From Zygnema cylindricum (taxonomy: Eukaryota; Streptophyta; Zygnematophyceae; Zygnematales; Zygnemataceae): a stretch of 64,000 nt of DNA. Location of the stretch: NCBI GenBank assembly GCA_037447655.1, contig JBBHKE010003220.1, positions 92,087 through 156,086 on the forward strand. Direction: 5' to 3'. Under the pieces are notes generated by a model. That model made no database searches. It saw only the letters and a program-made list of their open reading frames with translations, and had not been told where the DNA came from. Every line of letters starts with the position of its first letter. The stretch's first letter is position 1. Made by a program: the position numbers and the translations under genes. Below, in pieces: positions 1 to 64,000 of this stretch.

Positions 1-2
1 AG

Positions 3-2498
3 AATGCGCCAGCCAAATTCCAACGTGCCATAGACGAGGCACTCCGGGGGATAGACCGTGCACGGTGCTATATCGACGATGTTATTATTTTCTCGAAGAC
101 CTTCGATGAACACCTGGAGCACATACAGATAGTACTCCGAGCTCTCCAAGCAGCGGGCTTGAAATGTCACCCGGGTAAGGGAATTTTTGGGGTGCAAAAA
201 ATTATTTACCTGGGACACGAAGTTACACTCGGGACAGTGGGTCCCCATATGGTCAAAGTTGCAGCCTTTGATGCCCTACCCCCTCCTTAGGACGTCTTTG
301 TACTCCGCACATTTTTAGGCCTGGCTAACTATTATCGGAGATTCATCCCTGAATTTAGCAGCCACGCTCGGCCTCTGAACCAGTTGCTGCGGAAAGACCA
401 GGAGTGGTAGTGGACAGAGGAGCAACAAATTGCCTTCCAGTTCCTCAAGGATTCCCTGAAGCAACACCCAGTGCTCCAAATGCTTGATCACCAAAGACCC
501 TTCCTCCTTTACACTGATTGGGAGCCGGTTTGGATTGGGAGCTGTTGTAGCCCAACTGGATGATGCTGGGGCCGAATATGTGGTAGCTTACGCAAGTAGG
601 AGTAATGACCGAGCGGAGGGGAATTACAACAGCTATCACGGGGAATTACTGGCGGCGGTATGGGCCATCCAACACTTCAGACCAGACCTATACGGAGTCC
701 GTTTCACTCTGATCACGGATCACCAAACCCTCAAATGGATCATGGAGAACAACAAGCTCACTGGCAAGCTCGCCAGGTGGGTGTTAATACTGCAGGAATA
801 TGACTTCGACATAATCCACCGGGCCGGAGAGATTCATGGGAATGCGGACGGACTTAGCAGAAATCCTGACCCTTCCACTAGAGATTCCACCGGGGCCCGC
901 CATGATGAGGATCCTGAAATCAGTTTGGGAATCAATTGAGCTGTCTCTGCCTTAATTTGGCTTCCTCAATTTGGGGGGGAAATGTCAACTTTCTCTGCAA
1001 ACGTGGAGGGGCAGGGCGCCAATAGGGGCCGGACGGAAAGATATTTGGAACGATCTAGAGGCTCTCCCATCTGTCCAACAAGGTTACCCTCTTCAGCATT
1101 TGTCAGAAGTGCAATTATCTCGGGTGCAAACACGAACGGCGGCATACGAGTAGGAAAGGGGCATCTTATTTCGGAAGTGGGCTGATGGGACGAGGAAAGT
1201 GGTTCCTCCCCCGGCCGACAGGGAGATTCTCATTTTTAACCTTCACAAGCAGTGTGGCCATTTTGGGCAGAAACGGACCACCTCCTTGGTCGCAGGGTCG
1301 TACTGGTGGCACGGGTTGCGGACCCAAGTCAATGGGATTGTGCAGACGTGTTCCTCTTGTGACCGAGTCAAAGCAACTTTTGACAAAAAAGGAGGTTCTC
1401 AGCTTCATTCCCTTCCCATCAAGGGAATGTTTTATCGGTGGTCTATGGATCTTCTGGGTCCTCTCCCCACTAGCAGACAAGGGAACCGCTTTGTATTGGT
1501 AATGATAGAGAATTTTTCTAAGTGGATCGAATTGGTGGTCTTACCCAGGAAGGAGTCCAGGGCGATTGCGGACGCATTCTTGCAAAGAGTGCTTTCCCAA
1601 TTTGGGGCCCTGCCGAAGTTCTGACCGACCAGGGCTCCGAATTTGTGGGAGAATTCTCCAACTTGTTGGAATTGTGCCTCATAGACCACCGGCTGACCAG
1701 CCGAGACCACCCACAAGCCGACGGTTTGGCCGAAAGGTGCGTGTAGATAGTGAAGCGGTCACTGCGTAAATATGCTGTGGAAGAGGATCTAGGAGAGTGG
1801 GATAGAAGGGTGCCTTGGATCGCCATGGGGTACCGATTCAGCCGGCAAGCATCCCTCCACTCCTACAGCCCATATTTCATTTTGTTCGGACGACATCCCA
1901 TCCTCTCGGCGCTGCCTCGGCCCAAGCAGTGGTCCTTCCGGAGATGGACAGCAAGGGAACGGTCAAAAAATTGATTGCCGACAGTGCCAAGGTATTTCAC
2001 CGAGAAATGCCTCTGGCCATGAGGAATTTACAAGCTGCTCAACACCGAGATCAACTCTGGTATTCGCAAAGCCGGAGCGGGAATTTTGTCCCGCGGCAAC
2101 GACAATTTCTACCCGGGGATTTCGTGTATCGGATGTAACAGAAAAAGGACACTTTAGATATTTCAGGGGAGAGGGTGATTTTGAAGGTAATGGAAGTCTC
2201 CAATAAGGGGGTCTTGACAATTGAAGGGAAGGATGGGCGGAAGATCAAAGAAAATCAGATCAATGTGGCTCCCTGTCACCTCCAGGGATTGGATGACGAA
2301 CCTACTCGCCACCTTACCTATTTTGCTGATCACCCTTTGTGTTCCTCCGAATGCCTCTCATCTTCCTCTTAGAATTCTGTACTGGTCTATGATCGATGCG
2401 ACCAGTGTTGGCATCAATCTTGTCTCCCCTCCTCTAGGGACCCTCGTCCTAAACCCCATGCTCTCTGGTTCTGCGGGAACTGCGAATTGGGGGGGTAA
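3..2498 (+). pseudogene. Gypsy-1 pol (Ty3/gypsy RT-RNaseH-integrase-PHD), decayed, 5' end outside window
   Basis: This is the 3' part of a Ty3/gypsy polyprotein that copies element RNA into DNA and integrates it. The reverse transcriptase catalytic YIDD is at 69-80, followed by the conserved [10 protein letters not shown] region near 317-345. RNase H follows (484-939, with TDHQTLKW and ending NADGLSRNP). The integrase zinc region (GHFGQKRT...CSSC) starts near 1240. The catalytic core shows WSMDLLGPLP near 1440, LTDQGSEF near 1620 and NGLAER-type GLAERC near 1725. Domain order RT-RH-INT defines gypsy. It is broken by in-frame stops at 288, 408, 1744, 2136 and 2370 and by frameshifts near 530, 1615 and 1910. 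The first three stops are TAG where Gln is expected. The last 55 codons form a PHD-like zinc finger (separate entry). No function is expected from this copy. Confidence 0.9.
2340..2498 (+). other. PHD-finger-like C-terminal domain of Gypsy-1 pol
   Basis: In the same frame as the integrase tail (which starts about 2175), after one stop at 2370, the sequence encodes a C4HC3 pattern. Cys at 2352 is followed 11 codons later by Tyr (2388) where Cys is expected, then Cys 2397, x4, His 2412, x2, Cys 2421, 16 residues, then WFC-x2-C at 2466-2483 and a TAA stop at 2496. The stretch reads YDRCDQCWHQSC, very close to the CDRCDxWYHxxC core of PHD fingers that bind histone H3. The Tyr codon TAT differs by one base from TGT. 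The first zinc ligand is also disturbed (Cys at 2340 gives C-x3-C). The spacing matches the intact-looking finger of Gypsy-2 at 34891. This copy is degenerate; homology is inferred from matching position and spacing. Confidence 0.7.
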
Positions 2499-2535
2499 TA
2501 TTTCAAAGTCTTAGTCACAGTTGACTAAGAGGGGG

Positions 2536-3633
2536 GGAAATCAAGGACCCGGCTCCACCTCTAAGGGTTCCCTCCTTTCCCCCGTCCAAGAGGGGGAAAG
2601 AGAGGGGGGAGGGGATATCTTTTCGCCCTCCCCAAGCACTCATTCCCACTTTTGCATACATGCCCATAGGAACAAGGCGGGCATCATTAGGCACAAGCAT
2701 GGTTGTGGGGAGCATTCGCATTCTGGGGAAGGTTGTTTGCAGGACTCCAATGCCAATAACCCGGGCAGTGGGCCCTCCTCCGATGTTTCTGGCACGCTCG
2801 ACAGCTGTCAAGCTCATGTGCTTCACAGGCACCCCTTTTATCTTACCAAGGATTCCTGGGCCTTTTTCCTCTGTACGGTCATTAAAGTACGGGGAAAGGA
2901 GCGCACTCAGCCAGACCAGATCCTTCTATTTTCCTAACAGAACGGAACGCACTTTATTTCGCGCCTAGCGGAGGCTGGACGACAAAGTTACTCCGTTCCA
3001 AAGATTACCATCTTGTTACATGTGACCAGTTGCCAACTGTCCCGTTGGGGGCTACATTGTGGAACGCCACGTAACTTTTGGGATAGTCTTGTAAATTTTG
3101 CTGTTGGCTATTAGTAGGACGTTAGTTCAGGTCTACCAGCCGGGTAGAGCATTTATTAATGTGAGTCAAAGTTAGGCGTTTCACGTGAATTTAGAACTTT
3201 GTTGCTCATAATTCTGTCATAAAAAAAACCACGTGGCTTCTAATCTAGCCGAAGATAGTCGCCTAACTTTTTGCCCTGAGTGTAATACAACATGTTTTGT
3301 CTTATGTCCGTACGATAAAAATTCCTGGCCGGTGATTAGCTCCTGGTATTGCTTTGACTTTGGTACTATCGATAGGACAAACTTTGCTTGTATAAGGCAC
3401 TTGGGGCCGAGGGAGACAGGTTGCTGTTTCAGCACTGTCTCCTGAGAAAAACCCTAGAAATTCCAGCAAACTTTCTTGTGGAGAACTTTTGTTTTGTTTG
3501 TGATTGTAACCCTATTGCCATCTTGGTTTGCATCCTTCCTTTGTGGAAATCGTAGTCCGGTTGGGTGGTTGGCACCATCTTTCCTGTTTTGGGCAGTTTG
3601 GGGACTGGTGTTTGTTGGAAACCAAGAAGGGTC
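2536..3633 (+). repeat. LTR-like sequence downstream of Gypsy-1 (probable 3' LTR)
   Basis: A G-rich polypurine tract (AAGAGGGGGGG, 2528-2537) follows the Gypsy-1 pol stop and is the expected plus-strand primer. The sequence after it begins GAAATCAAGGACCC. The same start recurs as TGAAATCAAGGACCC at 3634, so the first T of a TG terminus is probably mutated here. No coding sequence is supported in the 1.1 kb between. A TATA-like TATAAGG lies at 3391. I infer a gypsy LTR; the terminal CA is not seen, so the right boundary is uncertain. Confidence 0.5.
3391..3397 (+). promoter_or_regulatory. TATA-like box in the Gypsy-1 LTR
   Basis: TATAAGG lies about 240 bases before the inferred LTR end, a usual place for the pol II promoter of an LTR element. 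It is seen in sequence only; no transcript start is known. Confidence 0.3.
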
Positions 3634-3899
3634 TGAAATCAAGGACCCGGCTCCACCTCTAAGGGTTCCCTCCTTTCCCCCGTCTAGGAGGGGGAAGGAG
3701 AGGGGGGAGAGGATATCTTTTCGCCCTCCCCAAGCATTCATCCCCACCTTTGCATACATGCCCATAGGAACAAGACGGGCATCATTGGGCACAAGCATGG
3801 TTGTGGGGAGCATTCACATTCTGGGGAAGGTTGTTTGCAGGACTCCAATGCCAATAACCCGGGTAGTGGGCCCTCCTCCGATGTTTCCGGCACGCTCGA
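3634..3899 (+). repeat. Partial second copy of the Gypsy-1 LTR start
   Basis: About 265 bases repeat 2536-2800 in direct orientation at roughly 95 per cent identity by eye, both ending at GGCACGCTCGA. The copy stops where copia-B coding sequence begins (about 3903). It could be a tandem duplication or the start of a second element cut off by copia-B. Confidence 0.7.
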
Positions 3900-3902
3900 A
3901 AG

Positions 3903-4925
3903 GAGGGCTTTGTGAATTCTTTCGAATAGTTTCGACTTCTCCCCTATCCCTCGATTCCGGGTCTATTTCCACCACGTCTTCCACTTCGGTTGGAGTTGGC
4001 ACTAGGGGTTCCACGGCGGAGTCCTCCTTGATTTTATTTGTAGCCGCAAGATCATCATCTTCTTGAAAATCTGGATTGTTAGGAAGCTCAAAGTCGTCAG
4101 AATTTTTCTTACTCAAATCTGATTTTGACTGTCCTTTATGCTTAAAGGGATCTATAGATTTCCCTTCATCCATGGCTACTAGATGCTTTACTAGGATTAT
4201 ATCTTCTCTCTTGAGATCATAGACTCTATATCCTTTTACATCTTCATCATATCCTAGCAGATATCTCGGTTTTCTTTTCAGATCCAACTTCCAATTTGAT
4301 CGATCTATGTCTAGGCTAAACACTTGACTACCAAAAACATTTAAGTTTGAAACATATGGTTTTCGACTGGTCCATCTCTCATAAAGAGTTTGGCCTTTTA
4401 CTGCCTAGGTAAGAACTCTATTCTTCAGATTTCTGGAGATAATTTGCACAGTTCATAGCTTTGACCCAAAATCTCCTTCCTATTTTCTTATCTGAGAACA
4501 TACTCCTGGCACTATCACTTAGAGTTTTATTTAACCTCTCGGCTACACCATTCTGCTCCAGATTTTCAAGAACTGTCTTTTGGTGTTGCAATCTATCTTC
4601 TCTCAGAAAATCCTCAAACTGATTAGAGGTATACTCTCCCCCATTCTCACTCCTTACTCTCTTAATAGGGGTTTCATGGAGTTTCTCACTCCATGCCTTA
4701 TATTTCTTAAAAAACTATAGGGCCTCTGATTTATTTTTCAAAATATACACTCCAGAGTATCGAGACCAATTGTCAGTGATTGTCATCATAAATCTTTTAC
4801 GACCGGGTGAGGGCACTTTGGCCGGTCCCCAAATATCAGTGTGTACCAAATTTAACACTTTTTCCCCTTTGTAAGTGGCTTCCTTTGGGAAGGGTAATAT
4901 GTGTGCCTCCTTGAGCACAACCACT
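3903..4925 (-). pseudogene. Copia-B pol, distal fragment (integrase C-terminal half)
   Basis: Minus-strand copia Pol sequence covering the end of the integrase zinc region (SGCAQG, near 4905-4925), the integrase core and the linker before the reverse transcriptase. The core region includes SDNGGEYTS-like and NGVAERLN-like blocks at 4540-4670, read in shifted frames. The segment 3903-4323 reads openly and matches copia-A 7690-8120 (VFSLDTDRS, GYDEDVKGYRVYDL, LVVMDEGKS). Frameshifts occur near 4330, 4400-4440 and 4715. The reverse transcriptase and 3' LTR are missing: coding sequence stops against the LTR-like repeat at 3899. The upstream part lies beyond the nested copia-A, from 11414. Confidence 0.88.
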
Positions 4926-4930
4926 ACAAT
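4926..4930. repeat. Target-site duplication ACAAT of copia-A (left copy)
   Basis: ACAAT at 4926-4930 is repeated at 11414-11418 on the other side of copia-A. Joining the copia-B sequence across one copy restores the reading through SDCSGCAQG, which proves the insertion. Confidence 0.92.
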
Positions 4931-5994
4931 TAAAACTCTGAGACCTCCATAAGTCCTCAGAGTAGACAACTTCCAAGAAGCCTCTAGGATAATCTTGACC
5001 CCTTTGTGTTTCAGCAAAAATAACTGCCACCGTGGAAGACAAAAACTCTGACCACCTGCACCCTTGTGAAGGCAAGACTTCCCTGAGTCGATAGCAAAAA
5101 GAATCTCTGAATTTGCTCCCCTGAGCTGTAAGTTATGGAGGGTCAAAGTTGACCTTTTGTACAGAAGCTCTCTGGGAGAGAGGGTCCTATCTCCTAATTT
5201 TTCTAAGTCCTATCTCTCTCACAGACTCTATCGACTGATGTACGGAACCAATCAGAATACAGTTCCGTACGCAAAAGTACAGCTGCCGGTGTACTTTAGG
5301 TACGGACATTGTACGACATGGCCTAAATGTCGACACATGTCATATCCGGATTTGGTGCCATAGTCTCCGGAGATTCCACGATCCAATGTTATTTCGCCAC
5401 GTGTCATTCGATGTGGCGGTGGCCACAAATCGCCGAAATCTTCTTCCGCGATCTCGGCGCTAATTACGGCCGTCCGATTAAATCAGGTTTTAATCGTAGC
5501 CGTAATAAATACTTGCGCGCCATTCGTTTCAATTAAGAAATAAATGCGCGGTATTGATTTTCTGTCCGTACCGTAATCCGTACTTTACACATTACCAAAC
5601 CTATGTATCCCGTAACAAATTACAGTTAAATGATTAATCCTACTCATACATGTTTAAATAAATATCAAACTATTTACTGCGTAACACTAGTCCTAGACTT
5701 AACGGCTAAGGCTACCGGCTATCTGCTGTCTGCCAGCCGGTAGGTACAAGGGTCAAATCCTGCGGCCGGCATATATATTTTAGATAAAATAAAATAAACC
5801 CAATAACTTATATAAATTTCCCGTAAACCTCTGGATAGCCTAGGTAGCCATGGCTCTAGCTCCCTTTCCAATTTCTCAGTGACTGCGACAAGTTTGAGAG
5901 TTTGGAGAGAGAAGTTAGAGGTAGACTGCCTCGGCTTCTTTCTATATTTCTATTTAGACATAGAAAATACTAAAATGTACCATTAATTTCTACA
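4931..5994 (-). repeat. Copia-A 3' LTR
   Basis: 1064 bp; matches 10349-11413. On the minus strand it starts TGTAGAAATTAATGG next to the polypurine tract. Its outer end reads GAGTTTTA, where the other copies have GAGTTTCA, so the terminal CA has become TA. It contains the tRNA-like module at about 5692-5770. Confidence 0.93.
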
Positions 5995-6007
5995 CTCCCT
6001 TTATTTT

Positions 6008-7612
6008 CTAGTCAATCTTTAATTTCAGACCGCACTTCTCCCTGCAGAAAATTAGCTTAGGGGAAGGCACACGTTTGGTCATCATATCTGCTACCATCTC
6101 ACTATCTGGTCTGTACTCTAAACTGATTATTTTGTTTTCTACTTTCTCTCTAACAAAGCCGAGTCTGATGTCCATGTGTTTGGCTTTAAAATGATGTTTA
6201 GGATTGGCAGAAATAGCGATTGCTGCCTGATTATCACAAAATATTTTCTGCACACCACTCTTAAGGTGACCAAACTCACCAAGCAAAGACTTGACCCACA
6301 TCAATTCTTTTACAACAGAGCAAGAGGCCTTATACTCAGCCTCCATGGTGGATTGAGCAATAACCTTTTGCTGTTTGCTACTCCAACAGCAAGCCCCATC
6401 ACCCACATATAATACATATCCAAAAGTGCATCTCCTCATCGGAGCATCACCATAACTGGCATCACTCCAAGTAGTGATGTCAGTATTCTCCCCACCCAAA
6501 TGCAACCATAGATCCCTAGTTCCTATCAAATATCTAAGGACTCTCTTAGCTGCCTCCCAATCCTTCTTAGTGGGAGCATTTAGACTTCTACTCAGCACTC
6601 CTGCAGCTACAGCTAAATCCGGCCGGGTACAATTCATAAAATAGATTAGACTTCCCACTACTTGCCTGTAAGGAATAGTCTGCATGAACTTCTGTTCTTC
6701 AAGAGATAAATCCTCGTCTAAGACTATGACTCCTTCTTCCTCACTCCCCTCACTTCCCTTTTTCAACTCCATTGGAGTTGTACAACTATTAGCTTTATCC
6801 ATTTGAAATTTTTCAAGCATGTTCCCTATTGCTTCCTTTTGAGTCAGTCTTATAATTTTCCTTTTTCGGTCTCTCTCTACTTGAATTCCCAAAATATATT
6901 TTGCTTCTCCCATATCCTTCATTTCAAATCTCCCCTTAAGATCGATTTTCAGTGTTTTAATTTTTTCCATTGATTTACTTAAAACAAGCAAATCATCAAC
7001 ATAAATTGCAATAAATATAAAACCTTCCTCATCTTCGAAAACATAGATTGAGTGATCTGAGCTGATCCGAATATATCCCAGACCGATAAGAAACTCATCA
7101 AGCTTCTTATTCCATTGTCGAGGTGCCTGTTTCAAACCATAAAGAGATTTAATCAGCCGGCATACCTTACTCTCCTCTCCTTCCTCCACAAAACCTTCGG
7201 GTTGTCGCATGAAGATCTCCTCTTCCAATTCTCCATGCAAAAAGGCTGTCTTGATGTCCATCTGATGCACTTCCATGTCTTCCGCCGCCGCTAAACTGAG
7301 AAGTATCCGGACGGAGGGAAATCTGACCATCGGGGCAAAGGTTTCCTCGTAGTCAATTCCTTCCTTTTGTGTAAATCCCTTTGCCACCAATCTGGCCTTG
7401 TAGCGCTCGATTGTGTTATCTGGGTTCAGTTTTAATTTGAAAACCCACTTATAACCGATAGGTTTTCGGTTAGGTGGACAGTCCACCAGCTCCCAAGTAT
7501 CGGCTGCCATGATTGAAGCCATCTCCTCATTGATGGCTGTCTTCCACCGGTTTCTTTCTGGACAAGTCATCGCCTCTCCATAAGTTTGAGGTTCATTTTG
7601 ATGAGATAGTTT
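6008..7612 (-). CDS. Copia-A reverse transcriptase and RNase H part of Pol
   Basis: The open frame is 520 codons from Met at 7570, but the true frame continues upstream into the linker (NNKVTKLSHQ at about 7600-7630). Reverse transcriptase motifs seen: YKWVFKLK and KARLVAKGF near 7390-7450, HQMDIKTAFLHGEL near 7240, SLYGLKQAPRQW near 7120 and catalytic YVDD near 7000. RNase H motifs are WSDASYGD near 6470, EAEYKAS near 6340 and CDNQAAIA near 6230. The end KCGLKLKID sits just before the polypurine tract. It acts in the virus-like particle to turn element RNA into DNA. It is separated from the upstream pol frame only by a homopolymer slip near 7665, which may be real or a sequencing error. Confidence 0.93.
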   Translation of the reverse strand, partial: KLSHQNEPQTYGEAMTCPERNRWKTAINEEMASIMAADTWELVDCPPNRKPIGYKWVFKLKLNPDNTIERYKARLVAKGFTQKEGIDYEETFAPMVRFPSVRILLSLAAAEDMEVHQMDIKTAFLHGELEEEIFMRQPEGFVEEGEESKVCRLIKSLYGLKQAPRQWNKKLDEFLIGLGYIRISSDHSIYVFEDEEGFIFIAIYVDDLLVLSKSMEKIKTLKIDLKGRFEMKDMGEAKYILGIQVERDRKRKIIRLTQKEAIGNMLEKFQMDKANSCTTPMELKKGSEGSEEEGVIVLDEDLSLEEQKFMQTIPYRQVVGSLIYFMNCTRPDLAVAAGVLSRSLNAPTKKDWEAAKRVLRYLIGTRDLWLHLGGENTDITTWSDASYGDAPMRRCTFGYVLYVGDGACCWSSKQQKVIAQSTMEAEYKASCSVVKELMWVKSLLGEFGHLKSGVQKIFCDNQAAIAISANPKHHFKAKHMDIRLGFVREKVENKIISLEYRPDSEMVADMMTKRVPSPKLIFCREKCGLKLKID

Positions 7613-7614
7613 AG

Positions 7615-9566
7615 TTACCTTGTTATTAACCTGTTTTTCTTGCAGTCTTTTGCTACTTCTCCCCCCCCCCCCTCAAAATCTGAGGCCGGAATAGATGGTT
7701 CTCGTGGATTCTTTCGAACAAACTCGGCTTCTCCCCTATCCCTTGATTCCGAATCAATTTCCACCACGTCTTCCGCTTCGAGTAGAGTTGTCACTGGAGT
7801 TTCCACAGCCGAGTCCTTTTCGGTCTGATTTGTTCCTGCAAGAATGTCATCTTCTCTAAAACCTGGATAGTTAGGAAGCTCAAAGTCATCAGAATTTTCT
7901 GACTCAAATCTGATTTTTATTGACTTCGTATATTTGAACGGATCCACAGATTTTCCTTCATCCATAACTACTAAATGCTTTACTAAGATTATATCTTCCT
8001 TTTTTAGATCATAAACTCTATATCCTTTAACATCTTCATCATATCCTAATAAGTATCCCGGTTTTACTTTAGGATCTAGCTTCCATTTGGACCGATCAGT
8101 ATCTAGACTAAACACTTGACTGCCGAAAACCTTTAAGTGAGATATGTCTGGTGTCCGGCCTGTCCATCTCTCATAAGGTGTTTGATCTTTTATAGCTGAA
8201 GTAAGAACTCTATTCTTGAGGTAATTAGCACAGTTCATTGCTTCTGCCCAAAACCTTTTTCCTATCTTTTTATCTGACAATATACTTCTAGCACTATCAC
8301 TTAGTGTTCTATTTAATCTTTCAGCTACCCCATTCTGTTCCGGATTTTCTAGAACTGTCTTTTGGTGTTGAACCCCATCTTCACTCATAAAATCCTCAAA
8401 CGGGTTAGAGGTATACTCTCCACCATTGTCACTCTTTACTCTCTTGATTGGAGTTTCATGGAGTTTTTCGCTCCAAGCTTTATATTGTCTAAAACAATCC
8501 TGAGCTTCTGACTTGTTTTTCAAAAAATACACCCGGGAATACCGAGACCAATCATCAGTTATAGTCATCATAAATCTCTTCCCCCCCGGTGAGGGCACTT
8601 TAGCCGGTCCCCAAATATCTGTGTGTACTAGATCTAGAATTTTTTCTCCCTTATAAGTGGCTGATTTAGGAAAGGGTAATCTGTGTGCTTTACCTTGAGC
8701 ACATCCACTACAATCACTTATATCATCACTCTCACTGAACTGAATCCCTTCCACCACTCCCATCTTTTTCATCTCTCTTAACTTATCTAGATTCACATGC
8801 CCAAGCCTCTTATGCCACATCATAATATCATGAACACCAACATAATAAAGTTTCTTCGTTTCATTACTTAAAATCAGCCTAAACATCCCATAGCTACCTT
8901 TCTCAGCAATGAAATAGACAGCCTCCTCAAAACTAGCAGTAAAAACTCCTTCCCTAGTACTAGTAAAAAAACCCTTATCATCTAATACTGATGTAGAGAT
9001 AAGATTTTTGTTCAGCTCCGGAATAAACAATACATTGGAGAATGTTAATATGGATGTCTTTCCTTCTACTAACACTTTCAGATCTACCGATCCTACAAGA
9101 GTAGTGGTGACTATCCTCCCATCCCCGTACTCTATCTCTACGGTGGGAATCTTTCTTATCTTAGTGAACAGGTGCCTATCCTTACACATGTGCATGGAGG
9201 CACCTGAATCTATGATCCAGCCTGCTTCACCTTTCAATCCACCGTAAGCACATTTCTGCCTTCGTGGAATTTCGACCTCATTTTTCGCCTCCAACTCCTC
9301 ATCCAAAAGGAGCTCATCGTCCTCGTCCTCGGATTCCGCCTCAAGTACCTGTGTGACAAGGGCCTTTTTCTTTCCTCTCGGGGTACCACCGGTCTGCCCC
9401 TCCTTTAGCCGAAGCTCGGTTAGCTTAGTGCACTCTGCCATATAGTGCCCCGGTTTCTTACAAAAATTACATAAACCTTTGGGAGCCCTTGGTTCGAACT
9501 CGTTGGCCTGTTTTTTCTGCTCCCTACCCCCATAGTTTCCGACCGATTTTCGGGAATCCCTGTTCC
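7615..9566 (-). CDS. Copia-A Gag end, protease and integrase part of Pol
   Basis: Open after the TAG at about 9569. Reading on the minus strand: zinc knuckle CHFCKKPGHYMAEC (CX2CX4HX4C) near 9430-9475, which binds RNA; an acidic linker; aspartic protease active site IIDSGAS near 9200-9220; integrase zinc binding HKRLGHV...CSGCAQGKAH near 8690-8820; and integrase catalytic D (HTDIWGP), D (SDNGGEY) and E (NGVAERLN) near 8630, 8435 and 8320. The linker GYDEDVKGYRVYDL follows. The frame ends at 7615 because of a one-base slip in the C run at 7661-7672; the next frame carries on into reverse transcriptase. Confidence 0.92.
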
Positions 9567-10368
9567 TCTAATCAGTCGTTGTTGCCAAGGCTTGGCCACT
9601 CTTTCCTCCCCTTTGGATCTCAATTGTATTCTCTTGAACGAGAATCATCCCTACCACTGAGTTCCATATCCACCTTGAGTCAGGCAAGTCCTGCACACGG
9701 TAAACTATGTTCACGAACTCATCAGGTAACTTCATCAGTAAACAGTTAACCTTTTCTTTTTCACTAAAATCTTTTCCTGCACTCTCTAGCTTCCTGAAGA
9801 GTGTAGCAAGCTCATTGCAAAAATCAAACATATTTCCCCCTTTGTATACATACTCCTTAACTTTTTGATCAGCCAACTGTTGTTGCTGAATCGTACCACT
9901 TCGGTACATCTCTATGAGAGCCATCCAAAGATCGGATGCCCATTCTACCTGCATATGAGGACATGCAAGTCCTTGAGTGAGATGGCGTAGGATGAAGTGC
10001 TTTGCCGCCATATTGTTGAAGTCCCAGGTTTCAGTATCATTCTCCTCGTTCCTCGGAATAGGTGACATGAATGTCGAACCAGTTGTTATTGGCGTGGTCG
10101 CCTCCTTCTCCTTTCCTTTGTCCACCACCTCTCCTTCTTTTGTTTCCTCCGTTGAAGGTGGATCCTCTTTCCTGGTGAATCTGGTTCCTCCAAACCCTGG
10201 AGGAATTCCAAGACTTGATGGACGCCCCAACCCTCCACTCACTATCCCCCAAAACCTTTTTTCGCATAGAGCTCCTATCATCATACTTTCCCAGTATATG
10301 AAGCCAGTTCCATTAAAGATTGGTACCCTAGAGGGTGGGCCCATAACCTGAAACTCTGAGACCTCCAT
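9567..10368 (-). CDS. Copia-A Gag (UBN2-type capsid)
   Basis: 266 codons from ATG at 10368, a start chosen because the same start is kept in copia-B, D, E and G. The first 20 bases lie inside the 5' LTR, so Gag begins MEVSEF in the LTR and continues QVMGPPSRVPIFNG across the primer-binding site. The central part (WDFNNMAAKHFILRHL, SDLWMALIEMY, CLLMKLPDEF) is typical of plant copia Gag of the UBN2 type, which forms the particle shell. The frame stops at a TAG near 9569 where relatives have Trp (DWRNKD); the zinc knuckle lies beyond this stop. In the intact relative Gag and Pol are one frame. Confidence 0.9.
10335..10348 (-). promoter_or_regulatory. Copia-A primer-binding site for half tRNA-iMet
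   Basis: Directly after the 5' LTR end (TTTCA) the minus strand reads GGTTATGGGCCCACC. This is the complement of the anticodon arm of plant initiator tRNA-Met (GGUGGGCCCAUAACC) as I remember it. Drosophila copia and yeast Ty5 are known to prime from this internal part of a cleaved initiator tRNA. Here the site is also Gag coding sequence. Confidence 0.8.
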
Positions 10369-11413
10369 AAGTCCTCAGAGTGGACAACTTCCAAGAAGCC
10401 TCTAGGATAATCTTGACCCCTTTGTGTTTCAGCAAAAATAAATGCCACCGTGGAAGACAAAAACTCTGACCACCTGCACCCTTGTGAAGGCAAGACTTCC
10501 CTGAGTCGATAGCAAAAAGAATCTCTGAATTTGCTCCCCTGAGCTGTAAGTTATGGAGGGTCAAAGTTGACCTTTTGTACAGAAGCTCTCTGGGAGAGAG
10601 GGTCCTATCTCCTAATTTTTCTAAGTCCTATCTCTCTCACAGACTCTATCTACTGATGTACGGAACCAATCAAAATACAGTTCCGTACGCAAAAGTACAG
10701 CTGCCGGTGTACTTTAGGTACGGACATTGTACGACATGGCCTAAATGTCGACACATGTCATATCCGGATTCGGTGCCATAATCTCCGGAGATTCCACGAT
10801 CCAATGTAATTTCGCCACGTGTCGTCCGATGTGGCGATGGCCACAAACCGCCGAAATCTTCTTCCGCGATCTCGGCGCTAATTCTGGCCGTCCGATTAAA
10901 TCAGGATTTAATCGTAGCCGTAATAAATACATGCGCGGCATTCGTTTCAATTAAGAAATAAATGCCCGGTATTGATTTTCTGTCCGTACCGTAATCCGTA
11001 CTTCACACATCACCGGATCTATGTATCCCGTAATAAATTACAGTTAAATGATTAATCCTACGCATACATGTTTAAATAAATATCAAACTATATACTGCGT
11101 AACACTAGTCCTAGACTTAACGGCTAAGGCTACCGGCTATCTGCTGTCTGCCGGCCGGTAGGTACAGGGATCAAATCTTGCGGCCGGCATATTTATTTTG
11201 GATAAAATAAAATAAACCCAATAACTTATATAAATTTCCCGTAAACCTCTGGATAGCCTAGGTAGCCATGGCTCTAGCTCCCTCTCCAATTTCTTAGTGA
11301 CTGCGACAAGTTTGAGAGTTTGGAGAGAGAAGTTAGAGGTAGACTGCCTCGGCTTCTTTCTATATTTCTAATTAGACCTAGAAAATACTAAAAATGTACC
11401 ATTAATTTCTACA
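10349..11413 (-). repeat. Copia-A 5' LTR
   Basis: 1065 bp, TGTAGAAATTAATGG at the outer end (11413) and GAGTTTCA at the inner end (10349). It holds the Gag start codon in its last 20 bases and a tRNA-like module at 11109-11189. Flanked on the right by TSD ACAAT (11414-11418). Confidence 0.94.
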
Positions 11414-13064
11414 ACAATCACTTAGGTTTTCACTTTCTCCAAAATGAATTCCTTTCACTATTCCCATCTTTTTTATTTCTTTCAATTTATCTAAATGCAC
11501 ATATCCAAGCCTCTTATGCCACAACAAAATATCATGAACACCATCATAGTAAAGTTTCTTCTTTTCATTGCTTAAAATCAGCCTAAAAATGCCTTGGCTA
11601 CCTTTTTCAGCAGTGAAATAAACTGTTTCCTCAAAGCTAGCAGTAAAGGTTCCCTTCCTAGTGCTAGTCTCAAAACCCTTATCATCTAACACAGACGTTG
11701 AGATAAGGTTTTTGTTTAACTCTTGAATAAACAACACATCAGAGAATGTCACTATGGATGTCTTTCCCTCCACTAAGACTTTCAGATCTACCGATCCTAC
11801 CATAGTAGTAGTGACTACCCTCCAATCCCCATGCTATATCTCTCCGGTGGGAATCTTTCTCATCTTATTGAACATGCGTTTATCCTTACACATGTGTATG
11901 GAGGCACCGGAATCCACGATCCAACCTCCTTCACCTTTCAAACCTCCAAAAGCACTTTTCTGCTTTCGAGGAATTTCGACCTCGGTCTTTGCCTCCAACT
12001 CCTCATCCAATAAGAGCTCACCGTCCTCGTCTTCAGATTCCTCCTCGTGTACTTAAGTAACAAGAGCCTTTTTCTTTTCTCTTGGAGGTCCACCGATCTG
12101 CCCCTCCTTTAACCGAAGTTTGGTCAGGTTACTGCACACCGCCATATAGTACCCTTGTTTCTTACAAAAATGGCACAAACCCTTGGGATTCCTTGGTCCG
12201 AACTCGTCGTTCTGATTTTTCTGCCCCCCCCCTCCGTAATTTCCGACCAGTTTCCAAAATCTTTGTTCCTCCAATTGATCCCAGCCGCCAAGGCTTGCCA
12301 ACTCTTTCCTCCCCTTCGGATCTCAATCGTATTCTCTCGAACGAGAATCATCCCTACCACTGAGTTTCATATCCACCTTGAGTCCGCCAAGTCCTGCACA
12401 CGGTTGACTATGTTCTCGAACTCATCTGGTAACTTAATCAGTAAATAGTTTTCCTTTTCCTTGTCACTAAATATTTTTCTAGCACTCTCTAGTTCCATGA
12501 AAAGTGTAGCAAACTCATTGCAAAAATCCAACATCTTCCCCCCTTTGTATACATACTTCTTAATTTTTTGATCAGCCAATTGTTGTTGCTGAATCGTACC
12601 ACTTCGGTACATCTTTATGAGAGCCACCCAAAGATCGGATGCCCTCTCTACCTGCAAATGAGGAGATGCAATCCCTTGAGTAATATGGCGGAAAATGAAG
12701 TGCTTTGCCTCCATATTGTTGAAGTCCCAGGTATCAGTATCATTCTCCTCGTTCCTCGGAATAGGTGACATGAATGCCGAACCAGTTGGTGTGGTCGTCT
12801 CCTTCTCTTTTCCTTTGTCCACCACCTCCCTTTCCTTTGTCTCCTACGTTGGAGATGTATATCCTTTCTTGTTGAATCTGCCTCCTCCAGACCTTGGAGG
12901 GTGCCAAGACTTGATGGACGCCCCACTCATCCACTCACCAATCCCCAAAACTATTTCTCACATTGAGCTCCAGTCATCATACTTTCCCAGTATATGAAGC
13001 CAAGTCCATTGAAGATGGGCACCCTAGAGGGTGAGCCCATAACCTGTAACTCTGAGACCTCCAT
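11414..13064 (-). pseudogene. Copia-B gag, protease and start of integrase
   Basis: Gag begins at ATG 13064 inside the LTR (MEVSEL, then QVMGSPSRVP over the primer-binding site). UBN2-type Gag runs to about 12370 with stops and shifts near 12840 and 12370. The knuckle near 12140-12180 reads CHFCKKQGYYMAVC: the zinc-binding His is Tyr (CAC to TAC). The protease region near 11900 keeps DSGAS. The pre-integrase block (11402-11803 frame) keeps HKRLGYVHLDKL and ends at SDC where copia-A is inserted. Stops, including TAA near 12054 and TAG near 11838, show that it is dead. It continues at 4925. Confidence 0.88.
13033..13044 (-). promoter_or_regulatory. Copia-B primer-binding site
   Basis: The minus strand reads GGTTATGGGCTC right after the LTR terminus TTACA, the half-tRNA-iMet site with one change. 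Confidence 0.65.
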
Positions 13065-14085
13065 AGGTCATCCGAAAAGGACAGCTTGCAAGAAGCCTCT
13101 AGGATAACCATGACCCCTTTGTGTTTCAGCAAGAATAACTATCACTGTGGCAGACAAAAACTCTGACTAACTTCACCCTTGTGAAGACAAGACTCCCCTG
13201 AGTCGATAGCAAAAAGAATCTCTGAATTTGCTCCCCTGAGTAGTAAGTTATGGAGGGTTAAATTTAACCTTTTGTACATAGGCTCTCTTGGAGAGAGGGT
13301 CCAATCTTCCAAATTTTTCTAAGTCATATCTCTCTCGAAAACATTATCTTTTGAAGTACGGCACCAATCAAAATATTGTATCGTACAGAAAAGGTACAGG
13401 TGTCGGTGTACTTTTTGTACGACCATTGTACGACATGGCCAACTAACCGACACATGTAATATCTGGATTCGTTCCTGAAATCTCAAGAGATGCCGTAATC
13501 CAATGTTGTCGTGCCACGTGTCGATCGATGTGGCAGTGACCAAAAACCGCCTAAATCCTATTTCGCGATCTCGGCGTCCTATTCGGCCGTCCGATCAAAC
13601 CGGTTTTTAATCGTAGTTGTCATAAATCGTTGCGCGATATCCATTGCGTATTCGTACTGTACTCCGTAATTTTACAAAACTGTATCCATGTGCGACGTCT
13701 ATAGTTAAAGTTAAATGAATTTGTTCAGGCATAACAGTTTAAATATTTGTCAAACCCTATATGTCTTATCACCGATCCTAGACTATAGGATAAAGCTACC
13801 GGTTTCTTAGAATTGACGGACGGTTGGTACCAAGATGAAATCCTGGGTCCGTCAGGTATATTTTGGTAAATCTACCAAAATTTACCACCTGTCTCTCTAT
13901 CGCTATAAGCAGCATATGCAGCCATGGCTATAGCTTCCTCTTCAACTTTCAGTGACTGCGACAAGTGTGGGAGCTGAAGAGAGGAGTTCAAGTGTAGGAG
14001 AGTTAGAAGCAGACTACCTAGGCTTATTTTCTACCTTTCATTTTAGACCTAGAAAATAATTAACAAATAACCATTAATTTCTACA
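13045..14085 (-). repeat. Copia-B 5' LTR
   Basis: 1041 bp, from TGTAGAAATTAATGG (minus strand, at 14085) to GAGTTACA at 13045. Alignable with copia-A LTRs but clearly diverged. It contains a degenerate tRNA-like module at about 13780-13855. The flanking five bases GTAGA (14086-14090) should be its TSD, but the left partner is lost with the truncated 3' end. Confidence 0.9.
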
Positions 14086-14090
14086 GTAGA

Positions 14091-14743
14091 CGTACCGCCA
14101 TCCAACCTCTGCCATTTCACGGTTGGAAAGATGCAATTTGCCTTTGCGTCGCCTGTCCACTCGACGTGAAATGACATCATAATCAAATTCGTACCAAGCG
14201 CAAACAGACAAAACCAAACAAATTGTGTACTTTGCTTCGTTGTACTTGAACGCAAACGGACAAAACATAGCGGATCATGCACTTTTCGTCGTCGCTTGAA
14301 TTCTTTTGAAATTTTTTGATTTTTTTTTCACATGCAAATACGTGTTCCTATTTGTTTTTCAAAAATACTTTGTTTTAAAACACATCTTCCTGTTTTTTAA
14401 ATAAAAGTTTGAAGATGACTATTATTGGCGTGGCCGTGGGTGGAAGAACACAAGTCGACAACATGTAGTACATCCTAAATTCGATGATGACGCAAAATGT
14501 AGTTCTCATTTTCCTGTTTTTTTGTACAGTTGAAACTTACGCCGTACGACTCTAAGTTTTACAGGAAAACGACAAAAAAACACCCTTACTTAGGCACATG
14601 GAGACGCACTTTAATTCGGTGCCCTTTTTTCAAATAAAAAAAAACCTGAAATACAATCCATAATTCTATTTTTTCCATTATTCTAATTAAGGTTTTTTTC
14701 CAATAAACGTTAATAATGGAATTACACTACGATGGAAATAGTG
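14091..14743. other. Unassigned non-coding sequence between copia-B and copia-C1
   Basis: No supported gene. Contains several A/T homopolymers near 14310-14345 and 14635-14645. This appears to be an older flank into which both neighbours inserted; it resumes at 36065 on the other side of copia-C1. Confidence 0.5.
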
Positions 14744-14748
14744 TGGCG
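14744..14748. repeat. Target-site duplication TGGCG of copia-C1 (left copy)
   Basis: TGGCG precedes the TG of the 5' LTR. The same five bases follow the 3' LTR end at 36060-36064, 21 kb away, because other elements inserted between. Confidence 0.85.
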
Positions 14749-15914
14749 TGTTGTAATTGGAAATCTTTATTTCAGTAGAGTTGTGAGAGGAGAATTCAAT
14801 AAATTAAAATATTTTCTAAGTAGTCTGCTGTAGTACTTACCTTTATTAGTATTACAGTAGCAAAAGTACAATAGAGTTTATTGTACTTTTACAGGGATGC
14901 GCGTCGCCAAAAGAGACGTATGCAGGTTTTACGGAGTAGCGCCGAAAGTCAGTTACACCCATCACGCAGGAGACTATTGGATTCACCGGATCGGACGAAC
15001 GCAATTTGAACCCGTTATTCCGGAAATATATGGTATGGTTCGACGCTATGATCAATGATTGAATTCGTGCCAACGGACGCAATTCACTTGGAACCACAAG
15101 CCTGTTTCATGCAGGTATTTCGGAGTGGCGCCGATATCGACATACGCGTGTCAAAAATCATACGGGCGGTTTCGGTGAATCTGACGGGCGGAGACCTAGC
15201 CGGACATCTAGGAGTGTACCGTACGGAATCAAAGGAATATCGTTGATACGAGACAGATTCGACGGACGCTATTTCAGCAGGGACCACAATGATTGAGTGC
15301 GCCGTACGCACTCAGGAAGTTCGTACCATCGAATCAACATTCATCTGGACTTTTGCGGTTGATGCTGACTAAGCATCAATAACATTAATTGTACGGACAA
15401 TATTTGTCAATATTTGGAAAACAATAACTTAACGTTTAGTGAATTAATTAATAGTCATTTAGCGACCTCTAGTAATTAGGGTTTTGGAGGTACTCACGGT
15501 ACAGTAAAGTACAGGCTGGATACTTTCTCGTAAGTCAAGATAATACTTTAGTACAGACATCCAAATTAGTGGCTACATACTTAGGTACTCACTTTGAGTA
15601 TATAGGTTAGGACTTAGTCAAATTTGTATTATCCAGTTTTGGGAATATGATTTTCTAAGGGCAGTTTTTGGGAAACCTCCAGACATCATATCTTATGGTT
15701 TACTTAGTCATTTAGGCTACAATTTTGAGAATTTTCAGTTTAATGTGTTGTGTATCACTGTGGCAAATTTGAGGCATATTGGCCTTTTGATTCATATTTT
15801 ATCTTGGATCAAAGTTGGCTGTTGAATAGGTGTTTTGACAGTTTCTGTTGTTTTGATGTCTACTTCCACTACTACTGCTCGTTCTCCTCCTGCAACGGTG
15901 GTTGTAGAACAACA
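14749..15914 (+). repeat. Copia-C1 5' LTR
   Basis: 1166 bp from TGTTGTAATTGG to GAACAACA. Carries the Gag start codon at 15856. Same family as the LTRs at 20263, 22109, 26940 and 35330. Confidence 0.92.
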
Positions 15915-15926
15915 GGTTTTGGGCCT
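15915..15926 (+). promoter_or_regulatory. Copia-C1 primer-binding site
   Basis: GGTTTTGGGCCT follows the LTR end AACAACA. In C2 the same place reads GGTTATGGGCCT (22810). This is the half-tRNA-iMet site with small changes. Confidence 0.6.
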
Positions 15927-18803
15927 TTCGTCAAGAATTCCTATCTTCAATGGCCAAAAGTATGCATACTGGGCGGCGATGGTTGAATCGTCGTTTGAAA
16001 CTGCTAACTTATTGCGGGTCTTGGATGGCTCCCTTGATGAAACAGATTTGAGTTGGGCGAAAAAGAATTTAATGGCAAGAAACAATCTAACTCTTTGTAT
16101 TTCACAAAATCTGGTCATGTCTCGACTGAAAATGAAGAAGGCGAGGGAGATTTGGACATCACTGAAATTTGCTTTTGAGATAGCGAACGTCGAGAGGAGC
16201 TCATGGTGGCTGGATAAATTTGGGGGTACAAATACTCGGGGGGAACTATGGTCGAGTATTATGACGACTTTCGTGTACTTATTGATGCACACTCTTCTGC
16301 TGGGGGGGTCATTTCCTGAGTTTTAGCAGGCAGCTCTGCTTATTTGAGGTCTTTCGAGTACCATGAAAGGTGTGTCTGCTCAATTAAAAAATCATAAAAA
16401 AGCTATTTGGTCATTTCAATTAGCATATAATCTTATATTGGAGGAAGAATCTAATATTATACTTCTCGAAGGAGAAGGAAAGGTTAAAGCTTTTGCTACA
16501 GATTTTGACAAAAGAAATCAGTTTAATCAAAATAGAATTGGTTTAACCAAAATCAAAATCACTTTAGTCAGTTTAATCAGAGGCCAAATAGACAATTTCT
16601 AGTGCTTGTTTCTATTGCTCTGATAAGGGTCATGGATACATGTAGTGTCCTAAGCTGAAAAAGGCTAATGAGACATGTTTATACAGGCCAGGTTGGCAGC
16701 AAAGCGAATATCACAGAGGCTTTTCTGGAAATCCTACCGGTGGGAATGCTCTATTTTTAGCTTCTGGAAATCCTACCGTTGGGAATGCTCTATTTTTAGC
16801 TTCTGCAACTAATGCAGATGAGCCTCTGAGCTTCAATGAGCAAGAGGAGGGGGAGTCATTTGCTATGGCGGCAGCCATGGAGGGCGCTAAGGATGCAGGT
16901 TGGATCATAGACACGGGAGCATCAGCCCACATGTGCTAGAACAAGGCTGCTTTTAAAAATCTGCAATAAACTTTTCCAAAGAGTATCTACTATGCTTGTG
17001 GCATGAGTGTTTAAACCTCAGCTAAGGGTGTTGTATCTTTAATGGTAGATGTGGGGGGGAAGTTAGTAGAAAGAAACCTTCACAATGTTTTGTATATTCT
17101 AGACTTTAAAAAGAATCTTTTCTCTACATCATTAGGAAAGAGCAAAGGCTTTGAAGTTATTCTGAAAGGAGGAAGACCGGTTGTAAGCAAGAAAATAATA
17201 TTAGCAGTAACATGTACTACAGATGCAAGCAAAATGTATTGGATGGACATGGCTGAATATAAGGAAAACGATGTTCTTTACTGAAGTGTCCAATCTGATA
17301 ATGAGGTGTGGCATAAAAGATTAGGACACATGAATTATGATAGTCTAAAGAAAATGGTGAATTCGAGAAAAAATGATCGATTTTCTCTCACATCTCATCC
17401 TATAAAATCATGTGATGGTTGTTCACTTGGCAAGATCTATATATTGCCATTTCCACAAGAAATAGACCACAGATCGGAAAAATTTCTGTACCTATTACAT
17501 TCTAATATTCTCGGTCCTTCACAAGTGGCTTCGGGCTGGAGGCGTCCACTATATGGTCACATTCAAAGATGACTTCTCAAGGTACACCAAATTTTACTTC
17601 ATGCAATATAAAAGTGAAGTGTTTACTCACTTCAAACACTACAAGGCGTGGGCGGAGAAGCTTCATGGAGTTCCAATCTTGGCGTTGAGATCGGACAATG
17701 GGGGAGAATACACATCAAAGGATTTCGAAGAATTTCTCCTTCAAGAAGGTATTAGTCACAATCTTACAGTTCTATGTACACCAAAACAGAATGGTGTTTC
17801 TAAAAGATTAAATAAGACATTGACACAGAGTGCTCGGGCCATGCTTGCAGATAAAGGGCTAGATTTGAAATTCTGGGCCGAAGCACTTAACTGTGCTGTT
17901 AAATTAAGAATAGAGTTGCTTCTAGATCTGTTAGCACTATACTTTATGAGCTTTGGACAGGAGAGAAACCTCATGTTAGTCACTTTAAGATCTTTGGCAG
18001 CAAGTGCTTTATTCTAGACACTTCACAGGATAGATGGAAAATGAAGGGTAAAGGCTTACCCGGGATTTTAATGGGGTATGATGATAATGAAAAGGGCATA
18101 GAGTTTTTGTATTTGAGAAACAGAAAGTAATTATCTCTAAGAATATCCAGATTAAAGATGAATAGGAGTCGGTTGACTTATTTAAAGTGTCGGATCAACC
18201 ATCCATTGAAAAACAAGAATATGTTTTTTTTCACCATACGCGGCAAGTCTACTTTCAACCGACAAGTGGGACACCTCTTCCTTCAGTTCCTCTAGTACCT
18301 TCACAGGATGCTTCACCACAAGTTCCAACTCAGGCGGATCAAACTGCTGCATAGTCTGTATCTGCTCAAGTTACGGTTCAAACAAAGCAAAAAAATCAAA
18401 GGTTGCCGACGATTTGAGCCACAGAATTTCCGGGGGGAAAGAGATCTAGCATCCGTCTGCAAGCAAGCTCTCACTTTGTTCTTTTTGCAGCAATAGAGGA
18501 GCCTCTACCGATTCATGATGCCTTTTCATCACATGAGAGAAATTGGTGGATCGAGGCGGCAAACGATGAAATGAAGTCTACTATGGAGGCACAAACATGG
18601 GAGCGAGTGGATCTTCCTACGGGCAAAAAAGCCATCCGCAGCAAATGGGTATTCAAGGTGAAGCTGAACGCGAAAAACGCCATTGAATAGTATAAGGCCA
18701 TACTACTGGCCAAATGGTACAATAAAAAAGAAGCTATTGACTTTGAAGAAACCTTCTCTCCAGTTGTCAGATTTCCCACTGTCAGAATTTTGCTAAGTCT
18801 ACC

Positions 18804-19141
18804 AGCTATAGAGAATATGGAAATACATCAAATGGATGTTAAAACCGCCTTTTTGCATGGAGAGTTAGAAAAAACCATTTATAGGAAGCAACATGAAATG
18901 TATGTTGAAAAAGGAAAGGAAGAATTTGTGTGTAAATTGATGTAATCTTTGTATGGGCTAAAACAAGCCCCGGCTATAGAGAATGTGGAAATACATTAAA
19001 TGGATGTTAAAACCGCCTTCTTCCATGGAGAGTTAGAAAAAACCATTTATATGAAGCAACTTGAAATGTATGCTGAAAAGGGAAAGGAAGAATTTGTGTG
19101 TAAATTGATGTAATCTTTGTATGGGCTAAAACAAGCCCAGC
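18804..19141 (+). repeat. 169-bp tandem duplication in copia-C1 pol
   Basis: Two copies beginning GCTATAGAGAAT at 18804 and 18973, each ending near AAACAAGCCC. The unit is not a multiple of three, so the frame is lost. Copia-C2 has the segment once (25650-25815). Confidence 0.9.
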
Positions 19142-20262
19142 GTCAGTGGAATTCGAAGTTAGATGAGTTTTTGATTGGGCTAGGTTTTAAGAGAATTAGC
19201 TCAGATCATTCTATATATGTATTACAAGGAGAGGATGGGATACAATACATTGCTATATTTGTGGATGACTTATTATTAATGATAAGTCAATGGATGAAAT
19301 AAATCCCAATAAAGCGGCTTTCTTCTAGGTTCGAGAAGAAAGACCTCAGTGAGGCCAAGTATATCTTAGGAATATAGGTAGAAAGAGACAGAAACAATTT
19401 ACTGATTATGTTGACTCGGAAAGAAGCAATAGGTAACATGTTGGAAAGATTTCAAATGAAAGATGTAAAGGGATCTATACCTTCATGGAATTCATGCAAA
19501 ATTTGGAAAGAATTGATACAGACTCAGACATAATGATTTGTGAGAGTCTAAAGTCAAAGGAGGAGGAGTTTATGGCTTCAAAGCAATATAGACAAGTTGT
19601 TGAAGTCTTATATAATTTATGAACTGTACGAGACCTGATATCGCAGCAGCTGTGGGAGTCTTGTGTATAAGTCTGCAAAATCCTAAATAGGCAAACTGGG
19701 TAGCAGCAAAAAGGGTGTTGAGAAATCTTGCAGGTACTCGAAATCTTAAGCTTGTACTCGGAGGAGGAGAAGTGAAAATACAGACGTCGAGCGTCGCTAG
19801 CTATGGGGACATGCCAAGCCGAAAATCTACAACCGGTTTTGTTCTTAGGATTGGAGATGGAATTTGCTGCTGGAGTAGCAATCTACAAATGGTTACAGCC
19901 CAATCCACAATGGAGTCAGAATACATACCACCAGCTTCCGCCCTCAAGGAGCTCTTATGGGTTAGGTTTATATTACAAGAACTTGGGTATATGCAAACAC
20001 ATCCTCAGTCTATGTGGTGTGACAGCCATACAACTATTGGCATTGCCTCTAACACCAGTCATCATTTTAAAAGCAAACACATGGATGTTAGACTTCACTT
20101 TGACAGAGAAAAAGTGATTGCAAAAGTGATAATATTGTGATATTGGTCGGATGAGGAGATGGTGGTTGTCATGTTAACTAAAGCCCTCCCTGCTCCTAAG
20201 TGGCACTTTTGCAGAGAAGCTATTGGACTAAGTGAGTAACTGAGTTCAAAGATTTAGGGGAG

Positions 20263-20764
20263 TGTTGTAATTGGAAATCTATATTTCAGTAGATAGGGTT
20301 GTGAAAGGAGACTTAAATAACTTAGAATATTTTCCAAGTAATCTGCTATAATACTTACCTTAATTATTATTACATAGCAAAAGTACAATAGAGTGTATTG
20401 TACTTTTATAGTGACATGCTTCGGCAAGAGATACCTATGCATGTTTTACGGAGTAGCGCGAACATCCAATTACACGCGTCACGCAAGAGACGATTGGATT
20501 CACCGGATCGGACGCGGAATCTGAACCGGTTATTCTGGAAATATATGGTACGGTTCGACGATGTGATCATTGATTGAATTCCTGCCAAAGGACGTGATTC
20601 ACCTGGGACCAAAAGTGATAAAACACTCAGGTACATATGTCGGCAAGAAAAGTTAATGCAGGTATTCCGGAGTGGCGCTGATATCCATATATGCGTATCA
20701 AAAATCATACAGGGAGACCCAGCCGGACATATGGGAGTATACTATACCGGATCAAAGGAATATC
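20263..20764 (+). repeat. Copia-C1 3' LTR, first piece
   Basis: Starts TGTTGTAATTGG after the polypurine tract and matches the first 490 or so bases of 14749-15914. It ends with ATATC (20760-20764), the target site of the nested gypsy element. Confidence 0.9.
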
Positions 20765-21575
20765 TGTCATGCCGTAAGACGTCAGCAGGTATTGTGATTA
20801 AATCATGTACTAATTGAAGTTTTGGTGACGCGACAGGTACATACCCGAGCGTACAACTAGAGATTCGTACGGGACAAAAGTCAACATATACTCTCGTACG
20901 GAACTACGGGAACACAATGTGAAATCAGCGTGGAACTGGACCACGGTACGGCATCGGACGTCTAGAAGTCAAACGGCTACAAACCTGACAGGTGTCTGAA
21001 GTCATGAACCCTTGGAGGTTCATGCATCATTTTTGCTTAGCTTAGGGAGGGTTTTTATCCTCGTGGTGTTGATGTAAGGCAGTCTAAGGCAGCCACGCAG
21101 CGCGATAACCTAGAGGGGTTAGGATCTGACCGAAGGCCATGCCTTCTTTTTCGCATAGGCATTGTGGTTGCATTTTCTTTAGATCTGACGGTGATTGGTC
21201 TTGGATAGCGACTTCTTCTCTATTACATCTGGCCTTGTGGGCCTTGAATAGTTTTCTGTTTTATTAAATTTGGCCACAAGTCGCCTTGCATAGGTGATAT
21301 GTTTCTTCTTGGAGTGGCTTGAAGTGACTTTTGTGGGATTGCTTAGATCTGGCTGTGAACAACCTTGTTAGGGGTGTTCACGATTAGACTAACCTCGGTG
21401 ATACAGAATAGATCAAATGGTTTACAGGGGTAATTGTTTACATGGGTGCTTGTTTACGTGAATTTGAAGACTGCCTGTGTGATTTGATTATTAGATCTGG
21501 TGGTGGGCATTTGCACACTGACCCTGAGTAGGGTCCGGCATCTAGTTGCATCCGGATAAGACGACTGTCTGATTA
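20765..21575 (+). repeat. Gypsy-2 5' LTR and leader
   Basis: The first 350 bases match 62879-63220 closely (CATGCCGTAAGACGTC..., both with the CATGAACC hairpin) and less closely the solo LTR at 44607. The LTR end and primer-binding site are not clear to me, so the boundary with gag is approximate. Two hairpins at 21003-21024 and 21047-21062 are conserved between copies. Confidence 0.65.
21003..21062 (+). promoter_or_regulatory. Paired hairpins in Gypsy-2 5' LTR
   Basis: CATGAACC/GGTTCATG (8 bp stem, loop CTTGGA) at 21003-21024, then GAGGGTTTTTATCCTC at 21047-21062. The same pair occurs at 45034-45087 and 63116-63175, with base changes that keep pairing. The function is unknown; packaging, dimerisation or 3' end formation are possible. 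Confidence 0.5.
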
Positions 21576-21576
21576 C

Positions 21577-22108
21577 ATGCCAGACTGGAACAATTTACCG
21601 TTTCCAGCTGGTACCACTAAGAGCTCCAGTCTTTACCGTGGACCGGATCGGGATTTGATTCCCGCTCGCTCACCTCTTATCCAACTTTTAGGTCATACTG
21701 GTCAGTCTACTCAGTCTCAGCTTACGGGTTCACCCGACTCTAGATATGGTATTTACCACTACATATAGATCTACATCATCTGTCTCCTCATCCTCTTCCC
21801 ATAGCTGGGGGGAAGATTCGGATACAAACTCCTTTGATATCCGAGATCTAAATCTACCACCTTCACTTTTGCCTTTGAGCGGAAATATACAAACTCCGAT
21901 TCCTATTTTGGGGATATGGCCTCGCTTATAGACACAGGAGGAGGTAGAAATCAGTTATGTTTTTCCGGTCTCAAGGACTATATGTCCTTGTCACATTTTC
22001 GAATGCTTTTTGATACTGAGATGCGGGATCTCGCATTTCGTTATCAAGACCGTTATGATTTACGAGTTGTTTTTTCGTTACTTGGGCGATACCTTAGGGG
22101 ATGTGCCC
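21577..22108 (+). pseudogene. Gypsy-2 gag-like fragment
   Basis: Reading frames at 21577-21768, 21746-21931 and 21916-22108 join by shifts. The last (GRNQLCFSGLKDYMSLSHF..., ending LLGRYLRGCALTW) resembles the end of a gypsy capsid domain, where L-x-G-x-A-x-x-W is common. I do not recognise it more firmly. It is cut off at 22108 where copia-C2 LTR sequence begins; the join shares ACCTGGGA with that LTR. Confidence 0.4.
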
Positions 22109-22809
22109 TAACCTGGGACCACAAGCGTGATTCACGAGGGACCACAAGCGTGATTCGCGTGGGACCACAAGTGACGAAGCACTTAGGTGCTTCGTACTAC
22201 ACGACCACATTCGGCTGGACTTTAGCGGTCACCGCTGACTAAGCATTTGGAACGTTTTGTGTACGATTAGAACGTTTTGTGTACGGTTCAATTTTTGTAT
22301 ATATTTGAATAACATTAGTTTGTCGTTTAGTGTGATATAAAATAGTGTTCTATTAATCAGGTTTTTAGAAAATAGTAATTAGGGTTTTTGAGGTACAGTG
22401 ACGTACGAGTAGGATGCTTTGTCGTTAGTCAGGATAATAACCGTAGTAACGGCTACCCGAATTATTGGAGATCAGTAGATACACACTGTGAGTATATAAA
22501 TTATGACTTAGCCAATTTTGTAGTATCCAGTTTTGGGAATATGATTTTCTCATGGCAGTTTTTGGGAAACTTCGAGACATCATATCTTATGTTTTACTAA
22601 GTCATTTAGGCGGCAATTTTGGGAATTGTCAGTTTACTGTCTTGTGTATTACTGTATCAAATTTGAAATATATTGGGGTTTTGAGTCATATTTTGTGTCA
22701 GTTCAAAGCTGGCTGTTGAGTAGGTACTTTGATAGTTTCTGCTGTTTTTCATGTCTACTTGTACTACTACTGCTGGTTCTCCGCCTGCAACAGTAGTTGT
22801 AGAAAAACA
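22109..22809 (+). repeat. Copia-C2 5' LTR (left end missing)
   Basis: Matches 27256-27954 of its own 3' LTR. Begins inside a run of three repeats with the unit GGGACCACAAGCGTGATTC and ends GTAGAAAAACA before the primer-binding site GGTTATGGGCCT (22810-22821). Confidence 0.88.
22111..22175 (+). repeat. 24-bp tandem repeats in copia-C2 5' LTR
   Basis: Three head-to-tail units of about 24 bp, GGGACCACAAGCGTGATTC plus a variable end. Also present at 27259-27323. Copia-C1 LTRs have a single diverged unit near 15275 and 35380. Such arrays in LTRs often act as enhancers (inference). Confidence 0.8.
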
Positions 22810-25800
22810 GGTTATGGGCCTTTCGTCAAGAGTTCCTATCTTCAATGGCCAATAGTATGTGTACTGGGCGGCAATGGTTGAATCGTCGTTTGAAACTGTT
22901 GACTTATTAGGGGTCTTAGATGGCTCCCTTGATGAAACTGATCCAACTTGGGCAAAAAATAATTCAATGGCAAGGAACAATCTAATTCTTTGTATTTCAG
23001 AAAATTTGGTCATGTCCCGACTGAAACTGAAGAAGGCGAGGGAGATTTGACATCCCTCAAAACCGCTTTTGAGAAAGCGAATGTTCGAAGGAGCTTTTGG
23101 TGGCTGGAAAAATTTGGGGATACAAATACACGTGGGGAACTATGGTTGAGTATTGTGACAATTTTCGTGCGCTCATTGATGCTCACTCTTCTGCTGGGGG
23201 GTCATTTACTGAGTTTCAACAGGCAGCTTTGCTTATTAGAGGTCTCCCTAGTAGCATGAAGGGTGTGTCTGTTCAATTAAAGAGTCATGATAAAGCTAGC
23301 TGGTCATTTCAGTTAGCGTTTAATCTTATATAGGAGGAAGAAACAATCACTAAACTCCTTGAGGGAGAAGGAAAGGTTGAGGCACTTGCGACAGACTTTG
23401 ACAAAAGAAATCAGTTTAATCTGAATAGGAATCAGTTTAACCAGAACCAGAATCAGAATAATCAGAGGCAGAATAGGCCATCTACTACTACTTCTTTCTA
23501 TTGTTCTGAGAAGGGTTATGGATACAGGTACTGTCCTAAACTGAAGAAGGCTAATGAGACAGGTTTATACAGGCCAGGTTGGCAACAAAGTCAGTATCAC
23601 AAAGGTTTTTCTAGAAACCCTTCTCGTGGAAATGCTCTTTTTTCAGCTTCTGCAACTGATGCAGATGAGTCTCTCAACTTCAATGAGCAAGAGGAGGCGG
23701 ATTTATTTGCTATGGCGGCTTCCATGGAGGGTCGAAAGGATGCGGGATGGATCATGGACACGCGAGCATCTGCCCACATGTGTTGGAACAAGGCGGCTTT
23801 TACGAATGTGCAGCAAACATCTCCAAAGAGTATCTACTATGCTTGCGGCATGAGTTTTCAAACCTCAGCTCAGGGTGATGTATCATTGATAGTAGATGTG
23901 GGGGGGAAGTCGGTAGAGAGAACCCTTCAGAATGTTTTGCATGTTCCAGATTTCAAGAAAAATCTTTTTTCTACATCATTAGTGGAGCGCAAAGGCTTTG
24001 AGGTTGTTCTGAAAGGAGGGAGACAGGTTGTTAGCAAGAAAGGGAAAGTTGAGTAACAGGAACTAGAGATGCTTGCAAAATGTACCAGATAGACATGGCT
24101 GAATATAAAGAAAATGATGTTCTCTACTCCAGTGTCGAATCTGATAATGAGTTGTGGCATAAGAGATTAGGACACGGGAATTATGATAGTCTAAAGAAAA
24201 GGGTGAACTCGGGAAAAGTTGATGGAGTTTCTGTCACATCTCAGCCTATAAAAACATGTGATGGTTGTTCACTAGGCAAGATTCACAAATTGCCATTTCC
24301 ACAAGAAACAGACCATAGATCGGAAAAAGTTTTGCAGCTCATCCATTCTGATGATCTCGGTCCTTCACAAGTGGCTTCGGTTGGAGGTGTCCACTATATG
24401 GTCACATTCACAGATGACTACTCGAGGTACACCAAAGTTTACTTCATGCAACATAAGAGTGAAGTGTTTACTCACTTCAAACACTACAAAGCGTGGGCGG
24501 AAAAGCTTCATGGGGTTCCAATATTGGCGTTAAGATCGGACAACGGGGGAGAATACACATCAAAGGAATTCGAAGAATTTCTCCTTCAAGAAGGTATCTG
24601 TCACAATCTTACAGTTCCATATACACCGGAACAAAATGGTGTTTCTGAGAGATTAAATAGGACATTCACAAAGAGTGCTCGGTCCATGCTTGCAGAAAAA
24701 GGGCTAGATTTGAAATTCTGGGCTGAAGCGCTTAATTGTGCTGTTTATATTAAATATAGAATTGCTTCTAGGTCTGTTAGCACTACACCTAATGAGCTTA
24801 AGACAGGGGAAAAACCTGATGCTAGTCACTTTAAGATCTTTGGCAGCAAGTGTTTTATTTTAGATACTTCACATGATAGATGGAAAATGGAGGCTAAAGG
24901 CTTACTTGGGATTTTCATAGGGTATGATGATAATGCGAAAGGAAATAGAGTCTTTGTACTTGAGAAAAAGAAAGTGATTGTTTCTAGAAATATCCAGATT
25001 AAAGATGAACAGGATTCGGTTGACCTTTTTAAAGTGCCAGATCAACCGGCAAAAGAAAAGCAAGAATATGTCATTTTTCACCATACGCAGCGAGTCTACT
25101 TTCCACCGGCATGTGCACCTCTTCCTTCAGTTCCTCTAGTGCCTTTACAAGATGGTTCACCGCAAGCTACACCGCAGGTGGAAGGATCTACTACACATTC
25201 TGTACCAGATCACGTTACGGGTCAAACTAAACAGAAAAATTAGAGGTTGCCGACAATCTCACCCTTAGAATTTCCCGGGGGAAAGAGATCTAGCAGCCGT
25301 CTGCAAGCAAGCTCTCACTTTGTTTTTTCTGCAGCTACAAAGGAACCTCTAACGATCCATGAGGCCTTCTCATCATCTGAGAGAAATCAGTGGATCGAGG
25401 CGGCAAACGATGAAATGAAGTCCATTATGGAGGCACAAACATGGGAGCTAGTGGATCTTCCTTCGGGCAGGAAAGCCATTGGCAGCAAATGGGTATTCAA
25501 GGTGAAGCTGAACCCGTACAACACCATCGATAGGTATAAGGCCAAACTAGTGGCTAAGGGATTAAATCAAAAAGAAGGTATTGACTTTGAGGAAACCTTC
25601 TCCCCAGTTGTTAGATTTCCCACTGTCAGAATTTTGCTAAGTCTAGCAGCTATAGAGAATATGGAAATACATCAGATGGATGTTAAAACTGCTTTTTTGC
25701 ATGGAGAGTTAGAAAAAACAATTTATATGAAACAACCTGAAATGTATGTTGAAAAGAGAAAGGAAGAACTAGTGTGTAAATTGATGAATTTTGTATGGGC

Positions 25801-26916
25801 TAAAACAAGCTCCGCGTCAGTGGAATCTGAAGTTAGATGAGTTGTTAATTGGGCTAGGTTTTAAGAGAATTAGCTCAGATCATTCTGTATATTTTCTATA
25901 AGGAGAAGATGGGGTTATTTACTTTGCTGCATATGTGGATGATCTAATATTAATAAGTAAGTCAATGGATGAAATAAACCGTATTAAAGCGGCTTTAAGG
26001 TCTAGGTTCGCGATGAAGGACCTCGGTGAGGACAAATATATTTTAGGAATACAGGTAGAAAGAGACAAAAACAAGAGGCTGATTATGTTGACTCAGAAAG
26101 AAGCAATAGGTAACATGCTAGAAAGATTTGAAATGAAAGATATGAAAGGATCCGTAACTCCCATGGAATTTAGGAAGAAATTGGAAGGAATTAATACAGA
26201 TTCAGGCATAATTGTTGGTGAGAGTCTAGAGACAGGGGAGGAAGAGTTTATGGCTTCAAAGCCATATAGACACGTTGTTGGAAGTCCTATATATTTTATG
26301 AATTGTACGAGACCCGACATTGCGGCAACTGTGGGAGTCTTGAGTAGAAGTCTGCAAAATTCTAAAAGGGCAGACTGGGAAGCAGCGAAAAGAGTGTTGA
26401 GATATCTTGCAGGTATTCGAAACCTCAAGTTTGTTCTCGGAGGAGGAGAGGTGAAAATCTAGACGTGGAGCGATGCTAGCTATGGGGACATGCCAAGCCG
26501 GAATCTACGACCGGCTTCGTACTGAAGATTGGAGATGGAACTTGCTGCTGGAGTAGCAAATTACAAAAGGTTACAGCTCAATCCACAATGGAGTCAGAAT
26601 ATATGGCAGCAGCTTCCGCCCTGAAGGAGCTCCTATGGGTCAAGTCCATTCTACAGGAACTTCGGTATATGCAAACTGGCCCTCAAGCTATATGGTGTGA
26701 TAATCAAGCTGCCATAGAAACTGCCTCTAACCCAGTTATCACTATAAGAACAAACACATGGATGTTAGACTTCACTTTGTTAGAGAAAAAATACTTTCAA
26801 AAGTCGTTAAATTGTGTTATTTACCAGATGAGAAGATGGTGACTGACATGTTAACAAAAGCCCTTCCTGCGCCTAAGTTACAGTTTTGCAGAGATGCTGT
26901 TGGACTAAGAGAGTAA
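22751..26916 (+). pseudogene. Copia-C2 gag-pol, moderately decayed
   Basis: Gag starts at ATG 22751 in the LTR and crosses the primer-binding site (QVMGLSSRVPIFNG). The knuckle near 23500-23540 reads SFYCSEKGYGYRYC: the first Cys is Ser and the His is Tyr. Protease near 23755 reads MDTRASAHMC: the DTGA active site has become DTRA. The integrase frame 24080-25243 is open with HKRLGHGNYDSL, CDGCSLGK, DDLGPSQ, SDNGGEYTS and NGVSERLN, so D, D and E are present. Reverse transcriptase runs 25247-26462 (HQMDVKTAFLHGEL; catalytic YVDD near 25935), with a shift near 25790 and a stop near 25900. RNase H follows at 26460-26916 with stops and shifts near 26460 and 26500. Confidence 0.9.
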
Positions 26917-26939
26917 CTGAGTCTAAAGATTTAGGGGAG

Positions 26940-27954
26940 TGTTGAATTTTATAAATCTTTATTTCAGTTTATAGGGGTAAAAATAGCTTAGGATATTTTT
27001 CCTAGTAATACTTACCTTTATTAGTGTTACAGTAGCAAAAGGTACAGTAGAGTGAATTGTACTTTTGCAAGGACACGTGTTGGCGAAAGAACGTATGCAA
27101 GTTTTTCGGAGTAGCGCCGACACTCAAGCATACGTGTCAAAAAGTTGACGATGCGATTCACATGATCGGACGAACGGGATCTGTTCCGAGTATTCCGGAA
27201 ACAAATGATACACCATACCATCGTCAATCGAATCTGTTCCAACGGACGCGATTCACCTGGGACCACAAGCGTGATTCACAAGGGACCACAAGCGTGATTC
27301 GCGTAGGACCACAAGTGACGAAGCACTCAGGTGCTTCGTACTACACGACCACATTCGGCTGGACTTTAGCCGTCACCGCTGACTAAGCATTTGGAACGTT
27401 TTGTGTACGGTTAGAACGTTTTGTGTACGGTTCAATTTCTGTATATATTTGAATAACATTAGTTTGTCGTTTAGTGTGATATAAAATAGTGTTCTGTTAA
27501 TCAGGTTTCTAGAAAATAGTAATTAGGGCTTTTGAGGTATAGTGACGTACGAGTAGGATGCTTTATCGTTAGTCAGGATAATAATGGTAGTAACGGCTAC
27601 CCGACTTAGTGTAGATCAGTAGATACACACTTCAAGTATATAAACTAGGACTTAGCCAATTTTGTAGTATCCAGTTTTGGGAATATGATTTTCTAAGGGT
27701 AGTTTTTGGGAAACTTCCAAACATCATATCTTATGGATTACTAGGTCATTTAGGCTGCAATTTTGGGAATTGTCAAATTACTGTATTGTGTATCACTAAA
27801 TTAAAATTTGCAACATATTAAGGTTCTGAGTCATATTTTGTGTTAGTTCAAAGTTGGCTATTGAGTGGGTCCTTTGATAGTTTCTGTTGTTTTTCATGTC
27901 TACTTGTACTACTACTGCTGGTTCACCGTCTGCAACAATAGTTGTAGAAAAAAA
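26940..27954 (+). repeat. Copia-C2 3' LTR
   Basis: Starts TGTTGAATTTTATAAATC after the polypurine tract. Its terminal CA is not preserved: it reads GTAGAAAAAAA and abuts the next LTR at 27955. Confidence 0.87.
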
Positions 27955-28921
27955 TGTAATTCTGTGACCTCCATTGGTACACAGATGGTCTAGCTTATGT
28001 GAAGGCTTTAGGATAGTATATGCACTTTTGACTTTGACAATAAATAAGTCCCACCCTGGGATGCAAAATCTTTGACCAACAACACCCATGTGTAGCCTGG
28101 ACTCTCTTGAGTCTGCAACAAGAAAAATCTCTGAATTTGCTCACCTGAGCATTAAGTTATGGCTGACCAAAGTTGGTCCATCAATACAAGTGCACTCTGG
28201 GAGAGAGGCTCGAAAACAGAAAATATTCTAAGTCCTAAGCTACCTCTCTAAGCCTACTACTAAGGTACTTCGACCAATCATAAGTCTGTAAAGTACAAGA
28301 AGGTACAGTTACCGCAGTACTTCTTGTACGGCCATAGTACGGCATGGCCGTTCCGCTGATGCGTGTCAGTTTCGGAGCCGTAGTCGCTCCTCTCGTAATA
28401 TCCACTGTTCAACCATATGTTGCCACGTGTCATCCACCGACATCTGGTCCGCAAACCGCCAAATAGCTATTCCGGTATTCTGGCTCCACTGTGAGCCGTT
28501 CGATCAGATCTAGACATTTGATTTCGTCCGTCGAAATTAAATGTTAATTCGTATGTTTCGTGCGTTCCTGATTTCGTGCGGACCGGTATGTTTCCATGCA
28601 TAAATCGTTTCGTAATTAGTTAAATGAAATGTCCGGCGCGGTATATCTTTAAATAAATATCGCACCATATGTATGTATCGATTTCTTCAAGACCTAGTGG
28701 ATAAGGCGCATGGCTGATCCGTACGTTGATCATCCAGAGGTCACTGGATCAAGTCCCACAAGGAGAAATATATATTTTGCAGAAAAATTGTCCTGAATGA
28801 TGTGCATGTCTCCTTCTGCAGCAGGCAGCCATGGCTGTATGCAGGTCCTCAGTGACTACGACAAGTATGAGGGCTGTAGTAAGTCCACAAGAAAGACTAC
28901 AAAATATCTCTCTTTTGAACA
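27955..28921 (-). repeat. Solo LTR of the copia-E family
   Basis: Reads on the minus strand from TGTTCAAAAGAGAGATATTTTG at 28921 to GTCACAGAATTACA at 27955. Aligns with 37682-38693 and 46870-47881. No internal sequence belongs to it on either side. No matching TSD is seen (AAAAA left, CAACA right). Holds a good tRNA-like module at about 28690-28760. Confidence 0.8.
28690..28760 (+). other. tRNA-like module in copia-E family LTR
   Basis: On the strand opposite to the element the LTR reads CCTAGTGGATAAGGCGCATG (A-box-like), a TGATC...GATCA stem at the anticodon-arm position, and GGATCAAGTCC (B-box-like). The equivalent place in other LTRs of copia-A, B, D, E and G (for example 11109-11189, 30520-30597, 51527-51602) has the same layout. 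It is not a functional tRNA: there is no good acceptor stem. Confidence 0.45.
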
Positions 28922-29021
28922 CAACATGCCTACATACGACAAATTATGTTTTCGTACTCATCTGGGAGTTTCAAAAGTAGTGTATTAATCTTCCTCTCCT
29001 CAGATTCTACTTATCTCGCAC
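28922..29021. other. Short unassigned linker
   Basis: About 100 bases between the solo LTR and the copia-G gag fragment, with no recognised content. Confidence 0.4.
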
Positions 29022-29632
29022 TAGCAAGCTCAACGTATAACGCAGCAATATCATTGCAAAACTCTATCATGTTACCGCCTTTATAAACTTAGGCCTCTAT
29101 TTCTTGTTTTACTAACTGGTGCCTCAGTATAATCTCAATTTTATAAATCTGAATTAGTGCTTCCCATATCTCTGATGAATTGGTTAGACTTAAAAAAGTG
29201 ATAGCTATGGACTTAGACACATATCTAAGTATGAGATGTTTTGCTATAATGTTTTTGTATTCCCATATACTTTTGTCATTTTCTTCAGTTTTAATCCCTA
29301 CAAGTGGTACCATAGCTGAGAGCATAGCCCCCCTCACCATAAGTGTCCCTTTTTCCTTCTCCCCTATTTCCCCATCCACGGAAAGATTTTTCCCTTCACC
29401 TTCCGTTGCATCTTGAACTCCAGTTGATATTGTGGGCAGCCTCAGATGAATCTCCATAGTAAGCTCCTCTAAAGCCAGGTGGCGGACATCTCACTTGTCC
29501 CGAAACAATTCCCCATAAGTGCTTCTCGAAAAGCAATCCCGCCATTGTAAACTCCTAATAAGTGAAGTCTGTTCCATTGAACATAGGCACCCTAGATGGT
29601 GGGCCCATAACCTGAAATTCTGAGACCTCCAT
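29022..29632 (-). pseudogene. Copia-G gag fragment
   Basis: Gag starts at ATG 29632 in the LTR (MEVSEF, then QVMGPPSRVPMFNGT). A shift near 29490 leads into the frame 29089-29457, which keeps the UBN2-type blocks WEYKNIIAKHLILRYV and SSEIWEALIQIY. The fragment continues weakly to about 29022 (gag block FCNDIAAL-like) and stops. Protease, integrase and reverse transcriptase are absent. Related to copia-A but a separate family. Confidence 0.8.
29598..29612 (-). promoter_or_regulatory. Copia-G primer-binding site
   Basis: The minus strand reads GGTTATGGGCCCACCA after the LTR end TTTCA. This is the best match in the window to the complement of the plant tRNA-iMet anticodon arm. Confidence 0.75.
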
Positions 29633-30801
29633 TGGCCCTCAGAGTATGCAGATCCAAAAGAAGCTAATCTAGATAGTGCCAACTCCAAGTTGATATAAAC
29701 CCAAATGACTAACCCTTTGACAGTTATAACCCCAATATAGATTCACCCTTGTGAAATAACAATTTTTGTGTGCTCTGTTCCACCACAGAATGCAAAGTTA
29801 GAATATGAGATTTGGACACATTCACCCACTTTGACTTTCCCTTAGAAATACCGCCACCCTGGCAGACAAAAACTCTAGCTGACTACATTCCTGTGTAGCG
29901 TGGACTCCCCTGAGTCCGCAGCATAAAGAATCACTGAAAATGGTCAAGTAAATTGATAGTTATTGCTGCCCAAAACTAGCCATTTATAAAAGGTGCTCTC
30001 TCAAAGAGAGGGTCCTATCTGCCAAATTTTTCTAAGTCCTATCTCCCTCTAAAACTCTATCTACTGAAGTACGGCGCCAATCAAATCACTGTGTCGTATA
30101 GAAAAGTACAGGTGTCGGTGTACTTTGTGTACGACCATAGTACGACATGGCCAAAATTTTGACACATGTCATATCCTCATTCGTTTCCGTAATCCCCGGA
30201 GTTGCCGCAATCCAATGTAGTTTTGCCACGTGTCACTCGATGTGGCGGTGATCGCAAACCGCCAAAATCCTACTCCGCGATCTCGGCATCCTTCGCGGCC
30301 GTCCGATCAAATCTGGATTTCAATCGTGGCCGTCATAAATACTTGCGCAGTATTCTTTCCGATGTCAATCAAAATGTGCGGTATTTATTTCGTAGCCGTA
30401 CCGTACGTCGTACTTTACACAACTGTTTCTATGAACTATGTATATAGTTCCCGTTAAATGAATTAGTCTAATTGTAACTATTTGTTTAACTATCATACAC
30501 CATATACTCTATCCCATAACCTAGACTATTAGGATAAGGTTACCGGCTACTGCGGGTTTGACGCAGGTAGGTAGCAGGATCAAATCCTGGCTCCGTGAAA
30601 CTCCCTTTTAGAAAACCCAATGAAACAACTGCCTCTCTCTCTCTAGACAGCACAGGCAACCATGGCTAACTCCTCCTCCAGTCTTTAGTAACTGCGACAA
30701 GTGTGGGGACTTGAGTGAGGAGTTAGAGGCAGGCTATCAATATCTACTATTTGCTTTTTATTTTGCAATCTCTAGACCTAAAAAATACTTGAATTCCAAC
30801 A
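29613..30801 (-). repeat. Copia-G 5' LTR
   Basis: 1189 bp on the minus strand from TGTTGGAATTCAAG at 30801 to GAATTTCA at 29613. Related to copia-A/B/D LTRs. Contains a tRNA-like module at 30520-30597 with B-box-like GGATCAAATCC. Immediately to its right Gypsy-2 pol sequence resumes. Confidence 0.87.
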
Positions 30802-32173
30802 ACTAACAGAAATTGAACGCGAACTGTTAGATGAAGTCAAAAACCGAAACATAGACGCATTTGCTTTCTCTATGAAAGACTTAGGTCGACACACCACTTA
30901 CAAAATGTCTATTGACCTGGAAGTTGACAGACCTATATTTAAGCCCAAGCATCGTCTAACCAAAACTGAATGGGAATCTGTGGACAAACGATGCGCAGAG
31001 TTAGAAGAGGCAGGTCTGATTTATAGGTCCGATTCCACTTTCGCGGCGCCCACCGTCATGCCCTGTAAAAAAGATGCGGAGGAGAATTTTACAGAACATC
31101 GCATATGTGGGGACTATCGAGAATTGAATTCACGTACAATCTAGGACCGACATCCAATGCCCTTAGCCGAGGACATTATTTATCACGTGGGCAGAGCTAA
31201 GTACTTTAGCATCCTAGATCTGCGATAGGGATTTAATCAAATCGAAATAGAGGAAAAATATTGACACAAAACTGCATTTTGGGGTAGAGACGGACGTTGG
31301 GAAAGGGCAGTTATGCTTTTTGGACTGAAAAATGCACTGGCAGTATTCGAGAAAGTCATGGACTCAATCTTGGGGGGATGTAAGTTTGCCCATTGCTACA
31401 TTGACGATCTAATCATCGCTTAAGCCTCTATAGAGGAACATGCAGTCATATAGAGTGGGTGTTGAAGGAATTAAAAAAGGTAGGACTTAAATGTCATCCT
31501 GCTAAATGTACCTTTGTGGCCGAAAGGGTTCCATACCTTGGGCACTGTATCTCATTTGAGGGAATTACTCCGCTAGAAGTCAAAGTAGAAGCAATTAGTA
31601 AATTACCGGCTCCATCTGATTTGACTAGCCTGCGTGCATTTTTAGGGTTAGCCAATTATTAGCGGCGGTTTGTTCCTAGTTTCAGGGCACTTGCATCTCT
31701 ATTAAATGAACTCTTGAAGAAATGAGTCCCGTTCACGTGGGGACCCTCATAGATCGCGGCATTTTAGGGATTAAAGGACGCACTGTCCACCGCTCCTATT
31801 CTCCGTCCCCCAAATCATAAGTTGCCATTTTGCCTACAGACAGACTTTGGTAAGCCCGGTATTGCAGCCATCCTAACTCAGCGTGAACTCACAAGTGAGG
31901 AATATGTGGTGTCTTATGCCAGTCGGAGCAACAATCAAGCGGAGTCAAATTACAATATTTATGAGGGGGAGTGCCTTGCCGCAGTTTGGGGTATTGTGCA
32001 TTTCCGACATTATCTTTATGGCAAGCCTTTTACCCTTCTAACTGACCATCAACCATTGCATTGGCTCATGACCAATGACAAGCTATCCGGCAAATTAGCC
32101 CGTTGGGCTCTTACTTTACACGAATATGCCATGGAAATAATCCATCGACCCGGGCTCCTCAGTTTGAATGCCG

Positions 32174-32178
32174 ACGGC
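32174..32178. repeat. Target-site duplication ACGGC (left copy)
   Basis: ACGGC at 32174-32178 and 33449-33453 flanks the solo LTR. Removing the LTR and one copy joins NADG to LSRNP in frame, as in Gypsy-1. Confidence 0.92.
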
Positions 32179-33448
32179 TGTTGTCCATAGCCATTTTCAG
32201 CCATGGATTTACCCTCGGAAGCACCACAAACTACACAAAAACAGCCTACTTTGAATACACACAGAATTCTACAGAAATATCAAAACAAGCTAAAACTACA
32301 AACACAGATATTTTCTAGGCTAAAAAATAACCTCACAAAGTTTCAGACAAAAATAATAAACAGAGTGATCACATCATCTGGTCAAAGCTGCAGAAAAACA
32401 GTCTGCCAGAACTTTGATATAACCGGCCAACTTCACAATGAATTAAAACACAGAATAGGCATAAAATAGGCCTGAAAATCTGTGACACTGTTACCAATAT
32501 GGAGAGGAACACACATGCAAAGTTTTAGATAATTCTGCCTACAGATCTGAGAGTAATCCTCAGATAAAATTACCAAAAATCACCATAAACAGTTTTTGGT
32601 CCAGAAAAGTTCTTATATCTTAAAATGACTAAGTCCTACAAATATAAACTAGAGCTCACTACTGAACGTACGGAGGCATACCAGCCGTACGCTATCTACC
32701 AGCTACCCCAATTATTGTTAATATACCCGAATACTTCAAGGTATGTCAAAATGAGTAAAAGTACACTAATAACTAATTCACAAAAAGACAAAACAATGTT
32801 TTACCAAATATTTACACCGACAACAAAATCGTATGCTGAGTCATTGCGTGTAAGTCAACAAGACTCCACGAATCTCGTAAAACAATCCGAGCCGTCCAAA
32901 AATAGATATTGTGTGAATGACGCGATTTCGCGTCACCACTACTTGAAAAATACCGGCGGCCTTTGTCCGCCGTCCGTCGCTCTTGTTCGGCACCCTCGAT
33001 GTCGCGCCACGTGATCCCAAATTCCACTTGAAAAAAACGACGTCAAACCATCCAAATTTGTCCATAACGCAATTACGTACTTCGCCATAAATTACGCCTA
33101 CCAATTTTAACTACTCCTGTAAAATAACATTATTTGTACCGTCGCGTCCTTTTCCATAAATGCCACCTGTCACATTATGTTTCGTACGTGCGACGTACCA
33201 TTTAATGTCTTCGAATATTTTACGTCGGATCGCGTCGCAATCCGCCGTCCATTTCTTAACGCATTCCGCGCCACTCAATTACTCCATCACGTCCCTTTAA
33301 CTTTATTCATACATTTACTCCCCCAATCCACAAATCCATTCGAACCTCCATTTGTATAACCACATTACTTCCGGTAATAACATACGCACGAAACATCACG
33401 TGCGCACAAAATGTGGCGTACGCACGAAACTAGGTTTTCAAAACAACA
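32179..33448 (-). mobile_element. Solo LTR of family S inside Gypsy-2 RNase H
   Basis: 1270 bp read on the minus strand from TGTTGTTTTGAAAACC at 33448 to ATGGACAACA at 32179, with TSD ACGGC. Both ends and the 3' half are related to the LTRs of the element at 53770-56529 (TGTTGTTTTTGAAATG...ATGGACAACA); the middle is longer and diverged. Terminal TGTTGT/ACAACA is an inverted repeat. Apparent reading frames inside are not conserved. Confidence 0.85.
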
Positions 33449-34890
33449 ACGGCCTCTCCAGAAACCCTTTGCCCCACTCCAATGATAATGGTGTACGATA
33501 AGATTTTGATGACGAATCAGTTGCCTCCTTATCAGCCGGAGCACATCTGATTTACAGTTTTGCAACACCTACAAACCACAAAACCGAACACGATCCATGC
33601 CGGGACAGTGCTTTAATTCTTTTTCTATCTACTCAGTCTTTTCGGGCAGGCACCCTACCAATGGAAGAGGAGCGTGTTCGTAAGAGAGCCCAAAGTTACT
33701 TATGGATGGGGGGCTCACTTATTCGTCTTCTCTCAGATGGAAGTCACCGGCATGTCCCACGGCCGACGGAACGACTATCACTTATCAACCAAATTCATAC
33801 TGACCTTGGACACTATGGCACCAAACGGACTTTGAGTTTGGTACAGGCACGGTATTGGTGGTCCGGCATGCAGGCTGATGTGGCGGCTGTGTTGCAGGAA
33901 TGCAACACATGTGACCGGTTACGAACTTCATTTTCTAACCGGCAGACCTCTCTTCAACCATTGTCTATTCGCGGTCTCTTTTACAGGTGGTCGTGTGACT
34001 TGGCTAGTCCCTTTCCAATCTCGCGAAGGGGCAAGCAGTACATTATAATTATAATCTAGAATTTCAGCAAATGGGTGGAAGTTGTGGGCCTCTCGCAGAA
34101 AACCGCCAAACTCACCACTGCAGCTTTCAAACAGCATGTGCTTCTCCGATACGGAGCCCCCGCAAAAGTACTCACCGACCAAGGAATCGAATTCCGTGGC
34201 GAATTTTAGGAGATGCTGGACGAAGCGTTAATCGATCACCGGCGGACGAGCAGAGATCATCCTCAAGCAAACGGTTTGGCAGAGAGAGCTGTACAAACCT
34301 TTAAGCGTGCTTTGCGTAAACATTGCTTAGAAACACAGATTACGGTGTGGGATGAATCATTGGGATATATTGTCATGGGTTATCGCATGTTTGTACAGGC
34401 TAGTCTAGCAAATTTCAGCCCCTACTATGTGTTGTTTGGTCGAAATCCGCTACTAGGTAGGAATGTACAGAAAGCCGCGAGCTTACCTCTACCTCTTATG
34501 TCGGATTCTTTGTTTTTGGAAGAACTGACGAACCGAGCGTTGCTTTTCGCTAGAGAAATGCCCATGGCTTTTGAAAACTTGCAGATTGCCTAACATCGAG
34601 ACTCCTTACGGTTTGCAACAACTCGCAGTGGCAGTTACCGGCCACAACAAAAACCCTTCCGGGTGGGGGATTACGTTTATTTGCGGCGGCAAACTTTTGA
34701 TACACTCGACACGGATGTTTCAGCTCACATCTTGAGGATAACAAAAATCGACCCGAATGGATTATTAAGCCTACAAGGGGCCGACACGCGAACTTTGCGG
34801 GAGCATTCAAAGAATTGTGCCCCCTGTTATCTACCCGATCTTTCCCACAGCATGGACCTGTGGCGGATGCCGATTACTCAGGCCATTGAG

Positions 34891-35067
34891 TGCTAGTTAT
34901 GCTGGCGATCTGATGGAGAAACAACAATGCTACTTTGTGACTATTGCAATCTGGAATTCCATATGGAGTGTTTGGTTCCACCTCTGCACACTATCCCGGT
35001 TGGACATTGGTTTTGCCACGGGTGTCACAACCTACCGGCTGTCCTTACCAGCTCCCCTGCAGGCTAA
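34891..35067 (+). other. PHD finger at the C-terminus of Gypsy-2 pol
   Basis: In frame with the integrase tail. Ligands: Cys 34891, x2 (one codon is TAG), Cys 34900, 11 residues, Cys 34936, x2, Cys 34945, x4, His 34960, x2, Cys 34969, 14 residues, then WFC (Cys 35014), x2, Cys 35023. This is the full C4HC3 pattern with classic neighbours (MLLCDYC, FHMECLVPPL, GHWFCHGC). Frame ends at TAA 35065. PHD fingers usually read the N-terminal tail of histone H3. At this place chromoviruses carry a chromodomain that steers integration, so a targeting role is a fair inference. The TAG inside the first zinc knuckle makes this copy inactive unless read through. Confidence 0.85.
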
Positions 35068-35088
35068 AGAGTTGGGGGGGGGGGGGAA

Positions 35089-35329
35089 TTCCATCCTTAC
35101 TTACCTGATCTTGTTTTGTCTTTTCTTTCCTGGCTAAGTCCATGTGTTCGGAATAAGTTGTTTCTTTTCGGGCAGATTTATTCATTATTCTTTTCAGTAT
35201 ACATCCTTTGTTCTCCGATTGTGGTCACAAATACTGTACATATGTAGTGGTCATTCATTTGCTGGTGTTTTTCGGCGACCCACGCGGGATGTGATGCATG
35301 CCATCCACGGTTGTACTGTCATGCAAGAC
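35089..35329 (+). repeat. Gypsy-2 3' LTR remnant
   Basis: Follows a polypurine tract (AAAGAGTTGGGGGGGGGGGG, about 35067-35087). Only about 240 bases remain before the copia-C1 LTR resumes; the TGTCATGCCG start of the LTR is not found at 35089. The end ATGCAAGACA resembles the end ATGCACGACA of the solo LTR 44607-45906. TSD ATATC follows. Confidence 0.55.
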
Positions 35330-36059
35330 ATATCGTTGATGCGAGATATATTCGACGGACGCGATTAAAGCAGGGACCACAATGAGTGAGTGCGCCGTAC
35401 GCACTCAGGACGCTCCTACCATCGAATCAACATTCATTTGGACTTTTGCGGCTGATGCTGACTAAGCATCGGTAACATTAATTGTACGGGCAATATCTGT
35501 AATTATTTGGAAAACAATAAGTTAACGTTTAGTGAATTAATTAATAGTGGTACACTATTTATTTAGCGGCATGTAGTAATTAGGGTTTTGGAGGTACTCA
35601 CGATACAATAAAGTAGTGGCTGGATACTTTGTCGTAAGTCAAGATAGTAGTTTAGTACAGTCACCCGAATTAGTGGCTGGTTACTTTGTCGTGAGTCAAG
35701 ATAGTACTTTAGTACAGTCACCCGAATTTGTGTAGACCAGTAGATACCCACTGTGAGTATATAGTTTAGGACTTAATCAAATTTGTATTATCCAGTTTTG
35801 GGAATAAGATTTTCTAAGGGCAGTTTTTAGGAGAATTCTAGACATCATATCTTATGGTTTACTTGGTCATTTAAGCTGCTATTTTGGGAATTGTAAGTTT
35901 AATGTGTTGTGTATAACTGGGACAAATTTGAGGTATATTGGGTTTTTGAATAATATTTTGCTGGCTGTTGAGTAGGTGTTTGATAGTTTTTGTTGATTTA
36001 ATGTCTACTTCCACTACTACTGCTGGTTCTCCTCCTGCAACGGTGGTTGTATAACAACA
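35330..36059 (+). repeat. Copia-C1 3' LTR, second piece
   Basis: Matches 15235-15914 of the 5' LTR, ending ATAACAACA, then TSD TGGCG (36060-36064). An internal tandem duplication of about 60 bp (TAGTGGCTGG...CACCCGAATT) lies at 35611-35735. Confidence 0.88.
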
Positions 36060-36064
36060 TGGCG

Positions 36065-37676
36065 TACGGACAGGGTATTTCCGTACAAAATGGTACTTTC
36101 TGAATTACAAAGGCATAAAAAGGCACTTAACATTATTGAGGACATGTGTGAATGTGCACAGGAAGAAAGATACGCAAATTCGTCAACAAAAATCACGTTC
36201 TCATATGTTCGTGTGTCGACCGTGTTAACAGCGCGACGGCGTACGAATTTTCAGATTTTTTATGGGTACACATATTACTGTAGACATCGAAAGGGCGGGT
36301 ATTTGTTATTCAAGATAGCCCAAATTATAGTCAGGGATAAATTAGTATACATATCATTAAAAAAAAAAAAATCCCGATTAGTGTTTATAACACTAATATT
36401 TTTTTAAGTTATTTATTCCTTTACTCTAATAGCGATTTACGGTGTAAAGTACACATTGAATCGTTATTAGCGAATAGAAATTATTAGTGTAAAGAAAAAA
36501 TTAGCGTTATTCATTCTAATTTAGTTCTACGAGACGTGGTAGATTATGGTCCACGTCCCTAAATAGTGTAATTCATTATATTTAAGGTATCAATGTCAAA
36601 ATTTTGGGGTGCTCATATAGCGTACATAAGGCTAATAACGATTCAAGGTGTACACGCCGAATCGTAAATAGAGTTATGTCCGCTAATTCCGTAACCCCAA
36701 ATTTTGACTCTACCACAATAAATAGAGTGCATTATTCTAAATTATTCTTTACGATATTTAAAGTACTTTTTGAATGAGCATTAATAGCTCTACTATAATG
36801 CCATTTAAAATCGTGTGGCGTACGGTCGTTGTTTGGCATTGAATAAATGTACTTTATTAAATAAAACAATACAAATAATAATTTAGTACTGGTCGTTTTT
36901 ATGTAACTGCGTTTTAACAAACCACATAATGCAAACGTCATAATGACATGAAACGGTACATTTTGTCAAATTTTGTCCTTGTACTTAATTTACAGTGGTT
37001 ATATTCAGCTCCCAAATTTACCCCCAAATTAGAGTTATGATAAATTAGAGTAAATTACCTTTATGAAAAATATCTATCACACAAGTTATAGTTAATAACT
37101 CTAATTTTTTTTATTTTTTTTTACTCTCATTTTTTCCTACTCTAATTACGATTCGTGGTGTACAATACCGTCAATCTCTATTAGTGTTAATGTATTCTTT
37201 GTCTAAAAATATTTTCTCCGTACACATATGTCGATTTTTAGATCTGACAGTTTCGATTGAAAGGTAAGATTCCCAGCTTCCGATTGGCGATCTTAAATTG
37301 AAAATTGGACAAGAGTGTACGGAAAAAGTTGTTTTAAGTGGCGAAAATATAATTAGTTCTAATAGCGAAACATGGTTGTACCAGTAAAGATATATATATG
37401 CAAACCGGCATCTAGACTCTTTCAAGCCTGAAGGCCGCTTATAATGTATACACTTGTATACCGATACAAACGAATACTCTTATTTTTCGCCAAACTATCC
37501 CCGTGCACACTTAAAACCTCCAATTAAGGTATAATATCCTAACTTTCTATTGAAAGCGTCGAATGAATAATCGGACATGTGCATACCGAAAGAAACAGGC
37601 TACAAAACCAAAAACGTATGAACGCCAAAAGCGATACCACGAAGTTTCTTTTAAGGTCCTACAAGAAAACACAGAA
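36065..37676. other. AT-rich non-coding sequence with palindromic motifs
   Basis: No supported gene. ATTAGTGTTTATAACACTAAT near 36378-36398 is a perfect hairpin (9 bp stem, 3 base loop). Motifs of the form ACGATTC...GTGTAC...GAATCGT occur near 36428-36475 and 36631-36660, and half of one near 37146. This is probably an older repeat of unknown class. Confidence 0.5.
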
Positions 37677-37681
37677 TAAAT
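37677..37681. repeat. Target-site duplication TAAAT (left copy)
   Basis: TAAAT at 37677-37681 and again at 38694-38698 flanks the solo LTR; the same TAAAT follows the copia-E 5' LTR at 47882-47886. Confidence 0.85.
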
Positions 37682-38693
37682 TAAAATTCTGTGACCTCCA
37701 TTGATACACAGAATGCCCAGCTTATGTGACGCCTCTAGGATAGTATATGCAATTTTGACTTTCACAATGAATAAGTCCCACCATGGGATGCAAAAACTCT
37801 CACCAACTACACCTTTGTGTAGCCTTGACTCCCCTGGGTCCGCTGCAAAAATAATCAGTGAAATTGCTCCCCTGGGCATTAAGTTATGGCTGACCAAAGT
37901 TGGTCCTTAAATACAAGTACACTTTGGGAGAGAGGCTGAAAAACCAAAAAATATTCTAAGTCCTAAGCTACCTCTCTAAACATATTACTAGTGTACTTCG
38001 ACCAATCACAAGACTGTAAAGTACAAGAAGGTACAGGTAGCGCTGTACTTCTTGTACGACCATAATACGGCATGGCCGTTCCGTTGACGCGTGTAAATTC
38101 CGGAGCCGTAGTTGCTCCTACCGTGATATCCGCTGTCCAACCATATGTTGCCACGTTTCATCCGCCAACATCTAGTCTGCAAACCGCCAAACATCTATTC
38201 CGGCATTTCGGCTCCACTGTGAGGTTTTCGATCAGATCCGGACATTTGATTTCGTCCATCGAAATTAAATGTCGATTCGTATATTTCCTGCGGTTCCGAT
38301 TTCGTGCGGACCGGTATGTTTCTATGTATAAATCGTCGCGTAAATTAGTTAAATGGAATATCCGGGGCTGTTCATCTTTAAATAAATATCGCGCCATGTA
38401 CGTGTATCGATTACCTCAAGACCTACCGGATAAGGCGGACGGCTAGTCCGTACTGCGGTCATCAAGATGTCACTGGATCAAGTCCCACAATTGACCGTCT
38501 ATATTTTGCAGAAAAATATACTAGTGATCTGCTTGTCTCCTTAGCTCCAAGAGGCAACCATGGCTGCCTGCAGGTCCTCAGTGACTACGCCAAGTATGAG
38601 CCATGGCTGCCTCCAGGTCCTTTGTGACTACGACAAGTATGAGGACTACAGTAAGGTCACAAGAAAGACTACAAAATACCTATCTTTTCAACA
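37682..38693 (-). mobile_element. Chimeric solo LTR of copia-E
   Basis: 1012 bp with TSD TAAAT. From 37762 to about 38525 it is identical or nearly so to the copia-E 3' LTR (40297-41060) and clearly different from the 5' LTR. From about 38600 to 38693 it is identical to the 5' LTR (47788-47881), including an extra CCATGGCTGCC-containing repeat missing from the 3' LTR. This is the expected product of recombination between the two LTRs of one element. Confidence 0.88.
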
Positions 38694-40296
38694 TAAATTA
38701 GCTTTTAAAGGTAGAATTCCATTAGGCGGTCCCAGTAAATGTACACGCAAGTCTACTAGCAGCGTTTACTGGAAGACTGTTCCATTTTGTCGGGCTAGTA
38801 ACAAACCTTCCTCAATTATGATTGGCGTCATATAGGTTAAAGTCCAGATTTTGAAAATCTTAAAAATATCTACAAACGGAAAGTAAGAACAAAATATCTG
38901 TACGACCTGGGGTAGTTAATGATTCGTACATAAAATTTGCGGCCAGATTTTGATTTTGAAAATGGAAATCAAAATGTCGAAACGGAATGGCAAAAAGACG
39001 TGGCAAACTTTGAAGGTCGCGGCAAACATTTGAATGTCGGTGGATGTCAGACGGAGCGTGCGATGATATTTTTGGCTCACCTGCATCCAGCGTGGCAGGC
39101 GGCACATGGCCTGTACGACGTAGGCACATGGCATGTGCGACTTGTAGACCTGCGATCGCTTGTTCAAAGCGGATATTTTTTTTGCATTTTCAAGTGTACC
39201 AATGGTACACGACTCGTATCGAGTAACTCTCCTCGCGAGGTGAGTATCTTCACACTGGATGATGAGTTGGGCGCGATTGCGCCGCGGATCTGAAAAAGTG
39301 GAATATCCAACAGCCAAGAATTATACCTACATCATTGGAGCCTCCGGACATCTTTCTAGTAACGATATTTCGTTTGACAAAAAAAAAAGGTACGGCTTTG
39401 TACGGCGCTGTACGAAAACGTACAGCGTCCTGTAACCAACCCCACTTTTTGTCTAATGGAATTTTACCGTAAGACAATTTCCGAGCTAGCCGTTCATACA
39501 AACTTTCAATTGACTACAGTACCGGGGCCTCCGGCCGTTGAAGAAAGGTTGACAGCGACGTCTACGCTTTTGTACAGTTTTGTGCCTGTGACTTTCCTTA
39601 TTGCGATATCTCAAATAGTCGATATTATTGACTTTTGAGCGGGAAGGGGAGGCGATATACCTCGTTGACAAATAAATTGTTGTCGCCGATGTATTTTTAT
39701 AAATGGAATATACTCTTTTTTATACTATAAACGGTAGAGATATAACTCACAAAGCAAAAAATAAACAATAAAGAAAAGTGTCATAAGGAAGAAGACAAAG
39801 GTAATTATAGGGAAGAAGGGAGAAAATTATGTGAAAGAAACATAGAGGAAGATTGTCGAGGCGTATAAATGTTTGAGGTTGGATATATCGAGAAAGTAAG
39901 TAGAGGCGTCAAATATCCAAAGGTAGAATGAGAGACCGTACTATGAGAAGTTACAACGAGGAAAACATTTGGGAATAGAAACTCGTCGAATTATATGGTT
40001 TAGTTCACCCGTAATATATGTACTAACTCACTAATGTAAGCTTGGTGCGGAAAATGTCGATATAATATGCACTTTAGAATTGCAAAAGCAAACATTAGCT
40101 TGAAAAACAAATCAGTTAGTTTCCGATTTTGAATTGTAATTGAAAGTTTATGTTGGGTAAAAACAAAAAACAAAATGGATAAAATATTTTTTAAAATTGG
40201 ACAAACATATTAATCAATGGGCAATTAGCGGGACATGTCACAATAAGGTTGTGTGCCCGTATCATCAAAAATTATAGGTGTAACTTTGTATTTTAG
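38694..40296. repeat. Segmental duplication unit X (left copy)
   Basis: 1603 bp almost identical to 47882-49483; I see one substitution (CATC/CAAC near 40272) and one missing base near 40229. Contains a MITE-like element (38710-39468); 39469-40296 is AT-rich with no recognised gene. The right edge joins directly to the middle of an LTR at 40297. Confidence 0.9.
38710..39468. mobile_element. MITE-like element M1, copy 1
   Basis: 759 bp with 16-bp imperfect terminal inverted repeats, GGTAGAATTCCATTAG at the left and GGTAAAATTCCATTAG (reverse complement) at the right. Two more copies at 47898-48656 and 61977-62692. No transposase is encoded; short frames inside are not conserved in the third copy. 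No clear TSD. Confidence 0.65.
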
Positions 40297-41185
40297 TCAC
40301 AATGAATAAGTCCCACCATGGGATGCAAAAACTCTCACCAACTACACCTTTGTGTAGCCTTGACTCCCCTGGGTCCGCTGCAAAAATAATCAGTGAAATT
40401 GCTCCCCTGGGCATTAAGTTATGGCTGACCAAAGTTGGTCCTTAAATACAAGTACACTTTGGGAGAGAGGCTGAAAAACCAAAAAATATTCTAAGTCCTA
40501 AGCTACCTCTCTAAACATATTACTAGTGTACTTCGACCAATCACAAGACTGTAAAGTACAAGAAGGTACAGGTAGCGCTGTACTTCTTGTACGACCATAA
40601 TACGGCATGGCCGTTCCGTTGACGCGTGTAAATTCCGGAGCCGTAGTTGCTCCTACCGTGATATCCGCTGTCCAACCATATGTTGCCACGTTTCATCCGC
40701 CAACATCTAGTCTGCAAACCGCCAAACATCTATTCCGGCATTTCGGCTCCACTGTGAGGTTTTCGATCAGATCCGGACATTTGATTTCGTCCATCGAAAT
40801 TAAATGTCGATTCGTATATTTCCTGCGGTTCCGATTTCGTGCGGACCGGTATGTTTCTATGTATAAATCGTCGCGTAAATTAGTTAAATGGAATATCCGG
40901 GGCTGTTCATCTTTAAATAAATATCGCGCCATGTACGTGTATCGATTACCTCAAGACCTACCGGATAAGGCGGACGGCTAGTCCGTACTGCGGTCATCAA
41001 GATGTCACTGGATCAAGTCCCACAATTGACCGTCTATATTTTGCAGAAAAATATACTAGTGATCTACTTGTCTCCTTAGTTGTAAGAGGAAACCATGGCT
41101 GCCTGCAGGTCCTCAGTGACTACGACAAGTATGAGGACTGTAGTAAGGTCATAAGAATGACTACAAAATACCTATCTTTTCAACA
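40297..41185 (-). repeat. Copia-E 3' LTR, outer end missing
   Basis: 889 of 1012 bases (the LTR also lacks an internal repeat of the 5' copy). Starts TGTTGAAAAGATAGG at 41185 on the minus strand. Its left edge TCACAATGAATAAG is joined to unit X and matches position 37762 of the solo LTR. Confidence 0.9.
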
Positions 41186-41198
41186 CTCCCCTTATTTT

Positions 41199-44100
41199 CT
41201 AGTCTATCTTTTGCTTCAGTCCACACTTCTCCCTACAAAATATCAATTTAGGAGAAGGAACCGGTTTAGTCATCATATCTGCTACCATCTCACCATTTGG
41301 TCTATGTTCTAAAATAATGATTTTTTTCTCAACTTTCTCCCTAACAAAGCTCAAATGAATATCCATGTGTTTTTCTTTAAAATGATGCTTAGGGTTTGCT
41401 GCAATTGCAATCGCAGCTTGATTGTCACAAAATATCTTTTGTACTCCATTCTTCATGTGTCCTAATTCTTGAAGCAAAGATTTCACCCACATTAATTCTT
41501 TCACAACCAAACAAGAGGCCATATACTCAGCCTACATGGTGGACTGAGCAATCACCTTTTGTTGCTTACTGCTCCAACAGCAAGCCCCATTCTCAACATA
41601 CAACACATACCCAGAAGTACACCTCCTCATCGGAGCATCCCCATAACTCGCATCACTCCAAGTAGTGATGTCAGTGTTATCCCCACCCAGATGCAACCAC
41701 AAATCTCTCGTTCCTACCAAATACTGCATTACCCTTTTGGTTGATTCCTAATCTTTCTTCCTAGGATCATTCAGACTCCTAATTATCACTCCCACAGCTG
41801 CAGCTATATCAGGACGAGTACAATTCATAAAGTAGATCAAACTACCGACAACCTGTGTGTACGGAATAGTCTGCATGAACTTGCTTCCCTCAGGTCCTAG
41901 CTCATTATCCAAGATGAAGACTCCCTCCTCTGAGCTCCCCTCATTTCTCTTCTTTAAGTCCATTGGAGTCGTAGAGCTATTTGCTTTTTCCATTTGAAAT
42001 TTTTCAAGCATGTTCCCAATTACTTCCTTTTGAGTTAGTCTAATTGTTTTCTTTTATCTATCCCTCTCCATTTGAATTCCCAAAATGTACTTTGCCTCCC
42101 CCAAATCTTTCATTTCAAATCTACTCTTTAGATCCTTTTCCAATCTATTAATTTTCACCATTGATTTACTCAAAACAAGTAAATCATCAACATATATGGC
42201 AATGAAGATTATACCTTCCTCATCCTCAAATAAGTAGATGGAATGATCCGAACTGATTCGGATATATCCCAAACTCGTCATAAACTCGTCCAGCTTTTTG
42301 TTCCACTAGCATGGAGCTTGATTTAGTCCATAAAGGGACTTTATCAATCTGCACACCTTGCTTTGTTCTCCTTTCTCCACAAATCCTTCCGGTTGTCGCA
42401 TGAAGATCTCTTCTTCCAATTCTCCGTGTAAGAAAGCGGTTTTGATGTCCATCTGGTGCCCTTCAATGTCTTCCGCTGCCGTGAGACTAAATAGTATTCG
42501 GATGGAGGGGAATCTAACAACTAGAGCAAAAGTCTCCTCATAATCGATTCCCTCCTTCTGTGTGAACCCCTTTGCCACTAATCTGGCTTTGTATCGCTCG
42601 ATACTGTTATTTGGATTGAGCTTCAACTTAAATACCCACTTGCATCCTACTGGTTTTCTATCTGGCTGACAATCCACCAACTCCCAAGTGTTTGCTTCCA
42701 TAATGGAAGCCATCTCATCATTGATAGTTGTCACCCATCTACCACCTTGTGGACTATTAACTTCTTCCGAGTAAGTCTGGGGTTCGTTCAAATGTGACAG
42801 CTTAGTTACTTTGTTGTTCACTTGTCTCTCTTGAAGTCTCTTGCTGCTTCTCCTTCCTCCTTCAAATTTTGACGTTGGGATGGAGGGTAATCACGGGTTT
42901 CTCTTAACAACTTCACCTTCTCCCCTATCCGTGGAGTCCATCTCCGGTCGTTCGTCGTCCATTTCTGGTCTTTCCTCGTTTTCTTTCTCAGTTTGAATCG
43001 GAAGTTGTGACTCCAAGAGAGGGTCATTCTCGGTCAGTTATTTCTCTTCCTTTGCAAGGTCAGGCTGAACCGGAGTTCGTTTAGTAGAATCTGCATCTAA
43101 CTCACTTTCGGATTCAATTCTAATTCTGACCGGTTTAGTATACTTAAAGGGATCTATGGATTTTCCTTCATCCATAACTACCAAGTGTTTTACTAGAATT
43201 ATGTCTTCTCTACCGAGATCATAAACTCTATACCCTTTTACGTTCTCATCATACCCAAGTAAGTATCTCGGCTTTCCTCTAGCATCTAACTTCCAATCAG
43301 ATTTTTCTGTGTTTAAACTAAACACTTGACTTCCAACACCTTTAAGTGTGATATGTTAGGTTTTCTCCCGGTCCATCTTTCATAAAGTGTTTGACCTTTT
43401 ATAGCTGAGGTAAGGACTCTATTATTGAGATAGCACAATTCATAGCTTTTGCCCAAAAACTTTTCCTTATTTTTTATCCGTCAACATACTACGGGCTTTA
43501 TCACTTAATGTCCGATTTAGTCTCTCGGCTATACCATTTTGTTCCGGGTTCTTTGGGACAGTCTTTTGGTGTTGAACCCCTTCCTCTTTCAAGTAATCCT
43601 CAAACTCAATAGAAGTGAATTCCCCCCCATTATCACTTCTCACTCTCTTAATAGGTGTCTCATGAAGCTTTTCACTCCATGATTTATATTCTTTAAAATA
43701 AGCCGAAGCCTCAGATTTGTTTTTCAAGAAATATACTCTAGAGTATCTAGACCAATCATCAGTGATAGTAAGCATAAATCTTTTCCCTCCAACTGATGGC
43801 ACTTTGGCCGGTCCCAATATGTCAGTATGAACCAAATCTAAAATCTTTTCACCCTTATATGTTGCGACTTTTGGAAAAAGCAACCTGTGGGCTTTTCCTT
43901 GAGCACACCCACTACAATCATCCAAAGTCTCATCATCTCCAAAATGTATGCCCTCAACTACACCCATTTTTTTCATTTCCTTCAATCTATCTAGATGCAC
44001 ATGTCCCAATATTTTATGCCACATCATCAAATCACTTACACCAGCATAGTAAACTCGCGTCTTTCCATTACTCAAATTCAGCCTAAACATTCCTTGGCTA

Positions 44101-44606
44101 CCCTTTTCAGCTATGAAGTACACTTCATTCTCATACCTAGCAACAAAGACTTCTTTCTTAGTACTCGGCTCAAAACCTTTATCATCTAAGACCGACGTAG
44201 AGATAAGATTCTTGTTCAACTCTGGGATAAAAAGAACATAAGAGAAAGTGACTATGGATGCCTTTCCATCAACCAAAACTCTCAGATCCACAGATCCCAC
44301 TAAATTAGTGGTGACTATTCTCCCATCCCCATACTCTATCTCTACAGTAGGGATCTTTCTCATTTTGGTAAACAATGGTTTTTCTCTACACATATGCATA
44401 GAGGCTCTTGAATCAATGATCCATCCTTCTCCAGGAGCTTTTTTCACTCCACCGAAAGCACACTTTTGCCTCCTTGGAATCTCCAGCTCACCATTCACCT
44501 CCAACTCCTCGTTGAGGAGAAGTTCTCCATCGTTATTATCGGCATCCTCTCCCACAACTTGTGTCGCCACAAACGACTTCTTTTTCCTTGCGGCTAGTTT
44601 TCCAAT
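41199..44606 (-). pseudogene. Copia-E pol (protease, integrase, RT, RNase H), decayed
   Basis: Starts after the nested LTR with GKLAARKKK, an acidic linker (DADNNDGELLLNEEL) and protease IIDSRAS near 44420; the usual DSGAS has Gly to Arg. The integrase frame 43467-44606 is open with HKILGHVHLDRL, CSGCAQGKAH, HTDILGPAK, SDNGGEFTS and NGIAERLN (D, D, E). Frameshifts near 43335 and 43450 lead to the linker (YDENVKGYRVYDL near 43250). Reverse transcriptase lies at 42054-42821: HQMDIKTAFLHGEL near 42430, SLYGLNQAP with a stop near 42308 and YVDD near 42185. RNase H (41199-41729) has WSDASYGD and CDNQAAIA. Dead copy, diverged from copia-A. Confidence 0.9.
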
Positions 44607-45906
44607 TGACATGCCGCATCGTATCGGTTGCTAGCACGCACAGTATGGGGCACGCTTGCACGACTTTTGGCACGCGCGCACGGTGTTTGACGCGCGCGTA
44701 CGGTATTTTGCATGCACGCACGCTTAGTTTGCTTGCGATATCGCCGATTTATCTATTTGGGACGTGTACGCGATTCGCGTGCACGTTTCGTTTGAACATG
44801 TACTAATTTAGTGTGATTTGTTTTGTTTCGTGCGTAGGTACACGATTTTGGAGTATAGAAGTGGAATATCGTTTGGGCAACGCATCGGGATTTCTAAAGT
44901 ATTTCGTGCGGTATGGTTTGCTTTGTGCGTATGCACGCGATTTCGGAGTATAGACGCCAAGTATCGTTTGGCGACGAGGCGTGATTTCCGCGAGCGTTGG
45001 CGACGCTTCCATGTACCTTTCATTCATTAAAGTCGCGAACCCATGTTGGTTCGCGCATACATGTAGTTAGGGAGGGTTTTTACCCTCGGACTGTGGATTC
45101 TGTTAGGCGTACGGCAGACGATGTGGCCGCCTATTGGCCAACATCTTAGGTAGTTCCATTCATGTAAAGTAGGCTAGACTTAGGCTAGTTTTGCTCTAGG
45201 CGTAGCTTAGCCCCTACTTAGGCATTCTCAAACTTAGAGAATTTAGCTTTTGGACAAGATTTTCTCTTGGCGGAGGAGCTTTTCTCTTGCTCTCTCTCTC
45301 ACCGATTACTCAAGTTTCTTTTTTTTTTTTGCTAGCTAGCTGTAGAGGCTAGATAGTTTACGTATATTCTCCCTTGTAATTCTGCCCACGCTTTTAATCC
45401 ACGTGGCTTAAAGCCAAGTCCGAAAGGTTTCCCTCAAACTTGTGTCATTTTGGGAAGTGGTGGATTGGAGTTTGTGTGGAGAAGCATCCGGATCCGGCTG
45501 TCCTTCCCACGGATAGCTGAACGGTTTGGGCATTTGTATTTGTATTGTTTGTATTTTCGGTTGGGAATGGAAGGGTGAATTTGGGCCGAATTTGGAGTTT
45601 TCCTTGTTTTTGGTTGGAATTATTTATTTTGCTTCGTTAATTTCCTATGAGATAACTCTTGTAAAGAATACGTTGACGACCCAAGAGCATAGTGGCTACA
45701 TTGTGGCCGAGTATAAATTATAGGATTCACTTCACGCTAGGGGAGTATTCTTCCCTTTTCCTTTTTGTTATTTTCACCTTTATTCTTTTGCATGATGTAT
45801 ATACGTTTTTTCTTTCTAATTCATTTTGCGTTGGTGTATATGGTTGTGAGCATGACTTGGTTGGTTAGTATGCATGGTTTACCTTGCCTCTCACTTATGC
45901 ACGACA
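44607..45906 (+). mobile_element. Solo LTR of the Gypsy-2 LTR superfamily inside copia-E
   Basis: About 1300 bp between the Gag knuckle region (KEES) and Pol (IGKLAARKKK) of copia-E, from TGACATGCCGCATC to ATGCACGACA. Related to the LTRs at 20765 and 62879 by the start TGxCATGCCG, the paired hairpins (45034-45087) and GGTTTCCCTC and AGTGGCTAC blocks. Flanks CCAAT and AAAAT are an imperfect duplication, so exact ends are uncertain by a few bases. Contains no gene. Confidence 0.7.
45034..45087 (+). promoter_or_regulatory. Paired hairpins in the solo LTR
   Basis: CGCGAACC/GGTTCGCG (8 bp stem, loop CATGTT) at 45034-45055 and GAGGGTTTTTACCCTC (6 bp stem) at 45072-45087. Compared with 21003-21062, several paired bases have changed on both sides. 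Confidence 0.55.
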
Positions 45907-46889
45907 AAATCGATTCCTCTTTTGATCTCAACTCCGTCAACTTAGTGCACTCCGCCATGTAGTGTCCCGACTTCTTACAAAAATGGCAAAGCCCCTTTGG
46001 AGCCCTTGGTGCAGATCCGTCATGGTTTCCTATACCTCCTCCACCAAAGTTCCCATAAGGTTTCCTGGAATCCTTATCCCCACAGTTAGTACCAACAGCC
46101 AATGCTTGAACACTCTTTCCTCCCCTACGAATCTCAATTGTGCTTTCCTAAACCAAAATCATCCCCACAACGGAGTTCCAGATCCAAAGATGACCTGACA
46201 AATCCTGAACCCTATTAACAATGTTCTCACAATCATCTGGGAGTTTCATTAAAAAATTGTTCACCTTCTCTTTCTCGGTCTCCCTTTTCCCTGCACTCTC
46301 CAACTCCATGAATAACCCAGCCAAGTCATTACAAAAATCTAACATCTTTACCCCTTTGAACACATATGTCTGTACCTTCTGAGCTGCCAGCTTCTGCTAA
46401 ATTATACCACTGTTGTAAATGTTGACAAGAGCTTCTCACAACTCGTCTGCCCTCTCCACATGATGATGAGGTGTAGCCACTCCTTGAGTGAGACACCCGA
46501 GAATAAAATAAATCGCCACAGTATTGTTGAAATCCCAAATTTCGGTATCATTTGCCTCAATTTTCTTAGCATCTGCTACTAGATCCGATCCAGTAGCCAT
46601 CCGTGTGAGTTTCTCCTTCCCCTTCTCCTTCCCTGTGTCCAACACGATGCTTTCTCCATTATCATTGACCTCGTGTGCCCCCGCAGATCTTCTTCTGAAC
46701 CGAGATCCTCCAAACCCTGGTGTAACTCCAATTTTGCGGATGGCCAACGCACACGGCCACTCACAATGCCCCATAGCCGTTTTTCAAAAATGCACCCCTC
46801 ATCATGGTTTCCCAATAAATGAACCGTGATCCATTAAAAATGGGCACCTTAGAGGGTGGGCCCATAACTTGTAATTATGTGACCTCCAT
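45907..46889 (-). pseudogene. Copia-E gag
   Basis: ATG at 46889 lies inside the LTR. The start reads MEVT then TAA (a GAA codon in the solo LTR copies), then LQVMGPPSKVPIFNG over the primer-binding site. UBN2-type blocks at 46150-46800 lie in two frames (GHCEWPCALAIRK, IWDFNNTVAIYFILGCL, MLDFCNDLAGLFMELESAGK). The knuckle near 45960-46000 reads CHFCKKSGHYMAEC and is intact. The frame is broken near 46330-46440 and at about 46145. The sequence meets the nested LTR at 45907. Confidence 0.85.
46858..46869 (-). promoter_or_regulatory. Copia-E primer-binding site
   Basis: The minus strand reads AGTTATGGGCCC directly after the LTR end TTACA, the half-tRNA-iMet site with the first base changed. Confidence 0.7.
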
Positions 46890-47881
46890 TGGTACAGAGA
46901 ATGTCCAGCTTATGTGAAGCCTCTAGGATAGTATATGCACTTTTGACTTTGACATTAAATAAGTCCTACCTTAGGACGCAAAAACCTACACCAAATACAC
47001 CCTTGAATAGCATGGACTCCCTTGAGTCTGTTGCAAAAAGAGTCAGTGAAATTGCTCCCCTGAGCATTAAGTTATGGCTGACCAAAGTTGTTCCATAAAT
47101 ACAAGTGCACTCTAGGAGAGAGGCTGAAAAACCAAAAAATATTCTAAGTCATAAGCTACCTCTCTAAACCTATTACTAGTGTACTTCGACCAATCACAAG
47201 ACTATAAAGTACAAGAAGGTACAGGTAGCGCTCTACTTCTTGTACGGCCATAGTACGGCATGGCCGTTCCGTTGACGCATATCAGTTGCGGAGCCGTAGT
47301 TGCTCCTCTCGTGATATCCGCTGTCCAACCCTATGTCGCTACGTTTCATCCGCCGACATCTGGTCCTTAAACCGCCAAACATCTATTTCGGCATTCCGGC
47401 TCCACTGTAAGCCATTCGATCAGATCCGAACATTTGATTTTGTCCTTTGAAATTAAATGTCGATTCGTATATTTCGTGCGGTCCCGATTTCGTGCGGACC
47501 GATATGTTTCTATGCATAAATCATCCCGTAAATTAGTTAAATGGAATATCTGGCGCTGTTCAACTTTAATTAAACATCGCGCCATATATGTGTATCGATT
47601 ACTTCAAGACCTACCGGATATGGCAGACGGCTAGTCCGTATTGCGGTCATCCGGAGGTCACTGGATCAAGTCCCACAATTGACCGTCTATATTTTGCAGA
47701 AAAATATACTAGTGATCGGCTTGTCTCCTTAGCTCCAAGAGGCAGCCATGGCTGCCTCCAGGTCCTCAGTGACTACGCCAAGTATGAGCCATGGCTGCCT
47801 CCAGGTCCTTTGTGACTACGACAAGTATGAGGACTACAGTAAGGTCACAAGAAAGACTACAAAATACCTATCTTTTCAACA
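46870..47881 (-). repeat. Copia-E 5' LTR
   Basis: 1012 bp, TGTTGAAAAG at 47881 (minus strand) to AATTACA at 46870. Followed by TSD TAAAT and duplicated unit X'. Carries a tRNA-like module at about 47606-47680. Confidence 0.92.
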
Positions 47882-49483
47882 TAAATTAGCTTTTAAAGGT
47901 AGAATTCCATTAGGCGGTCCCAGTAAATGTACACGCAAGTCTACTAGCAGCGTTTACTGGAAGACTGTTCCATTTTGTCGGGCTAGTAACAAACCTTCCT
48001 CAATTATGATTGGCGTCATATAGGTTAAAGTCCAGATTTTGAAAATCTTAAAAATATCTACAAACGGAAAGTAAGAACAAAATATCTGTACGACCTGGGG
48101 TAGTTAATGATTCGTACATAAAATTTGCGGCCAGATTTTGATTTTGAAAATGGAAATCAAAATGTCGAAACGGAATGGCAAAAAGACGTGGCAAACTTTG
48201 AAGGTCGCGGCAAACATTTGAATGTCGGTGGATGTCAGACGGAGCGTGCGATGATATTTTTGGCTCACCTGCATCCAGCGTGGCAGGCGGCACATGGCCT
48301 GTACGACGTAGGCACATGGCATGTGCGACTTGTAGACCTGCGATCGCTTGTTCAAAGCGGATATTTTTTTTGCATTTTCAAGTGTACCAATGGTACACGA
48401 CTCGTATCGAGTAACTCTCCTCGCGAGGTGAGTATCTTCACACTGGATGATGAGTTGGGCGCGATTGCGCCGCGGATCTGAAAAAGTGGAATATCCAACA
48501 GCCAAGAATTATACCTACATCATTGGAGCCTCCGGACATCTTTCTAGTAACGATATTTCGTTTGACAAAAAAAAAAGGTACGGCTTTGTACGGCGCTGTA
48601 CGAAAACGTACAGCGTCCTGTAACCAACCCCACTTTTTGTCTAATGGAATTTTACCGTAAGACAATTTCCGAGCTAGCCGTTCATACAAACTTTCAATTG
48701 ACTACAGTACCGGGGCCTCCGGCCGTTGAAGAAAGGTTGACAGCGACGTCTACGCTTTTGTACAGTTTTGTGCCTGTGACTTTCCTTATTGCGATATCTC
48801 AAATAGTCGATATTATTGACTTTTGAGCGGGAAGGGGAGGCGATATACCTCGTTGACAAATAAATTGTTGTCGCCGATGTATTTTTATAAATGGAATATA
48901 CTCTTTTTTATACTATAAACGGTAGAGATATAACTCACAAAGCAAAAAATAAACAATAAAGAAAAGTGTCATAAGGAAGAAGACAAAGGTAATTATAGGG
49001 AAGAAGGGAGAAAATTATGTGAAAGAAACATAGAGGAAGATTGTCGAGGCGTATAAATGTTTGAGGTTGGATATATCGAGAAAGTAAGTAGAGGCGTCAA
49101 ATATCCAAAGGTAGAATGAGAGACCGTACTATGAGAAGTTACAACGAGGAAAACATTTGGGAATAGAAACTCGTCGAATTATATGGTTTAGTTCACCCGT
49201 AATATATGTACTAACTCACTAATGTAAGCTTGGTGCGGAAAATGTCGATATAATATGCACTTTAGAATTGCAAAAGCAAACATTAGCTTGAAAAACAAAT
49301 CAGTTAGTTTCCGATTTTGAATTGTAATTGAAAGTTTATGTTGGGTAAAAACAAAAAACAAAATGGATAAAATATTTTTTAAAATTGGACAAACATATTA
49401 ATCAATGGGCAATTAGCGGGCATGTCACAATAAGGTTGTGTGCCCGTATCAACAAAAATTATAGGTGTAACTTTGTATTTTAG
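47882..49483. repeat. Segmental duplication unit X' (right copy)
   Basis: Copy of 38694-40296. It continues past the duplicated part without a break (TTTTAG then TGAATAATC), so this copy shows the original flank. Contains MITE-like copy 2. Confidence 0.9.
47898..48656. mobile_element. MITE-like element M1, copy 2
   Basis: The same element as 38710-39468, carried along in the duplication. Confidence 0.65.
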
Positions 49484-50018
49484 TGAATAATCTTTGTAAT
49501 GTTCGAAAGTGTTTCAATGTGCGAGAACAAAATCGATACATAAAATTGTGATGGTCAAAGACCTTATGTAAATATGTGATTGTTCAATACTTTAGGCGTC
49601 TATTTCTTTTGTTTTCTACGTTGAAGACGTCTAGTTTGCTGTGACAGTGTAAACATTTAGGTTTTTCTGGCATTATATCGTCATGCTCATTTGTGACGAA
49701 GTTGACGACACTAATTTTATGACTATTTCATTTTTTCATCTTTTTTTTTGTCTTTCTTACTTGCTTCGCTAGTAGATTATGCTTGAGGGTAGTCTTGAAT
49801 TTGATTTTTATATTTCTTTCATTTTTTACCAGTATTGTTGTTTTTCATTACAAAAAGAAAAAAAAGTAAATGAGAGGTGACGAAGGTGTAAACTTCTCAA
49901 AATGACCTATAAATTGAAATCGAGTTCCGAGACCTCTACAATATTTTTTGCCATTTTTGCACTTGATGAGCGAAAAAGAAGATAGTGTGTACTCTCCGTA
50001 CATTTCTTTCGTACAATG
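49484..50018. other. Unassigned AT-rich sequence
   Basis: No gene, repeat or palindrome recognised beyond short T runs near 49740 and A runs near 49860. Confidence 0.4.
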
Positions 50019-50469
50019 GTTGTACAACCCCCCACCTCCAACAAACTATATCGCGTTTGTTTTGTTAGTCCCCGAACGATATATCGGGCCGTGTCACCGT
50101 TCGATATTCGATTTATAGAATATCAAATTTATCGCGTCAATAATGTTTTCGATACACAACACTAGGTTTTACGCTTTTTTCGTACATTAAATGAGTTTCT
50201 TGTTGCTTATTCAATTTTGGAGGAAAGCGAGATAAAAAAACCATTAGTTTAAGGCATGGGCACACAAGCTAAGCATTTGTAAATTATGATCGTCGAGCAT
50301 TAATATAGTTTGTCTTATTTATTAGTGTTGTATATTGGGAAAGTTCTTATCGCGATAAATTCGATATTGAATATATCGAATATCAAACGGTCAGAGGACC
50401 CAATATATAGCTCTAAGACCAACAAAAATTTATCGGGATATATTTGGTGGGAAGTGGGGGTCCGTACAA
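50019..50469. mobile_element. Inverted-repeat (MITE-like) element
   Basis: Arms of about 145 bp: 50019-50165 and 50327-50469 are imperfect reverse complements, starting GTTGTAC and ACCCCCCACCTCC at the left and GTTGTACGGACCCCCACTTCC at the right, with shared TTTATCGCG and GATACACAACACTA-like blocks. No coding sequence. A half-copy of the same family lies at 51195-51315, where copia-D inserted. Confidence 0.6.
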
Positions 50470-50514
50470 CATTAGAACGGAGATAATCTACGGCAATTCA
50501 TATGGAAGGTTTAA

Positions 50515-50591
50515 CCCCCCCCCCCGGCCCCTCGCGCGGGGGCACCACCGAGGGGAAAAAGGGGTGGGGGTGGGAGGGGGGGGAGGGGGGG
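50515..50591 (+). other. C-run and G-quadruplex-prone G tract
   Basis: A run of 11 C (50515-50525), a GC-rich palindromic segment, then G runs of 4, 4, 5, 3, 8 and 7 at 50552-50591 separated by short A or T spacers. This fits a G4 motif in an otherwise AT-rich region. Confidence 0.75.
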
Positions 50592-50595
50592 CTTT

Positions 50596-51310
50596 TGAAA
50601 TTTTTTGACAACCTAACGTAAGGAGATATCACGATAGTTATCCAACAAATATTTTTTTGGGATTTAATGCGAATATATCGTGTTATTAACCTTCTTGATT
50701 AAATGGGATGATGTATCGATTATCGGTAGGTAGAAAAATACACATATCAAATATTGGCAAGGCACTATCGATATACAATACGTCATATTTATAACAACAC
50801 TCAACAATAAATTAGGTAACGGAGCAATTTTCAACATTGCTTTGATGTTATGACCGACGAATGTCATGTTTTATTATTCCAATATTTATACTGAGTTTGG
50901 CGCTAGTTGACTTAATCTTAACAATTTGCTGGTGCCTTGCCATGTAAACATAATGTACGCTGGTGTTTTATTGTTATTGTTGTGTATCACTAGCGTCTTA
51001 CCAATAACAGATATGTATATTTTTTTAAAATAACGACAATTGGTATATAGTTCAAGTATATCAGTAAGGAAATTATAGGAATGAATTACTGATATATTTG
51101 GTAAATAATCCTACTATTACCGGGCCTATAATTATCACTATATCTGCTCGGTAAATTCTATAAACATATTGTTTTATCCGCGTGCCGGAGTGTGCCCCCC
51201 CCCCCCCCCCCCACGCTGTTATATCGACGACTTTTGTTGGTTCCGTCCCGATATACAACCCGCTCATTGATACGGTATGTAATATCATGGGGCTAAAAAT
51301 TTTACCGATA
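50596..51310. other. Unassigned AT-rich sequence with a half inverted-repeat element
   Basis: No gene. A run of 18 C lies at 51195-51212, followed by GATATACAAC and CGATACACAA blocks shared with the element at 50019. Confidence 0.45.
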
Positions 51311-51315
51311 CACAA

Positions 51316-52362
51316 TGTAAAAACTAATGGTTTTAAAGTATTTTCTAGGTTTGAATAGAAATAAAGAAGCCGAGGCAGTCTACCTCTAACTTCTCTCTCC
51401 AACTCTCAAACTTGTCGCAGTCACTGAGAAATTGGAGAGGAAGCTAGAGCCATGGCTACCTAGGCTATCGTGAGGTTTACGGGAAATTTATACTAGTTAA
51501 GGGATTATTTACTAAAAGGTATGTGCCGGCCACAGGATTTGATCCTGGTACCTGCCGGCCGACAACCAGATATAGCCGGTAGCCTTAGCCGTTAAGTCTA
51601 GCAGTAGTGTTACATATTATATAGTACGGTATTTACTTAAACATTAATATGTAGGTTTAATCATTTAACTGTAACTGTTTACGGTATACATAGATTCGGT
51701 AATGTATAAGTACGGAATACGGTACATGCACGAAATCAATACCGCGCATTTATTTCGTAAGTGAAACCAATACCGCGCATGTATTTATAACGGCTACGAT
51801 TAAATTAGATTCTAATCGGACGGTCGGAATTAGCGCCGAGATCGCGAAAGAAGATTTCGGCGGTTTGTGGCCATCGCCACATCGGATGACGCGTGGCGAA
51901 ATTACATTGGATCGTGGAATCTACGGAGATTATGGCACCGAATCCGGATATGACATGTGTCGACATTTAGGCCATGTCGTACAATGTTCGTACATAAAGT
52001 ACACCGGCAGCTGTACTTTTGCGTACGGAACTGTATTCTGATTGGTTCCGTACATCAGTAGATAGAGTCTGTGAGAGAGATAGGACTTAGAAAAATTAGG
52101 AGATAGGACCCACTCTCCCAGAGAGCTTTTGTACAAAAGGTCAACTTTGACCCTCCATAACTTACTGCTCAGGGGAGCAAATTCAGAGATTCTTTTTGCT
52201 ATCAACTCAGGGGAGTCTTGCCTTCAGAGAGGTGCAAGTGGTCGGGGTTTTTGTCTGCCAGGGTGGCAGTTATTTTTGCTGAAACATAAAGGGGTCAGGA
52301 TTATCCTAGAGGCTTCTTGGAAGCTGTCCACTCTGAGGACTTATGGAGGTCTCAGAGTTTCA
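51316..52362 (+). repeat. Copia-D 5' LTR
   Basis: 1047 bp from TGTAAAAACTAATGG to GAGTTTCA. The tRNA-like module is at 51527-51602 in reverse orientation. The Gag ATG lies 20 bases before its end. Confidence 0.95.
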
Positions 52363-52377
52363 AGTTATGGGCCCACC
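52363..52377 (+). promoter_or_regulatory. Copia-D primer-binding site
   Basis: AGTTATGGGCCCACC directly after the LTR; half-tRNA-iMet type, first base changed relative to copia-A. Confidence 0.75.
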
Positions 52378-53764
52378 CTCTAGGGTACCAATATTTAATG
52401 GAACTGGATTCATATACTTGGAAAGTATGATGATAGGAGCTCTATGCGAAAAAAGGTTTTGGGGGATAGTGAGTGGACGGTTGGGGCGTCCATCAAGTCT
52501 TGGAATTCCTCCAGGGTTTGGAGGAAGCAGATTCACCAGAAAAGAAGATCCCCCTTCAACGGAGGAAACAAAAGAAGGAGAGGTGGTGGACAAAGGAAAG
52601 GAGAAGGAGACGACCACACCAATAGCAACTGGTTCGACATTCATGTCACCTATTCCGAGGAACGAGGAGAATGATACTGAAACCTGGGACTTCAACAATA
52701 TGGCGGCAAAGCACTTCATCCTACGCCATCTCACTCAAGGACTTGCATGTCCTCATTTGCAGGTAGAAAGGGCATGCGATCTTTGGATGGCTCTCATAGA
52801 GATGTACCGAAGTGGTACGATTCAGCAACAACAGTTGGCTGATCAAAAAGTTAACGAGTATGTATACAAAGGGGGAAATATGTTGGATTTTTGCAATGAG
52901 CTTGCTACACTCTTCATGGAGCTAGAGAGTGCGGGAAAAGATTTTAGTGAAAAAGAAAAAGTTAACTGTTTACTGATGAAGTTACCTGATGAGTTCGTGA
53001 AAATAGTTTACCGTGTGCAGGACTTGCCTTACTTAAGGTGGATACGGAACTCAGTGGTAGGGATGATTCTCGTTCGAGAGAATATTATTGAGATCTGAAG
53101 AGGAGGAAAGAGTGGCTAAGCCTTGGCAACAGCGACTGATTGGAGGAACAAGGATACCCGAAAATCGGTCCGAAACTATAGGGGTAGGGAGCAGAAAAAA
53201 CAGGTTGACGAGTTCGAACCAAGGGCTCCCAAAGGTTTATGTCATTTTTGTAAGAAACCGGGGCACTATATGGCAGAGTGCACTAAGCTAACCGAGCTTC
53301 GGCTAAAGGAAGGGCAGACCGGTGGTACCCCGAGAGGAAAGAAAAAGGCCCTTGTCACACATGTACTTGAGGCGGAATCCGAGGACGAGGACGATGAGCT
53401 CCTTTTGGATGAGGAGTTGGAGGCGAAAAATGAGGTTGAAATTCCACGAAGGTAGAAATGTGCTTACGGTGGATTGAAAGGTGAAGCAGGCTGGATCATA
53501 GATTCAGGTGCCTCCATGCACATGTGTAAGAATAGGCACCTGTTCACTAAGATAAGAAAGATTCTCACCGTAGAGATAGAGTACGGGGATGGGAGGATAG
53601 TCACCAGTACTCTTGTAGGATCGGTAGATCTGAAAGTGTTAGTAGAAGGAAAGACATCCATATTAACATTCTCCGATGTATTGTTTATTCCGGAGCTGAA
53701 CAAAAATCTTATCTCTACATCAGTATTAGATGATAAGGGTTTTTTTACTAGCACTAGGGAAGGA

Positions 53765-53769
53765 GTTTT
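53765..53769. repeat. Target-site duplication GTTTT (left copy)
   Basis: GTTTT at 53765-53769 and 56530-56534. Removing the insert restores GVFTASFEE as in copia-A. Confidence 0.92.
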
Positions 53770-54589
53770 TGTTGTTTTTGAAATGTTAGTTTCGTACTTA
53801 CGCCACATTTTGTGCGCACGCGACGGTTCGTGTGTAGATTATTACCGGAAATATTGTGGTGGTACAAATGGAGGTTCGAATGGATTTGTGGATTGGGAGA
53901 GTAATTGTACAATTGAAGTTAAAGGATTGTATTTTGATAATGTGGTATCAAGTGGACGGTACGTATGTGATGTCGGTTCATGACGTGGTTTCGTCCTCAA
54001 GTGACTAATCAAGTTGATACTCAGTACGCGGATTTTACGGAAGCGTCGATGTAAATATTTGGTTGAACATTGATGTGTCTTTTTGTGAATTAATTATTAG
54101 TGTAGATTTACTCACTTTGACATACCTTGAAGTATTCAGGTATACCGACATTAATAGAGGTAGCTGGTAGATAGCGTACCGCTGATATGCCTCCGTACAT
54201 TCAGCAGTAAGCTCTTGTATATATTTGTAGGACTTCGTCATTTTAGGACATAGGAACTTTTTGGACCAAAAACTGTTTATGGTTATTTTTGGTAATTTTA
54301 TCTGAGGATTACTCTCAGATGTGATAGCGGAATTATCTGAAATTCTGCTTGTTTGTTCCTATTTATATTTTTAATATTGTCACAGATTTTCAGGTCTATT
54401 GTGTGCCTGGTCTGTGTTTTACTTCATTGTGAAGTTAGCCTGTCTGATCAAAGTTCTGGCAGACTGTTTTTCTGCAACTTTGACTAGATGATGTGATCAA
54501 TCTGTTTATTATTTTTGTCTGAAACTTTGTGAGGTCATTTTATATCCTAGATAATATCTGTAAATGTAGTTTCAGCTTGTTTTGTTATT
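53770..54589 (+). repeat. Family S 5' LTR, 3' end missing
   Basis: Identity with the 3' LTR stops after GTTTTGTTA. The following sequence is gag-like coding DNA. Confidence 0.9.
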
Positions 54590-55298
54590 TGTTTTAGATG
54601 AAGAAGATGATAAAGAGGCTTTAAAGAATAGGGGGAATTTTCAGGGTGTGAGATCACAATTTCAGAAAAATAGAGAAAACGGTAAATCAGAAAATTGTTT
54701 TTATTGTAATGATTTAGGACATACTTTTAGAGTATGTCCACTTTATAAAAGTGCATGTGTCACAGGAAATTTTCGAAATGGATGGGATGACTATCGGGTT
54801 CTACCCCCTACACGAAAGGCTACACTTCACGTTGATGAATTTGTATACTTGCCGACTGTTATTTTTCTAAATATGGAAAATGAGGAAAGAAGGGAAACAT
54901 GTGCTGTCACCGAAAATGGAGTGGAGAATGAGGTGACAGAAAAGGATTTGGTTTTTGTCAATTTTTCCGATGACAAATTGGTGAGTGATAAAGATTTACA
55001 GGAGGAAGAGGATAATGTAATGAGGATAGCTGGAGAGAGTGAAGGTCAATTAGAAATGGAAACTGAAAATAATTTGCATGAGGAGATTACTGTACTTAAA
55101 GAGGGAAAGAGAAAAAGTGTTCAAAAAATTGAAGTAGGAGAGGAAGTTTATATTATTGGAAAAGAAAACAAAAGTTCAAAAATTGAGAAAATACCAAAAT
55201 TTATTAAAAAAACAAAGAAAATAAGTAGAAGTAAAAAGATAAACCGTAGAAGAAAACATGTTCAGAAAATGGTCAAAAGAAAGCATCGTGGAAAATGA
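54582..55298 (+). CDS. Truncated Gag-like protein with CCHC knuckle and basic tail
   Basis: 238 codons open from 54582, but the first four or so codons come from the LTR, so the true N-terminus is lost at the 54589 junction. A zinc knuckle CFYCNDLGHTFRVC (CX2CX4HX4C) lies at residues 38-51, the RNA-binding signature of Gag. A long acidic middle (residues 90-170) follows, then a strongly basic Lys/Arg tail (about residues 195-238, with KKTKK, SRSKK and NRRRK). No protease or capsid is recognised. The frame is free of stops, unlike its neighbours, which fits a young element. The tail could be a nuclear signal or bind nucleic acid (inference). Confidence 0.7.
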   Translation: MLFVLDEEDDKEALKNRGNFQGVRSQFQKNRENGKSENCFYCNDLGHTFRVCPLYKSACVTGNFRNGWDDYRVLPPTRKATLHVDEFVYLPTVIFLNMENEERRETCAVTENGVENEVTEKDLVFVNFSDDKLVSDKDLQEEEDNVMRIAGESEGQLEMETENNLHEEITVLKEGKRKSVQKIEVGEEVYIIGKENKSSKIEKIPKFIKKTKKISRSKKINRRRKHVQKMVKRKHRGK

Positions 55299-55612
55299 TT
55301 TTAGGGAAAGTAATTATCTTTTACATTTAATATTTTTTTGACGAATTTCTGATTTAAAACTTTAAATTTTGAAATTGTGTGAGAAGGAAAATTTTTACTT
55401 TGAAGACCTAGAAAGAGGTAGTGGAAGCAATGGTGTGTTTAGGAAGGAAGGATTTTGGAAGACATGGCAGCAGGCAGTTGGAGCAGTGGCGACGTCAGCG
55501 GAAGCAGTGGTGATGTCAGCGGAAGCAGTGGTGATATTTGAACGAAAGGTACACTTTCATTTGACACGCGGCATACTTTATAATGGGTGCACGAAACTAA
55601 AATTTCAGGGAG
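55299..55612. other. Family S internal 3' region
   Basis: No gene. Contains a short imperfect tandem repeat GTCAGCGGAAGCAGTGGTGA at 55491-55530. The sequence before the LTR ends TTTCAGGGAG, a weak polypurine tract. Confidence 0.6.
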
Positions 55613-56529
55613 TGTTGTTTTTGAAATGTTAGTTTCGTACTTACGCCACATTTTGTGCGCACGCGACGGTTCGTGCGTAGATTATTACCGGAAATATTGT
55701 GGTGGTACAAATGGAGGTTCGAATGGATTTGTGGATTGGGGGAGTAATTGTACAATTGAAGTTAAAGGATTGCATTTTGATAATGTGGTATCAAGTGGAC
55801 GGTACGTATGTGATGTCGGTTCATGACGTGGTTTCGTCCTCAAGTGACTAATCAAGTTGATACTCAGTACGCGGATTTTACGGAAGCGTCGATGTAAATA
55901 TTTGGTTGAACATTGATGTGTCTTTTTGTGAATTAATTATTAGTGTAGATTTACTCACTTTGACATACCTTGAAGTATTCAGGTATACCGACATTAATAG
56001 AGGTAGCTGGTAGATAGCGTACCGTTGATATGCCTCCGTACATTCAGCAGTAAGCTCTTGTATATATTTGTAGGACTTCGTCATTTTAGGACATAGGAAC
56101 TTTTTGGACCAAAAACTGTTTATGGTTATTTTTGGTAATTTTATCTGAGGATTACTCTCAGATGTGATAGCGAAATTATCTGAAATTCTGCATGTTTGTT
56201 CCTATTTATATTTTTAATATTGTCACAGATTTTCAAGTCTATTGTGTGCCTGGTCTGTGTTTACTTCATTGTGAAGTTAGCCTGTCTGATCAAAGTTCTG
56301 GCAGACTGTTTTTCTGCAACTTTGACTAGATGATGTGATCAATCTGTTTATTATTTTTGTCTGAAACTTTGTGAGGTCATTTTATATCCTAGATAATATC
56401 TGTAAATGTAGTTTCAGCTTGTTTTGTTAATTCTGTTGAATTCTGTGTGTATCCAAAGTACGCTATTTTTAGGGTAATCTGTGGTGCTTCCTAGGGTGAA
56501 TCCATGGCTAGAAATGGCTATGGACAACA
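55613..56529 (+). repeat. Family S 3' LTR (complete)
   Basis: 917 bp, TGTTGT...ACAACA, followed by TSD GTTTT. Confidence 0.92.
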
Positions 56530-59466
56530 GTTTTTACTGCTAGTTTTGAGGAGGATGTCTATTTCATTGCTGAGAAAGGTAGCCATGAGATGTTTAGGCT
56601 GATTTTAAGTAATGAAACGAAGAAACTTTATTATGCTGGTGTTCATGATATTATGATGTGGCATAAGAGGCTTGGGCATGTGAATCTAGATAAGTTAAGA
56701 GAGATGAAAAAGATGGGAGTGGTGGAAGGGATTCAGTTCAGTGAGAGTGATGATATAAGTGATTGTAGTGGATGTGCTCAAGGTAAAGCACACAGATTAC
56801 CCTTTCCTAAATCAGCCACCTATAAGGGAGAAAAAATTCTAGATCTAGTACACACAGATATTTGGGGACCGGCTAAAGTGCCCTCACCGGGGGGGAAGAG
56901 ATTTATGATGACTATAACTGATGATTGGTCTCGGTATTCCCGGGTGTATTTTTTGAAAAACAAGTCAGAAGCTCAGGATTGTTTTAGACAATATAAAGCT
57001 TGGAGCAAAAAACTCCATGAAACTCCAATCAAGAGAGTAAGGAGTGACAATGGTGGAGAGTATACTTCTAACCCGTTTGAGGATTTTCTGAGGGAAGATG
57101 GGGTCCAACACCAAAAGACAGTTCCAGAAAATCCGGAATAGAATGGGGTAGCTGAAAGGTTAAATAGAACACTAAGTGATAGTGCTAGAAGTATGTTGTC
57201 AGATAAAAAGATAGGAAAAAGGTTTTGGGCAGAAGCTATGAACTGTGCTAATTACCTCAAGAATAGAGTTCTTACTTCAGCTATAAAAGATCAAACACCT
57301 TATGAGAGATGGACAGGCCGGACACCATACATATCTCACTTAAAGGTTTTCGGCAGTCAAGTGTTCAGTCTAGATACTGATCGGTCGAATTGGAAGCTAG
57401 ATCCTAAAGGAAAACCGGGATACTTATTAGGATATGATGAAGATGTTAAAGGATATAGAGTTTATGATCTAAAAAGGGAAGATATAATCTTAGTAAAGCA
57501 TCTAGTAGTTATGGATGAAGGAAAGTCTGTGGATCCCTTCAAATATACGAAGTCAGTAAAAATCAGATTTGAGTCAGAAAATTCCGATGACTTTGAGCTT
57601 CCTAACTATCCAAGTTTTAGAGAAGATGACATTCTTGCAGGAACAAATCAGACTGAAAAGGACTCGGCTGTGGAAACTCCAGTGACAACTCTACTCGAAG
57701 CGGAAGACGTGGTGGAAATTGATTCGGAATCAAGGGATAGGGGAGAAGTCGAGTTTGTTCGAAAGAATGCACGAGAACCATCTATTCCGGCCTCAAATTT
57801 TGAGGGGGGGAGGAGAAGTAGCAAAAGACTGCAAGAAAAACAGGTTAATAACAAGGTAACTAAACTATCTCATCAAGATGAACCTCAAACTTATGGAGAG
57901 GCGATGACTTGTCCAGAAAGAAACCGGTGGAAGACAGCCATCAATGAGGAGATGGCCTCAATCATGGCAGCCGATACTTGGGAGCTGGTGGATTGTCCAC
58001 CTTACCCAAAACCAATCGGTTGTAAGTGGGTTTTCAAATTAAAACTGAACCCAGATAACACAATCGAGCGCTACAAGGCCAGATTAGTGGCAAAGGGATT
58101 TACACAAAAGGAGGGAATTGACTACGAGGAAACCTTTGCCCCGGTGGTCAGATTTCCCTCCGTCCGCATACTTCTCAGTTTAGCAGCAGCGGAAGACATG
58201 GAAGGGCACCAGATGGACATCAAGACAACCTTTTTGCATGGAGAATTGGAAGAGGAGATCTTCATGCGACAACCCGAAGGTTTTGTGGAGGAAGGAGAGG
58301 AGAGTAAGGTATGCCGGCTGATTAAATCTCTTTATGGTTTGAAACAAGCGCCTCGACAATGGAATAAGAAGCTTGATGAGTTTCTTACCGGTCTGGGATA
58401 TATTCGGATCAGCTCAGATCACTCAATCTATGTTTTCGAAGATGAGGAAGGTTTTATATTTATTGCAATTTATGTTGATGATTTGCTTGTTTTAAGTAAA
58501 TCAATGGAAAAAATTAATAAACTGAAAATCGATCTTAAGGGTAGATTTGAAATGAAGGATATGGGAGAAGCAAAATACATTTTGGGTATTCAAGTAGAGA
58601 GAGACCGAAAAAGGAAAATTATAAGACTGACTCAAAAGGAAGCAATAGGGAACATGCTTGAAAAATTTCAAATGGATAAAGCTAATAGTTGTACAACTCC
58701 AATGGAGTTGAAAAAGGGAAGTGAGGGGAGTAAGGAAGAAAGAGTCATAGTCTTAGACAAGGAATTATCTCTTGATGAACAGAAGTTCATGCAGACTATT
58801 CCTTACAGGCAAGTAGTGGGAAGTCTAATCTATTTTATGAATTGTACCCGGCCGGATTTAGCTGCAGCTGTAGGAGTGTTGAGTAGAAGTCTAAATGCTC
58901 CCACTAAGAAGGATTGGGAGGCAGCTAAGAGAGTCCTTAGATATTTGATAGGAACTAGGGATCTATGGTTGCTTTTGGGTGGGGAGAATACTGACATCAC
59001 TACTTGGAGTGATGCTAGTTATGGTGATGCTCCAATGAGGAGATGCACTTCTGGATATGTATTATATGTGGGTGATGGGGCTTGCTGTTGGAGTAGCAAA
59101 CAGCAAAAGGTTATTGCTCAGTCCACCATGGAGGCTGAGTATATGGCCTCTTGCTCTGCTGTAAAAGAATTGATGTGGGTCAAGTCTTTGCTTGGTGAGT
59201 TTGGTCACCTTAAGAGTGGTGTGCAGAAAATATTTTGTGATAATCAGGCAGCAATCGCTATTTCTGCCAATCCTAAACATCATTTTAAAGCCAAACACAT
59301 GGACATCAGACTCGGCTTTGTTAGAGAGAAAGTAGAAAACAAAATAATCAGTTTAGAGTACAGACCAGATAGTGAGATGGTAGCAGATATGAGGACCAAA
59401 CGTGTGCCTTCCCCTAAGCTATCTTTTTGCAGGGAGAAGTGTGGTCTGAAATTAAAGATTGACTAG
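56530..59466 (+). pseudogene. Copia-D pol (integrase, RT, RNase H), one stop
   Basis: Resumes after the insertion at VFTASFEE. Integrase zinc HKRLGHVNLDKL...CSGCAQGKAH lies at 56660-56800. Catalytic D in HTDIWGP, D in SDNGGEYTS and E in NGVAERLN lie at about 56855, 57050 and 57150. A single TAG at 57139 replaces Gln just before NGVAER. From 57142 the frame is open to 59466: linker GYDEDVKGYRVYDL, RT HQMDIKTTFLHGEL, SLYGLKQAPRQW and YVDD near 58470, RNase H WSDASYGD near 59008, EAEYMAS and CDNQAAIA, end KCGLKLKID. All RT and RNase H catalytic motifs look intact. Confidence 0.94.
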
Positions 59467-59479
59467 AAAATAAGGGGAG

Positions 59480-60508
59480 TATAGAAACTAATGGTTTTAA
59501 AGTATTTTCTAGGTTTGAATAGAAATAAAGAAGCCGAGGCATCTCCAACTCTCAAACTTGTCGCAGTCACTGAGAAATTGGAGAGGAAGCTAGAGCCATG
59601 GCTACCTAGGCTATCCTGAGGTTTACGGGAAATTTATACTAGTTAAAGGATAATTTACTAAAAGATATGTGCCGGCCACAGGATTTGATCCTGGTACCTG
59701 CCGGCCAACAACCAGAAATAGCCGGTAGCCTTAGCCGTTAAGTCTAGCAGTAGTGTTACATATTATATAGTACGGTATTTACTTAAACATTAATATGTAG
59801 GTTAAATCATTTAACTGTAACTGTTTACGGTATACATAGATTCGGTAATGTATAAGTACGGAATACGGTACATGCACGAAATCAATACCGCGCATTTATT
59901 TCGTAAGTGAAACCAATACCGCGCATGTATTTATTACGGCTACGATTAAATTAGATTCTAATCGGACGGTCGGAATTAGCGCCGAGATCGCGGAAGAAGA
60001 TTTCGGCGGTTTGTGGCCATCGCCACATAGGATGACGCGTGGCAAAATTACATTGGATCGTGGAATCTCCGGAGATTATGGCACCGAATCCGGATATGAC
60101 ATGTGTCGACATTTAGGCCATGTCGTACAATGTTCATACATAAAGTACACCGGCAGCTGTACTTTTGCGTACGGAACTGTATTCTGATTGGTTCCGTACA
60201 TCAGTAGATAGAGTCTGTGAGAGAGATAGGACTTAGAAAAATTAGGAGATAGGACCCTCTCTCCCAGAGAGCTTCTATACAAAAGGTCAACTTTGACCCT
60301 CCATAACTTACTGCTCACGGGAGCAAATTCAGAGATTCTTTTTGCTATCGACTCAGGGGAGTCTTGCCTTCACAAGGGTGCAGGTGGTCAGAGTTTTTGT
60401 CTTCCAGGGTGGCGGTTATTTTTGCTGAAACACAAAGGGGTCAGGATTATCCTAGAGGCTTTTTGGAAGCTGTCCACTCTGAGGACTTATGGAGGTCTCA
60501 GAGTTTCA
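59480..60508 (+). repeat. Copia-D 3' LTR
   Basis: 1029 bp. The start reads TATAG where TGTAG is expected. It lacks 18 bases (AGTCTACCTCTAACTTCT region) present at about 51378 in the 5' LTR; otherwise very similar. Confidence 0.95.
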
Positions 60509-60528
60509 CACAACACTACATTATTATT

Positions 60529-61609
60529 GGGAATTGATCAAGGTAGTGATTGTTTTGGTTACACACAATCACTTACGTCATTTTGTCAAAAAATGTACGT
60601 TGGAAGTACACATTGGTACAAATAAAGTACCGTTGAGTCTAAATTTGACGGTCATCGGTTGGACATCTTTGACTTTCAAAATATTGTTTCAACCGCTTAA
60701 AATTTTGCCGCGCTTGCGACCGTCGACCGTCATAACAAAATTTGCAATTCACACGGCCGGCGAACATTTACGGTAACAAAACTGCGGCAACCACATGTAA
60801 ATAAAAAATGTTGCAAACAGTCACATTTTGTCGTTACGTGAGCTCCACGGTGAGCGCACGTTGGATATTAACTTAGCCGCAAAATTGAAATTTAGTCGTC
60901 TAAGCGTTACATTGAACTTAGACACAAATTGAAACGAAACCTCCTTAAACTGAAAGTACTGTAAGTCTTCTATGGAAATATGAAAACGCACGAAACGAAA
61001 TTTCGATGTCATGTAAGAATGTTGAATCGTAGATAGTGTGGCTCGATTTTGTTGCGCGTGACGACGATCATTTTTTTTATTTAATTTCAATTGATATTTT
61101 TTTGCCAGTTCATTTTGTACTTTTATTATAGTGTACAAAGTTTATTTCGTGCGTTTTAATATTTCCGTACAAAACTTACAGTACTTTTATTTTAAGGAGG
61201 TTTTGTTTCAATTTGCGTCTAAGTTCAATGTAACGCTTAGACGACTAAATTTCAATTTTTTGGCGAAGTTAACATCCAACGCGCTCTCACTGTGGAGCTC
61301 ACGTAACGACAAAAAGTGACTGTCTGCAACACTTTAATTTAAATGTGGTTGCTGTAGGTTTGTTACCGTAAACGTTCGCCGGCCGTGTGAATTGCTAATT
61401 TTATTATGACGATCGACGTTCGCAAGCTCGGCAAAAGTTTAAGCGGTTGAAACAATATTTTGAAAGTCAAAGCTGTCCAACAGATTCACCGTCAAATTTA
61501 CTCAACGATACTTTATTTGTACCAATGTGTACTTCAAACATACAGTTTTTGACAAAATGACGTAAGTTACTGCGCGCAACCAAAACAATCACTGCCATGA
61601 TCAATTCCC
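60529..61609. mobile_element. Foldback element with long terminal inverted repeats
   Basis: Arms of about 480 bp (60529-61000 and 61143-61609) are reverse complements at roughly 80-85 per cent by eye, starting GGGAATTGATCA at each end, with a loop of about 140 bp. Flanked by TTATTATT on both sides (60521-60528, 61610-61617), an 8-bp possible TSD though of low complexity. No transposase. Could be hAT- or Mutator-related non-autonomous DNA. Confidence 0.75.
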
Positions 61610-61617
61610 TTATTATT

Positions 61618-61976
61618 ATTTTTAAAAACATATTGTTTTTAGAATCCCTGACTTTCAACATTGGTTGTGACGTCTGAATGGGAAACTGACAAAGAAACGT
61701 TCAATGATTTTTGGGGAACAGTTTAAATATAATAATGGCAGTTGTAATGCGACGAACTGTTAACCGTCGATAACAGCTGTACAAAACGAGTGGTACTACT
61801 GTACCACGCGTGCTGACCGCTCTCGTGAATATTTATGACTTCCGCAACTTGTCCGCCCATCTTTACTAGAAGTTAGTAGCACTGATTTTATCGCGACTTT
61901 TTCTCCCAAATTCATTAAGTAGTGGGCAAAGCACTATTTAGGGTACTGAATTTCTATCTGCCACGTCTCCCCTAAT
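61618..61976. other. Unassigned sequence
   Basis: Nothing recognised between the foldback element and the MITE-like copy. Confidence 0.4.
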
Positions 61977-62692
61977 GGTAACATTCCATTAGGAGGTCCC
62001 AGTAAATGTACGGAAAAGTCTACTGACAGCGTTTACTTGAAGTCCGCTCCATTGTGTTGGGTCACTCAAAATTTTTTCGAAAGTATGATTGGTGCCACGT
62101 AGTTAGTGTTCACATTTTGAAAATCTAAAAATATTCTTTAAACGGAAAATCTAAACGATAATATTTAAACCATCGGAGGTGGTTAATGATTCGTACGAAA
62201 AGTTTGCGGCCAAATTTTAATTTTGAAAATAGAAATCAAAATTTCGACACGGAATGGCAAAAGGAGGCCGCAAACTTTGAAGGTCCGTAGATGTGAGACG
62301 GAGCGTGCGATGATACTTTCGATTGACGTGTATCCAGCGTGGCAGGCGGCACATGGCCTGTACGACGTGCACGCGTGTGATCGCTTGTTCAAAGTAGATA
62401 TATTTTTGCTTTTTCATGTGTACCAATGGTAATCATCTACTGCGCTCTAACTCTCCTCGCTTGGAGAGTTGGGGCCCACTGGATGATGTGCGCGATTGCT
62501 TCACGGATCTCAAAAAGTGAAACATCCAACAGTCAAGAATTATGCCTACATCATTGGAGCTTCCCGACAACTTTTCATTAACGATGTTTCGTGTGACAAA
62601 CCAAAAATTATGGTACGACTATGTACGACACTAGACGAAAACGTACGGCGTCCAGTAACGAACCCCACTTTTCGTCTAATGGAATGTTACCC
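61977..62692. mobile_element. MITE-like element M1, copy 3
   Basis: 716 bp with perfect 16-bp terminal inverted repeats GGTAACATTCCATTAG / CTAATGGAATGTTACC. Aligns along most of its length with 38710-39468 but diverged (about 80 per cent by eye). Confidence 0.75.
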
Positions 62693-62878
62693 TAAACCTG
62701 TATTAGGGTAAGTCCCCATGTATTAAAGTATCAACTTTATTCTGTCGTTTTCACCCAAAACGCAATTCCGTACGAGAAAAACTTTAGCCTTACAATAAAA
62801 TAAATTCTTTAAAAGTACAGCAAACGTTAAGTCTATACTTGAATGTACTTCATGTTTGTCGTCATGTGAACGCATTTT
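62693..62878. other. Unassigned sequence
   Basis: Short AT-rich stretch, no recognised content. Confidence 0.4.
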
Positions 62879-64000
62879 GTCATGCCGTAAGACGTCGGCG
62901 GGTATGGTGATTAAATCGTGTACTAATTGAGGTTTCGGTGACGTGACAGGTACATATCCGAGAGTACAACTAGAGATTCGTACGGGACAAAGGTCGAAAT
63001 ATACTCTCGTACGGCACCACAGGAACACGATGTGAAATCAGCGTGGAACTGGACCACGGTACGGCATTAGACGTCAGGAATTCAAACGGCTACTAACCTG
63101 ACAGGTGTCTGAAGTCATGAACCCTTGGAGGTTCATGCATCATTTTTGCTTAGCTTAGGGAGGGTTTTTATCCCCGAGGTGTAGATGTAAGGCAGTCTGA
63201 GGCGGCCACGCAGCGGTCGTCTCTTGAAACTGGCAGTGTTTTAACATAGAAACCTGTTGCTCAGAGACATGTAGGAATTAGTGTAGCCGTACGGATTAGT
63301 GAGAGCATAGGATAAATGCCATTTAGCGAGATAGCAAATTTTGCAAATTAAGTACGAGAATCCAACATTGGAAGGTTGTCGTTTTCTGGCAGGTTTTTTC
63401 TCGGGATTTGTCGAACATTGTGATTTTAAGGTTTTCACCTAAATATTTAGTGACAGGCTAGTTTTCCAGTTAGGGTTTTTCCTTTTTCAGACCCATAGTT
63501 TCATGCTAGTAATTGTCTCTGAGCTTCTCCTTTTATTTGTATTAAGACCTTACCTAATCTACCGGCGCAAGCCAACCTGTAAGGTTTCCCTCCAGACTCT
63601 TTTCTACTTGCTGTGATTTGTGAATTGTGTATGTGGACTTGGCGTTTTCTTGCTGTCTGGACGCTGACCGCACGGGCTGGTACTCACCTTCTCTGGCCTT
63701 GGAGGAATGCCGGTTATCTCGGCTCTTTCATCCGGCTAAGGAAGGATTCTTACCAGCTCATTTGACTCCTGTAGGGAATATTGATGACTTCAGGGCCTAG
63801 TGGCTACTGTCGCAAATATTCCCGTACTTAATTTGTTTTTTATTTCTAATTTCTTTATTCCTGGTGTTAATTAGTTTCTTTATTTCTAATTTATTTTAAT
63901 TTGCCTCATTTCCATTTTTTGTCATTATTGGTGTTAATTTCTTTCTGTCCATCTAGTTATTGTAATTTGTTTTCTTTCCCATTCTAGTGGTTTTTGTTGG
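62879..64000 (+). repeat. LTR of the Gypsy-2 superfamily, running out of the window
   Basis: Starts TGTCATGCCGTAAGACGTC, as at 20765, and matches it for about 340 bases; beyond 63220 it differs. Shares GGTTTCCCTC and AGTGGCTACTG blocks with 44607-45906. The LTR end is not reached. Contains the paired hairpins at 63116-63175. Confidence 0.7.
63116..63175 (+). promoter_or_regulatory. Paired hairpins in the LTR at 62879
   Basis: CATGAACC/GGTTCATG at 63116-63137 and GGG...TTTTTATCCC at about 63163-63174, same arrangement as in the other two LTRs of this group. Confidence 0.5.

Follow-up and report, generated by a model that had tools for sequence, protein, structure and literature searches.

With moderate confidence, we read one element of the window (the whole 64,000-nucleotide stretch of DNA analysed here) as a decayed copy of a Ty3/gypsy retrotransposon whose Pol carries a PHD finger in place of the chromodomain, a finger that would tether the integrase-cDNA complex to nucleosomes with H3 unmethylated at K4. 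Tethering to such chromatin is its most likely role, given its best matches in the PDB and the Gly that it has in place of a Trp. Chromatin targeting by the finger is plausible as judged from its sequence, and the finger is under purifying selection.

The PHD finger of the window copy and of its relatives

The earlier note on this DNA had described a C4HC3 finger in frame with a gypsy integrase tail, and such a finger is indeed found there, with a TAG between its first two Cys. The parts of this copy in the window are as follows, L011 being an intact relative:

31067-31722, + strand: reverse transcriptase (RT) fragment, same copy as the finger (tblastn with L011 RT, two pieces, 86% and 90% identity)
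31768-32187, + strand: RNase H fragment of the finger's copy, open frame (PF17917, 118.5 bits); the element breaks off at about 32177
32178-33448, no strand assigned: foreign repeat interrupting the PHD gypsy copy (the L011 match halts at 32177 and restarts at 33449, at the same place in L011)
33748-34884, + strand: integrase region of the dead copy, from the zinc-binding domain to the tail (94.5% identity to L011 over 379 aa)
34594-34890, + strand: integrase C-terminal tail, in frame with the PHD finger (within the match to the L011 integrase)
34891-35025, + strand: PHD finger (C4HC3), C-terminus of Pol, with an internal TAG at 34894-34896 (PF00628, 38.2 bits, piece 34897-35064)
35068-35087, + strand: purine-rich tract after the Pol stop, a putative polypurine tract (from the sequence)
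35084-35330, + strand: B repeat, right part of a split direct repeat (89% match to L011 B2), with no A repeat after it

Finger and integrase tail share one frame, which is closed by a TAA at 35065-35067. The Pfam PHD profile suggested as a check (PF00628) matched the piece after the TAG with an E-value of 1.5e-9, its score lying above the cut-off of 24 bits. With stops read as X, the six frames of the window contain a single loose C4HC3 pattern, whereas 100 codon-shuffled windows contain none. Folding the window finger by itself from its single sequence gave a pLDDT of 45, too low for a usable model. In the integrase tail no Pfam family was matched at E<=0.01, and no chromodomain was found there; the integrase region as a whole matches Integrase_H2C2 with 60.1 bits.

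The finger had also been described as broken only by the TAG. The TAG is present, but the integrase-PHD frame has three further stops, so that its four stops lie at 34057, 34207, 34591 and 34894, and a repeat is inserted in the copy. Because of the four stops and the interrupting repeat, we consider the window copy dead. Two parts of this repeat, 32178-32821 and 33294-33448, match 53769-56530 of the window in inverse orientation. A G-rich tract similar to that following Pol in the window is present after Pol in L009, L010, L011 and L016, and also in L014 and L015.

The genome searched with the Pfam PHD profile comprises 352.8 Mb in 2,689 contigs, the window lying on contig C2415. The search gave 984 candidates, at least 150 of them over the cut-off, and 64 PHD loci were taken from 150: L001-L056, mostly top-scoring or with long frames, and L072-L079 from the rest. 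The same integrase-PHD fusion as in the window was found in 59 of the 64 loci (51 of the 56 in L001-L056 and all eight of L072-L079), and the five loci without it (L001, L012, L013, L031 and L040) look like host genes.

Fifty-one copies were studied closely; as they were chosen mostly from the top of the score-ranked list, intact fingers are over-represented among them, and there may be allelic duplicates in the set (L042 and L043 resemble each other). The finger is free of stops in 46 copies and interrupted by one in five, and all eight C4HC3 ligands are kept in 47, a ligand being missing in the other four. The last ten integrase residues are stop-free in 49/51 copies and the last sixty in 31/51, and in 46 the Pol stop lies 13 residues past the finger. 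At least 250 open aa stand ahead of a stop-free finger in 14 of the 51, and more than 1000 in L011, L014, L015 and L034, the L011 copy having the longest open frame (2395 aa) among the PHD matches listed. Scores with PF00628 range from 38.2 to 40.3 bits in the window copy and the other copies scanned. These counts support the expectation that intact members keep the finger in frame. A stop always separating integrase and finger had been named as grounds for refutation; at the place of the window TAG all 51 related copies are free of stops, and a constant separator of this kind is ruled out.

Between subfamilies the finger shows a dN of 0.07-0.18; of the 16 pairs, 15 are saturated at synonymous sites and one has a dS of 3.2. 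The integrase core shows a dN of 0.04-0.09 in the pairs computed. The finger thus evolves faster than the core. Its low dN against saturated dS indicates that selection maintains it, under a looser constraint than the catalytic core with its lower dN.

Elsewhere the window contains Copia-type protein fragments, at 7618-9567 (- strand), 24053-25837, 43470-44630 (- strand) and 52337-59463, with Pfam matches to RVT_2, gag_pre-integrs, Pol_BBD and SH3_retrovirus; long near-identical direct repeats flank some of them. At 60654-61485 two arms of about 350 nt each (89-91%) form an inverted repeat with a 133-nt centre.

Architecture of the element, its methylase and its split repeats

The intact copy L057/L011, whose frame was scanned against Pfam in pieces, has in a single frame a zinc-knuckle Gag region, a DNMT3-like methylase, RT, RNase H, a DDE integrase and the PHD finger. 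The CCHC knuckle scored 20.0 bits (cut-off 20.8), and an aspartyl protease ahead of the methylase gave a weak match of 18.9 bits (cut-off 24.3). The assignment of the element to Ty3/gypsy stands, since the L011 RT (RVT_1, 106.6 bits) has the Ty3 RT as its best PDB match (1.4e-75). Ty3 is also the PDB relative of the L011 integrase, and the domain order RT-RNase H-integrase, with H2C2 and rve, was found in L011 and L014. The integrase pieces of L011, L014 and L016 gave no match to a Chromo family at E<=0.01, in agreement with the claim that the PHD finger stands where a chromovirus chromodomain would be. On these three copies chromovirus identity was rejected.

The C5 cytosine methylase (PF00145, 47.8 bits) lies inside Pol, before the RT (L011:753-2102), and its nearest PDB relatives are DNMT3A and DNMT3B. 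Of the 42 copies that extend 3400 nt or more upstream of the finger, 27 contain a match to it, most of these 27 having only its C-terminal part within the fetched stretch, and 15 contain none. The catalytic motif is Trp-Glu-Cys in all three copies that cover it (L011, L014 and L047), the usual motif being Pro-Cys. Against L011, the methylase dN is 0.17 for L014 (191 codons) and 0.18 for L047, with synonymous sites saturated in both cases; L014 and L047 both carry stops in the stretch compared. A methylase search of the window gave no match at E<=1e-5, so the window copy lacks this part.

A second, distant gypsy family is present at the left edge of the window:

1-2291, + strand: second gypsy family, broken, with RT (window edge to 395) and integrase (about 1154-2291) (tblastn with L011)
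2340-2495, + strand: degenerate C-terminal PHD finger of the second family; third Cys missing, stop codon at 2370-2372 (PF00628)

In tblastn its RT is 54% identical to that of L011 and the integrase pieces 49%, 62% and 40%, and Integrase_H2C2 gave 53.8 bits. The part of the finger after the stop (2373-2495) scores 25.4 bits with PF00628, the cut-off being 24. Just upstream of the window, L080 contains a methylase frame (L080:417-1400; 37.4 bits) with DNMT3A as its nearest PDB relative, 38% identity to the L011 methylase and the usual Pro-Cys-Gln as catalytic motif. As both families have both domains, the pairing of PHD finger and methylase would be older than their split, unless it was gained twice.

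The integrated element has the order A1-coding-B1-A2-B2, that is, DIRS-like split direct repeats. A1 lies ahead of the coding part, and in L009, L010, L011 and L016 the Pol is followed by B1 (about 190-245 nt), A2 (about 930-1220 nt) and B2. In L058/L011, on contig C1344, A1 and A2 are 100% identical over 931 nt and B1 and B2 99.6% over 243 nt, and the element ends read TGTCATGC...GCACGACA. Whole long terminal repeats at both ends are absent, the ends being A1 and B2. The three copies read at both ends (L011/L057/L058, L034/L059/L067 and L007/L068/L069) all combine split repeats and DDE-type ends with 4-bp target duplications, which are TTGG, TAGA and TTGT. At the B1/A2 joint both element ends abut, with about 2 nt between them; allowing for a few mismatches, this joint was found in 32 of the 51 tails and not in 19. 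Of six guessed left ends, only L068 extended to the end; two others matched in part and three not at all. The B repeat was not found in the tails of L014 and L015, nor in L070 and L071. A tyrosine recombinase was not matched in the scanned Pol pieces, a scan to which the A and B repeats are external. We infer that the integrated order corresponds to a two-LTR circle opened inside one LTR, at the B1/A2 joint.

The left end of another PHD-gypsy copy is found at 62878-64000, where the contig ends with the window:

62878-63818, + strand: A repeat, left end of another PHD-gypsy copy cut by the contig end (89% match to L011 A)

This repeat starts with TGTCATGC, and the inner boundary after it resembles that of L058.

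Candidate roles of the finger

Met-Leu-Leu-Cys, an Asp after Cys3, a Gly two residues before the zinc-binding His and Trp-Phe are typical of H3-tail readers, and H3K4me3-reading PHD fingers have a Trp two residues before the His ligand. Met-Leu-Leu-Cys, this Gly and Trp-Phe are present in 51/51 copies, and the Asp in 49/51; in L034 a Gly replaces it, although 1166 aa upstream are open. The closest PDB structures among the best 60 of 71 matches are PHF12, Lid (KDM5), BAZ2B, WSTF, KDM5B and PHF21A/BHC80, and most of these fingers bind unmodified H3 tails. In sequence the finger resembles the H3K4me0 readers Lid/KDM5, BAZ2B, PHF21A and PHF12. A reading of H3K4 methylation, which the earlier note had in mind, is weakened by the Gly that all copies have for the Trp and by best matches that are mostly readers of unmodified H3.

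In the mechanism that we favour, the PHD finger would bind the N-terminal tail of H3, most likely with K4 unmethylated, and once bound would tether the integrase-cDNA complex to nucleosomes of this kind; the substrate of the methylase may be either the cDNA or the new insertion. The tethering would parallel that in chromoviruses, whose chromodomains are held to direct the integrase to nucleosomes methylated at H3K9. The ING2 PHD finger, used as an engineered tether, reads H3K4me3, and the gypsy finger is unlike it at the cage position. In the review PMC8149907, ING2-PHD and HP1-chromodomain fusions to an integrase tether are reported to have redirected HIV integration in cells.

The finger could have other roles, in assembly, in nuclear import, in the service of the methylase or in binding a non-histone partner. 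It might mainly serve the methylase, recruiting the DNMT3-like domain to those nucleosomes of the new insertion that lack H3K4 methylation and having little part in target choice; the ADD domain does likewise for the host DNMT3A. The co-occurrence of methylase and PHD finger in both families looked at and the kinship of the methylase with DNMT3A/3B are in favour of this role. However, finger and methylase lie far apart in Pol, the finger being next to the integrase, and the weak protease match suggests that the two may be cut apart, so that we regard it as unlikely.

A similarly low probability is given to a structural or protein-partner module, involved in integrase folding, multimerisation or the binding of a host factor, in which histone reading has been lost. 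Several PHD fingers do bind other proteins, but the H3-reader residues are kept in nearly all copies and many of the best PDB matches are H3 readers, which argues against such a loss. It is extremely improbable that the C4HC3 pattern is a chance remnant or belongs to a neighbouring host gene outside Pol: the stop inside the finger of the window copy would fit this explanation, but the fusion recurs in nearly all PHD loci, some with more than 1000 open aa before the finger, and the intact copies rule out a chance origin.

Tethering of the integrase-cDNA complex to K4-unmethylated chromatin is therefore the role that we prefer. A broader proposal, possible but doubtful, is that of an old (probably algal) gypsy clade with a "reader-writer-inserter" Pol, in which a PHD finger of H3K4me0 type would select nucleosomes with unmethylated K4, the integrase would insert there and the DNMT3-like domain would methylate the new copy. 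Insertion would then proceed from a circular or split-repeat intermediate opened at the abutted ends.

Relation to described elements

Chromoviruses are Ty3/gypsy elements containing a chromodomain, such as CRM and Tcn1. Like them, the PHD gypsy has the RT and integrase of Ty3/gypsy, and its integrase ends in a domain of chromatin-reader type, but it has a PHD finger for the chromodomain, split for whole terminal repeats, and an extra methylase. CR1-like LINEs with a PHD finger are said to have been described by Kapitonov and Jurka in 2003; they are non-LTR elements, whose Pol, unlike that of the PHD gypsy, is not of the LTR type. DIRS elements use a tyrosine recombinase and make no target duplication. 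The arrangement A1-coding-B1-A2-B2 is shared with DIRS, PAT and Ngaro elements (as described in part in the available text of PMC5890265), whereas the DDE integrase and the 4-bp target duplications, with no tyrosine recombinase in the scanned Pol pieces, set our element apart from them.

Judged by its published description, the closest described element is KnitGypsy-Dnmt3 from Klebsormidium nitens (PMC5890265), and the likeness to it makes an algal host probable here. According to the main text it has, as here, a Dnmt3-type methylase embedded in a gypsy Pol, and according to a figure legend DIRS-like repeats with gypsy domains. Its methylase has a Ka/Ks <0.2 (PMC5890265, main text), and here too the methylase dN is far below dS between subfamilies. 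The words "PHD" and "chromodomain" are absent from the main text of PMC5890265, figures, supplements and sequence aside. The remark that no described plant gypsy clade with this fusion was known is thus only partly right. No gypsy integrase with a PHD finger was found in the open papers surveyed, mostly at the level of literature listings, but KnitGypsy-Dnmt3 shares the Pol-embedded Dnmt3 and the DIRS-like repeats and may itself have a PHD finger. "PHD" is likewise absent from the accessible text of PMC6317226, on plant LTR classification, and of PMC2774666. For streptophytes and dinoflagellates, DNMT3 has been reported in Copia elements and in DIRS elements (PMC12344493, 2025), and in the portion available these retrotransposon DNMT3s are presented with gypsy not named and no PHD mentioned. 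The Ginger1-9_HM element, which has a PHD finger, a gypsy-like integrase and a Ulp1 domain (PMC2836005, in the part available), shares with the PHD gypsy a mobile-element PHD and a gypsy-like integrase, but it is a DNA transposon and has no LTR-type Pol.

Textbooks illustrate the chromatin guidance of retrotransposons with chromodomain integrases. A conserved PHD finger in the place of the chromodomain, together with a methylase, would point to the recruitment of another histone reader by gypsy elements, and the PHD-integrase fusion makes target choice testable. Moreover, split repeats with DDE-type ends raise a question of replication, that of a gypsy integrase using ends inside the supposed LTR. 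The PHD gypsy would be a natural counterpart of the artificial PHD tethers that redirect retroviral integration (PMC8149907). If the "reader-writer-inserter" proposal is true, PHD fingers would be a further targeting module of integrases, beside chromodomains and motifs that bind host proteins.
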